From assembly GCA_029560465.1 (NCBI GenBank), contig JAKQKX010000002.1, positions 1 through 40,290 on the forward strand: 40,290 nucleotides of DNA. Direction: 5' to 3'. This document shows, in pieces, positions 1-40,290 of this stretch. The notes beneath the pieces are model-generated. The model made no database searches. It saw only the letters and a list, made by a program, of their open reading frames with translations, and was not told the origin of the DNA. The stretch is from Candidatus Omnitrophota bacterium (GTDB lineage Bacteria > Omnitrophota > Gorgyraeia > Zapsychrales > JANLHA01). Within the stretch, counting starts at the first letter, position 1, and every line of letters starts with the position of its first letter. Both the position numbers and the translations under genes were made by a program.

Positions 1-128
1 AGGTGGAACGAACCTTTGCTTGGCTTGGCAACAGCCGCCGTCTCGTCGTAAGATACGAACGCGATATTGTGGTTTACAGTGCGTTTTTTCATGTCGCGTG
101 TTTACTCCTGACTCTCAGGAGGTTTTGA
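1..128 (+). mobile_element. 3' end of an IS5-family transposase (partial, cut by window start)
   Basis: Frame 3 is open from the first base to a TGA at 126-128 and encodes about 41 residues. They include VERTFAWLGNSRRL, then RYE, then a hydrophobic stretch ending LLLTLRRF. This is the typical C-terminus of IS5-family DDE transposases, closest in style to the IS427-like group (ERTF.WL....RL..RYE). The catalytic core and the left end of the element lie outside the window, so completeness cannot be judged. The right terminal inverted repeat should fall in about 129-167, but it cannot be recognised from one end alone. The element abuts the 3' end of the YnbE gene on the opposite strand. Confidence 0.8.
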
Positions 129-167
129 AATGGCTTCTAAACATAAACATCCTCCTAAAGTTTGATG

Positions 168-368
168 TCAGCCCTTCAGGGGCGGCTTTTTGAGGGATTC
201 TTCCCCGCTCACATAATCCTCAATCGAGCCGGCGGTGTTCTGCAATCCTCTTATGTCAATCGTCACATGAGCGTTTATGGTGATCGGCCGGTCAGGATCT
301 CCCACGGCCTTGACGGTGCAGCCCGATACCAGCAGCACCCCGCCCAGAGGTATCCACCAGGACTTCAT
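168..368 (-). CDS. ynbE: YnbE-family outer-membrane lipoprotein
   Basis: Small lipoprotein of 67 residues. A short signal peptide ends in a lipobox (LVSGC), with the lipidated Cys at residue 17. The mature part contains RPITINAHVTID, which matches the PITIN..V.I core of the YnbE family. In E. coli, YnbE partners YdbH, an inner-membrane AsmA-like protein, in phospholipid transport between the membranes. Here it follows a YdbH-like gene directly. The start at 368 has a GGAAGAG ribosome site and gives a compact signal peptide. An ATG at 392 (preceded by GAGGGAG) and a GTG at 404 overlapping the upstream stop are alternatives. YdbL, often the next gene, is absent; an IS5 end lies there instead. 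Confidence 0.8.
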   Translation of the reverse strand: MKSWWIPLGGVLLVSGCTVKAVGDPDRPITINAHVTIDIRGLQNTAGSIEDYVSGEESLKKPPLKG

Positions 369-400
369 TTGACTCTTCCGGATTTGAATCATGGACTCCC

Positions 401-1474
401 TCACTTTCCGGGAATAGACCGCAGGAAGGCCCGCAATCCTTCACCGAGTTCTGTATCTAAATTTATGACAATTTGCGCATCGGCCAGGTTGACCTCCCGG
501 CTGCGCAGGGTGACAACCGCCCGTAAAGACTGGCTATTCACCCGTTCCAGATGCACCTTCCCTTCATGAAAGGGCAGGTACCCCCCGTCCCTGATCAAAG
601 TCTCCATCGCGCTTCGGATCGCGCCGGGCGGGATGTACGATATAAACGGGCTCAAGAGCGCCGCTTTCAGAAATCCCTGTTCCCTGATTTCAAGCAAGCT
701 ATTCAACGAGCGGATTTTATTCCCGACCCCGTCTATCATAAGGTTTCCGGCCAGCACGCCCCTCACCTGGGAAAAAACAGCCGGGTTGATCTCCTCCAAT
801 AGTTTAAGATCAATATCAGCAAGTTTAACGCGCAGATGGTACACCGGAGCGTAGCGATAATCCAGTGTTATTTTACCCAGCACAGACCCGCTGTAAAGCC
901 CGGCGGAAAACGGCTCAAAAACGACCTGTCCCGGATAAATAAAAATCCGACTTTTCATATCCTGGAGTTTATACGGCCCGACCTGCAGGATGGCATCGGT
1001 CATCGTACCCCGGATATAATCAACGATGGTCTCGTTATACAAAAACTTCAAATTAGCGTTGCTCAAATGCCCTTGCGAGGCCAGGACATCCACCCCCTCT
1101 GTATCAATCCTCATAATTTTCTTCGCTCCCAGAAGAACGGACAGCCCACGGATATCAGCCCGGCGGCATCCGATATGATATTCCTCCCCGGCGAGCTTAA
1201 AAACCAAATCGAAATCATGGAACACCGCGTCTTCCGGGAAATGGTAAATCTTCTGGCCGATCGATAACTGCTCAATCTTAAAGCGGCATCCCGGATACCG
1301 GTAAGGCAGCCAAACGTTCAGGACAAACGGGCCCAGCCCCTCCAGGATCAGCGGGGTCTTCAAGAGAAGGATTCCCAAAATAAATATTGATAAAAAAATA
1401 ACAGAAAATAATTTTAAAATTTTTTTGAACGGTCCTGGCAATGACATAATTTTTATCCCGCGGTTCAATGACAT
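401..1474 (-). CDS. YdbH-like (AsmA superfamily) inner-membrane-anchored protein
   Basis: This 357-residue protein has one N-terminal membrane segment (about residues 19-39) followed by a beta-rich periplasmic region. Phrases such as LRVKLADIDLKLL and VRGVLAGNLMIDG are typical of AsmA/YdbH-type proteins that build a hydrophobic groove for lipids. Identity as YdbH rests mainly on the C-terminal style and on the YnbE gene directly downstream, which overlaps its stop or starts a few bases after it. E. coli YdbH is near 880 residues, so this would be a short version with fewer groove repeats. Neither the ATG at 1474 nor the one at 1447 has a strong ribosome site. A generic AsmA-like protein is the alternative. 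Confidence 0.6.
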   Translation of the reverse strand: MSLNRGIKIMSLPGPFKKILKLFSVIFLSIFILGILLLKTPLILEGLGPFVLNVWLPYRYPGCRFKIEQLSIGQKIYHFPEDAVFHDFDLVFKLAGEEYHIGCRRADIRGLSVLLGAKKIMRIDTEGVDVLASQGHLSNANLKFLYNETIVDYIRGTMTDAILQVGPYKLQDMKSRIFIYPGQVVFEPFSAGLYSGSVLGKITLDYRYAPVYHLRVKLADIDLKLLEEINPAVFSQVRGVLAGNLMIDGVGNKIRSLNSLLEIREQGFLKAALLSPFISYIPPGAIRSAMETLIRDGGYLPFHEGKVHLERVNSQSLRAVVTLRSREVNLADAQIVINLDTELGEGLRAFLRSIPGK

Positions 1475-1630
1475 TCAAAAACGGTCCATTATAACACAAC
1501 CATCTTCTTTCCGGCTGGCTTAAAACGGGGATTTTAATTATAAATTTCTTGAAAAAATATTGCCTTATATAAGCCCATGTGATTTAATAAGTTAATAAAT
1601 TCTAAAAAAACAGCTTCGAGGAGGCCAGGC

Positions 1631-2674
1631 ATGAAAGTCAAAGCTATTGTATTCACCAGTGTTCTACTGTTCGCCGTTCCCATTCAACCCGCCTTTCCCG
1701 CTGAACCCAATGAGCCTGGCCTTCTTAAGCAAATCATGGCCGACACCGGCGAGAAAATCAAGGGCGTTTTCGAAGCGATACCCAAAATAAAAAATTTCAT
1801 CATCACCTCCCTGGGCCGGGATAACCCCAACACCAAATTTGAAATCGGCCAGGAAACGTACTATATGCGCTATGAAGAACCGGATACCATGGAGAATGTC
1901 GGCATGATGTACGGCCTGCACATGGCTGTTTCTTACCGGGTAGCGAGCCCGGTCCTTTTTAAATCCATGAAACAAAACTTAGGGGACGGGCGGGCCTACA
2001 CCAAACTCAAGCTGGAGGCCCGCTGGGCCAGAGGAGAAGTGGATTACGACTCGTCTTCCACTGGCTCCATTGACGGGATCACGGATGAATCCACAGAAAT
2101 AAGAGGACTGATTTGTTATGAGATCGTCTTCTCGGACCAGACAACCCTGACTCCCTATTCCGGTTTTGGCTACCGGTCTTTAACCGACGACAACCGGGGG
2201 CGTTATTCGTCAACCGGACATTGGGGGTACCTGCGCGAATCCAAGTACTTCTATATCCCTGTCGGATTTGAACTGAGCCAGAACATAAAAGAACGCTGGG
2301 TCCTCCGGCTCAAAGGGGAATATGATTTCTTCCTGGAAGGGAAACAAGAAAGCCACATGGAAGACGGCGGGGCAACAATGCTCTCCGAGACCGACGGAAA
2401 ATATTATGTGCTGGACACCCTCAAGAACGCTCAGGATATCGGCATGGGCATACGCGGGTCCATCCGGCTGGAAAGGCAGTCCGACCGGTTCGACTTCTTC
2501 CTGGAACCCTACGCCCGCTACTGGCACATCAAAGATTCTGATCATGTGCAATTAACTTCCGAGGGGGGCAGCATCTTGTGGTATCACGACTCCGGCTTGA
2601 CCATCCCCTATATGGCTTATGAACCGGACAATAACACTCTTGAATATGGATTGATCCTCGGCTTAAATTTCTAA
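1631..2674 (+). CDS. Predicted outer-membrane beta-barrel protein
   Basis: The 347-residue protein has a classic signal peptide, with cleavage expected after PAFPA near residue 23. A short helical linker (about 30-60) follows. The rest is rich in alternating aromatic and polar strands (for example LKLEARWARGEV, WVLRLKGEYDFFL, RFDFFLEPYARYWHI) and ends in a C-terminal Phe (LILGLNF), the usual signal for BAM-dependent barrels. About ten to twelve strands seem possible. No specific family is recognised, and an omptin- or Opa-like barrel is only a guess. The start has a strong GAGGAGG ribosome site. It stands alone with an AT-rich upstream region (1500-1630) on the far side of the divergent YdbH gene. 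Confidence 0.7.
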   Translation: MKVKAIVFTSVLLFAVPIQPAFPAEPNEPGLLKQIMADTGEKIKGVFEAIPKIKNFIITSLGRDNPNTKFEIGQETYYMRYEEPDTMENVGMMYGLHMAVSYRVASPVLFKSMKQNLGDGRAYTKLKLEARWARGEVDYDSSSTGSIDGITDESTEIRGLICYEIVFSDQTTLTPYSGFGYRSLTDDNRGRYSSTGHWGYLRESKYFYIPVGFELSQNIKERWVLRLKGEYDFFLEGKQESHMEDGGATMLSETDGKYYVLDTLKNAQDIGMGIRGSIRLERQSDRFDFFLEPYARYWHIKDSDHVQLTSEGGSILWYHDSGLTIPYMAYEPDNNTLEYGLILGLNF

Positions 2675-2707
2675 AAAGACTTCCGGGATGCCCCGGGAGA
2701 AGGAATA

Positions 2708-3712
2708 TTGCGTCCCGCCGCGCGTTCGGGTTCTATGCTGCGAAAACATCTTTTCAGATTATCTTGGGTATTTATGGGGCTCATCATCATGCTCCGGGTA
2801 TACCCTGTCAAAACCCATACCTTGACATCATCGCCCCGCCCCGCCCGAAGCTACGCAGAGAGTCTCCAAAGGATCCAAGCGTTAGAAAGCTCGGATTCTT
2901 CCGCCGTCGCCCAAGAAGGGCGCCTGATATTCCTGGACCAAGGGGACACGGTGCCTCACGTCATTGTGTTTTTCCACGGGTTTACCAACAGCCCCCGGCA
3001 GTTCAAGGCCCTCGGGGAGGAATTTCATAAGCGCGGGTATAACGTCCTGATCCCCAGGATTCCTCACCATGGCCTGCAGGACCGCATGGGCGCAGATCTC
3101 GCCCGTCTGACCGCCGAGGAACTTAAGGCGGCCTGCGAGGAAGCCGTGGATATCGCCCAGGGGCTGGGAGAGCACGTCACGGTGGCCGGCCTTTCTATGG
3201 GTGGGGTCATGGCCGGATGGGCCGCCCAATTCCGCGAGGATATCGATCAGGCGGTATTAATAGCACCTAGTTTCGGGACTTTCCGAGCACCCTCATGGCT
3301 TGTAAAACATACGATCAATCTTTTAACCCTTTGGCCCAACCGTTTTATCTGGTGGGACCCCCGGCTGAAAACGGGGAACGCTGGGCCAGAGTCAGCATAT
3401 TACGGGTTCTCCTCGCGGGCTCTCGGTGAAATCCGGCGTCTGGGATGGGTTGTCCAGGCGCACGGGCAAGACGCGCCCCCCCGTGCCAAGTCCATTCTTT
3501 TCATAACCAACGCCCATGATCAAGCTGTCAATAAAGACAGCATTGATATTATCCGGCGCGCCTGGCAAAAACACGCCCCGCACAAAATCCATCTCTATGA
3601 ATTCCCAGATGACCTTCAACTCGACCATGATGTGATCGACCCCCAACAACCTGGTCAAAGGATTCAAATCGTTTACCCAAGAATTCTTAACTTAATAACC
3701 GGCGTGCAATGA
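2708..3712 (+). CDS. Alpha/beta hydrolase (esterase/lipase type), membrane-anchored or exported
   Basis: Serine hydrolase of 334 residues with an N-terminal hydrophobic segment (about 15-32) that could be a signal anchor. An oxyanion-type HG occurs at residues 90-91 (FFHGFTNSP). The nucleophile elbow GLSMG places Ser163, with Asp271 (NAHDQ) and His307 (LDHD) completing a plausible triad. PRIPHHG near 116-122 is common in monoacylglycerol-lipase and carboxylesterase relatives. The substrate is unknown. The chosen start is a TTG because a strong AGAAGGA site sits five bases before it; the internal ATG at 2735 has no clear site. It lies 33 bases after the barrel gene and may share its transcript. 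Confidence 0.8.
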   Translation: MRPAARSGSMLRKHLFRLSWVFMGLIIMLRVYPVKTHTLTSSPRPARSYAESLQRIQALESSDSSAVAQEGRLIFLDQGDTVPHVIVFFHGFTNSPRQFKALGEEFHKRGYNVLIPRIPHHGLQDRMGADLARLTAEELKAACEEAVDIAQGLGEHVTVAGLSMGGVMAGWAAQFREDIDQAVLIAPSFGTFRAPSWLVKHTINLLTLWPNRFIWWDPRLKTGNAGPESAYYGFSSRALGEIRRLGWVVQAHGQDAPPRAKSILFITNAHDQAVNKDSIDIIRRAWQKHAPHKIHLYEFPDDLQLDHDVIDPQQPGQRIQIVYPRILNLITGVQ

Positions 3713-3738
3713 AATCGGTTGTGGGGATAAAATAAATA

Positions 3739-3767
3739 TTGTTTTCAAAGCGTAAAAATTTTATGTT
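3739..3767 (+). promoter_or_regulatory. Candidate sigma-70 promoter of the surface-glycan block
   Basis: TTGTTT, a 17-base spacer and TATGTT lie 54 bases before the first gene of the block in an AT-rich gap. Both hexamers deviate from consensus, so this is a moderate candidate read from sequence alone. Confidence 0.4.
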
Positions 3768-3820
3768 AAGTTAATAATTAAAATCAGGCATTTTGTCGCC
3801 CTTATAAGGCCAGCTCTCTC

Positions 3821-4552
3821 ATGAAGCCCATACCCGAAAAATTCCTTTCTTCCTTGAGGATCTTTATAATCGTCGAGCTCCTCTTGGGGGCCTATTTGAT
3901 CATGCTAGCCGTTCTTTTCAAAACGCCGATCCCGGACATCAAGCAACAGCTGCTGGACGGGTATCGCTTCCCATACACGAACTCCTGCACTGTCGGCGAT
4001 TTAGTAGGGATGCATATCCATCTCCATCTTATTATTGTTATGCTCGTTTTTCTTACATTCTACAGTCTTGGGCAGCGGCTACCACGGCCGTCTTTCCCGA
4101 CCCGATTACCTTCAATCCCAGAACTGCTCCTCACGGCGGGGCTTGCGCTCTGGGCCTCTCTGATCTTTCTTCAGACGATAAACCACGCGCACATCTTTGC
4201 GAACGAGCGGCGGATTTTTTCAGGAAAATCCGTGTCCGAAAAACAGCGTTTTATCCATAAACAACCTTATGTCTTCGCTCAATATTGCCGCCGGCGGTTC
4301 CCGGGACGGCACAAAGGCTTCCTGCGCACAGACCTGGACCCCCAGAATGAACCTTTCGCCACCCAGCACAGGAAGCTCGTGTATTTTCTCTTTCCGGACA
4401 TTGATATCCGGAATATTTATGTCGACGCGGCATACGATTGCCTGATTTTCTATGACGAAGAAACCAGGCCAGGATCAATTCCTCCCGGGTTTAAAATCAA
4501 AGGCGTGTTCGATGCCCGGCACGTCATAGCCGTCAAAGAGGAGGCGCCATGA
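3821..4552 (+). CDS. Membrane protein of unknown function in a glycosyltransferase cluster
   Basis: The 243-residue protein has three predicted membrane helices (about 12-32, 66-84 and 102-119). A basic soluble C-terminal half follows (125-243), including RRRFPGRHKG and a strand-rich stretch YFLFPDIDIR. I do not recognise a family. The next gene, a GT-C type membrane protein, starts inside its stop codon (ATGA overlap), so the two are translationally coupled and probably work together, perhaps as an accessory subunit in surface sugar transfer. The start codon lacks a strong ribosome site (AAGG ten bases away). Confidence 0.65.
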   Translation: MKPIPEKFLSSLRIFIIVELLLGAYLIMLAVLFKTPIPDIKQQLLDGYRFPYTNSCTVGDLVGMHIHLHLIIVMLVFLTFYSLGQRLPRPSFPTRLPSIPELLLTAGLALWASLIFLQTINHAHIFANERRIFSGKSVSEKQRFIHKQPYVFAQYCRRRFPGRHKGFLRTDLDPQNEPFATQHRKLVYFLFPDIDIRNIYVDAAYDCLIFYDEETRPGSIPPGFKIKGVFDARHVIAVKEEAP

Positions 4553-5922
4553 TCCTCTTAACCCTAAAACTGTTTTACGCTTTACTCTTGCCGTGTCTAT
4601 TCGGCTTTGCCGTCATAGAGGCCATGAACGGCGCCCGCGAAATTCCCCCTGGGCTGAAATGGAGCTTGGCGTACGGGTTAGGGACGGGGTTCCTCGCTTT
4701 ATGGATGTTTACGTCCGGGATATATGGCGCGTCCTTCCACCCCCCTCTCTTGAGCTTGCCGTTGCTGGTCGTTATCCTCCGCTTCCTGCTGGCACGCCGG
4801 GTTAAAAGGCCTTCTGCCGCGGCGGGATGGGCTGAACCCGCTCCTTCCCGGGAGCCCTGGGCCATGACCAGCCCTCAAAAAATGCTATCCTTCCTGTTCT
4901 GCCTCTACATCCTTTATTACGTGGTCTTCGTCTTCTGGCGCTCGCTTCACATCCCGGTGTTTGTCTGGGACGGCGTCGCCACGATTGCTTATAAAGCGAA
5001 AATATTCTTCTATCACAAAGGGCTGGTTCCTCTTCACATCCTTCCCCACCCCTCCTACCCCCTGTTAGTCCCGCTGCTTGAAACCTGGATCACGTTAAAT
5101 ATATCCCAATGGGATGATCAGCTCATAAAATTTTTCTTCCCGTTTACGTTTATCGCTTACCTGGGCGTCCACTACTCTTTCTTAAAAATATTAACCCATA
5201 AATTCTGGGCCTTATTCGGGACAGCCCTTCTCGTGTCCTCCAACGCATTTGTTTTCTTTGCCACGGTTTCTTACCGCGATTTCTTTTTGCTTTACTTCAA
5301 TTGCACCGCAATTCTTCTCCTGCTGCTATGGAATAAAAAAAGGGCTCCCGCATATCTCCTTTCAGCCGCGTTCTTCTCCGGCATAACCACATTCACAAAA
5401 CTCGAGGGCACCGGGTATCTGTTCATCCACCTGGCATTGCTGGGAGCCCTCCTCATCCGTGACACAACAATCCCTACCCGTGGGAAATTCTTCCTGGGAG
5501 CAAAATTCCTGATTCCCAGCGGGGCTGTCCCGGCTTTATTCCTTGTGTACAAAACGCTCACCGGGGTTCCCGTTTCGGAACGCATTCAGTTCGGATTCCC
5601 ATGGGAGCATCTAGACCGCATCCCCTCTATCGTTACGCAATTCGGCTGGAACCTGTTTCTGACCGGGAACTGGAACATCATCTGGCTCTTATTATTTCTT
5701 TCTCTGCTGCAAGTCAACTGCAAAAAAGCGTCGCCGGAAACACAGGCGCTCATGATCACCACCGGCATGTTTTTCTTCCTGTACTTCACGATCGCTTGGC
5801 TGACACCCAATTTTATCTGGCTGGCCGGGAGCTTAGCTTATGACGGCTTAACCCGGGTCATATTACATTTTTTCCCTTTATCCACAATTTTAATAACATT
5901 GATCCTCCACTCTAAAGAATAG
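4549..5922 (+). CDS. GT-C fold polytopic membrane protein (putative glycosyltransferase)
   Basis: Polytopic membrane protein of 457 residues with roughly ten to twelve helices. The segment FVWDGVATIAYKAKIFF (Asp141-Gly142) lies in the first large loop and is followed by HPSYPLLVPLLETW. This layout is characteristic of GT-C enzymes (ArnT/PMT/GT39 relatives), where a loop acidic residue helps bind the lipid-phosphate sugar donor and a P-x-Y-P-L motif follows. Such enzymes move a sugar from a polyprenyl-phosphate carrier on the outer face of the inner membrane. Donor and acceptor are unknown. It has a GAGGAGG ribosome site inside the previous gene and is coupled to it. Confidence 0.7.
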   Translation: MILLTLKLFYALLLPCLFGFAVIEAMNGAREIPPGLKWSLAYGLGTGFLALWMFTSGIYGASFHPPLLSLPLLVVILRFLLARRVKRPSAAAGWAEPAPSREPWAMTSPQKMLSFLFCLYILYYVVFVFWRSLHIPVFVWDGVATIAYKAKIFFYHKGLVPLHILPHPSYPLLVPLLETWITLNISQWDDQLIKFFFPFTFIAYLGVHYSFLKILTHKFWALFGTALLVSSNAFVFFATVSYRDFFLLYFNCTAILLLLLWNKKRAPAYLLSAAFFSGITTFTKLEGTGYLFIHLALLGALLIRDTTIPTRGKFFLGAKFLIPSGAVPALFLVYKTLTGVPVSERIQFGFPWEHLDRIPSIVTQFGWNLFLTGNWNIIWLLLFLSLLQVNCKKASPETQALMITTGMFFFLYFTIAWLTPNFIWLAGSLAYDGLTRVILHFFPLSTILITLILHSKE

Positions 5923-5930
5923 ATATTTAT

Positions 5931-8630
5931 ATGCCTGACCGTCCAATTTCTAAAACACGATTCCTTTTTGTGGCGATGTTTTTCCTGCCCTTCTTTTTAT
6001 TCTACTGGATGGCGCCTTTTGTTTCGAAATACACGTTAGGGAATGATTATTGCTTTTATCCTATCCAGAACCAGATGTACCTGCTGTTTTCCATAAAGAC
6101 GGGTTCTTTCCCGCTGTTCATCCCTGGGTTCTCTCTCGGGCATTCCTCCGCCGCCCTGACGCTGGGACAGATCTTCCATCCCTTTCCGCATATCGCGGCC
6201 ATGCTCCCGGGATATTGGCAGGGGCAGGCCTTGGAATGGAACACGTGCTTAAGGCTTCTTTCCCTGGGGTTAAGCCATTGCCTGCTTTTTACCTTTCTAA
6301 CCAAACTGAACCTGACGAAAACCGCGTCATTCCTGATTTCCTTTATCACCGTCTACAATTTAAGGATGCTGGACCTGTTTCGCTACGGCGCATCTTTGGA
6401 AGCGTACACGGCCCATCTTATGCTGATCTCCGCGCTCGGACTCTGGCACCTGCAATCGGAGGAACAAAAACGTTGTCCTTTCTTAATTGTTATTTTTTCT
6501 TATATGTTGGTGGTGAGCGGCCATCCCCAAATGATGTATTTCGCATTCATGGCCACGGCCCTATTTATATTGATTCTGCCTTTTTACGCGACAATGATGC
6601 GTCCCGGCCAACAGTCCTGTATCAAGAAAGCCGCCGTCTTCTGGGGAAAAGCCGGGATTTTATGCGGCTCCGGTGTTCTCTTGGCCAGCGTTTATTCTAT
6701 CCCTTATTATTTCGATTTTATTCTAACGAATTCCACCCGCGTCGGCCGGGATTTTTCCTGGGCGGATTCTTATCTGGATACCTGGCTAGGTTCCTTGGGG
6801 AACTTTTTTAGCCCCCTGATTTCAAACATGGCCGGCGCCTTTGGGGCCTCATCCCTCATCAGCATGGCGGTCTTGATCCCTATTTTGGCAGCCTTCCGCA
6901 CCAGGGTCCCGAAAACGATCTGGGTGATTTGGGGATTTATGATCAGCGTCTTTTTCTGCATGCAAGGGGGACGGACCCCGTTGTACCCCTTATTTTGGAA
7001 ATACGTTCCGTTCGCAGACAGCTTCCGGGTCCCGGGCCGGACATCTTTTTTTATGCCCATGCTCATCATGCTTTTGCTGGCCTGGCTCGTGAACGCCCAC
7101 AAAATATCCCCAGAAAAAACCAAATATCCTCCGATAAAAATACTGGCCCTAACGGCCTTATTGATCACAGCGCTCTTTAACGCGTTCATTTTCCGGCAAC
7201 TGGGCCCCACGCCTGATGATGTGTCCCCGGAATTTTCCAATTCTTTATTTGTTTTTGGCCTGAAAGACCACGTCCTCGCTCAAAGTGATATTCTTCTGAT
7301 CTATTTAATAACAACCTGGGCCGGGGTCCTCCTGCTTCTGTTGCTGTTCCTCTTTTACGATCAGGACTCGCGCCGTTCCCAAAAAATCATCCCCCTCCTG
7401 TGTTTGCTGTCCGTCCTCCAGGTCATGCTCGTTCTACGGCACGGCACATATTACAGAGTTAAACGCCCCACGCTCACTTTTGAGGAGGCCTTAAAACAAA
7501 ACCGCGTTCAATTGTCTTATTTCTATTACCCTGGGTTCGGATTAGCGTCCGCACAGGTTTCTTCTCATCTCAAGCAATCTTTTCGCGAACCCAACCTGGC
7601 AAAAATATATAAAGAGGTGATCTGGGTTTCCAACCGCGGGCAGGTTTACGAACGCATGAAGAAAGGGATGGCCCCTCAAACTGTCTTTGTTGAAAAACCA
7701 GCGCGCCTTACCACACCCCCACTTCCCGCGGAAAACATACATGAAGAAGGCGGCCGGATACACCTGGATTACAGCTCTTATAACCGCCTGCGTTTTACCG
7801 CGCAGACACCATCCCCGTGCTTCTTCGGCCTTGCTTATCCTTATTCAGATTATTGGGAAGCCCGCGTCAACGGGCAAAAAGCGGCGACCTATCGTATCAA
7901 CGGCTTATACCTCGGCCTGGCCCTCCCCCAAGGCCGCAGCCAGATTGACTTCCGGTATTTTTCGCCTCCCGCTTTCTGGGGCATGGTGTTTTCATGCGCA
8001 GGGCTGTTTCTGGTCGGATCGTTCTTTTGTGTTTCTTCCCTGACAGGATTAACGCGCATCACGGCGCTTATGTGCGTGACGGTCTTGAGCTTGAGCACAT
8101 TTAAAACATGGCAATCAAGCTTATACACCGGCGAAAATATCGAAACAGCCTACGATTGGGTTTACACGCCCCCGTCCGGACGGTTCAACAAAGCTTACGG
8201 AAAACCTGTCACGGTTAACGCCTCATTCCCGGAATTTCACGCCATGAGCATGGTGGACGGAGACAGCCGACCGAATTCCGGGTTTATTTCCAAATTCCAT
8301 AAAGAACCGGCGTTGCGGCTTGATCTTCAAGAGACGACAGTCATCAAACAGATGGTCCTGTTTGAATCCGGGAACCGCCCTGCGGGCATTCCCAACATCT
8401 CCCAACTGGGGCTGTTTATCGACCAAATTGCCAAATATATCAATATCCGGCCGATTGTTATCGATATCTCCCAGGATGGACAGACCTGGCAGACCATTGC
8501 GACCATAACACAAGCAAAACGCGCCGGGGAGCCCCTGATTTTAACATTGGAGCCACCCGCCCAGGCCCGCCATGTGCGGATTAAATGTCAAAAAAACGTT
8601 CTGGGTTTTGATGAGATTGAAATTTACTAA
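5931..8630 (+). CDS. YfhO-like membrane protein with C-terminal discoidin-like domain
   Basis: Large membrane protein (899 residues). About 530 residues of transmembrane helices come first. A periplasmic region includes YPYSDYWEARVNGQ...RINGLYLGLALPQG (about 635-670), the recognisable YfhO module (W.A.VNG....R.N.L.....P.G). One further helix pair follows. The last 140 residues (about 757-899) fit an F5/8 type C (discoidin-like) jelly roll: VDGD near the start, then SQDGQTWQTIATI, then ARHVRIKC and DEIEIY. YfhO is a GT-C superfamily protein implicated in glycosylating lipoteichoic acid in Gram-positives. A discoidin tail would bind glycan. It begins 8 bases after the previous gene, without an evident ribosome site. 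Confidence 0.75.
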   Translation: MPDRPISKTRFLFVAMFFLPFFLFYWMAPFVSKYTLGNDYCFYPIQNQMYLLFSIKTGSFPLFIPGFSLGHSSAALTLGQIFHPFPHIAAMLPGYWQGQALEWNTCLRLLSLGLSHCLLFTFLTKLNLTKTASFLISFITVYNLRMLDLFRYGASLEAYTAHLMLISALGLWHLQSEEQKRCPFLIVIFSYMLVVSGHPQMMYFAFMATALFILILPFYATMMRPGQQSCIKKAAVFWGKAGILCGSGVLLASVYSIPYYFDFILTNSTRVGRDFSWADSYLDTWLGSLGNFFSPLISNMAGAFGASSLISMAVLIPILAAFRTRVPKTIWVIWGFMISVFFCMQGGRTPLYPLFWKYVPFADSFRVPGRTSFFMPMLIMLLLAWLVNAHKISPEKTKYPPIKILALTALLITALFNAFIFRQLGPTPDDVSPEFSNSLFVFGLKDHVLAQSDILLIYLITTWAGVLLLLLLFLFYDQDSRRSQKIIPLLCLLSVLQVMLVLRHGTYYRVKRPTLTFEEALKQNRVQLSYFYYPGFGLASAQVSSHLKQSFREPNLAKIYKEVIWVSNRGQVYERMKKGMAPQTVFVEKPARLTTPPLPAENIHEEGGRIHLDYSSYNRLRFTAQTPSPCFFGLAYPYSDYWEARVNGQKAATYRINGLYLGLALPQGRSQIDFRYFSPPAFWGMVFSCAGLFLVGSFFCVSSLTGLTRITALMCVTVLSLSTFKTWQSSLYTGENIETAYDWVYTPPSGRFNKAYGKPVTVNASFPEFHAMSMVDGDSRPNSGFISKFHKEPALRLDLQETTVIKQMVLFESGNRPAGIPNISQLGLFIDQIAKYINIRPIVIDISQDGQTWQTIATITQAKRAGEPLILTLEPPAQARHVRIKCQKNVLGFDEIEIY

Positions 8631-8642
8631 ACAAGCGTCAGG

Positions 8643-8662
8643 CCGCCCCTGATTATGGGCGG
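8643..8662 (+). terminator. GC-rich hairpin after the YfhO-like gene, possible weak terminator
   Basis: CCGCCC and GGGCGG pair perfectly around an eight-base loop, 13 bases after the YfhO-like stop. No T-run follows on either strand, so intrinsic termination is doubtful; it could instead protect the 3' end of the transcript. Confidence 0.3.
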
Positions 8663-8683
8663 GGCAGCAAAAAATATCTGTGC

Positions 8684-8712
8684 TTGATGTCTTTTAAATT
8701 TTATGGTTAAAT
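8684..8712 (+). promoter_or_regulatory. Candidate sigma-70 promoter before the GT2 gene
   Basis: TTGATG, a 17-base spacer and TTAAAT lie about 78 bases before the proposed start of the GT2 gene, just after the hairpin that follows the YfhO-like gene. Both boxes match consensus only partly. Confidence 0.4.
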
Positions 8713-8789
8713 AAACCCGATAATAAACGTGCCTTTCTTAACCGGATTGACTTTAACGGTTTAGCATAATCAAAAAGGGAAACACCACC

Positions 8790-9788
8790 ATTCTTCATCG
8801 CTCAACAACTGACATCAAAAACGCAATTCATAGCTCTGGCCCCCTGGTATCAGTCATCATTCCATATTATAATGATTTGCAGTATATCCATGAGGCCGTG
8901 CAATCGTGCCTGGATAACACCTATCGGAATTTTGAAATCATTATAGTGGATGATGGCTCGTATACCCCCTTAAAGATCGAAAACTTACGTGTCGATCCCC
9001 ATGGACACGCCATAACCATCCTGCGTAATTCAGAAAACCGCGGTTCAGGTTGCGCCAGGAATAAAGGGATCCAACACGCGAAAGGCGGATTGATTGCTTT
9101 CCTGGATGCGGATGACTTGTGGTTTCCTGAGATATTGGAGCAGCAAGTTAAGATTTTCATGACCGATCCGTCAGCCGTATGGGTCTATACCAACGGGTAT
9201 TACCTTATCAACGGAAAAATCATGCGGCATCCCAATTCCTACTATCACGGGTTCCGCAAGGGTTTTCCACAAGGGTTTGATGTGAATCGATATCATCTGC
9301 AGGGGTATAATTACATGACGTTTTCCTCCAACATGTTTAAAAGGGACGTCTTGCTGGAAGTGGGACTGTTTAACGAGGCGCTCCGGGTTTCAGAAGACTG
9401 GGATTTATTCGTCCGGGTGGCAGAACGCTACCCTGTCCACGCCATCAATGAACCCCTGATGTATTACAGGGTCAACAACGCCGGGCGGCATTTTATCAAC
9501 CGGGACGATTACGTTCACGTCAACACCCAGATCCTGAACACGATGTATCAAAGGCAAAACTTGCTCCCGGACCGGATCCAGGACTTAAACACAGCCATAG
9601 CCATCGTTTACGAAAGGGCCGGCATACAGAGGATGAACGCCGGATTAAATCAAGAGGCGCGCCGGTTCCTCTTCCATCCCAGGACAAAACCGCTAACATT
9701 AAAATGGCGAATGTCATGCTTGAGGGCCCTTTCTTTCTTACCCAATATTTTTTATAAAACGGCTTTATGGGCCTTTGATCATTTATGA
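8790..9788 (+). CDS. Family 2 glycosyltransferase with apparent non-AUG start
   Basis: Cytosolic inverting glycosyltransferase. The N-terminal strand SVIIPYYNDLQYI, then FEIIIVDDGS, then FLDADDLWF (the D-x-D metal/nucleotide-sugar site) and the later SEDWDLFVR (candidate catalytic base) are all canonical GT-A/GT2 features. The first ATG/GTG/TTG in frame is a TTG at 8877, which would cut off the essential SVIIPYY strand. The frame is open back to 8757 with no ATG, GTG or TTG. I propose the ATT at 8790 because AAGGGA lies nine bases upstream; the ATA at 8766 and CTG at 8844 are alternatives. The gene overlaps the radical SAM gene by four bases. Donor and acceptor are unknown. Confidence 0.8.
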   Translation: MLHRSTTDIKNAIHSSGPLVSVIIPYYNDLQYIHEAVQSCLDNTYRNFEIIIVDDGSYTPLKIENLRVDPHGHAITILRNSENRGSGCARNKGIQHAKGGLIAFLDADDLWFPEILEQQVKIFMTDPSAVWVYTNGYYLINGKIMRHPNSYYHGFRKGFPQGFDVNRYHLQGYNYMTFSSNMFKRDVLLEVGLFNEALRVSEDWDLFVRVAERYPVHAINEPLMYYRVNNAGRHFINRDDYVHVNTQILNTMYQRQNLLPDRIQDLNTAIAIVYERAGIQRMNAGLNQEARRFLFHPRTKPLTLKWRMSCLRALSFLPNIFYKTALWAFDHL

Positions 9789-10873
9789 CCGAAATCCCAT
9801 TTTTTACGAATGAACTTAAAAAATTTTTCGGCAAGCCAAGCCTGGACTCCCTGATTTTATACGTGACCAGCCGCTGCAATGCCAGGTGCTCTTTCTGTTT
9901 TTATAATAAAAATTTAAATACTGTCCCGGATTTAAGCCTCGAGGAAATCACAAAAATCTCTGAACAGATCCCCGCGCTCAAAGGCCTTTTGATCGCTGGC
10001 GGCGAACCTTTCCTGCGCGGGGATTTGCCTGAAATCATAAACACCTTTGTATCAAACTGCCACATTCAGGTCCTTCAAATCCCAACCAACGGGTACTTCA
10101 CAGACCGGATTGTTTCCCTCGTACAGGACGTTACGGCGAAATCCCCTGACCTGAATTTATCAATCCAGGTATCGCTAGACGCCATCGGGGACCGGCATGA
10201 CGCCCTGCGCGGGCTGAAAAACTGTTTCCAGCAGGCTGAAAAAACAATTTCAGCCCTGAAGGCTTTACGGGATAAAGACATGCGCCTGCGGATTCTCGTC
10301 GTCTCCGTCTTGACACCGGAAACCCTGACGGCCTGCCGTGATCTCGCGGCGTATATTAAAGAGAAGGCAGACCCCGATTATCACTGGTTTGAACCCGTCC
10401 GCGATATGCCTCACCTTCAAAAACAGCTCCGCCTTACACGGGACGACGTGTCTTTTCTGCGGGACAACCTAATATACTATCTTAAAAAAGCCAAAGGCGC
10501 GGCATCCAGTATTTACAACAGCGCTATATTCAACAAGCTGATAACCTCCTTCAGCCTGAATAATTTTGACATCGCTTATAACAATTTATTGCACAACAAG
10601 CGCTGGCCCGTTCACTGCTGCGCCGGGGAAAGGATGGCGGTGATGTACCCGGACGGCAGGCTGGCTGCCTGCGAATTAAGGGAAGAAGCGGTCGATATCA
10701 AAAAGGTCAATTACAACATTGCCGAGGCCCTGCAACTGGCGCAAATAAAAAAAGTCCGGGAAGATATTTCACGGCACGTTTGTGACTGCACGCACGGCTG
10801 TTTCATCCCGACTTCCGTGCGATACTCTCCGGCAGAATTAATCAAAATCTTCGGGAAATCCTGTTTCCGGTAA
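9785..10873 (+). CDS. Radical SAM protein with SPASM-type C-terminal cysteines
   Basis: This 362-residue enzyme has the radical SAM cluster motif C-x3-C-x2-C at Cys31, Cys35 and Cys38 (SRCNARCSFCFY) and a GGEP SAM-binding motif at 72-75. Its C-terminal region holds Cys278/279, Cys296, Cys333, Cys335 and Cys339, the spacing expected for SPASM or twitch auxiliary Fe-S clusters. Such proteins use SAM radical chemistry on peptides, sugars or other substrates. The gene starts within the stop of the GT2 gene (ATGA overlap) and sits four bases before a GT-C gene, so its substrate may be a glycan or carrier-linked sugar. That assignment is inference; no precursor peptide is evident nearby. Confidence 0.85.
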   Translation: MTEIPFFTNELKKFFGKPSLDSLILYVTSRCNARCSFCFYNKNLNTVPDLSLEEITKISEQIPALKGLLIAGGEPFLRGDLPEIINTFVSNCHIQVLQIPTNGYFTDRIVSLVQDVTAKSPDLNLSIQVSLDAIGDRHDALRGLKNCFQQAEKTISALKALRDKDMRLRILVVSVLTPETLTACRDLAAYIKEKADPDYHWFEPVRDMPHLQKQLRLTRDDVSFLRDNLIYYLKKAKGAASSIYNSAIFNKLITSFSLNNFDIAYNNLLHNKRWPVHCCAGERMAVMYPDGRLAACELREEAVDIKKVNYNIAEALQLAQIKKVREDISRHVCDCTHGCFIPTSVRYSPAELIKIFGKSCFR

Positions 10874-10876
10874 AAT

Positions 10877-12532
10877 ATGGCTCAAGACCCGTCCAACAAT
10901 ATTTTCTTTAACTTATTCCGTCGGAAAAGGTGGCTATTCTTTTTGTTCACCCTCATCGCGGGTCTCTATATTTTATTCCCTTTTCAGGACTTTCAATATC
11001 ACCTTTCCACCGGAGATCACGGGCGGGAGCTTTACAGCTATAAAAAAGCCCTGGATGGCGCCCTTCCCTACCGGGATTACTCCTGGCTTTACGGGCCGCT
11101 CCTTCTATATTACTACGCGCTCTGCTATAAGATATTGGGTTTGACCATACAAAGTGTTTTATGGGGGCAAAACCTGCTGATATTAGGTGTGGGGCTTTTA
11201 TTGTATCTCACCGCATCACTTTTCATGGCCCCGTCCCTTTCAATGGCGTGCGCCCTCTGGTACTGGGCATATCGCGGGACCGAGTTCTTTTATTCATACC
11301 ACAACATCGGCGGGGTGTTGGCCATCTTGTTCACGCTTTATTTCACCTTTCGCCACATCAAAACCGAGGGCCTCAACAATATATTTTACGGTTTCCTGAG
11401 TGTCACGGCCCTCCTGCTCATACGGTTGAATATGGGGCTGGCCATGTTGCTCGCTTATGCCTCTTCCCTGCTTATCATCGATCACGTCCAGCAATCCCCG
11501 CGGCGCAAAAAAAACAGAACATTGTACGCCATTTTATCGGTGACAGCTCTAATCATAACGGCCATCGTTTACTGGTCCCTCATCCATCCTTTGCCTAAAT
11601 ATGCCGTCGATCAGACCTTCCCTTACACTCATAATCAACTGGCCGCAGAAAGAAAGGGGAGCATGGAAACACTCCAGGCATTCTACCTGTCGGTCCTGGA
11701 CAGGTTTCCCACGCCTTTATCAAGAGTCTTTTTCGGAGTCGGGGCAATTCTGTCTCTTCTGCAATGCCTGGCCCTTAAGAATAAAATACCGGCGCCCCAG
11801 AAAACGCGGCTAACGCTCATCCTCTCGACGTTGCTCCTGTTTTTTATTTTAAGTTTACATGAATTTATCGGCAGCGGGGTTTGGTTCCGGTTCAATTGGG
11901 CCTTTCCCGTTTTCCTGCTGCTGATGTTTTTCCTGCTGCATTTCCTGATCGCCTTCTGTCCTTTTAAAACGTACACGAAGGTCTTTCATTATAGTCTCTT
12001 TTTTATATTGGCCGCCAGCGTATCAACAGAGGTCCTCGATACCCATCACAACATCAGAAAGATCAAAACACCCGGCCACAGCATCCGTGCCGGGCGCAAC
12101 AGGATTTACACCGTGCAGTCCCCGGAGTGGATCCGAACCGTTAATCAAGCCTCGCAATACATCCGTGACAACGTCCCTCCCGGCGGTAAAATTTTCACGT
12201 TCCCCCATGATTCGCTTTATAATTTTCTTTCCGAACGGGACAACGCCACACGGCAGCTCGCCCTGTTCGAGCATACCGGCATCCCTGAAGAACAAGAGCG
12301 CGCCATCATTGCCGATCTCGAGCATAATCATGTCAACTGGATTGTGGAATCCAACCGGAGCCGTTCCGATGAATTCGGCATGGGGGCTTTCGGGCAAACG
12401 CATTGCAGGCTGATCACGGCTTACATCCTGGAAAATTTTGAAGCGGTCGCCCAAATGGGCGAATGGACCCGCCCGCCGGGGTGGGCGTGGGATCATGGCG
12501 TGCGTATCTGGAAACGGAAATCCCCGATCTAG
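10877..12532 (+). CDS. GT-C fold polytopic membrane protein (putative glycosyltransferase)
   Basis: Membrane protein of 551 residues with about eleven helices and a C-terminal soluble domain (about 400-551). The first periplasmic loop carries GDHGREL (46-52) followed by YRDYSWLYGPLLLYYYAL (65-82). This is the acidic pair plus Y-R-D...YGP arrangement common in GT39/PMT-like transferases of unknown specificity. The soluble tail includes a stretch resembling the P-x-x-x-x-I-F-T-F-P-H-D-x-L segment often seen in these proteins. It starts three bases after the radical SAM stop and is the last plus-strand gene of the block, converging on the next gene with only 21 bases between. Confidence 0.7.
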   Translation: MAQDPSNNIFFNLFRRKRWLFFLFTLIAGLYILFPFQDFQYHLSTGDHGRELYSYKKALDGALPYRDYSWLYGPLLLYYYALCYKILGLTIQSVLWGQNLLILGVGLLLYLTASLFMAPSLSMACALWYWAYRGTEFFYSYHNIGGVLAILFTLYFTFRHIKTEGLNNIFYGFLSVTALLLIRLNMGLAMLLAYASSLLIIDHVQQSPRRKKNRTLYAILSVTALIITAIVYWSLIHPLPKYAVDQTFPYTHNQLAAERKGSMETLQAFYLSVLDRFPTPLSRVFFGVGAILSLLQCLALKNKIPAPQKTRLTLILSTLLLFFILSLHEFIGSGVWFRFNWAFPVFLLLMFFLLHFLIAFCPFKTYTKVFHYSLFFILAASVSTEVLDTHHNIRKIKTPGHSIRAGRNRIYTVQSPEWIRTVNQASQYIRDNVPPGGKIFTFPHDSLYNFLSERDNATRQLALFEHTGIPEEQERAIIADLEHNHVNWIVESNRSRSDEFGMGAFGQTHCRLITAYILENFEAVAQMGEWTRPPGWAWDHGVRIWKRKSPI

Positions 12533-12553
12533 GACATAATCGCGGGAAGACGC

Positions 12554-14107
12554 TCAATCTTTTAAGACTTCATAAATTTTGTACTCTCGCCCCTCTCCCC
12601 AAGCCTGTTCAACGTTTAACTGGCATCCCTGTATTTCTTGTAATGAAATTTGTTTGGTATCAATATTAAACGGAATAAGGACGTCGTTCCGGGCCAGCGC
12701 CGAAAAAGGCATATCGCTCAGGTTCAACTCAGGCAGTATATATTTTTCCTTGTAATCTTCAAAAATAAAATAACGGACGTTCAACTCCCGGATCTTTTCA
12801 CACACATCCTTTTCCCGCAAAAAAAGGTAAGACGTCATATAACGGCGGGTTAAAAAACCCAATTCCCGGGGCTTCCCGAAAACGAAGATGTCATCCGCTT
12901 GCGTGCTCGTTTTGATCCAAGACACCATGTCCCGTGCGTCTTTCGTATGAATCTGGTCGTCATCATAGTCGAAAACCATCAGGATGCTGCCGATGTTATG
13001 CAAAACGAGAAGGGCCAGGATCACCCTCGCGATCCGCTGAAAGCTCAACGCGCGAGAAGATACACAACGGCCGAGGGCCTGCACCCCTTCGAGGGCAAAA
13101 AGGACCAAAAACCCGATCACGGGATAAAGATACCTTGTCCCCCCGCTGAAATACCAGACAAGGTTACCCAAAAGATAAACCGCGACAAAGCTTTCAATAA
13201 CCGTTAAAGACCTTTTCCGGATCTTATACAGGAACCCAATCATCATAAAGCCGAAAAAAAGAGGCGTGACCACATGGACAGTCCCTGCCAGTAAACGGAA
13301 AATCCATAAAGTCAACGCCGTCTTACACGGGAAAAAGAAAATGACAAGCGTCTTTATGGTCTGCGGCATAGCCTGGCAGCCCATCAGTAACCATTTTTTA
13401 AAAGGGAGCGCGACTTCATGATAATAATTCAGGCCATCGGTCCCGAAACTCCGTTGGATGAGAAAGGAGGCTGCCAATCCCAACAGGATAAAAAGAACCG
13501 CCCTCCCATCCTTTTTCTTATGAAGAAAATAGACCAGCATGGAAATGAACAAGGCGATGCCTGCCCAACGGATAAAGAAGGCGACGCACATGAAAAGTGT
13601 TGCTGTGATTAGAGTGGGAAACGGCCGATTGCCTTCGTTGGCCTCTTCGTACTGGATCCACGAGAAGATCGAGGCCGTGGTGAAAAACAAAAATGCCGGG
13701 TCTGACATGATGGACTGCTTAAAAATAAAAAAATCCGGGGACGTTAGCAGCAGAACCGCCCCCAAAAACGCGTCTTCCTCCCCCACGCGTTTCCGCATAA
13801 TAGCAAACAACACCCAAATGGACCCCAGGAAGAAAATAATGTTCGGCAATTTCAGGATTCGGAAATCCAACCCGAAATTCTTCAACAAGGGGATCAAAAT
13901 CAAAGGGAACCCGGGAGGGGTTACGACACTCCTGCCGATATAATAGGTGTGGGCATAATCTGTGTGTTCAATAATATTCTGTGCCTGGCCAAGATATTGG
14001 CCGAAGTCCGCGCACCAATTGTGGCCATCTTTGATGGTCGCCCCATGGACAACAAGAAAGAGGACAGACAAAACAATAATCCAAAATCTGTGTTTGCCGT
14101 GTATCAT
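12554..14107 (-). CDS. GT39/PMT-like polytopic membrane glycosyltransferase
   Basis: Membrane protein of 517 residues. The N-terminal helix is followed by a loop with ADFGQYLGQAQNI (Asp34) and then TPPGFPLILIPL (63-73), the hallmark PPG-P-L motif of GT39-type (ArnT, PMT) enzymes that use polyprenyl-phosphate sugars. About ten further helices precede a soluble tail with VFGKPRELGFLTRR. It is transcribed opposite to the main glycan block and lies 20 bases downstream of the spermidine-synthase-like gene, probably on one transcript. No strong ribosome site precedes the ATG. Substrate unknown; surface glycan or lipid A-type modification is inferred from context. Confidence 0.75.
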   Translation of the reverse strand: MIHGKHRFWIIVLSVLFLVVHGATIKDGHNWCADFGQYLGQAQNIIEHTDYAHTYYIGRSVVTPPGFPLILIPLLKNFGLDFRILKLPNIIFFLGSIWVLFAIMRKRVGEEDAFLGAVLLLTSPDFFIFKQSIMSDPAFLFFTTASIFSWIQYEEANEGNRPFPTLITATLFMCVAFFIRWAGIALFISMLVYFLHKKKDGRAVLFILLGLAASFLIQRSFGTDGLNYYHEVALPFKKWLLMGCQAMPQTIKTLVIFFFPCKTALTLWIFRLLAGTVHVVTPLFFGFMMIGFLYKIRKRSLTVIESFVAVYLLGNLVWYFSGGTRYLYPVIGFLVLFALEGVQALGRCVSSRALSFQRIARVILALLVLHNIGSILMVFDYDDDQIHTKDARDMVSWIKTSTQADDIFVFGKPRELGFLTRRYMTSYLFLREKDVCEKIRELNVRYFIFEDYKEKYILPELNLSDMPFSALARNDVLIPFNIDTKQISLQEIQGCQLNVEQAWGEGREYKIYEVLKD

Positions 14108-14127
14108 TTCTGCGTCTCAGGGCTTAA

Positions 14128-16167
14128 CTACCCCCTCCTTCTGGAAAGGCCGCGATAGGACAGGTAATACATCATCATCGCAAGGACAAACAGGAAACGG
14201 AAGCCCGTTAACATTGAAAAATATTCACAGCACCCTCCGATGATGGACCCAAGCAAATTGCAGGCATAATCACTGGGGACATTTCGGGATGCCCTGAACG
14301 AGCTGGCAAATATTATGCCCGCGAACAGGATGGGCAAAGACAACAAACAGGAAGAAATTATAATTCCGAGGTGCCGGTCAAATGCCAGGAAAATCTCGGG
14401 GTTAAGCAACCAGTTGAGAAAAAGCGAGAACATAAGCAAAGCATACATCCATCGGATGTTGATGTTCTTTGATTTCTCAACGAACAAAGTCGCGAACAGG
14501 ATCATAATTAATATCGATATAATAACAGCGGAATTAACGATCCAGGTCGAACCGAATAAAAGGGCAAACCGGGTGATGCTCGTCGTCTCCAACAGCATAA
14601 ACCCTGAACCGAGGAAGAAAAAATGAGTGTTAAAATCTTTAATGGATAAAGACTTAAAGCAGAACACGCCCACGACAGAGACAACCAGCACGAAAAAGAT
14701 GATGAGGATATAATGAAAAGGAACGCCCCTGTTCATTAAATATAAATATGGCCAATCGTCCCGGATGGCTTGTGCCCCCTTGTCAAACCCGTCATATTCC
14801 TTAAAATTGGGGGCGTCGACCGGGCCCATCCCCCGCACACCCGGTCCCGCCAAGAATATCGCTGTGTCATTGTCAACATAGGTCGACGCCCGGAACACCC
14901 TCAGGTCGTCCTTGAAAACCTCCTTTAAGGCCACATAGAGTTTGGATGCGACCCATTCTTTAAATACATAATATGTCAACGATAATACGCCGCCGGGTGC
15001 AAGGCGATCCTGGATATCCAGGAAGCTTTCCTTTGTATAAATAAAATTATCCAAACGGACACTCGAGAATTGAGATAAAACTTTGTGGGAATCCAAGTAA
15101 CCGAATGTGATTAAATCAAACTTCCGGTCGGTCTTTTTTATAAAAGACCGCGCGTCATCAACAACCACACGGACACGGTCGGACCGGTATGGCTTCTCCG
15201 GGTGCAGGCGCTTCCCCAAACCGGCTATAAAAGGGTCGATCTCCACCGCGTGGACCGTCTGGCTGCCCATGCGCAGGGCGGCTGATGCGTCATTGCCAGA
15301 CCCGGCCCCCAAGATTAACACATCCTGCGGATGAAATAACTTATAAGGGAATTCATAAATGTCTTTGTAACGGTTGAGGCCCGGGGATTCCCGGACCGAT
15401 TCCTCCGACAAATTAAATGCGTTTTGGTGAAACATATTATTCGCGGCAATTTCATACCCGATGACTTTCTGCAACCGCTGGGAAATAATGGGTTGCATGT
15501 CGATTTTATAGTACGGCGACCAGAAAGTCCCCTTCCCGAGGGGATGGACAACAAGGAGAATAAGCGCGGAGATAAAGACTTGAAGAGTCAGCAATTTTAC
15601 TGAAGACCGGTAAAACCACATGGTGAGCGATAGGCCTAATAAAAACCAATAGACCGGTTCCATCATCCGGTAAGACAAGTAAGAAAAAACCGCTGTCCCT
15701 AAAATGCTGCCCAGGATGTTGACCGAATAAGCGGCAAGCGGCTTAAAATCTTTAAGGCACCGCCCCAATTTCTGTCCCGGGGGAACGAAAAGCATCGTGT
15801 TAACAATAAACACAATAAGGACGACAAGCAAAAAATTCACTTTCCCATCATAGAATCCCAGTAAATGCTCTGTCTGCAAAAAAGCGGCGTTAATCTCGAC
15901 ATCATGGAACAGGAACGCCAACGTGACATAACCAAGCATGCCGAGGGGGAAGAAATTCATTAGGTTGGATTTATGCTCTGCAAGCAGGCATCCGATCCCA
16001 AGGCCTAAAAAGGCTGAAATGAGAATAATATTCGTAAAATAAGCGACAATCTGGATGCTCGAAGGAATCCACCGAATAAATAATATTTCAAAAAATAAAG
16101 TTACAAAACTGACCAGAAAAAGCTCTGACATTTTAGAAAAATCCGACCTGGAACGCAGACCGAGCAT
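14128..16167 (-). CDS. Polytopic membrane protein with embedded spermidine-synthase-like methyltransferase fold
   Basis: A 679-residue protein. About seven helices come first (FLVSFVTLFFEILFIRW, then a GLGIGCLL turn typical of spermidine-synthase-associated membrane domains). A Rossmann domain follows near residues 275-420 (VLILGAGSGNDASAAL, HAVEIDP, VDDARSFI, FDLITFGYLD), then about six more helices. The Rossmann part matches the SpeE/SAM-dependent fold. Whether it transfers aminopropyl groups, methylates or only binds nucleotide is unknown. The start at 16167 is preferred because AAGGAGA precedes it; an upstream in-frame ATG at 16221 has no such site. It has its own promoter (16252-16280) and leads the two-gene unit with the GT39-like gene. 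Confidence 0.75.
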   Translation of the reverse strand: MLGLRSRSDFSKMSELFLVSFVTLFFEILFIRWIPSSIQIVAYFTNIILISAFLGLGIGCLLAEHKSNLMNFFPLGMLGYVTLAFLFHDVEINAAFLQTEHLLGFYDGKVNFLLVVLIVFIVNTMLFVPPGQKLGRCLKDFKPLAAYSVNILGSILGTAVFSYLSYRMMEPVYWFLLGLSLTMWFYRSSVKLLTLQVFISALILLVVHPLGKGTFWSPYYKIDMQPIISQRLQKVIGYEIAANNMFHQNAFNLSEESVRESPGLNRYKDIYEFPYKLFHPQDVLILGAGSGNDASAALRMGSQTVHAVEIDPFIAGLGKRLHPEKPYRSDRVRVVVDDARSFIKKTDRKFDLITFGYLDSHKVLSQFSSVRLDNFIYTKESFLDIQDRLAPGGVLSLTYYVFKEWVASKLYVALKEVFKDDLRVFRASTYVDNDTAIFLAGPGVRGMGPVDAPNFKEYDGFDKGAQAIRDDWPYLYLMNRGVPFHYILIIFFVLVVSVVGVFCFKSLSIKDFNTHFFFLGSGFMLLETTSITRFALLFGSTWIVNSAVIISILIMILFATLFVEKSKNINIRWMYALLMFSLFLNWLLNPEIFLAFDRHLGIIISSCLLSLPILFAGIIFASSFRASRNVPSDYACNLLGSIIGGCCEYFSMLTGFRFLFVLAMMMYYLSYRGLSRRRG

Positions 16168-16251
16168 GCCGTCTCCTTTTTTCGTTGATTTCCATTTTTT
16201 TATATATTTAAAACAAATCACCGTTGAACTCGAGAACTTGTATGAAATATT

Positions 16252-16280
16252 ATTGTATTATTTCACCTCTAGATTAACAA
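16252..16280 (-). promoter_or_regulatory. Candidate sigma-70 promoter of the membrane SpeE-like gene
   Basis: Read on the minus strand: TTGTTA, a 17-base spacer and TACAAT, about 85 bases before the ATG at 16167. The -10 box matches at five of six positions. Confidence 0.5.
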
Positions 16281-16337
16281 GGCAATTTCTTTAAAGATCA
16301 TGTCCCTGCTTTTCTTTAAAACGCCCGGCGCACCATG

Positions 16338-16365
16338 AAAAAGGCACCTGTATAGGTGCCTTTTT
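16338..16365 (-). terminator. Intrinsic terminator of the Ehr-like operon
   Basis: A perfect hairpin pairs GGCACCT with AGGTGCC around a GTAT loop and is flanked by five A and five T residues, so it can terminate on either strand. It lies 51 bases past the last gene of the minus-strand hydrogenase-like operon and before the promoter of the next gene. Confidence 0.9.
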
Positions 16366-16416
16366 ATAAACCCGTTCCCATGTCTGTTGAATCCGCCCGC
16401 CGACTTCGGCCCCCCA

Positions 16417-17178
16417 TCAAGGACGTTGCCTGCCCATCATTTGTAAGAAACCATCCAGGATTGTTAACGGATGCGGCGGACACCCCGGGATATACAGGTC
16501 AACCGGGATAACAGCGTCCACGCCACCATGGACTTCCCCATGCCCCATGAAAGCCCCCCCCGAGATCGCACACGCTCCGACCGCAATAACAAGCTTGGGG
16601 GCCGGCACCGCTTGATAGGTTTTTTCTAAGGCCAACCGCATGTTGTTCGTAACCGGCCCGGTAACGACAATCCCGTCCGCGTGGCGCGGGGAGGCGACAA
16701 ACTGAATTCCGAACCGGCCGAGGTCAAAACTTAACGTGCTTAAAACGTTGATGTCCGCCTCACACCCGTTGCATCCCCCCGCACTGACCTGGCGCAATTT
16801 CAACGACCGCCCAAAAATATTTCTTATTCTCTCCGGGGGCGTCATTTCACGCCGGCTTGGCGCGGCGGTCACAATCAGGTCTTGCCTCCCGCGTTCCGCC
16901 AAATGGTATTCCCGTGTAAAGGTGACCACCCTGCCCGGGCAGGATCTTTGACACTCCCCGCAAAAAAGGCATTTCCCCAAGTCAAGGGCAGGAGCGGCCT
17001 GTGAGCCTCCGATCGCGCCCGTCGGGCACACAGCCTGGCATTGCGCATAATCATCGAGGGCGGCCCCGGCAAGGATCTTGGGCCGCCCTAAAAACCTTTC
17101 CGGCAAAACATTATTCTTGACCGGGAACGGCATCGTCCGGTACCCCTGCCTGAATCTGGCGCATAACGCTTTTATCAT
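16417..17178 (-). CDS. Ehr-type small subunit: fused ferredoxin (HyfH-like) and NuoB-like (HyfI-like) domains
   Basis: A fusion of 253 residues. The N-terminal part (about 35-90) is ferredoxin-like, with one complete motif (Cys70, 73, 76, 80) and a degenerate one in which only Cys47 and Cys51 remain; the first two cysteine positions are Leu41 and Tyr44. The C-terminal part (about 120-250) is a NuoB/hydrogenase small-subunit domain. CNGCEAD (Cys136, Cys139), GACAISGG (Cys203) and PGCPPHP (Cys233) supply a proximal 4Fe-4S cluster. It would pass electrons within the peripheral arm of the complex. It is the last gene of the operon, 18 bases after the large subunit, with an AGGGA ribosome site. 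In E. coli Hyf these are two separate proteins. Confidence 0.85.
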   Translation of the reverse strand: MIKALCARFRQGYRTMPFPVKNNVLPERFLGRPKILAGAALDDYAQCQAVCPTGAIGGSQAAPALDLGKCLFCGECQRSCPGRVVTFTREYHLAERGRQDLIVTAAPSRREMTPPERIRNIFGRSLKLRQVSAGGCNGCEADINVLSTLSFDLGRFGIQFVASPRHADGIVVTGPVTNNMRLALEKTYQAVPAPKLVIAVGACAISGGAFMGHGEVHGGVDAVIPVDLYIPGCPPHPLTILDGFLQMMGRQRP

Positions 17179-17196
17179 AACAATCCCTGTCCCTCT

Positions 17197-18705
17197 TTAA
17201 AGGTCGTGACCGCAGTACGACAAGTTAAAACTTTTATTACAGAGCGGAAAGTCAGAAATCTCTTCACCTCTCATGGCCATCGCCAACCCGATCCAATTAT
17301 GAAAAGACGGGTCCACAATCTTATACCGTGCGAAACTCCCGTCCCTGCCGGACAAGGCCGTGTGGCAAATCTCACCCCGCCAGCCTTCCACCAAGGAAAC
17401 AACCATATGGTCATGTCGGACGGGAGGGACGACCCCGCGGATCTTCCCCGCCGGCAAATTATTCAACTGGTCCAGGATAAAGTCCACGGACTTTTGCATC
17501 TCAAGCCACCTCACAAAGGCGCGCCCGAAGACATCGCCCGAGACGCACGTCGACACAGGGACCTGAGAAAACTGAAAGGCCCCTGTTGGAAAATCAAAAC
17601 GCACATCCCGCTCGATGCCGCACGCCCGCGCCGCCACGCCGACTAATCCCAAATCCACGGCCGTCTTGGGCTCGACCACACCTGTCTCGTCGAATCTGTC
17701 AATAACCAAGGAGGAATCCCAAATCAAGGAAACAGCGTTTTTCACCTCCGCAAAAATCCTTACTAAGCGCCTCTTTAACTCCTGAATCAAGGCGTCATCA
17801 ACGTCAAACAGGACACCCCCGGGGCGTATCATAGTCCGGCCGAAACGGTTCCCGCAAATCAGCGCCGTCAGGTTCAGGAAGTCCCCCCGCAAGCGGCCGC
17901 AGTAAGAAGATGTCGGCAAATATCCGACATCCCCCGCCATCGCTCCCAGGTCGCCGGTATGATTCGCCAACCGTTCCAATTCAAGCATAATCGCCCGGAG
18001 CATGGAGGCCCGTAACGGGACCTCACACCCCGACAGCCCCTCAATGGCCTGACAATACGCCAGCGTATGCCCAACCGTTGTGTCTCCCGCGGCTGTCTCA
18101 ATATAATGGATGGCCCGTTTATCAGGCCCGCCCATCAGGGCTTTCTCGATACCGCGGTGCTGGTAGCCGAGAGAAATCTCCAGATGAAACACCTGCTCCC
18201 CGTGGCATTGAAACCGGAAATGTCCCGGCTCAATGATCCCCGCATGCACAGGCCCAACGGCAACCTCATGAATCTCTTCCCCGGAAATTTTTAAAAAATT
18301 CATATCCGAAGGGGTAATGTCTTCCGCCTTTAACTGCCCCCCTGCCTTTTTCCAGGGCGCATGAAATCGGATCGGCTTAAGCCATGGATGACCTTCCGGG
18401 CGCGTCCCCCACTGCTCAAAAATTTCCCGTTCAAACCAATGGACCTGCGGCATTTCAATCGTTAATGACGCATAACGATCTTTCACGACCGTTGAGAAAG
18501 GCTTCAAATATCCTTCTTTATCATGCGCGAGAACCATCATGAGGACGAGGCTCCCGTTTTCCGGATATCCCCAAAACGACACAACCCTTGCGCCGCCCTG
18601 CGTTTCTTCCTGCGCAAGGCTGCGGAAAGCTTCAAACGGCAACCGAGGGATCTCCCGCACGGCCAAGGCCTGACCATTATATATTCTCAAGTCCTGCGCA
18701 GACAT
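17197..18705 (-). CDS. Ehr-type large subunit (NuoC-NuoD/HyfG-like) lacking Ni-binding cysteines
   Basis: The 502-residue subunit has a NuoC-like N-terminal domain (about 40-115, with HWFEREIFEQWG and GHPWLKPIRFH) and a NuoD/[NiFe] large-subunit domain (from about 145). GYQHRGIEKAL at 180-190 is strongly conserved in this superfamily. At the usual L1 site (R-x-C-x-x-C) it reads ETAAGDT, giving Ala206 and Thr209. At L2 (DPC-x-x-C) it reads DPSFHN, giving Ser467 and Asn470. All four Ni ligands are therefore missing, the defining trait of Ehr complexes, so it should not make or use H2 at a NiFe site. The start at 18705 overlaps the previous stop as TGATG after a GGGAGGGG site. Confidence 0.9.
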   Translation of the reverse strand: MSAQDLRIYNGQALAVREIPRLPFEAFRSLAQEETQGGARVVSFWGYPENGSLVLMMVLAHDKEGYLKPFSTVVKDRYASLTIEMPQVHWFEREIFEQWGTRPEGHPWLKPIRFHAPWKKAGGQLKAEDITPSDMNFLKISGEEIHEVAVGPVHAGIIEPGHFRFQCHGEQVFHLEISLGYQHRGIEKALMGGPDKRAIHYIETAAGDTTVGHTLAYCQAIEGLSGCEVPLRASMLRAIMLELERLANHTGDLGAMAGDVGYLPTSSYCGRLRGDFLNLTALICGNRFGRTMIRPGGVLFDVDDALIQELKRRLVRIFAEVKNAVSLIWDSSLVIDRFDETGVVEPKTAVDLGLVGVAARACGIERDVRFDFPTGAFQFSQVPVSTCVSGDVFGRAFVRWLEMQKSVDFILDQLNNLPAGKIRGVVPPVRHDHMVVSLVEGWRGEICHTALSGRDGSFARYKIVDPSFHNWIGLAMAMRGEEISDFPLCNKSFNLSYCGHDL

Positions 18706-20174
18706 CAGCCCCCTCCCAGCTCGTGAGCCACTTCCCCCAAGGCGGATTTCAGCCAATAAGGGAAATACACCCCGAGGGTGATCACCAAAACAAAAAATAA
18801 CGCCGGAACCCATATCCGCAAAAAAGTGTTTCTATTGTAAAAGTTATCCTGATTGCCTTGCGGGGCTGTGCCGCCTAAAGTCATCATGATAAAAATCCGC
18901 GCCATCCCGATAAAAATGACCCCGAGCGTTGCCAGGAAAACAACGGCAAGCCCGTTCCGTCCCTGGAACAAAGTCTCTTTTAAAATAATAAATTTACCCA
19001 AAAAAATTCCGGAGGGGGGCGTCCCGGTTATTAACAAAAAGCCCGTCATCCAAAGCGCCCCTGACCACCGCATTTTTCCAGTCAGGATTCCCTGGATATC
19101 CGCGATTCTCTTCGTCCCGAAATACGACAGGATATTCCCGGCGACGAAAAACAATCCTGCCTTAGTCAAAGAATGCCCCAGCATATTGACCAACGCGCCG
19201 AAAACAGCGCTTTCGCCCACCCCTATCCCGAATATTATCATCCCCATGTGTTCCACGCTTGAATAGGCCAACATCCTTTTATAATCCGTTTGCCCCAGGA
19301 TAAAAACAGCCGCGAAGGCCATAGACACAAGGCCAAAAACAATAAATATCTCCTGACAATATGACTGAAGCCCGGCCGCAATACAAATCTGGTACCCGCG
19401 CAGGATGCCCAGGAAAGCACAATTCAATAGGGCTCCCGAAAGAAGCGCGGAGACGACCGACGGCGCCTCGCTATGCGCGTCAGGCAGCCATGTGTGAAAA
19501 GGAGCCAGCCCCATTTTTGTCCCGTACCCGACAAACAGAAGCAGGAACGCCGCTTTCAGCCAGGGGACATTGATATCCCGGGCGCTTGCAATCATTTGCC
19601 CTAACAGCATTTCTTCCCGGTGATGGTCCGCGACAGCCAAGAAAAAAACACCGAGTAACGCCACGGCTATGCCAACGGAACAAATTAAAAGGTATTTCCA
19701 GGTTGCTTCCAGGGACCGTTTGGTCCGGTGAAAATAAATTAAAGGCGCGCTGGCCAGCGTCGTGGCTTCAATGCCAACCCATAAAACCGCCAGGTGCTGG
19801 CTGGCGACAACAAAAGTCATCGTTGAAAGAAATAATAAAAAACACCCGCTAAAAACCGCTTCGCGAGAAAATAACCTGCGCTTTTCATCTTTATTGTCTT
19901 CATGATGGTTTTCGCCGGATAAATACTCAATTCCATAAAACGACGCTCCGAAAAACAGCAGGCTGGTAATCGCCAAGAAAACAACCCCCGTATGATCAAA
20001 AGCAAACCACGCCCCCGGATTCACGCCGTCCCCGTTCCCCCACACCAAACCCGTCAGGACCAGATGGGCCGAAGAGCAAACGACAATCAGGACCCGACGC
20101 TTAAAATCATCCCGGATGAAGAAGGAAACCAGCCCAAGCAACAACGGGACGGTGATCAACAATACAGTCAGCAT
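18705..20174 (-). CDS. HyfF-like antiporter-type membrane subunit
   Basis: Proton-conducting/antiporter-like subunit of 489 residues (NuoL/M/N, Mrp family), about fourteen helices. YGTKMGLAPFHTWLPDAHSEAPSVVSALLSG holds the conserved TM7 Lys and the H-WLP-AH signature, and SSVEHMG is the later conserved loop. After SALLSGALL the family often keeps a lysine; here the sequence is LNCA, so one channel lysine may be altered. It should couple redox steps in the peripheral arm to ion transport. It sits in HyfF position between the HyfE-like and large-subunit genes, 12 bases after the former and overlapping the latter by one base. Confidence 0.85.
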   Translation of the reverse strand: MLTVLLITVPLLLGLVSFFIRDDFKRRVLIVVCSSAHLVLTGLVWGNGDGVNPGAWFAFDHTGVVFLAITSLLFFGASFYGIEYLSGENHHEDNKDEKRRLFSREAVFSGCFLLFLSTMTFVVASQHLAVLWVGIEATTLASAPLIYFHRTKRSLEATWKYLLICSVGIAVALLGVFFLAVADHHREEMLLGQMIASARDINVPWLKAAFLLLFVGYGTKMGLAPFHTWLPDAHSEAPSVVSALLSGALLNCAFLGILRGYQICIAAGLQSYCQEIFIVFGLVSMAFAAVFILGQTDYKRMLAYSSVEHMGMIIFGIGVGESAVFGALVNMLGHSLTKAGLFFVAGNILSYFGTKRIADIQGILTGKMRWSGALWMTGFLLITGTPPSGIFLGKFIILKETLFQGRNGLAVVFLATLGVIFIGMARIFIMMTLGGTAPQGNQDNFYNRNTFLRIWVPALFFVLVITLGVYFPYWLKSALGEVAHELGGG

Positions 20175-20186
20175 CTTATGAACGCC

Positions 20187-20846
20187 TTATTTAGAAGTTA
20201 TGATATCTTTCAGTTCCGACAATTTTTGCGTATCAATATGGTCGAATTCGCGGTTGATATGGAAAATCGTGATCCCCATGACAAACACCGCGGCAAAAAT
20301 ATCCAGCAGGATAGCCAATTCCACTAATAAAGACTGCCCCCCCAGGAAAACAGCCCCAAAAAGATAAATACCGTTCTCTAAGATCAGGTACCCGATCACC
20401 TGTGTGATCGCTTTCATGCGGCTGATAATCAAGAACACGCCGGTAAAAAACGTCGCGAAGGATACCGGCGCGCCCAGCGCAGGAACAAACGGATCGGGGT
20501 ACAGCAATCGCTTGCTGAGCCAAAAGCCCATCGCGAACATAACAACGCCCATCAACAGCGAAAGCGGATATCCCCCGATCGGTTCAACTTCTTTCCGGAT
20601 ATTGGCTTCCCTTAAAGCGCGAAACAACAGCCAGGGGAACACCACCCCTTTTAAGAAAATGCTGAAAAAAGACGCGACCACGGGGCTGAGGGCGCCAGGA
20701 TGAGATTCAACGAAAAGAGGCATCAATCCCACCAGGGTTCCCTGCACAGCGGCTATCTGTATACAATTCCGGATACGGCTTGATGAGAGCATCATCAAAT
20801 CCAGCAGAAGAACTGCGACAATAATAAAATCAACCCACATCGTCAT
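20187..20846 (-). CDS. HyfE-like membrane subunit
   Basis: HyfE family protein of 219 residues with about six helices. Helix one leads into LSSSRIRNCIQIAAVQGTLVGL, characteristic of HyfE, which resembles NuoK at its C-terminal half. It is a hydrophobic connector in group-4 complexes. The ATG follows the HyfC-like stop codon with no bases between, indicating translational coupling; a second ATG at 20840 is possible. Function is inferred from family and position. Confidence 0.8.
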   Translation of the reverse strand: MTMWVDFIIVAVLLLDLMMLSSSRIRNCIQIAAVQGTLVGLMPLFVESHPGALSPVVASFFSIFLKGVVFPWLLFRALREANIRKEVEPIGGYPLSLLMGVVMFAMGFWLSKRLLYPDPFVPALGAPVSFATFFTGVFLIISRMKAITQVIGYLILENGIYLFGAVFLGGQSLLVELAILLDIFAAVFVMGITIFHINREFDHIDTQKLSELKDIITSK

Positions 20847-21758
20847 CTATGACCTCATGGTTAGGATAAACGCCACCGCGGACAACGCCAGCGCAATGAT
20901 CAGAAAATGCGGGACTTTTAATAAACGCAATCGTGCCAAAGTCGATTCGACAACCCCGACAATAACCGCAAGGACAGACATCTGAAGGATAAAAACAGCG
21001 CTGTCCATCATCCAGCCGCGGGAAGATGCCCCCAAAAACATCCCCGCTAACAGCGTTCCTAAAAGCCAGAATTTCACGGCGGCCCCGTAAAGGATATACG
21101 CGAAATCCACCCCCCCATGATCCAAGACCATAACCTCATGGATCATGGTCAGCTCCAAATGCGTGTTGGGGTCGTCCACAGGAATGCGTGAATTCTCCGC
21201 CAAGAAAACAATAAAGACCGCCCCAAAGACCAAAAAAAATACAGGCCCGTATACCGGCCAAAAATTTATAACCCCGGTGGAAAATATGCCGGAAAAAGAC
21301 ATTTGGCCAGTGACACGCGCTAAAGACGCCAGGCTTAAAAACAACGCCGGCTCTGCGAATAAGGCGAACTGCATTTCCCGGCTGGCGCCCATGCCCTCAA
21401 AACTCGAACCCGTATCCAAGGCCGCGAGAACAGTAAAGAACCGGGCAAGCCCAAGCAAATAAATAAATAAAATGATATCGCCGTCAAATTGGATAACGGC
21501 TGGGTGCCCAGCCCACGGGATCAAAAAGGAAGCCGTGATCACAGCGCTCAAACTCACAACGGGGCCGGCGATAAAAACCCATGTCGTTGTCGTGCTATAA
21601 ACCGCTCCTTTTCGAAGCAATTTGAAAATATCATAATACAGCTGCAAAAGCGGACTCCCCTTTCGCCCGGCGAAAAAGGCTTTTGTCCGGTTCAGCACCC
21701 CAAACAGAAATGGGGAAAGCGTCAAGACTAGGATAAACTGGGCAATCTTTGCAGGCAT
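20847..21758 (-). CDS. HyfC/NuoH-like membrane subunit
   Basis: NuoH family protein of 303 residues with about eight helices, the subunit that joins the membrane arm to the peripheral redox arm. Typical features are GRKGSPLLQLYYDIFKLL near the N-terminus, FEGMGASREMQFALFAEPALFL in the middle, and AENSRIPVDDPNTHLELTMIHEVM with its conserved acidic residues in the large loop. The chosen start (21758) lies two bases after the previous gene's stop and gives a normal-length protein. A longer frame starting at 21842 overlaps that gene by about 80 bases and adds residues that do not fit the family. Confidence 0.88.
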   Translation of the reverse strand: MPAKIAQFILVLTLSPFLFGVLNRTKAFFAGRKGSPLLQLYYDIFKLLRKGAVYSTTTTWVFIAGPVVSLSAVITASFLIPWAGHPAVIQFDGDIILFIYLLGLARFFTVLAALDTGSSFEGMGASREMQFALFAEPALFLSLASLARVTGQMSFSGIFSTGVINFWPVYGPVFFLVFGAVFIVFLAENSRIPVDDPNTHLELTMIHEVMVLDHGGVDFAYILYGAAVKFWLLGTLLAGMFLGASSRGWMMDSAVFILQMSVLAVIVGVVESTLARLRLLKVPHFLIIALALSAVAFILTMRS

Positions 21759-21760
21759 TC

Positions 21761-23737
21761 CTATAATTTCCAAATAAAAAGCGCCACGAGCGCGAACACA
21801 ATATACAAAATATAAAACTGTAATTTCCCATGCTGCAGCCATGTTAATTTCCCGGTGAAACGGCGCATCGATCTAAGCATGGGACGGAAAACCGTTTCAC
21901 TGAACAAATCCGTTGTTTCAGTTTTAAAAGACGGGCTGTCCGGGAAATACCGGGTAATCTTTACGGCCTGTTTCTGTGTTCTCAAAACGCCTTTAAAAAA
22001 ATCCACAACCGGCTGAGCAAAAGACGATGCCGTATATTGCATGCGGGGATCGGGACGGGCGTACCCGCAATCCCAAGTCGGAAAACGCGTTATTACGCGC
22101 CCACTTAAAAAACTACGGCGCAACAAAACGGTCAACACAACAACGATGAAAAGACACACCGCCATGACGACCACCGAAATCAACGGCGGCCCCGCTTCCA
22201 TGAGGCACAGCTGTATCAGGCTGAGCGGAGAGCCGCTCACATCAGCAATGATCCTGGCAAAAACCCCTATGAATAAAGGGGCGCTCAACCCGATAACAAT
22301 GCAGGCCACGGCAAGAATCACCATAGACAGGCGCATGAAAACCCCGGCCTCATGAGCGTTTTGACCACAAGCGGTTCTGGTTTCACCCAGGAAAATAATC
22401 CCGAACGCTTTCGTAAAACAAGCGGCGGCCAGCCCTCCGATCAGAGCTAATGACGTTATGATCCCCACAGCGGCAAAAACCAACGACGTAGATCCGGATA
22501 TGCTTTTAAAAGAGGCGTAATAAACCAAGAACTCGCTGACAAATCCATTCAAAGGAGGCAAGCCGCAAATCGCAGCCGCGCCGACAAGAAAACAAAAACC
22601 GGTGATGGGCATCTTCTTAAGCAACCCGCCCAAAAGATCCATTTTCCGAGTGCCGGTTTCATGATAAACAGCGCCGGCGCCCAGAAAAAGAAGCCCTTTA
22701 AAAAACGCGTGGTTAACAACATGCAACAATCCTCCCGCAAATCCCATCACCATCAAAAAAGAGTTCTGGACGCTCAGTCCCACCACGCCCAACCCGATTC
22801 CCATTAAAATGATCCCGATATTTTCGATACTAGAATAAGCGAGAAGGCGTTTAAAATCAGATTGAGCCAAGGCGAACAAAACACCCAAAATCCCGGATAA
22901 ACTTCCGATGGCAATTAACAGATACCCCCACCAGGCGCACGGCATTCCCAAAAAAGTCATAATCCGTAACAGGCCGTAAATCCCGGTCTTAATCATGACG
23001 CCGGACATCAGCGCGGAAACATGACTGGGCGCGGCCGGATGAGCTTCAGGCAACCAGATATGCATGGGCACAAACCCGGATTTTGTCCCGAACCCAATCA
23101 ATGCGCACAGGAAAATAAGGGAAGGCCCGAACCCAGCCCTGGTCCCCTGCCATGCCGCGAAATCCCAGGAGCCGCTCTCCTTCCCCAATAAAATGAACAT
23201 GACGAGCAGGAAAAGCGTCCCGATATGCGTCGCGACCAAATAAATCAACCCAGCCCTGGCCACGTCCCGCTTCTCCCCTTCAAACAATACCAGAAAGCAG
23301 GAACTGACGGACATCATTTCCCATGCCGACAGAAAGAGGATGGCATTCCGGGCCATAATGACAAGAGCCATGCTGGCAACGAGGAGGTTATAAAAAAGCC
23401 ATGCGGCCCCGATATTCTTCTTGCCATAATAATGTTTTAAATAATCGAATCCATATAAAGCGGACAACGCGGACAAAAGAAAGACAGGGAATAAAAATAC
23501 CGCGCTTAAAGCATCTGCTCCCAGAGAAAAAGAGCCGCAGGGGATCGCCCAGGGGATGCTAAAAACAGCGGCCGTAGGATTGTTATAAACGGCAAAAAGA
23601 GCGCCTAACCCCACAACGCACGCGGTAACCGCCCCTGCCGCGCCCATGCCATTGGCGAACTTGACACATCGATTCAGACTGAACGCAAACACCCCGCTTA
23701 CGATCAGGACGATCAAGGAACACAATAGGACATTCAT
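21761..23737 (-). CDS. HyfB-like antiporter-type membrane subunit
   Basis: NuoL/HyfB-like protein of 658 residues. About fourteen core helices carry FGTKSGFVPMHIWLPEAHPAAPSHVSALMSGVMIK, the TM7 lysine and H-WLPEAHPAAP-H motif, and then LAYSSIENIG. A C-terminal extension (from about 540) ends in further membrane segments. It is the largest ion-translocating subunit and the first structural gene of the complex. A clear AGGAAG ribosome site precedes the ATG, 28 bases after the regulator gene. E. coli HyfB is a similar length. Confidence 0.88.
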   Translation of the reverse strand: MNVLLCSLIVLIVSGVFAFSLNRCVKFANGMGAAGAVTACVVGLGALFAVYNNPTAAVFSIPWAIPCGSFSLGADALSAVFLFPVFLLSALSALYGFDYLKHYYGKKNIGAAWLFYNLLVASMALVIMARNAILFLSAWEMMSVSSCFLVLFEGEKRDVARAGLIYLVATHIGTLFLLVMFILLGKESGSWDFAAWQGTRAGFGPSLIFLCALIGFGTKSGFVPMHIWLPEAHPAAPSHVSALMSGVMIKTGIYGLLRIMTFLGMPCAWWGYLLIAIGSLSGILGVLFALAQSDFKRLLAYSSIENIGIILMGIGLGVVGLSVQNSFLMVMGFAGGLLHVVNHAFFKGLLFLGAGAVYHETGTRKMDLLGGLLKKMPITGFCFLVGAAAICGLPPLNGFVSEFLVYYASFKSISGSTSLVFAAVGIITSLALIGGLAAACFTKAFGIIFLGETRTACGQNAHEAGVFMRLSMVILAVACIVIGLSAPLFIGVFARIIADVSGSPLSLIQLCLMEAGPPLISVVVMAVCLFIVVVLTVLLRRSFLSGRVITRFPTWDCGYARPDPRMQYTASSFAQPVVDFFKGVLRTQKQAVKITRYFPDSPSFKTETTDLFSETVFRPMLRSMRRFTGKLTWLQHGKLQFYILYIVFALVALFIWKL

Positions 23738-23765
23738 GCCGTTCTTCCTAAAATATATTTTGCCT

Positions 23766-24443
23766 TTATTCCCTTAAAGACTGTTCGGCCTGCGCGATTT
23801 CCGTGAGGATAACATCACGGGACTTTTGATGCACAATCGCTTCGATGACCCGCGTGCTTTTTAACACATACGCGATCCGTGACAGCATTTTCAGGTGGCT
23901 TCTAACTGTTGGACTAATTAATGTCAGCAGGCAGTTCACCCGTTTCCCGTCTATAGCTCCATAATCAACCGGCGCTTCCAAGAAACAAACACCGACAATC
24001 GCATGAGGGATGTGGGTCACAACAGGATAACGCGCGTGCGGGATGGCGATCCCGTTACCGAATCCGGTGGAACCTAATTCCTCCCTCACGAGCATCGCTT
24101 CCAACAGGTTTTCTTTTTTAACATCCTCGGGCAAATTTAAAAGGTCCAGGACAGTCCCCAGCAAAGTTTTTTTGTCCTTGCCTTCCACACGGTAATAAAT
24201 CCCGCCCTTTTTAACCGCTTCTGTTAATGACTGCGACATGACATCTTTTTCATCAGGTTCGTGAAGGATCGCCTGAGACACATTGATTTTACGGGCAGTC
24301 GCCCAATCCAATATCTCGACCCGGTTAAACCGGTACTGGTCATGGATCCGGTAAAAAGGGATACTTTCCTGTTTAATCCAGCGGTAAATAGTCCGTTCCG
24401 TCACATTTAATAATTGAGATAAATCTTTTACGCTTAACTCCAT
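23766..24443 (-). CDS. Helix-turn-helix and PTS EIIA fusion, candidate operon regulator
   Basis: A fusion of 225 residues. Residues 1-50 form an excisionase/MerR-type DNA-binding helix-turn-helix (LSQLLNVTERTIYRWIKQESIPFYRI). Residues 75-225 are a PTS EIIA domain of the fructose/Ntr type. GFGNGIAIPHAR carries the phosphorylatable His136, and HLKMLSRIAYVL is the second conserved histidine region. The protein probably changes DNA binding or partner contacts when phosphorylated by HPr or NPr. It heads the operon, 28 bases before the HyfB-like gene. The ATG at 24443 has GGGGAT upstream; a GTG at 24455 is the alternative. Regulation of this operon is inference from position. Confidence 0.85.
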   Translation of the reverse strand: MELSVKDLSQLLNVTERTIYRWIKQESIPFYRIHDQYRFNRVEILDWATARKINVSQAILHEPDEKDVMSQSLTEAVKKGGIYYRVEGKDKKTLLGTVLDLLNLPEDVKKENLLEAMLVREELGSTGFGNGIAIPHARYPVVTHIPHAIVGVCFLEAPVDYGAIDGKRVNCLLTLISPTVRSHLKMLSRIAYVLKSTRVIEAIVHQKSRDVILTEIAQAEQSLRE

Positions 24444-24501
24444 CCTGATCCCCACAATTCTTAAAATTATTTCTGTATTTTAACTCACAAGCTGGAATGT
24501 C

Positions 24502-24530
24502 ATATTAGGACACGGCAAGGAATTTGTCAA
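24502..24530 (-). promoter_or_regulatory. Strong sigma-70-type promoter of the Ehr-like operon
   Basis: On the minus strand: a perfect TTGACA, a 17-base spacer and TAATAT, giving a leader of about 50 bases before the regulator start. Immediately upstream of the -35 (24532-24557) is an imperfect dyad, AAATAT...ATATTT, a possible operator or activator site. Confidence 0.7.
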
Positions 24531-24582
24531 CAAATATCATATGGAGATGACATATTTACACAAAAGACTTCCCTGTTATATT

Positions 24583-24631
24583 AAAAAAAGCCCCCTGTAA
24601 CCTGTCTTAAAATAAACACTTACAGAGGGCT
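24583..24631 (-). terminator. Intrinsic terminator after the coiled-coil protein gene
   Basis: On the minus strand, arms at 24620-24631 and 24589-24600 (AGCCCTCTGTAA against TTACAGGGGGCT, one mismatch) enclose a 19-base loop. The stem runs into seven U residues (24583-24589). It ends transcription of the gene at 24689-25087 before the Ehr operon promoter. Confidence 0.8.
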
Positions 24632-24688
24632 TAAGTAGCACAGCCATTCATTCTTATGAATCTTGCTTTAAAAATCTTAATCTATCTC

Positions 24689-25087
24689 CTATTCGATCTC
24701 CTGCATGGCAGCCCTTTTCGCCTCTTCCGCCGCTTTCATGGCGGCATTCTTTTCTTCTGTGGCCTTACGCATGGCTGTGGCTCTTTCTTGGCCTTTCAAA
24801 CCTTGGGCGGCTGATCGGGCTTCGCGGAACTGTTTCATAGCGGCTTCTTTAGCCGCATCAAAGGCTTCCTGTGCTTTCGCCCTTTCGATTTTCGCATTTT
24901 CTCTTGTTTGACCCCAACCCTTCTTAGAAGCTTCTTCACTCGTTTCCATCCGCCTCTTGGTTTCTTCGCCTTTGGCCTTCACTTCTTTCATCCTTTTTTC
25001 CGAAGCCGGTTTTGCTGCGTAAGCGTGAGGGACAACAAACCCTATCACCAGCAATATCAGGACAACGATTTTTACCACATGTCTCAT
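24689..25087 (-). CDS. Secreted Lys/Ala/Glu-rich coiled-coil protein
   Basis: A signal peptide ending HAYA (cleavage near residue 24) is followed by about 108 residues that are almost entirely charged helix (K, E, R, A repeats such as AKAQEAFDAAKEAAMKQF). This implies one long periplasmic coiled coil. No family is recognised. The start at 25087 has a strong AAGGAAGGAG site; the longer frame from 25129 would place charged residues ahead of the signal peptide and has no such site. A terminator follows. The repetitive helix recalls small Lpp- or OmpH-like periplasmic proteins, but no lipobox is present. Confidence 0.7.
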   Translation of the reverse strand: MRHVVKIVVLILLVIGFVVPHAYAAKPASEKRMKEVKAKGEETKRRMETSEEASKKGWGQTRENAKIERAKAQEAFDAAKEAAMKQFREARSAAQGLKGQERATAMRKATEEKNAAMKAAEEAKRAAMQEIE

Positions 25088-25171
25088 AGCCCACTCCTTC
25101 CTTAATTTATTCAAACTCCTTTTACGCATCCTTCCAGGATAACGGACCTCGCCTGCTTTTATAACAGGCGG

Positions 25172-25372
25172 CTATTTTGTTTTAAACCCCCATTCCCACA
25201 CAATAATTATAAACTTCCCCAACAACCAAATGGAAAACACAACAAAAAGAAGGGCAATAGTTATCTTCAAGAAGAAGCCCAAAACCATAATAAGAGGATA
25301 AAACAAGACTCCTATTCCAGCCAAGATGCTTACGGCAATCAAAGAAATCAAACCAACGCCAAAAGCTTTCAT
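25172..25372 (-). CDS. Small hydrophobic membrane protein
   Basis: The 66-residue protein consists of two predicted membrane helices (about 5-32 and 36-60) ending in a basic tail (WGFKTK). Family not recognised. AAGGAGAGG sits eight bases before the ATG. A second ATG just after the ribosome site (25380) would give only three codons (ATG AAA GCA TGA), a tiny upstream frame overlapping the true start region. It lies 84 bases ahead of the coiled-coil gene on the same strand, so the two may be co-transcribed. The gap between holds a CGCCTG/CAGGCG hairpin (25150-25170). Confidence 0.6.
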   Translation of the reverse strand: MKAFGVGLISLIAVSILAGIGVLFYPLIMVLGFFLKITIALLFVVFSIWLLGKFIIIVWEWGFKTK

Positions 25373-25532
25373 GCTTTCATCCTCTCCTTATCTTTAAAAT
25401 TTTGATACCACCCCGAAACAATCCCGGCGTCACCATCGTCCCGGACAATCCATATTCTACAACATCCCATGAAGAAAGCAATAAATACCACAAGTCTGTT
25501 CCATGAATCCAGCATATTAACTCTTTAGATTC

Positions 25533-25561
25533 TTGACAGAAAAGGGAACCCGGAATATAGT
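25533..25561 (+). promoter_or_regulatory. Strong sigma-70 promoter of the efflux operon
   Basis: A perfect TTGACA, 17-base spacer and TATAGT lie 30 bases before the TolC-like start. This is one of the two best promoter matches in the window. Confidence 0.8.
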
Positions 25562-25591
25562 TTGTTAAGTTAATCATAAGGCAGGGGAACC

Positions 25592-26914
25592 ATGACGGAT
25601 TTCAGGCACTATTTATCAGGCGTTAAAAAGCAAAAAAAACGGCGAAGTTGGAAAACGCGCGAATTATTTCTGGCGGCTGTGTTCTTCTTCCTTTCTCCTC
25701 TTCCCCTCCGTGGAGAGGAAATCGCTTTAAGCTTAAACGAATCGATAGCCCTGGCCCTTCGCGAGAATCGCAGCATCCTGCTGAAAGCGCACGAGATCAA
25801 AAAAGCGCAGGAGAACATCGCGCAAGCCCGTGGCGGCTTTTTCCCATCAGTCACGGCCTTAGCCACCTATTCGCAGACAAAAGAATATTTCGAAAAAGAT
25901 TTGACCCAGACAGCGGCCCAGGCAAGCGTCAAGCAATATCTGTATACCGGCGGAAAAACCTTTAACACATACCATCAAAACCAGTCTGACTTCGACGCGG
26001 CCGAAGCGGCGCTTGAAAAAACCAAAGCAGAAGTCATTTTCGAAGTTAAAAAGGCCTTCTACTCCCTGCTTTTGACCAATGAATTTGTTCAACTCAACAA
26101 GCAGATACTGGACAACACGCAGCAGCATCTGGTTTATTCAGAAGTGCTTTATCACAACGGGCGGACAGACGAACTTGAATTATTAAGAATTAAGGAGGCC
26201 TTTAATTCTGTTGAAGAAGCTTATCAAGAATCCGTCCACCAATCCGAAGCGCTGCAGGCTTTGCTGTGCAACCTGCTGTTTATTGATGAAAAGACTCTCA
26301 TCAAGCCCGAAGGCGAATTTGTTTACGACCCCCAGATATTAAAATACGAAGAAGGGGTCCTTAAAGCGCTGAAACAGCGCCCCGAGATGATGGAGTTCGA
26401 CGCCTTGGAACAATCCGACGAATACGCCATCGAGATATCCAAATCGGGCAATCGCCCGAGTGTTTACGCCTCCTGGGATTACTACGCGCGTTCCCATTTA
26501 TCCGGCTCGACGACCGGGAATTGGAATGACTACAGCGTGATTGGCGTGACGATGACCTGGCCGGTTTTTGACGGCTGGGCGACAAAAGCAAAAGTCGAAG
26601 AAGCGATCCTTGACCTTAAACAGACCCAGCTAAGCAGGGAGAAATTTATTAAAGACATGGCCGTGGAACTCAAAGGGGCCTATTTGGAGCTTAAAGACGC
26701 TATCAACCAAGTGAAAACCGTCCAAGCCAGCATGGCCTATTATGACAATAATTACATGACGGCCCAAGAAAAACACGCTAAAGGATTATTGAGCACCCTG
26801 GCTCTTGACGACGCCCGGGTGAGCCAGCAGGTCGCTCTGTTCAACAAAAAACAGGCGATTTACAATTTTATAATTGCCAAAAGTAAATTTGAAAAAGCCA
26901 CAGGAGGAGAATAA
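25592..26914 (+). CDS. TolC-like outer-membrane efflux protein
   Basis: Outer-membrane factor of 440 residues. After a long signal peptide (hydrophobic core LFLAAVFFFLSPLPL, about residues 26-40) come two outer-membrane-efflux repeats. Typical phrases are LSLNESIALALRENRSILL, IAQARGGFFPSVTALATYS, KQYLYTGGKTF and VTMTWPVFDGWATKAKVEEA. It should trimerise into the outer-membrane channel of the RND pump encoded next. The stop overlaps the adaptor start by one base (TAATG), with AGGAGGAG before it. The upstream basic residues before the signal core (KKQKKRRSWK) make the n-region unusually long. Confidence 0.88.
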   Translation: MTDFRHYLSGVKKQKKRRSWKTRELFLAAVFFFLSPLPLRGEEIALSLNESIALALRENRSILLKAHEIKKAQENIAQARGGFFPSVTALATYSQTKEYFEKDLTQTAAQASVKQYLYTGGKTFNTYHQNQSDFDAAEAALEKTKAEVIFEVKKAFYSLLLTNEFVQLNKQILDNTQQHLVYSEVLYHNGRTDELELLRIKEAFNSVEEAYQESVHQSEALQALLCNLLFIDEKTLIKPEGEFVYDPQILKYEEGVLKALKQRPEMMEFDALEQSDEYAIEISKSGNRPSVYASWDYYARSHLSGSTTGNWNDYSVIGVTMTWPVFDGWATKAKVEEAILDLKQTQLSREKFIKDMAVELKGAYLELKDAINQVKTVQASMAYYDNNYMTAQEKHAKGLLSTLALDDARVSQQVALFNKKQAIYNFIIAKSKFEKATGGE

Positions 26915-27846
26915 TGAATTCCCGGATAAAATATCTCGTAATAATCCTGGGCGTTATCCTGCTCTTCCCCATCGGGAGGTCCATGATGGGGAAACCCGGG
27001 CCACGCGCCGAACCGCAGGAAGAAAAAATTCCTGTTCGGGTTCAAAAAGTTTATTTAAAAGACATTCAAAGGACCCTGGAATACGTGGGCAACGTGAAAG
27101 CGCAGGCTGAAGTGATGATTTATCCCAAGGTCAGCGGGAAGATCATCGAAAAGGTCAAAGAAGAAGGCGCCGAAGTGAACCAGGGGGAAGTCATCGCGTA
27201 CATCGATCGCGACGAGATCGGACTGAAGTTCGAAAAAGCCCCGGTGGAAAGCCCGATTAAAGGAGTGATCGGCCGTGTTTTTGTGGATATCGGCTCCCCC
27301 GTCACAGCCCCGGCCGCCGGGTCCTCGCAAACAGCCGTCGCGATGGTGATCGATATGGACACCGTGACAATCGACCTGGATATCCCCGAGATCTATCTGG
27401 CCAGGATCCATTTGGGCCAACAGGCGGCCATCAGTTTTGACGCCTATCCAGGCCAGACATTTACGGGAACAGTTAAAAAAATCAGCCCCGTCTTGAACCT
27501 CCTGAACCGGGCCGCCCCCATTGAAATCCAAATTGACAACAAAGACCACCGCCTGAAATCAGGGATGTTTGCGAGGGTCGTTCTTCCGATCGAAAAACAC
27601 GCGCAAGTTCCCGTTCTTATCAAAGAAGCGGTCATCGGGAAGGAGCCCGAGGCCTATGTTTATGTAATTGAAAATGAAAAGGCGCACTTAAAAAAAGTCA
27701 CGCTGGGAATCCGGTCCGCCGAAAATATTGAAGCGAGCACAGGCGTCCAGGAGGGGGACTGGGTGGTCGTCATGGGTCAACAGCGTTTATACCATAATGC
27801 TCCCGTGTACGTGGAGATTGATGAGTCCCCAGGAGCCGCCCGATGA
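26914..27846 (+). CDS. RND efflux periplasmic adaptor (HlyD/MFP family) without hairpin
   Basis: Membrane-fusion protein of 310 residues with an N-terminal anchor (about 6-22). The biotinyl-lipoyl halves are PKVSGKIIEKVKEEGAEVNQG and ESPIKGVIGRVFVDIGSPV. A barrel domain (about 155-235, VTIDLDIPEIYLARI) and the membrane-proximal domain with GVQEGDWVVVMGQQRL follow. Between the lipoyl halves only about 15 residues are present (YIDRDEIGLKFEKAP) where most adaptors have a long alpha-hairpin that docks to TolC. It links pump and channel. The gene overlaps the RND gene by four bases. TTG/GTG starts were not needed. Confidence 0.88.
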   Translation: MNSRIKYLVIILGVILLFPIGRSMMGKPGPRAEPQEEKIPVRVQKVYLKDIQRTLEYVGNVKAQAEVMIYPKVSGKIIEKVKEEGAEVNQGEVIAYIDRDEIGLKFEKAPVESPIKGVIGRVFVDIGSPVTAPAAGSSQTAVAMVIDMDTVTIDLDIPEIYLARIHLGQQAAISFDAYPGQTFTGTVKKISPVLNLLNRAAPIEIQIDNKDHRLKSGMFARVVLPIEKHAQVPVLIKEAVIGKEPEAYVYVIENEKAHLKKVTLGIRSAENIEASTGVQEGDWVVVMGQQRLYHNAPVYVEIDESPGAAR

Positions 27847-30800
27847 ATCTTCCGGAATTCGGGGTCAAAAGACCGGTCACAAACCTGATGATCTTCTCAG
27901 CCATCATCGTCCTCGCCCTTTACAGTTTAACCCGCCTGGGAATCGACAACATGCCCAAGATTGAGCCCCCGGTCATTAGCATCATTTCCTCTTACCCGGG
28001 CGCCAACCCGGAGGACGTCGAAGCGAAAGTGACGGAACCGCTCGAGAATCAATTGGCGACCACCCCGGGGCTTGAAAAAATCACCTCGAAGTCATCGGAT
28101 GGCCTGTCCGTGATATCGCTTAAATTTGACTGGTCGACAGACCTGAACACGGCTTCCAACGATATCCGAGACAGGATTGACCTGGCCAAGCAATTTCTAC
28201 CCGACATCCCGGACGAGATGGAAAATCCCATCATTTTTAAATTTAACACAGCGAACATGCCGGTCCTTTTCATAAGCGTGACCGCGACACAATCCTACAC
28301 CCAGCTTTATGACATCATTGACAAACGCGTGGCGGACGCCATCCGGCAATTATCCGGGGTGGGGACTGTGCAACTGCTCGGCGGCTTGGAGCGGCAAATC
28401 AATGTGCTGATTGACCGGCAACGCCTAGAAGGGTACGGGTTATCCATCCTGGATATCCAAAACGCCCTGAAATCAGAAAACATAGCCCAACCCTTAGGTA
28501 AATTAAAAACCGGATTAACAGATTACCTGATCCGCCTGCCCGGGGAATTCGCCAACCCTGAAGAAATCAATTCGGTCATTTTAGGGAAACATAACGGCAA
28601 TCTGATTTATTTAAAAGACATCGCGAAAATCGAAGACAGCTTTAAAGAAGTCACCCTTAAGGTTCGAATCAATGAAAATCCCGGATTGCTTTTATTCATT
28701 CAAAAACAGACCGACACCAACACCGTTAAAGTCGCCACGCGCATAAAAAAGAGGTTAAATGAGCTGCGCAAAACACTCCCCGGGGACATTCAAATGCACA
28801 TCATTTTTGACACGTCCCAAGACATCACGGACTCGTTGAATAACCTAAAATCCTCGGTCTGGGTTGGCATCACCCTGGTAATTTTCGTCGTTTGGTTTTT
28901 CTTAAGGCGCATTATCCCCAGCATCATCATCGCCCTGACCATCCCCTTCTCTCTCCTGATCGCTTTTATTTACCTTTTCTTGAGCGGCCGCACGGTCAAC
29001 GTGATCAGCCTGTCCTCCTTGGCCATAGCCGCGGGAATGGTCGTGGACAACGCCATTGTTGTTGTTGACAATATCTACCGCAAGCTGGAACGGGGCAACC
29101 GCCCGAAGGAAGCGGCAATCTTCGGTGCCAAGGAAATGTTCCTGGCGATATCCGCGTCGACATTCACGACCATCGTCGTTTTCCTGCCGATGCTGTTTCT
29201 GCCGGGCGTCATCGGGATCATGTTTGGGGAAATGGCGGTGATCATAACAGTCACGCTTTTGGCTTCCCTTTTTACCGCTTCCACGTTCGCGCCCATGTTA
29301 TCTTCCCTCTGGATGAAGGGCTTGTTCCAGAACCAAAACGGGCACGGCCTGTTCTCCCGATTTTACGTATTTTCCGAAAATGCCTTTCAAAGGTGTGACG
29401 AATACTATGCCACCGTTCTCGACTGGGCTTTGCGGCACAAAAAACTTGTCCTGATTGGTTTTTCGGCGGCTTTTTTTGCCGCGCTTTTCCTGACACCTTT
29501 TATCGGGAACGAATTCGCCCCGGAGGAAGACACGGGAGACATCCGCTTAACCGTCCATCTTCCCCTGGGAACACGGCTCGAGGAATCAGATCAAGTGGCG
29601 CGCAGGATCGAGGCGATTATGAAAGAAGACATCCCCGAAGCGAAATTCATTTTCGCCCGCCTGGGGGACCCCCCAGGGGGGGCGCGCGCGTCAGGACAAA
29701 CGGGAGGGTCCCACGTGATCACCTGCGGCACGAAACTGGTCCCTAAAACGGAACGTAACAGGACTGACAAGGAAATCGCCCAAATCTTAAGGCAAAAAAT
29801 CAATCGAATCCCGGGGATTGAAAAGATCGACATGACCATCGGTAATCCCATCGGCCGCATGCTTACGGGGATGGGCGGGAAAGCGGTTCAAATCGAGATT
29901 ATCGGGAATTCTTTCAACGAAACCGATCAAGTCGCCAACCGGGTGAAATCAATCCTTAAGAAAATCCCCGGCGCGGTTGATGTTTCAATTTCCAGGGAGC
30001 TCAATAGCCCTCAACTGGAAATCCAGATTGACCGTGTCAAAGCCGCGAGCCTGGGCCTCACCATGAGCACAATCGCCAACAGCCTGAACACATCGATTGC
30101 CGGCTCGACAGCGACAAAATACCGGGAGGAAGGCGAGACATACGACATTTTTGTGCGGCTGGACGAATCCTCCCGGCAAAAGATAGAAGACCTAGAGGGG
30201 CTTTCCATCGTTTCCCCGACAACGCACACGCAAATCAAATTATCAAACATCGCCCGTGTCGTCGAAGGGTTCAGCCCGGTTGAAATCGAAAGGCAGAATC
30301 GGGAACGCGTAGTCCGGGTCGAATGCAACGCGTATAAACGCTCTTCAGGGAAAATCGTCGAAGATATCAAAAAAGAGCTGAAGAACATGACGTTGCCCTC
30401 TCATGTCATAGTCAACATCGGAGGAGAAGCCGAAGAGCAAAAAAAGGCGTTCCAGGATTTGGGTTTACTCTTACTTCTGGGAGTCTGCTTGGTGTACATG
30501 ATTATGGCGGCTCAATTTGAATCGCTCCTAGACCCGTTTATTGTCATGTTCGCCATCCCTTTTATCTTCATCGGCGTCATTGGGACATTTTATTTAACAG
30601 GCACCACTTTAAACGTCGTCAGTTATTTAGGGGTTATCATGCTTTTGGGTATCGTGGTCAACAACGCCATTGTGCTTATCAGTTATATTATTCTGCTAAG
30701 AGCCCGCGGCCTGAATATGCATGATGCGGTCACGCATGCAGGACGGGACCGCTTGCGGCCCATCTTAATGACGACAATCACAACGCTGTCAGGGTTCCTC

Positions 30801-30950
30801 CCTTTAGCCGTCTCGCGGGGTGTTGGCAGCGAAACCTGGCAGCCTTTGGGGAGGACGATGTTCGGGGGGCTGCTGGTTTCAACGGTGATAACCCTCATCT
30901 TTGTGCCGACTCTTTATACCGTTCTTCATCGGAAGATATTAAAACATTAG
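27843..30950 (+). CDS. RND-family efflux pump (AcrB/MdtB-like) inner-membrane transporter
   Basis: A full-length pump of 1035 residues with twelve helices and two large periplasmic loops. The N-terminus (NLPEFGVKRPVTNLMIF) and FPDIEPPVISI-type segment are typical, and TTPGLEKITSKS lies in the first porter domain. TM4 carries GMVVDNAIVVVDNIYR near residue 400, so the proton-relay aspartate pair reads Asp-Asn, as in many non-enteric RND pumps. TM10 has LGIVVNNAIVLISYI. It exports drugs, lipids or metabolites; substrate unknown. It sits third in the operon between the adaptor and a PII-like protein. Confidence 0.9.
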   Translation: MNLPEFGVKRPVTNLMIFSAIIVLALYSLTRLGIDNMPKIEPPVISIISSYPGANPEDVEAKVTEPLENQLATTPGLEKITSKSSDGLSVISLKFDWSTDLNTASNDIRDRIDLAKQFLPDIPDEMENPIIFKFNTANMPVLFISVTATQSYTQLYDIIDKRVADAIRQLSGVGTVQLLGGLERQINVLIDRQRLEGYGLSILDIQNALKSENIAQPLGKLKTGLTDYLIRLPGEFANPEEINSVILGKHNGNLIYLKDIAKIEDSFKEVTLKVRINENPGLLLFIQKQTDTNTVKVATRIKKRLNELRKTLPGDIQMHIIFDTSQDITDSLNNLKSSVWVGITLVIFVVWFFLRRIIPSIIIALTIPFSLLIAFIYLFLSGRTVNVISLSSLAIAAGMVVDNAIVVVDNIYRKLERGNRPKEAAIFGAKEMFLAISASTFTTIVVFLPMLFLPGVIGIMFGEMAVIITVTLLASLFTASTFAPMLSSLWMKGLFQNQNGHGLFSRFYVFSENAFQRCDEYYATVLDWALRHKKLVLIGFSAAFFAALFLTPFIGNEFAPEEDTGDIRLTVHLPLGTRLEESDQVARRIEAIMKEDIPEAKFIFARLGDPPGGARASGQTGGSHVITCGTKLVPKTERNRTDKEIAQILRQKINRIPGIEKIDMTIGNPIGRMLTGMGGKAVQIEIIGNSFNETDQVANRVKSILKKIPGAVDVSISRELNSPQLEIQIDRVKAASLGLTMSTIANSLNTSIAGSTATKYREEGETYDIFVRLDESSRQKIEDLEGLSIVSPTTHTQIKLSNIARVVEGFSPVEIERQNRERVVRVECNAYKRSSGKIVEDIKKELKNMTLPSHVIVNIGGEAEEQKKAFQDLGLLLLLGVCLVYMIMAAQFESLLDPFIVMFAIPFIFIGVIGTFYLTGTTLNVVSYLGVIMLLGIVVNNAIVLISYIILLRARGLNMHDAVTHAGRDRLRPILMTTITTLSGFLPLAVSRGVGSETWQPLGRTMFGGLLVSTVITLIFVPTLYTVLHRKILKH

Positions 30951-30962
30951 GGGGACAGAGGC

Positions 30963-31256
30963 ATGCTGAAAATGATTATGCTGGTGTTTAATGAAGCCGT
31001 CGAAATGGAGATCCTGGAAATCCTTGAACAGTGCGGCGTGAAGAATTTCACGAAAATACCGGAAACATATGGCCGGGGCACAACGTCCGGGGGGCATGAG
31101 GGGAATGATGTCTGGCCCGGCAGAAACACAATTTTTTATGTCGCCTGCCCGGAAGAAGACGCCAAAAAGCTGCTCGCTGCGATCAGGGAAACCCGTAAAA
31201 CGCTGGGGAAAGAAGGGGTCAAAGCGTTCCTCTTGCCCCTGGAAGATTTAACTTAA
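30963..31256 (+). CDS. PII-like transporter-associated protein (PG0541 family)
   Basis: The 97-residue protein has the pattern of the PG0541-like family: MLKMIMLVFNEAVEMEILEIL, CGVKNFTKIPETYGRG, SGGHEGNDVWPGRNTIFYVA and EGVKAFLLPLE. It is a single ferredoxin-like alpha-beta fold related to PII proteins and repeatedly found next to RND pumps. It may sense a ligand or metal and adjust pump activity; the mechanism is not established. It begins 12 bases after the pump stop, preceded by GGGGA. Confidence 0.85.
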   Translation: MLKMIMLVFNEAVEMEILEILEQCGVKNFTKIPETYGRGTTSGGHEGNDVWPGRNTIFYVACPEEDAKKLLAAIRETRKTLGKEGVKAFLLPLEDLT

Positions 31257-31298
31257 ATTTTTCTGAAGGCCGGAATTCCGAACATTTTTACCGGCCCC

Positions 31299-31343
31299 AA
31301 CCATAGAAATGGCGGGCCATCATGGCCCGCCATTTCTATGGTT
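31299..31343. terminator. Large perfect inverted repeat, likely bidirectional terminator
   Basis: Two 22-base arms match perfectly around a single central C at 31321 (effective loop ATCAT). They lie between the convergent PG0541-like and ferritin-like genes. A second, shorter dyad (GGCCGG at 31268-31273 with CCGGCC at 31291-31296) precedes it. T-runs are short, so termination may rely on the very stable stem. Confidence 0.65.
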
Positions 31344-31388
31344 TCAAACTCCGCGCCCGTAAAACAAGCGCAGCACGTGAACATAATC

Positions 31389-31880
31389 CTACTCGATTTT
31401 AGTCTTCATGTCTTCCAGGATGGCTTCCAGGTCTTCCTCATGCTTGACCTCATCTTCCAGGATTTCTAAAACAAGATGGGCCGTGATAGGGTCCTTCCCT
31501 TCAACCATTTTCAGCAATTTTTGATAAACCTCAATCGCACATTGCTCTCCCTTAATGTTCTGCTCCAACAATTTCTTCGTGTGTGGGTTGCTGGGCTCAT
31601 CATAACCGCAATTACACTGTTCACTCCATTGCCCCGGGTTCAGAAGCGGCGTTCCGCCAAGCTGGATAATCCGGTCTGACAGCTTATTGGCGTGCTCCAG
31701 CTCTTCGTTAGCGTGTTCCGCCAGTTCTTCCGAAACGATCCCCCGCATCCTTCCGACCGCAACTTTAGAACCCGCCCAATATTGATAATACGCCAACCAC
31801 TCATCCGCCAAAGCTTTATTGAGTTGTTTCAGCAACTCTTTAATGTCTACGCCAACGATCTCTCTTCCCTTTGTTCCCAT
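31389..31880 (-). CDS. DPS-like ferritin (DPSL/thioferritin type)
   Basis: A four-helix ferritin-like protein of 163 residues. Di-iron ligands are visible: Glu27 (DEWLAYYQY), Glu60 with His63 (EELEHAN), Glu112, and Glu144 with His147 (EDEVKHEED). Cys89/Cys91 and Cys114 resemble the paired cysteines (the thioferritin motif) of DPS-like proteins in archaea and Bacteroides. These form DPS-like cages that use peroxide to oxidise iron, protecting anaerobes from oxidative stress. Its own promoter (31942-31971) and an AGGAGG site precede the ATG. Bacterioferritin-like proteins are the alternative. Confidence 0.8.
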   Translation of the reverse strand: MGTKGREIVGVDIKELLKQLNKALADEWLAYYQYWAGSKVAVGRMRGIVSEELAEHANEELEHANKLSDRIIQLGGTPLLNPGQWSEQCNCGYDEPSNPHTKKLLEQNIKGEQCAIEVYQKLLKMVEGKDPITAHLVLEILEDEVKHEEDLEAILEDMKTKIE

Positions 31881-31941
31881 AGAGCCTCCTCTTATTCTTT
31901 TGGTTTGTTTCTTTTATTCCCGCGATCAAAACAGCATAGGA

Positions 31942-31971
31942 ATTATATCACTAACTTGTTAAATCAGTAAA
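31942..31971 (-). promoter_or_regulatory. Sigma-70 promoter of the ferritin-like gene
   Basis: On the minus strand: TTTACT, 18-base spacer and a perfect TATAAT, about 60 bases before the start at 31880. No PerR- or Fur-like palindrome is obvious around it. Confidence 0.6.
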
Positions 31972-32037
31972 AAAAAACTTGGCTGTGTTGAGGGCCCCGG
32001 CGCATCATGAAAGCCTGGCAATGATGGCGGGCTTCAA

Positions 32038-32955
32038 CTATAAGGATTCAAGAAATTCCCAGGATATCACAAATTCGCCTAAAGGATGCAAGCCCAATCT
32101 AAGCTCCTGCACGCCATCATTCCAGGTGACCATGTTAGGCGACTCTTCGGAGGGGCTACCGTAGAGGCCCGACAGGAAGCCCAAATGATCATTTAACCCT
32201 TTCTCAAAATCACCGTCATCAGGTCTTACAGGAACATAAATCATTATAAACGTCAGCCTGCCTTGTGTGAACTCGAAAAAGGCCTCGGCCGGACGCAGAT
32301 TAACCGTCAAGGGGGCCTTATAGACTTCAGCATTAACCGGCATATCCCCCTCCGGAGGTAATTTCTCCACTTTAAAATGCTTATATTGACCGAGAAATTC
32401 TTCCCGGGGCATCCCCAAGTGGACTCCCTCCAGGGAAGATATTTTCCCGGGCTCCAGGCCAGTTATGGCAACAGGATCCCGCAGCCATCGAAGGCCGACT
32501 AAAGCGGAATACACTCCGTCTTTCTCCCCCATGATGGCAATACCGGTGTCATTCAACCCGTCCTTCCATTGGATCGCCCTCATTTCGCTGTCAACACCGC
32601 TGGGGGCCCCATAAAGGTCCTTTAAACGATCAACAAGACGGGAATATTCTTCTGGGAGGATATCAAATTGTAAAACCACGGCTTCAAGACCCCTGTCCGC
32701 GACAACGCAGACCGCATTCAGCTTCAATGCGCCTGATAAAAATGACGCTTGATATTTATTCTGGCCGATATCAGCAACGGGCTGATTCAAAACCTTTTCT
32801 ATCTCCTGAACACTCATGCCCCAGTGCAAAAGCCCGCCGACACCCGGATACTGATCAAGATGATATTTTTTAACCTTACTGTCTGCATTCGCCGAAGCAG
32901 TACAAACGCCCATGATATTGGCCATCATGACAAACAATACTAAAAATCTTTTCAT
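32038..32955 (-). CDS. Secreted protein with two internal repeat modules, function unknown
   Basis: This 305-residue protein has a signal peptide (cleavage near ASANA, residue 24). Two related modules follow, at about 42-141 and 177-290. Each starts with an L/V-H-W/L-GM-x-x-E motif (LLHWGMSVQEIEKVL; GVHLGMPREEFLGQY). Each ends with an L-YG-PS segment, then W-DG and a short strand (LYGAPS...IQWKDG; LYGSPS...VTWNDG). Family not recognised. The start at 32955 has GGGGGAG upstream; the longer frame to 33093 is rejected because it would put 46 residues before a good signal peptide. It lies 148 bases after the NikO-like gene and may be independent. Confidence 0.7.
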   Translation of the reverse strand: MKRFLVLFVMMANIMGVCTASANADSKVKKYHLDQYPGVGGLLHWGMSVQEIEKVLNQPVADIGQNKYQASFLSGALKLNAVCVVADRGLEAVVLQFDILPEEYSRLVDRLKDLYGAPSGVDSEMRAIQWKDGLNDTGIAIMGEKDGVYSALVGLRWLRDPVAITGLEPGKISSLEGVHLGMPREEFLGQYKHFKVEKLPPEGDMPVNAEVYKAPLTVNLRPAEAFFEFTQGRLTFIMIYVPVRPDDGDFEKGLNDHLGFLSGLYGSPSEESPNMVTWNDGVQELRLGLHPLGEFVISWEFLESL

Positions 32956-33103
32956 CTTCTTTTCTCCCCCTCTGGTCACGGTCCGCGGTTCGTTTTCAGC
33001 CATCCTAACACACCGCGGCCCGGCTGTCCAAAGATAAACACAAAACAAAACGTATTTCCTGCCCAAAAACATCCCAACAGCCGCCCTTTGCACAATCGTT
33101 TTC

Positions 33104-33889
33104 TTAACGGCATCCCCTCAAAGGGTCTTTATTCCCCCCTCCCGAGCCGCAGACCGGGCATTCTTGCATTCTAAGCGGTTTTTCAAGATTACTCCGATAC
33201 AACACGTCTTCGTCCCGGAATACCGCCATTGTCGGGCCGTCCGCGATGACCCGGCCCTGATGAAGAACAATGGTGCGTTCACAGAGATCAGCGGCCATAT
33301 CCAGATCATGCGTGGCAATGATCTTGGTGTGATGGAAGGTTTTAAGCAACGCTATCAACCGTCTACGGGCGGCGGGATCCAGGCTTGAGGTTGGTTCATC
33401 TAAAACCAGGATATCCGGGGACATCGCCAGGACCGTTGCGATCGCCACCGCCCGTTTTTCTCCCTGGGAAAGCCGGTAAGGTGGCCGATTCCTCAAATGC
33501 GTGGCCCCCACTGTTTCAAGCGCCTGCACGACCTTGCGCTCAACGTCTTCCGGGTCTAGCCCCATATTGAGGGGGCCAAAAGCCACGTCATCAAAAACCG
33601 TCGGCATAAAGAGCTGATCATCGGGGTTCTGGAAGACCATTCCCACCGAACGCCGGATGGCATCCACAGTCTTTGAAGAAACCGGGTAATCTCCGATCCT
33701 TATTTTCCCCCGGGCGGCCGTCAGGTATCCATTCATATGAAGCAACAGCGTCGATTTGCCAGCCCCGTTCTCACCCACCAAAGCTACCGACTCCCCGTGC
33801 GTGATGCGGAAAGAAACCCCGCATAATCCCGCCGTGCCGTCAGGATAGGCATAATGCACATCATGGGCTTCCACGATATGATGGCTCAT
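33104..33889 (-). CDS. ECF nickel/cobalt transporter ATPase (NikO/CbiO)
   Basis: ABC ATPase of 261 residues with Walker A GENGAGKST, Q-loop FQNPDDQLF (the CbiO-type signature), LSQGEKRAVAIA signature, Walker B ILVLDEPTS and switch ATHDLDMA. It powers the nickel importer with NikMN and NikQ. The tail after about residue 235 carries CPVCG and a final GCR, unusual for this family and perhaps metal-binding. The ATG at 33889 overlaps the NikQ stop (ATGA); a GTG at 33898 is an alternative. Confidence 0.9.
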   Translation of the reverse strand: MSHHIVEAHDVHYAYPDGTAGLCGVSFRITHGESVALVGENGAGKSTLLLHMNGYLTAARGKIRIGDYPVSSKTVDAIRRSVGMVFQNPDDQLFMPTVFDDVAFGPLNMGLDPEDVERKVVQALETVGATHLRNRPPYRLSQGEKRAVAIATVLAMSPDILVLDEPTSSLDPAARRRLIALLKTFHHTKIIATHDLDMAADLCERTIVLHQGRVIADGPTMAVFRDEDVLYRSNLEKPLRMQECPVCGSGGGNKDPLRGCR

Positions 33890-34695
33890 CTCAAACACCC
33901 CAGGATCAATTCCCCCAATTTCACAGGGATATTATAAACACGAAAAACAACAAACAGCAACCCCCACCCCGCCATAAAACCAATGTCTCCCCACCGGACC
34001 CTGATCGTCTTGATCGTCCGGATATTCCCATTAAACCCCCGGCAACTCATGGCAGAGTAAATGCGTTCAGCGCGGTCAAATGTGCGCAACAGCAGCTGCC
34101 CGGCCATCGAACAGAAAACTTTTAACCGCACCCCGGCATGGGATGACCGAAGCGTCCGGGCCCGTTCCATCCGCTGCGCTTCGTCGGTTAGGACAAAAAG
34201 ATACCGGTAAAAAAATAACAACTGAACCACAAACGGCCTCGGGACGCCGAGCTTCGTCAAGGCTTCACAAACAGCGTCGAATCCGGTTAAGGCGATTAGA
34301 AGCATGGCCGCGGTTACTGTTAAGGCACACCGCACCAAGATGGACAAAAAGGAAATCCAGCCGCCGGAAATACCAATCATCCCAATACGGGCCATGATTG
34401 TCCTGTCTATCACGGGGTTAAAAACGCCGATCAAAACCGCGAAGGGCAACACCAACAACGCTTTCTTAACGAAATATCCCGCGGGCAACCCGCCGGCAGA
34501 AATCAAAAAGACCGGATAGATCACAAACGGGATAAACGCCCATAGGGTGTATTTCCCGAAGGAAACCACCGTTACAATAAACAATAACGTCGTGATCAAT
34601 TTAACGCGGGGGTCCAACCGATGCAAAGGGCTGCGGCCGCGGGCCAGGGCATCAATATATCCAACATCGAAATAATTTTTACCGATATTATTCAT
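33886..34695 (-). CDS. ECF nickel/cobalt transporter transmembrane subunit (NikQ/CbiQ)
   Basis: ECF-T protein of 269 residues. The N-terminus ends in SPLHRLDPRVKLITTLLFIV, and near the C-terminal third are MERARTLRSS and ERIYSAMSCRGF, the Ala-Arg-Gly-like coupling helices that contact the ATPase. About six membrane helices are expected. It connects the substrate-binding NikMN to NikO. The ATG at 34695 fits the usual CbiQ start better than the GTG at 34740. It is 76 bases after NikMN. Confidence 0.88.
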   Translation of the reverse strand: MNNIGKNYFDVGYIDALARGRSPLHRLDPRVKLITTLLFIVTVVSFGKYTLWAFIPFVIYPVFLISAGGLPAGYFVKKALLVLPFAVLIGVFNPVIDRTIMARIGMIGISGGWISFLSILVRCALTVTAAMLLIALTGFDAVCEALTKLGVPRPFVVQLLFFYRYLFVLTDEAQRMERARTLRSSHAGVRLKVFCSMAGQLLLRTFDRAERIYSAMSCRGFNGNIRTIKTIRVRWGDIGFMAGWGLLFVVFRVYNIPVKLGELILGCLR

Positions 34696-34771
34696 GGAAA
34701 AAACCTGACCGTTGGCGACAATGCAACCGTTTATCCGCACGGCAGGCCCAAAAAATTTTCAGCGCTTAAAA

Positions 34772-35809
34772 TTATGCCGGAGCCACCTCACGCCGCCTGA
34801 GCCCCCACCCGATGACAACAGCCAACAGAAGCGTCAACGCCCCGCCGACCAAGCCCGCGACAGAAGTCCCGGCATCAACGGCAGGCCAAGAGGGCGCGGA
34901 TGACGCCTCTGATTCGGCCTCCCCATCAGATCTCTTAAACCCATAATCAGGCAAGAACGCTGTTGTCTCCTGGAAAGAGCCCAATGAGGCATACAGGCCC
35001 TGGGAGCGCTCCAATTCTTCCTTCCCGGAAGTCTTGAACATCGCCCATTCCAATCCGTCGGGGTGGCCGGACGCGAACCAGCTTAAGGCCCCCCCGGTTA
35101 TGACCGCCGCCGCCAGCAGCCCGGCAAGAACCTGCTTGATATTGACCGCGCCAATCGGCCCCAAACGGCTCGCCGCCTTTAGGATTTCCGGCCTGGCCTT
35201 AAACACGGATATGACCACGGCCGCTGTCACCAGCCCCTCGACAACGCCGATGGCCAAATGAATCGGCTGCATTAAAAGAACAAACGTGCTAAACGGCAAC
35301 TCGGTGATTCCTGAAAAAAATGTTTCTAAAACAACCCCGAAAGCGCCCAGTTGCAGCCCCGCAACGGATGCGGCCAGGGCCCCGGCCATAATCTTCCCCT
35401 GGGTCGGATTGTCTCCGACAATTTTACGGTAAATAAACGGATAAGCCACAAAACAAGGGAAAAAACCAAGGTTGAACATATTGCACCCCAGAGCTAAAAG
35501 GCCGCCGTCCCCGAAAAAAAGCGCCTGGACGACCAACACCGAAGATATGGCCAAGAACGCCGCGAACGGCCCCAGCAGGATCGCCAGAATCATCCCCCCT
35601 CCTAAATGTCCGCTCGATCCAGTCGCCGGGATGCTGAAATTAATCATTTGGGCCGCAAAAATAAAAGCGGCCAACACGCCCATAAGCGGGACCTTGCGGT
35701 CATCCGATTCTTCCATCAGCTTCTTGGAACTGTACCCTATTACACCCGCCGAAGCCGCCCACATCGTGACGCCCACCGCGGGAGATATCAACGCGTCTGC
35801 CATGTGCAT
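34772..35809 (-). CDS. ECF nickel transporter substrate-binding membrane protein (NikM-NikN fusion)
   Basis: NikM/CbiM protein of 345 residues. It begins MHMADALISPAVGV, whose exposed N-terminal His2 is needed for metal binding, and contains SSGHLGGGM, another conserved His loop. The C-terminal half (from about 225) has GHPDGLEWAMFK, the PDGLE motif of CbiN/NikN, and a final helix, so M and N are fused, as usual in nickel systems. The MADAL form of the start favours nickel over cobalt. AAAGGAG is eight bases before the ATG. NikR lies just upstream and a candidate NikR site is in between. Confidence 0.9.
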   Translation of the reverse strand: MHMADALISPAVGVTMWAASAGVIGYSSKKLMEESDDRKVPLMGVLAAFIFAAQMINFSIPATGSSGHLGGGMILAILLGPFAAFLAISSVLVVQALFFGDGGLLALGCNMFNLGFFPCFVAYPFIYRKIVGDNPTQGKIMAGALAASVAGLQLGAFGVVLETFFSGITELPFSTFVLLMQPIHLAIGVVEGLVTAAVVISVFKARPEILKAASRLGPIGAVNIKQVLAGLLAAAVITGGALSWFASGHPDGLEWAMFKTSGKEELERSQGLYASLGSFQETTAFLPDYGFKRSDGEAESEASSAPSWPAVDAGTSVAGLVGGALTLLLAVVIGWGLRRREVAPA

Positions 35810-35827
35810 ATGCTCTTCTCCTTTCCT

Positions 35828-35839
35828 GGGGATATCCCC
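35828..35839. repeat. Perfect 12-base palindrome in the nikMN leader
   Basis: GGGGATATCCCC lies 19-30 bases upstream of the NikMN start, directly before its ribosome site, where a hairpin or bound protein could affect translation or transcription. Function unknown. Confidence 0.4.
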
Positions 35840-35926
35840 TGTTTGCCTTCGGAAATACGGGCGATAATCTTTTATCCCGGTTCCGTATTCTTATGGCATC
35901 AGGGCCGTCTTCCCTGCCCCCTATTA

Positions 35927-35953
35927 TTGTTACCAAAATCAATTTCGTGTTAC
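35927..35953. promoter_or_regulatory. Candidate NikR operator upstream of nikMN
   Basis: Plus strand: TTGTTAC, 13 bases, GTGTTAC, in the gap between NikR and NikMN (about 118 bases before the NikMN ATG). Comparative work on NikR describes GTGTTAC-N13/14-GTAACAC sites in many non-enteric bacteria. The left half fits at six of seven positions; the right half is in the same orientation as the left, matching the inverted form at only four of seven. Spacing is exact. Confidence 0.45.
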
Positions 35954-35980
35954 TCTGCAGCAAAAAAAAATAAGAAACGG

Positions 35981-36397
35981 CTACGCCAAACCCTTGCCGG
36001 TTGTTGACATACTCAAGGTCGTATGCCTGACCCCCTTAACCGCTTTTAATCTATCAGCGAGATGCTGAACCATAGCCGGGTTCCCTTTGACCGCCACGAT
36101 TTCCAAACAGTTATGATGATCCAGATGAACATGTTGGGCGGAAATTATGACCTGCTGAAAGTCATGTTGAATATCCGTGATCTTGTTAAGAAGCTCTCTT
36201 TTATGGTGATCGTAAATAAGGGTGACAGCCCCGGCGACTTCATCCCCTTCCTGCCACTCTTGATGGACCAAATCCTGCCGTATTAAATCGCGAATGGCTT
36301 CCGAACGGTTCGTATATGCTTTGTGTTTAATGCGCTGGTCAAACTGCTCAGAAAGCTCTTTATCTAAGGAAATCCCAAATCGAATCAAACCGGACAT
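35981..36397 (-). CDS. nikR: Nickel-responsive transcription regulator NikR
   Basis: A 138-residue protein with an N-terminal ribbon-helix-helix (RFGISLDKELSEQFDQRI...RSEAIRDLIRQ) and a C-terminal ACT-like metal domain. Nickel ligands are recognisable in HVHLDHHNCLEI (His-x-His and Cys, with an earlier His in IYDHHK). NikR tetramers bind DNA when nickel-loaded and repress nickel uptake. The ATG at 36397 has AGAGGTG upstream; a TTG at 36400 is rejected. The NikMN operon follows on the same strand. Confidence 0.92.
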   Translation of the reverse strand: MSGLIRFGISLDKELSEQFDQRIKHKAYTNRSEAIRDLIRQDLVHQEWQEGDEVAGAVTLIYDHHKRELLNKITDIQHDFQQVIISAQHVHLDHHNCLEIVAVKGNPAMVQHLADRLKAVKGVRHTTLSMSTTGKGLA

Positions 36398-36409
36398 CAA
36401 AGCACCTCT

Positions 36410-36454
36410 GTGTTACATTTTTTAATATTTTAATACCAAACGCGGAGCCGTCAA
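36410..36454 (-). promoter_or_regulatory. nikR promoter overlapped by a candidate NikR box
   Basis: On the minus strand, TTGACG (36449-36454), 16-base spacer and TAAAAT (36427-36432). A NikR-like box, GTGTTAC (36410-36416), 13 bases and TTAATAC (36430-36436, five of seven to GTAACAC), covers the -10 region and reaches to near the ribosome site. This suggests self-repression. Confidence 0.6.
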
Positions 36455-36467
36455 ATAGGATTTCCGC

Positions 36468-37085
36468 CTATTCTGCCATCAATTTATATTCATATTCGCC
36501 AGCCGGGTCAAGTGAATCAAGCAGCATTTGAATTTGAGTGTCTCCAGGGTGTTTTTTTAAAAGATTTTCGAAATATTCTTTAGCTTCATGGACTTTCCCC
36601 ATCTGCAGATAAGTCAACCCGATCATATTCAAAGCGATCTCATGACCAGCTTCAGCGGCGATTTGAAGATGCCCAAGGGCGGACTCAAAATCCCCCCGTC
36701 CGGAAAGATGCTGTCCATAATACAGGTGCCCTTCGGCATGACCGGGCTCCAACCGGAATAATTGTTGAAAATATTCGTCCGCCTTTTGGCGGCTCCAGGG
36801 AATATCCAAATTATAGGCGAACGTGCTCGCTTTCCCAAGCCTGAATAATATCTCCCGGTCAGGGCCGTCATTTTGGAGCATTCGCTCCAATTGCCCCAGG
36901 GCCTCCCGGAGGAGCCCCTCCACATCATCCCTCTGGGCTTCTGAAATAAAGACTGGGGGATAATTCCGTGCGTGCTCAAAGGCGATCGAGAGGACACGGT
37001 CAACGTCCACAAATTTTTCCTGGGCGAGCGCTGTTCCCTGCGTCAAGAAAACGCAGGCCGCCAACAATAAAAACACGTGTTTCAT
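36468..37085 (-). CDS. Secreted tetratricopeptide-repeat (TPR) protein
   Basis: The 205-residue protein has a signal peptide (cleavage after ALA, about residue 21). Helical repeats follow: ADEYFQQLFRLEPGHAEGHLYYGQHL, ESALGHLQIAAEAGHEIALNMIG and AKEYFENLLKKHPGD, with the TPR/Sel1 spacing of Ala and Gly. It is probably a periplasmic scaffold for protein contacts; partner unknown. It lies 57 bases downstream of the MscS gene on the same strand. The nikR promoter begins just after its stop codon. Confidence 0.75.
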   Translation of the reverse strand: MKHVFLLLAACVFLTQGTALAQEKFVDVDRVLSIAFEHARNYPPVFISEAQRDDVEGLLREALGQLERMLQNDGPDREILFRLGKASTFAYNLDIPWSRQKADEYFQQLFRLEPGHAEGHLYYGQHLSGRGDFESALGHLQIAAEAGHEIALNMIGLTYLQMGKVHEAKEYFENLLKKHPGDTQIQMLLDSLDPAGEYEYKLMAE

Positions 37086-37142
37086 GGCAGTTCCTTCCTT
37101 ATCATTTCAAAAAGCGTGAAATCCATCCCCCGGGGACGCCCG

Positions 37143-38195
37143 TCATGTGTTCCTCACATAGAGGGTCTGCGTGGGATACGCGAAATCAATCCCTCTCTTC
37201 TCAAATTCGGCCTTGATCGCGAAATTAATGTCCTGCTGGATATCCATATACTTATTGTAATCCGGGCCGAGCACGTAATAGACCACTTCAAATATGAGGC
37301 TGAAATCCCCGTAACTAAAGAAATGCGCGCGGTCGAAAGCGGTGTCCTTCGTTTCTTTAATGATCGCCTCAATAATTTTTGGGATTTCCCTCATCTGGCT
37401 CAAAGGCGTCTGATACGCCACGCCGAAACGGAATAAAACGCGCCTTTTCTCCATGAGTTTATAATTACGAACGCGTGAGTCTGTCAGATCCGTGTTGGAA
37501 AAGATGACCTGCTCCCCTCCCAGGCTGCGTATGCGTGTGGTCTTAATGCCTATATACTCAACGGTCCCCATATAATCGCCGATAATAATAAAATCTCCCA
37601 GTTTAAACGGGCGGTCAAACACAATTGAGAAATAGCTAAAAAAATCCTTTAAAAGCGTCTGCGCGGCTATGGCGACAGCGATACCGCCTATCCCAAGGCC
37701 GGCGATCATGGTGGAAACTTTAAACCCGATATTATCCAGGAAGACGATGGACGCCAGCACCCAGATCAGAAGTTTGAGCACGCCGAAAATCCCGTCGAAA
37801 CTCCGGGCCAGTGTCGGGTCGTCCTGTCTCCGGGACAGGAACACCTTAAAGCCATAGGACAGGAGCAAGATCATGGCGCGCGCCACAAAAAATAAAATAA
37901 CAGCAAGCTGGATGGCGTTGATACTCCCGTCCCAAGTGGCGGAGAATTTCAAAACTTTCAGGCCAAGGTACGCGCAGGTCAAATACAAAAAGGGAAGGAG
38001 AATCTTTTCCAGCATTCTGACTATAAAATCATCAAATTCCGTTTTAGTCTTTTCCACAAATTTTTTAAGACGCCGGATGACAGAACGGATAATAACCCTG
38101 ACAACCAAGAAACTCATGGAAAACGTCAAGAAGGCGGCGAAGAAATCCGAAATACGGTTACCCCAAAGGATGTGATCCCAAAATTTTATGTCCAT
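37143..38195 (-). CDS. Small-conductance mechanosensitive channel (MscS family)
   Basis: A 350-residue protein with N-terminal helices and then the MscS pore helix and beta domain: GLGIGGIAVAIAAQTLLKDFFSYFSIVFDRPFKLGDFIIIG, then GTVEYIGIKTTRIRSLGGEQVIFSNTDL. It opens under membrane tension to release solutes during osmotic down-shock. About four to five membrane segments are present, more than the three of E. coli MscS, which is common in environmental homologues. AAAGGAGG precedes the ATG by six bases. Confidence 0.9.
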   Translation of the reverse strand: MDIKFWDHILWGNRISDFFAAFLTFSMSFLVVRVIIRSVIRRLKKFVEKTKTEFDDFIVRMLEKILLPFLYLTCAYLGLKVLKFSATWDGSINAIQLAVILFFVARAMILLLSYGFKVFLSRRQDDPTLARSFDGIFGVLKLLIWVLASIVFLDNIGFKVSTMIAGLGIGGIAVAIAAQTLLKDFFSYFSIVFDRPFKLGDFIIIGDYMGTVEYIGIKTTRIRSLGGEQVIFSNTDLTDSRVRNYKLMEKRRVLFRFGVAYQTPLSQMREIPKIIEAIIKETKDTAFDRAHFFSYGDFSLIFEVVYYVLGPDYNKYMDIQQDINFAIKAEFEKRGIDFAYPTQTLYVRNT

Positions 38196-38228
38196 GGCCT
38201 GCCTCCTTTTCCCGGATAGGATGAGATT

Positions 38229-38564
38229 TCATGTGTTATGCCGGTACTTTATGACCCTCACCTTTTCAAGCGTAATGAGCCCTTCAGTCACAACTTCATC
38301 GAGGAAGGGGATAATCTTGTTCAGATGATCTTCCGTATCGACAATTTCGATAATGACCGGGAGGTCTTCAGATAAACGCAGGATCTTCGCGCTGTGCACT
38401 CTGCTATCCGCGCCGAATCCCATAATACCGCGGATCACCGTCGCGCCGGCAAGATTAAGCTCCCTGGCTCTCATCACGATTTGTTCGTGCAAGGCCTTGC
38501 CCTGGTACTGGTCCGTCTCTCCGATAAATATCCTTAAAAGCATCCCTTCTTCAGGCAACTTCAT
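38229..38564 (-). CDS. DUF190 (PII-like) protein
   Basis: A 111-residue protein matching the DUF190 family: EGMLLRIFIGETDQYQGKALHEQIVMRAREL, GATVIRGIMGFG and DLPVIIEIVDTEDHLNKIIPFLDEV. The fold is PII-like, and the gene sits 11 bases after the fluoride-channel gene with an AGGAGG ribosome site. DUF190 and CrcB genes are paired in many genomes, suggesting a role in regulating or assisting fluoride export; no mechanism is shown. Confidence 0.88.
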   Translation of the reverse strand: MKLPEEGMLLRIFIGETDQYQGKALHEQIVMRARELNLAGATVIRGIMGFGADSRVHSAKILRLSEDLPVIIEIVDTEDHLNKIIPFLDEVVTEGLITLEKVRVIKYRHNT

Positions 38565-38575
38565 TTTTCCGCCTC

Positions 38576-38962
38576 CTATTTAAATACATTTATGAGAGCC
38601 CTAGAAGCCATATATCCCACAAACACGGCGCAGACACCTAAGACGGCAGAAAGGACGACGTTCATAAACGCGATCCGGCATTCGCCTTCCCTGATTAAGT
38701 TGAATGTCTCAAGGCTGAACGTGGAAAATGTCGTATAACCGCCCAAGACACCGATAAAAATGAAAAGGCGGACATTCGGAGGAACAGAGAACCGGTCTGC
38801 GAGGCCCCAAAGGAAACCAATCACAAAAGATCCGGTCACATTCACAACCAGCGTGCCCACAGGAAAGATTCCGGCTGCGACGCGGTAATCCAGCCCGCTG
38901 ATCACATAACGCGCGAGGCTCCCTATGGCCCCGCCCAAAGCTATAATAAAAAACTTCAACAT
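38576..38962 (-). CDS. crcB: Fluoride ion channel CrcB/Fluc
   Basis: A 128-residue Fluc protein with four helices. Signatures are LGGAIGSLARY at the N-terminus, NVTGSF with pore Asn41, and GVLGGYTTFSTFSLET with the central phenylalanine/threonine region. It exports fluoride as a dual-topology dimer. The start at 38962 (GAGGTG site) gives the normal length; a longer frame from 39043 runs into the preceding GNAT gene. No fluoride riboswitch is visible before it. Confidence 0.92.
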   Translation of the reverse strand: MLKFFIIALGGAIGSLARYVISGLDYRVAAGIFPVGTLVVNVTGSFVIGFLWGLADRFSVPPNVRLFIFIGVLGGYTTFSTFSLETFNLIREGECRIAFMNVVLSAVLGVCAVFVGYMASRALINVFK

Positions 38963-38972
38963 AAAAGGCACC

Positions 38973-39485
38973 TCAAGAGAGGGATAGTAATTTCTCCATC
39001 CTGTAATCATCCATGACAAACCCGCCGCCAACATCCGTGACAAAAGGTCGAATTATCACAAACCCAAATTTTTGATAAGCTCGAATCGAGCCCGTATTCT
39101 TTTTATTAACATTCAGGCTTATCTTGGGCAGGCCTTTGTTTTCGGCTATCTTTTCAACAAACTCAACAGCGCTCCTTCCATAGCCCCGGCCACGGTTTTC
39201 AGCGGAAACATACAATTTGCTCAAAAACAGTTCATCCGAACGGGGGATAACGGCGCCATACCCCACCCAGGCTCCTTCACGATCTTCGAACAAATAATAA
39301 AAAAACCCTTCCTTATTGATTTGAATCGAAATGGCCGCCCGCGATTGGAATTTCTCAAGCATATATTCCACCTGGGCCCTCCCAACGAGCGGGATGTAGT
39401 GCTCACGCCAGATACGCTGCGCCAGGGTTTCAACGACGGCAATAAGCGGCCCGTCACACACTTCAATGATTCTAACCGCATTCAT
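38973..39485 (-). CDS. GNAT-family N-acetyltransferase
   Basis: A 170-residue GNAT. The fold is recognised from LYVSAENRGRGYGRSAVEF (acetyl-CoA pyrophosphate loop, RGRGYG) and LNVNKKNTGSIRAYQKFGF (the N-x-x-A-x-x-x-Y-x-x-x-G-F region). Substrate unknown: small molecule or protein amine. The start at 39485 keeps the usual length; a longer reading to 39632 adds an unlikely N-terminus. It lies 10 bases before the CrcB gene and may be its operon partner. Confidence 0.85.
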   Translation of the reverse strand: MNAVRIIEVCDGPLIAVVETLAQRIWREHYIPLVGRAQVEYMLEKFQSRAAISIQINKEGFFYYLFEDREGAWVGYGAVIPRSDELFLSKLYVSAENRGRGYGRSAVEFVEKIAENKGLPKISLNVNKKNTGSIRAYQKFGFVIIRPFVTDVGGGFVMDDYRMEKLLSLS

Positions 39486-39552
39486 GATTCCATATTGTAT
39501 TCTAAAACCACCACACACAGAGGAGAATCCCTCCATCGTTGAGAACGAATTC

Positions 39553-39939
39553 TCACACGAAAAATCCCAAGAAGGTAAAAACAACGCCCAAAGCAAGCGC
39601 GACGAAGGCCTGAAACGACAACAGACTTTCATTTTTCTGATAAACCGACATAAATCGGATCACTGTGTCCGGGAAAACCACAAGCCATATCCCTTTAATA
39701 AGCGCGGCCCAGCCTATGATGGTAATCATCACGGCCCATTGCGCCACCCATCGATTATGGGTCAAGACAATAACAAGGCCTATAACAAGCGCGAACAGCC
39801 CCCCATAAAAAACTATAGCCGCGTTTTTACAAAAATCGTCCATGACACGCTGAAAAGCTTTTCGATTAAACAAGAAACCAATTCCGAGGATCAGGTAACA
39901 CAAGCCAAAAATTCTTGCTATAAAAATTGAGGTCCCCAT
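39553..39939 (-). CDS. Small four-helix membrane protein, function unknown
   Basis: A 128-residue protein with four predicted helices (about 6-24, 42-60, 68-88 and 108-127) and short loops. It does not match a family I recognise. A strong AAAGGAGGAAGGG ribosome site precedes the ATG, which supports it being expressed. It is 67 bases upstream of the GNAT gene and 51 bases downstream of the cupin gene on the same strand. Confidence 0.65.
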   Translation of the reverse strand: MGTSIFIARIFGLCYLILGIGFLFNRKAFQRVMDDFCKNAAIVFYGGLFALVIGLVIVLTHNRWVAQWAVMITIIGWAALIKGIWLVVFPDTVIRFMSVYQKNESLLSFQAFVALALGVVFTFLGFFV

Positions 39940-39990
39940 CCCTTCCTCCTTTGCTCGCTGGAACAGTCGACAGTTTAAACATACCCGGGC

Positions 39991-40290
39991 TTACGGCCTG
40001 GCGTTAGGCGATGCCGCCGCCTGGGGCATCTCACTGGGGTTCGGCGTTTTCAGCACTAAAAACGTGGCGTCACAAGCGTCGGTGTTCTTGATAGACATCA
40101 GTGTCTGATAGGCCACCGGCAGAACGGCCCCTTCTTCCGCCTGAACATCAGCACCATCCAGGTTAAGCGTTAACGCGCCTTTGACGATCAAAAGATGGAC
40201 ATTGGAATTCGCTCTATGCTGAGGCACGACCTGGCCGGGTCTCAAAGCGACCTGCATGATTAAAATATGCTTCTCATCGACGATCTTCCT
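39991..40290 (-). CDS. Small cupin-domain protein (5' end beyond window)
   Basis: The reading frame is open from its stop at 39991 to the window end, so the start lies outside. Visible residues form one cupin barrel: KHILIMQVALRPGQVVPQHRANSNVHLLIVKGALTL carries a G-x5-H-x-x-x-x-x-H-type metal motif (degenerate), and AVLPVAYQTLMSI the second half. The tail is Ala/Pro-rich. Substrate and metal are unknown. An internal ATG at 40257 is not the true start because cupin strand residues precede it. Confidence 0.75.
   Translation of the reverse strand, partial: RKIVDEKHILIMQVALRPGQVVPQHRANSNVHLLIVKGALTLNLDGADVQAEEGAVLPVAYQTLMSIKNTDACDATFLVLKTPNPSEMPQAAASPNARP

Follow-up and report, generated by a model that had tools for sequence, protein, structure and literature searches.

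The window analysed here, a stretch of 40,290 nucleotides, belongs to an Omnitrophota genome of 2.77 Mb in 103 contigs (95.7% complete, 0.8% contamination). It carries eight genes, P1 to P8, between positions 3821 and 16221, which are listed in Table 1 together with the sequence motifs of P5. A preceding description based on the DNA letters (the sequence-only reading) had presented them as a dense block of membrane proteins and glycosyltransferases (GTs) around a radical SAM (rSAM) enzyme, with several four-base overlaps and an end at 16167. All eight genes are present. The word "several" was generous, since there are exactly two such overlaps, between P1 and P2 and between P4 and P5, and the ATG at position 16167 lies inside P8. 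The spacing is 8 bases between P2 and P3 and 3 bases between P5 and P6, with a gap of 159 bases between P3 and P4. P7 and P8 lie on the opposite strand to the other six genes. No flippase or nucleotide-sugar genes were seen among the proteins of the block, an observation of little weight.

Table 1. Genes of the block and motifs of P5, with positions in the window
Feature	Position	Strand	Description
P1	3821..4552	+	243 aa, small membrane protein with soluble tail; no Pfam family; partner of P2, outside the core
P2	4549..5922	+	457 aa, multi-span membrane protein, GT-C-like by appearance; no Pfam family; part of a separate order-wide P1-P2 module
P3	5931..8630	+	899 aa, YfhO-like membrane protein with C-terminal F5/8C domain
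P4	8790..9788	+	Family 2 glycosyltransferase (GT2); probable ATT start
P5	9785..10873	+	362 aa, rSAM enzyme of the GT-linked family
P5 CxxxCxxC (C31, C35, C38)	9875..9898	+	SAM-binding [4Fe-4S] motif; invariant in the 34 rows of alignment A1
P5 GGEP (72-75)	9998..10009	+	Invariant in alignment A1
P5 C278-x-A-G ... G-x4-C296, then E297	10616..10672	+	Putative auxiliary-cluster half 1, from alignment
P5 C333-x-C335-x3-C339 (CxCTHxC)	10781..10801	+	Putative auxiliary-cluster half 2, from alignment
P6	10877..12532	+	551 aa, GT-C glycosyltransferase, PMT/OST/ArnT fold; third core gene; no Pfam match
P7	12554..14107	-	PMT_2/PMT (Pfam), GT39-like GT-C; opposite strand to core
P8	14128..16221	-	Membrane protein with spermidine-synthase-like domain (Pfam Spermine_synth); alternative ATG start at 16167

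In P3 the F5/8-type C domain scores above the Pfam cut-off and the YfhO family below it (23.0 versus 28.5). P4 is a member of the GT2 family, with 114.4 bits for PF00535 against a gathering score of 23.3 bits; the ArnC model (NF007986) reached 32.4 of the required 529 bits. P4 is thus unlike the lipid-phosphate GT2s of which ArnC is an example, which counts against the cassette reading favoured below. The reading frame of P4 contains no ATG, GTG or TTG before the conserved N-terminal SVIIPYYN stretch, and its first usual start codon, TTG at 8877, would cut the GT-A fold. Judged from the sequence, translation likely starts at the ATT at 8790, which is preceded by AAGGG and sits close to where the P4 orthologue of genome G017 has its ATG.

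Membership of P5 in the radical SAM superfamily follows from its match to PF04055 (55.5 versus 29.5 bits) and its CxxxCxxC motif. In the putative auxiliary-cluster region, all 34 rows of alignment A1 share C278, C296 and C335, and at least 90% share C333; a larger alignment shows C339 in 38 of its 44 rows. No Pfam or NCBIfam model matched the C-terminal half of the protein. The label "radical SAM/SPASM" given in the sequence-only reading thus holds for its first part and is loose for its second: Pfam SPASM (PF13186) has no match in P5, and among its relatives L240 passes the cut-off narrowly (22.2 versus 21.5) and L241 scores below it (16.8). A B12-binding family was not found for P5 in Pfam. 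When P5 was compared with the NCBIfam rSAM families, which include peptide maturases, the best 25 of 69 were all far below their cut-offs (top score 57.4 versus 325 bits), and the BlsE family (TIGR04466, cut-off 400) was absent from these 25. Relatives of P5 at E<=1e-35 were identified in 31 of the 384 genomes of the phylum, and a profile built from 34 relatives extended this to 80 of 384 at E<=1e-50.

A single-query scan of genome contigs with P5 gave one relative only. A tblastn search of plasmid records gave matches in 18 records, two of which were examined. One, from Parabacteroides distasonis, encodes a full-length relative (P0001, WP_009275239.1; 33% identity over 96%); in the other, a glycan locus of Pseudobutyrivibrio contains a shorter match. 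The Parabacteroides record may be chromosomal, because genes for a glycyl-tRNA ligase and a gyrase/topoisomerase subunit are found on it. P0001 has the whole cysteine signature, and the next gene encodes an EryCIII/GT28-like (GT1-type) glycosyltransferase; the best 25 of 68 NCBIfam families for P0001 were likewise below cut-off. Matches in a phage collection were weak, the best two covering more than 80% of P5 at 25% identity. IMG/VR contributed 18 loci, of which two were read. On one viral-collection contig (L223) the rSAM gene of the family overlaps a gene judged by eye to be GT2-like by 8 bases.

The genomic context of the family was surveyed for 44 distinct proteins with a phmmer score above 75 in larger loci of the phylum. 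Many rSAM genes are found in the glycan loci of these genomes, and adjacency there need not mean a common substrate; GT2 genes account for 61 of the 626 genes in the loci. GT2 genes were detected with a profile made from the matches of P4 itself, so that GT2s unlike P4 are missed; the missed neighbours include one GT1 (L026). With this detector, 31 of the 44 family members are coupled to a GT2, five by fusion and 26 more by direct adjacency. A GT2 occupies 30 of 85 places directly beside the rSAM gene and 21 of 348 places two to six genes away (Fisher p 3e-11), a p value that is too small because some sampled rows are related (e.g. L061/L078 and L043/L044), although the contrast stays. As a control, 24 other rSAM genes with weaker similarity to P5 in the same loci were inspected, and one has a GT2 neighbour. 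Lack of synteny had been named beforehand as a possible refutation of the proposed tie between the rSAM gene and glycosyltransferases; instead, the rSAM-GT2 synteny is strong in the loci of the phylum and is accompanied by repeated fusions, and the tie is supported.

Thirteen of the 44 members have no adjoining GT2. A subclade of five among them ends in CxCHWG and has, in five out of five cases, a short-chain dehydrogenase (SDR) gene upstream, a partner that would fit a ketone intermediate. Others are found beside the GT1 mentioned above (L026) or beside a gene with a weak, sub-threshold deacetylase match (L034), or are cut by contig ends (L066, L078). L083 lies beside a gene of the PNP_UDP_1 phosphorylase superfamily.

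The five fused ORFs have 625–700 residues (the GT2 of L027 being visible only with the GT2 profile), and the profile search added two more fusions, L240 and L241; the order in all seven is GT2 first and rSAM second. In the family tree, which was made without L019 (a short match) and with P0001 added, and in which several long branches are unsure, L089 is grouped with L013 (L013 and L027 being one protein) in a supported pair, and fused L087 pairs with unfused L056 on a separate supported branch. Because fused rows sit on separate supported branches, there were likely at least two separate GT2-rSAM fusion events, as far as can be read from the sequences. In addition, a more distant rSAM domain (CxCWLVC) is present in eight giant ORFs of 1195–2079 residues. 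Seven of these contain one or two GT2 domains and the eighth is open at a contig start; in all three giants scanned with Pfam (L242, L243 and L245) a GT-B domain (Glycos_transf_1) precedes the rSAM domain. The family, its cysteine signature and its repeated physical coupling to glycosyltransferases, like the fold classes described below, are demonstrated computationally.

The link between the rSAM gene and GT-C genes is weaker than that with GT2 genes. The order GT2-rSAM-PMT_2 recurs in L065, L023 and L086, and a GT2-rSAM-GT-C order with Pfam or fold support is found in five of the 44 loci, i.e. the window, L022 and these three. GT-C-like genes (multi-span proteins of at least 380 residues, with transmembrane segments taken from a simple hydropathy count) occupy the +1 position in 8 of 43 cases, compared with 47 of 348 places at two to six genes. 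A GT-C as obligatory third partner was therefore rejected, the +1 frequency being hardly above the background at these offsets. P6 is a probable partner of P4-P5, and only a probable one because this rate is near the cluster background.

The block as a whole is a composite, with P4-P5-P6 as its conserved core. P2 homologues (E<=1e-5) occur in 35 of the 64 genomes of the order; in all nine further P2 loci that were inspected, P2 is adjoined by a homologue of P1, and P5 and P6 are absent. Across the phylum, 51 of 384 genomes have P6 homologues, often in tandem, and 48 of these belong to the order, family or genome of the window; the 20 P6 loci inspected all lack a P5 homologue within a distance of four genes. 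The five close P8 loci inspected outside the window lack the other block genes. The composite nature of the block follows from the recurrence of P1-P2 on their own, the separate position of P8 homologues and the strand of P7-P8. The search for the same gene set in related genomes, suggested earlier, found the core and not the block: the order P4-P5-P6 is kept in L022 (G017, from another family of the same order) with identities of 62% for the GT2, 55% for the rSAM and 47% for the GT-C protein, and the genes flanking the trio differ from those of the window. The gaps in L022 are 32 bases between GT2 and rSAM and 4 bases between rSAM and GT-C, when the GT-C start is taken as the one after the rSAM stop. 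This single Omnitrophota genome is the only other one that keeps the orthologous trio.

The predicted structure of P5 (pLDDT 87) resembles many rSAM enzymes. Foldseek ranks the peptide maturase SkfB first and BlsE, a decarboxylase that acts on a sugar, second by E-value. In a second structural comparison BlsE (7vob) leads, with Z 23.7 over 295 residues at 3.4 A, and SkfB follows at Z 22.6; by sequence SkfB is the stronger match of the two. Structures of SuiB, sactipeptide maturase and anSME are also close. The gap between BlsE and SkfB is small, and the modelled fold does not fix the substrate class of P5. The C-terminal half aligns weakly with the cluster region of BtrN (E 0.047; fold Z 16.2). 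The model of P6 (pLDDT 88.5) places it in the GT-C superfamily by fold, with Z 24.4 for Pmt4, 23.3 over 423 residues for ArnT and 23.1 for OST, scores within 1 counting as tied.

Several known systems share features with the core. The cytosylglucuronate decarboxylase BlsE/MilG acts on a sugar ring, and BlsE has the CxxxCxxC cysteines at the same numbers (31, 35, 38) as P5 and the GGEP motif one residue apart. In the available text of the 2013 report, its C317xC319xxC322 motif was assigned by the authors to a second cluster (PMC3715490). This C-terminal CxCx2C compares with CxCx3C plus C278/C296 in P5. BlsE differs from P5 in belonging to a soluble nucleoside pathway of Streptomyces; moreover, P5 is below the family cut-off and SkfB is nearly tied in fold. 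The aminocyclitol dehydrogenase BtrN shares with P5 the rSAM core and one auxiliary cluster (putative in P5), but the similarity is weak, and BtrN, a short and soluble antibiotic enzyme, is not known to be linked to a GT. In the Arn pathway, a GT2 (ArnC), a sugar-modifying enzyme (the deformylase ArnD) and a GT-C (ArnT) act in series, a logic like that of P4-P5-P6 and one matched by the ArnT fold of P6, though P4 is not an ArnC. HpnJ is an rSAM enzyme of the B12-binding type. In the accessible part of a report on HpnI-HpnK-HpnJ, which make bacteriohopanetetrol cyclitol ether, a glycosyltransferase puts a sugar on a lipid and HpnJ later rebuilds that sugar (PMC12583986). This sequence of a GT followed by an rSAM enzyme acting on a lipid-borne sugar resembles what we propose for P4-P5; as described there, the system differs from P4-P6 in its deacetylase step and hopanoid acceptor.

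On balance we favour the view that P4-P5-P6 form a small glycan-modification cassette, in which P5 tailors a sugar handled by P4, probably while it is membrane-linked, and P6 may transfer it; the substrate, the chemistry, the sequence of reactions and the part played by P6 are what we infer from the evidence above. P5 would cleave SAM at the CxxxCxxC cluster to generate a 5'-deoxyadenosyl radical, which would abstract hydrogen from a carbon in the sugar ring. A second Fe-S cluster, bound through C278, C296, C333 and C335, would take up or return an electron, with C339 as a possible spare ligand or hydrogen donor, and the product could be an oxidised, decarboxylated or epimerised (inverted) sugar. 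Enzymes of the GT-C kind to which P6 belongs use polyprenyl-phosphate-linked donors, as established for ArnT and PMT, and the substrate is therefore likely to be a glycan attached to a membrane carrier. P6 may finally move the tailored sugar outside, which is the weakest step since GT-C-like genes are common at other offsets too.

It is unlikely, albeit with some arguments in its favour, that P5 modifies a glycosylated lipid or small molecule (a headgroup, hopanoid or ether lipid) rather than the sugar. The top PDB sequence match of P5 alone is the tetraether lipid synthase 7tol (E 5.7e-9), the phosphorylase-superfamily neighbour of L083 could point the same way, and HpnI-HpnK-HpnJ, as far as the cited text goes, offer a lipid-glycoside precedent. 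The 7tol match is, however, confined to the SAM-binding core (residues 25–155), and no constant lipid gene was seen in the loci, whereas glycosyltransferases are frequent.

Quite unlikely, in our view, is a mycofactocin-like system in which P5 matures a peptide that the GT2 then glycosylates. The fold proximity to SkfB, SuiB, sactipeptide maturase and anSME would fit such a role, and GT2 neighbours score weakly to MftF. Yet a precursor gene could hardly fit in, given the P4/P5 overlap and the 3 bases before P6, and the 159 bases between P3 and P4 contain short open stretches only, without support as such a gene. Matches in a comparison of short ORFs near P4-P6 between the window and L022 were read as frames over conserved genes, though they were not individually mapped. 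GT2-rSAM and multi-GT-rSAM fusions would also be unexpected for a maturase. Assignment of P5 to a characterised peptide-maturase family had been put forward as a check on the glycan interpretation, and among the best 25 families no curated maturase model reaches its cut-off.

That all eight genes constitute one surface-glycan pathway, as their physical packing might suggest, is very unlikely. This idea, covering the full 12 kb, was dropped: when P1, P2, P6 and P8 were traced elsewhere, other genomes were seen to carry the P1-P2, P6 and P8 families apart from one another, and P7-P8 are on the opposite strand. Finally, a shared GT-rich neighbourhood with no functional relation of P5 to P4, conceivable where rSAM and GT genes are so abundant, is highly improbable given the offset test, the rSAM control and the repeated fusions.

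The notable item is therefore the rSAM family with its repeated glycosyltransferase coupling and not the 12-kb block. Sugar-acting rSAM enzymes are already known from antibiotics and hopanoids. In the open-access literature searched, which leaves subscription papers largely outside, no rSAM family routinely paired or fused with glycosyltransferases was found described; the available text of a paper on conflict systems mentions a "radical SAM domain" and a "glycosyltransferase domain" without joining the two (PMC7159879). If the cassette proposed for P4-P5-P6 is right, radical chemistry would join the toolbox of bacterial surface glycans, and some of the many uncharacterised GTs of Omnitrophota would find an explanation. 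The relative on the record of P. distasonis, a culturable gut organism, would make the proposal testable now. More speculatively, and tentatively at best, the family may represent a dedicated "glycan-editing" rSAM class that works in cis with GTs, in which a GT loads a membrane carrier and the rSAM enzyme rebuilds the sugar in place, with Omnitrophota extending the arrangement to GT2-GT2-GT-B-rSAM chains of up to about 2,000 residues. Were this true, the lipid would be the site of assembly for surface sugars that come from no nucleotide-sugar pathway.

Upstream of the conserved N-terminus of the GT2 protein P4, no ATG, GTG or TTG occurs as far back as the in-frame stop at 8754; the apparent start codon is an ATT, which would be either a rare start or an assembly error. 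The genes neighbouring the block look, from their translations, like a membrane-bound hydrogenase operon.

Coordinates of features in the window and in compared loci
Feature	Position	Remark
Apparent ATT start of P4 (GT2)	window 8790-8792	
Candidate membrane-bound hydrogenase operon	window 16417-23737	translations read by eye
Giant protein	L242:1974-8210	
Giant protein	L243:4034-9100	
Giant protein	L245:5842-10827	
Parabacteroides distasonis stretch L220	NZ_OY725749.1 35388-64449	labelled plasmid 4
P5 paralogue, CxCHWG ending	G000:C2:64617-65699 (= L035:9617-10699)	
Its counterpart	L222:4971-6068	viral-collection contig

In genome G010 (L127:9630-13750), a GT-C gene of the P6 family shares a four-base overlap with the gene for an 823-aa protein weakly similar to the SpeE-like membrane protein P8 (E 6e-11). 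At L083:8904-12503, a member of the family of P5, the GT-linked radical SAM enzyme, is flanked by a PNP_UDP_1 phosphorylase-superfamily gene and a second radical SAM gene, after which an AglJ/PpgS-like GT2 follows at +2. The giant proteins (1662-2079 aa) combine GT2, GT-B, radical SAM and SPASM domains in a single chain. The P. distasonis record may be a piece of chromosome despite its label, because genes for glycyl-tRNA ligase and for a subunit of a gyrase/topoisomerase lie on it.

The P5 paralogue with the CxCHWG ending is grouped with genes, assigned by eye, for a SPASM-like radical SAM protein, a B12-type radical SAM protein and split transketolase halves. The same run, from the CxCHWG radical SAM gene to the transketolase halves, was found again in L222. 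This paralogue and its accompanying genes are a conserved pathway of their own.
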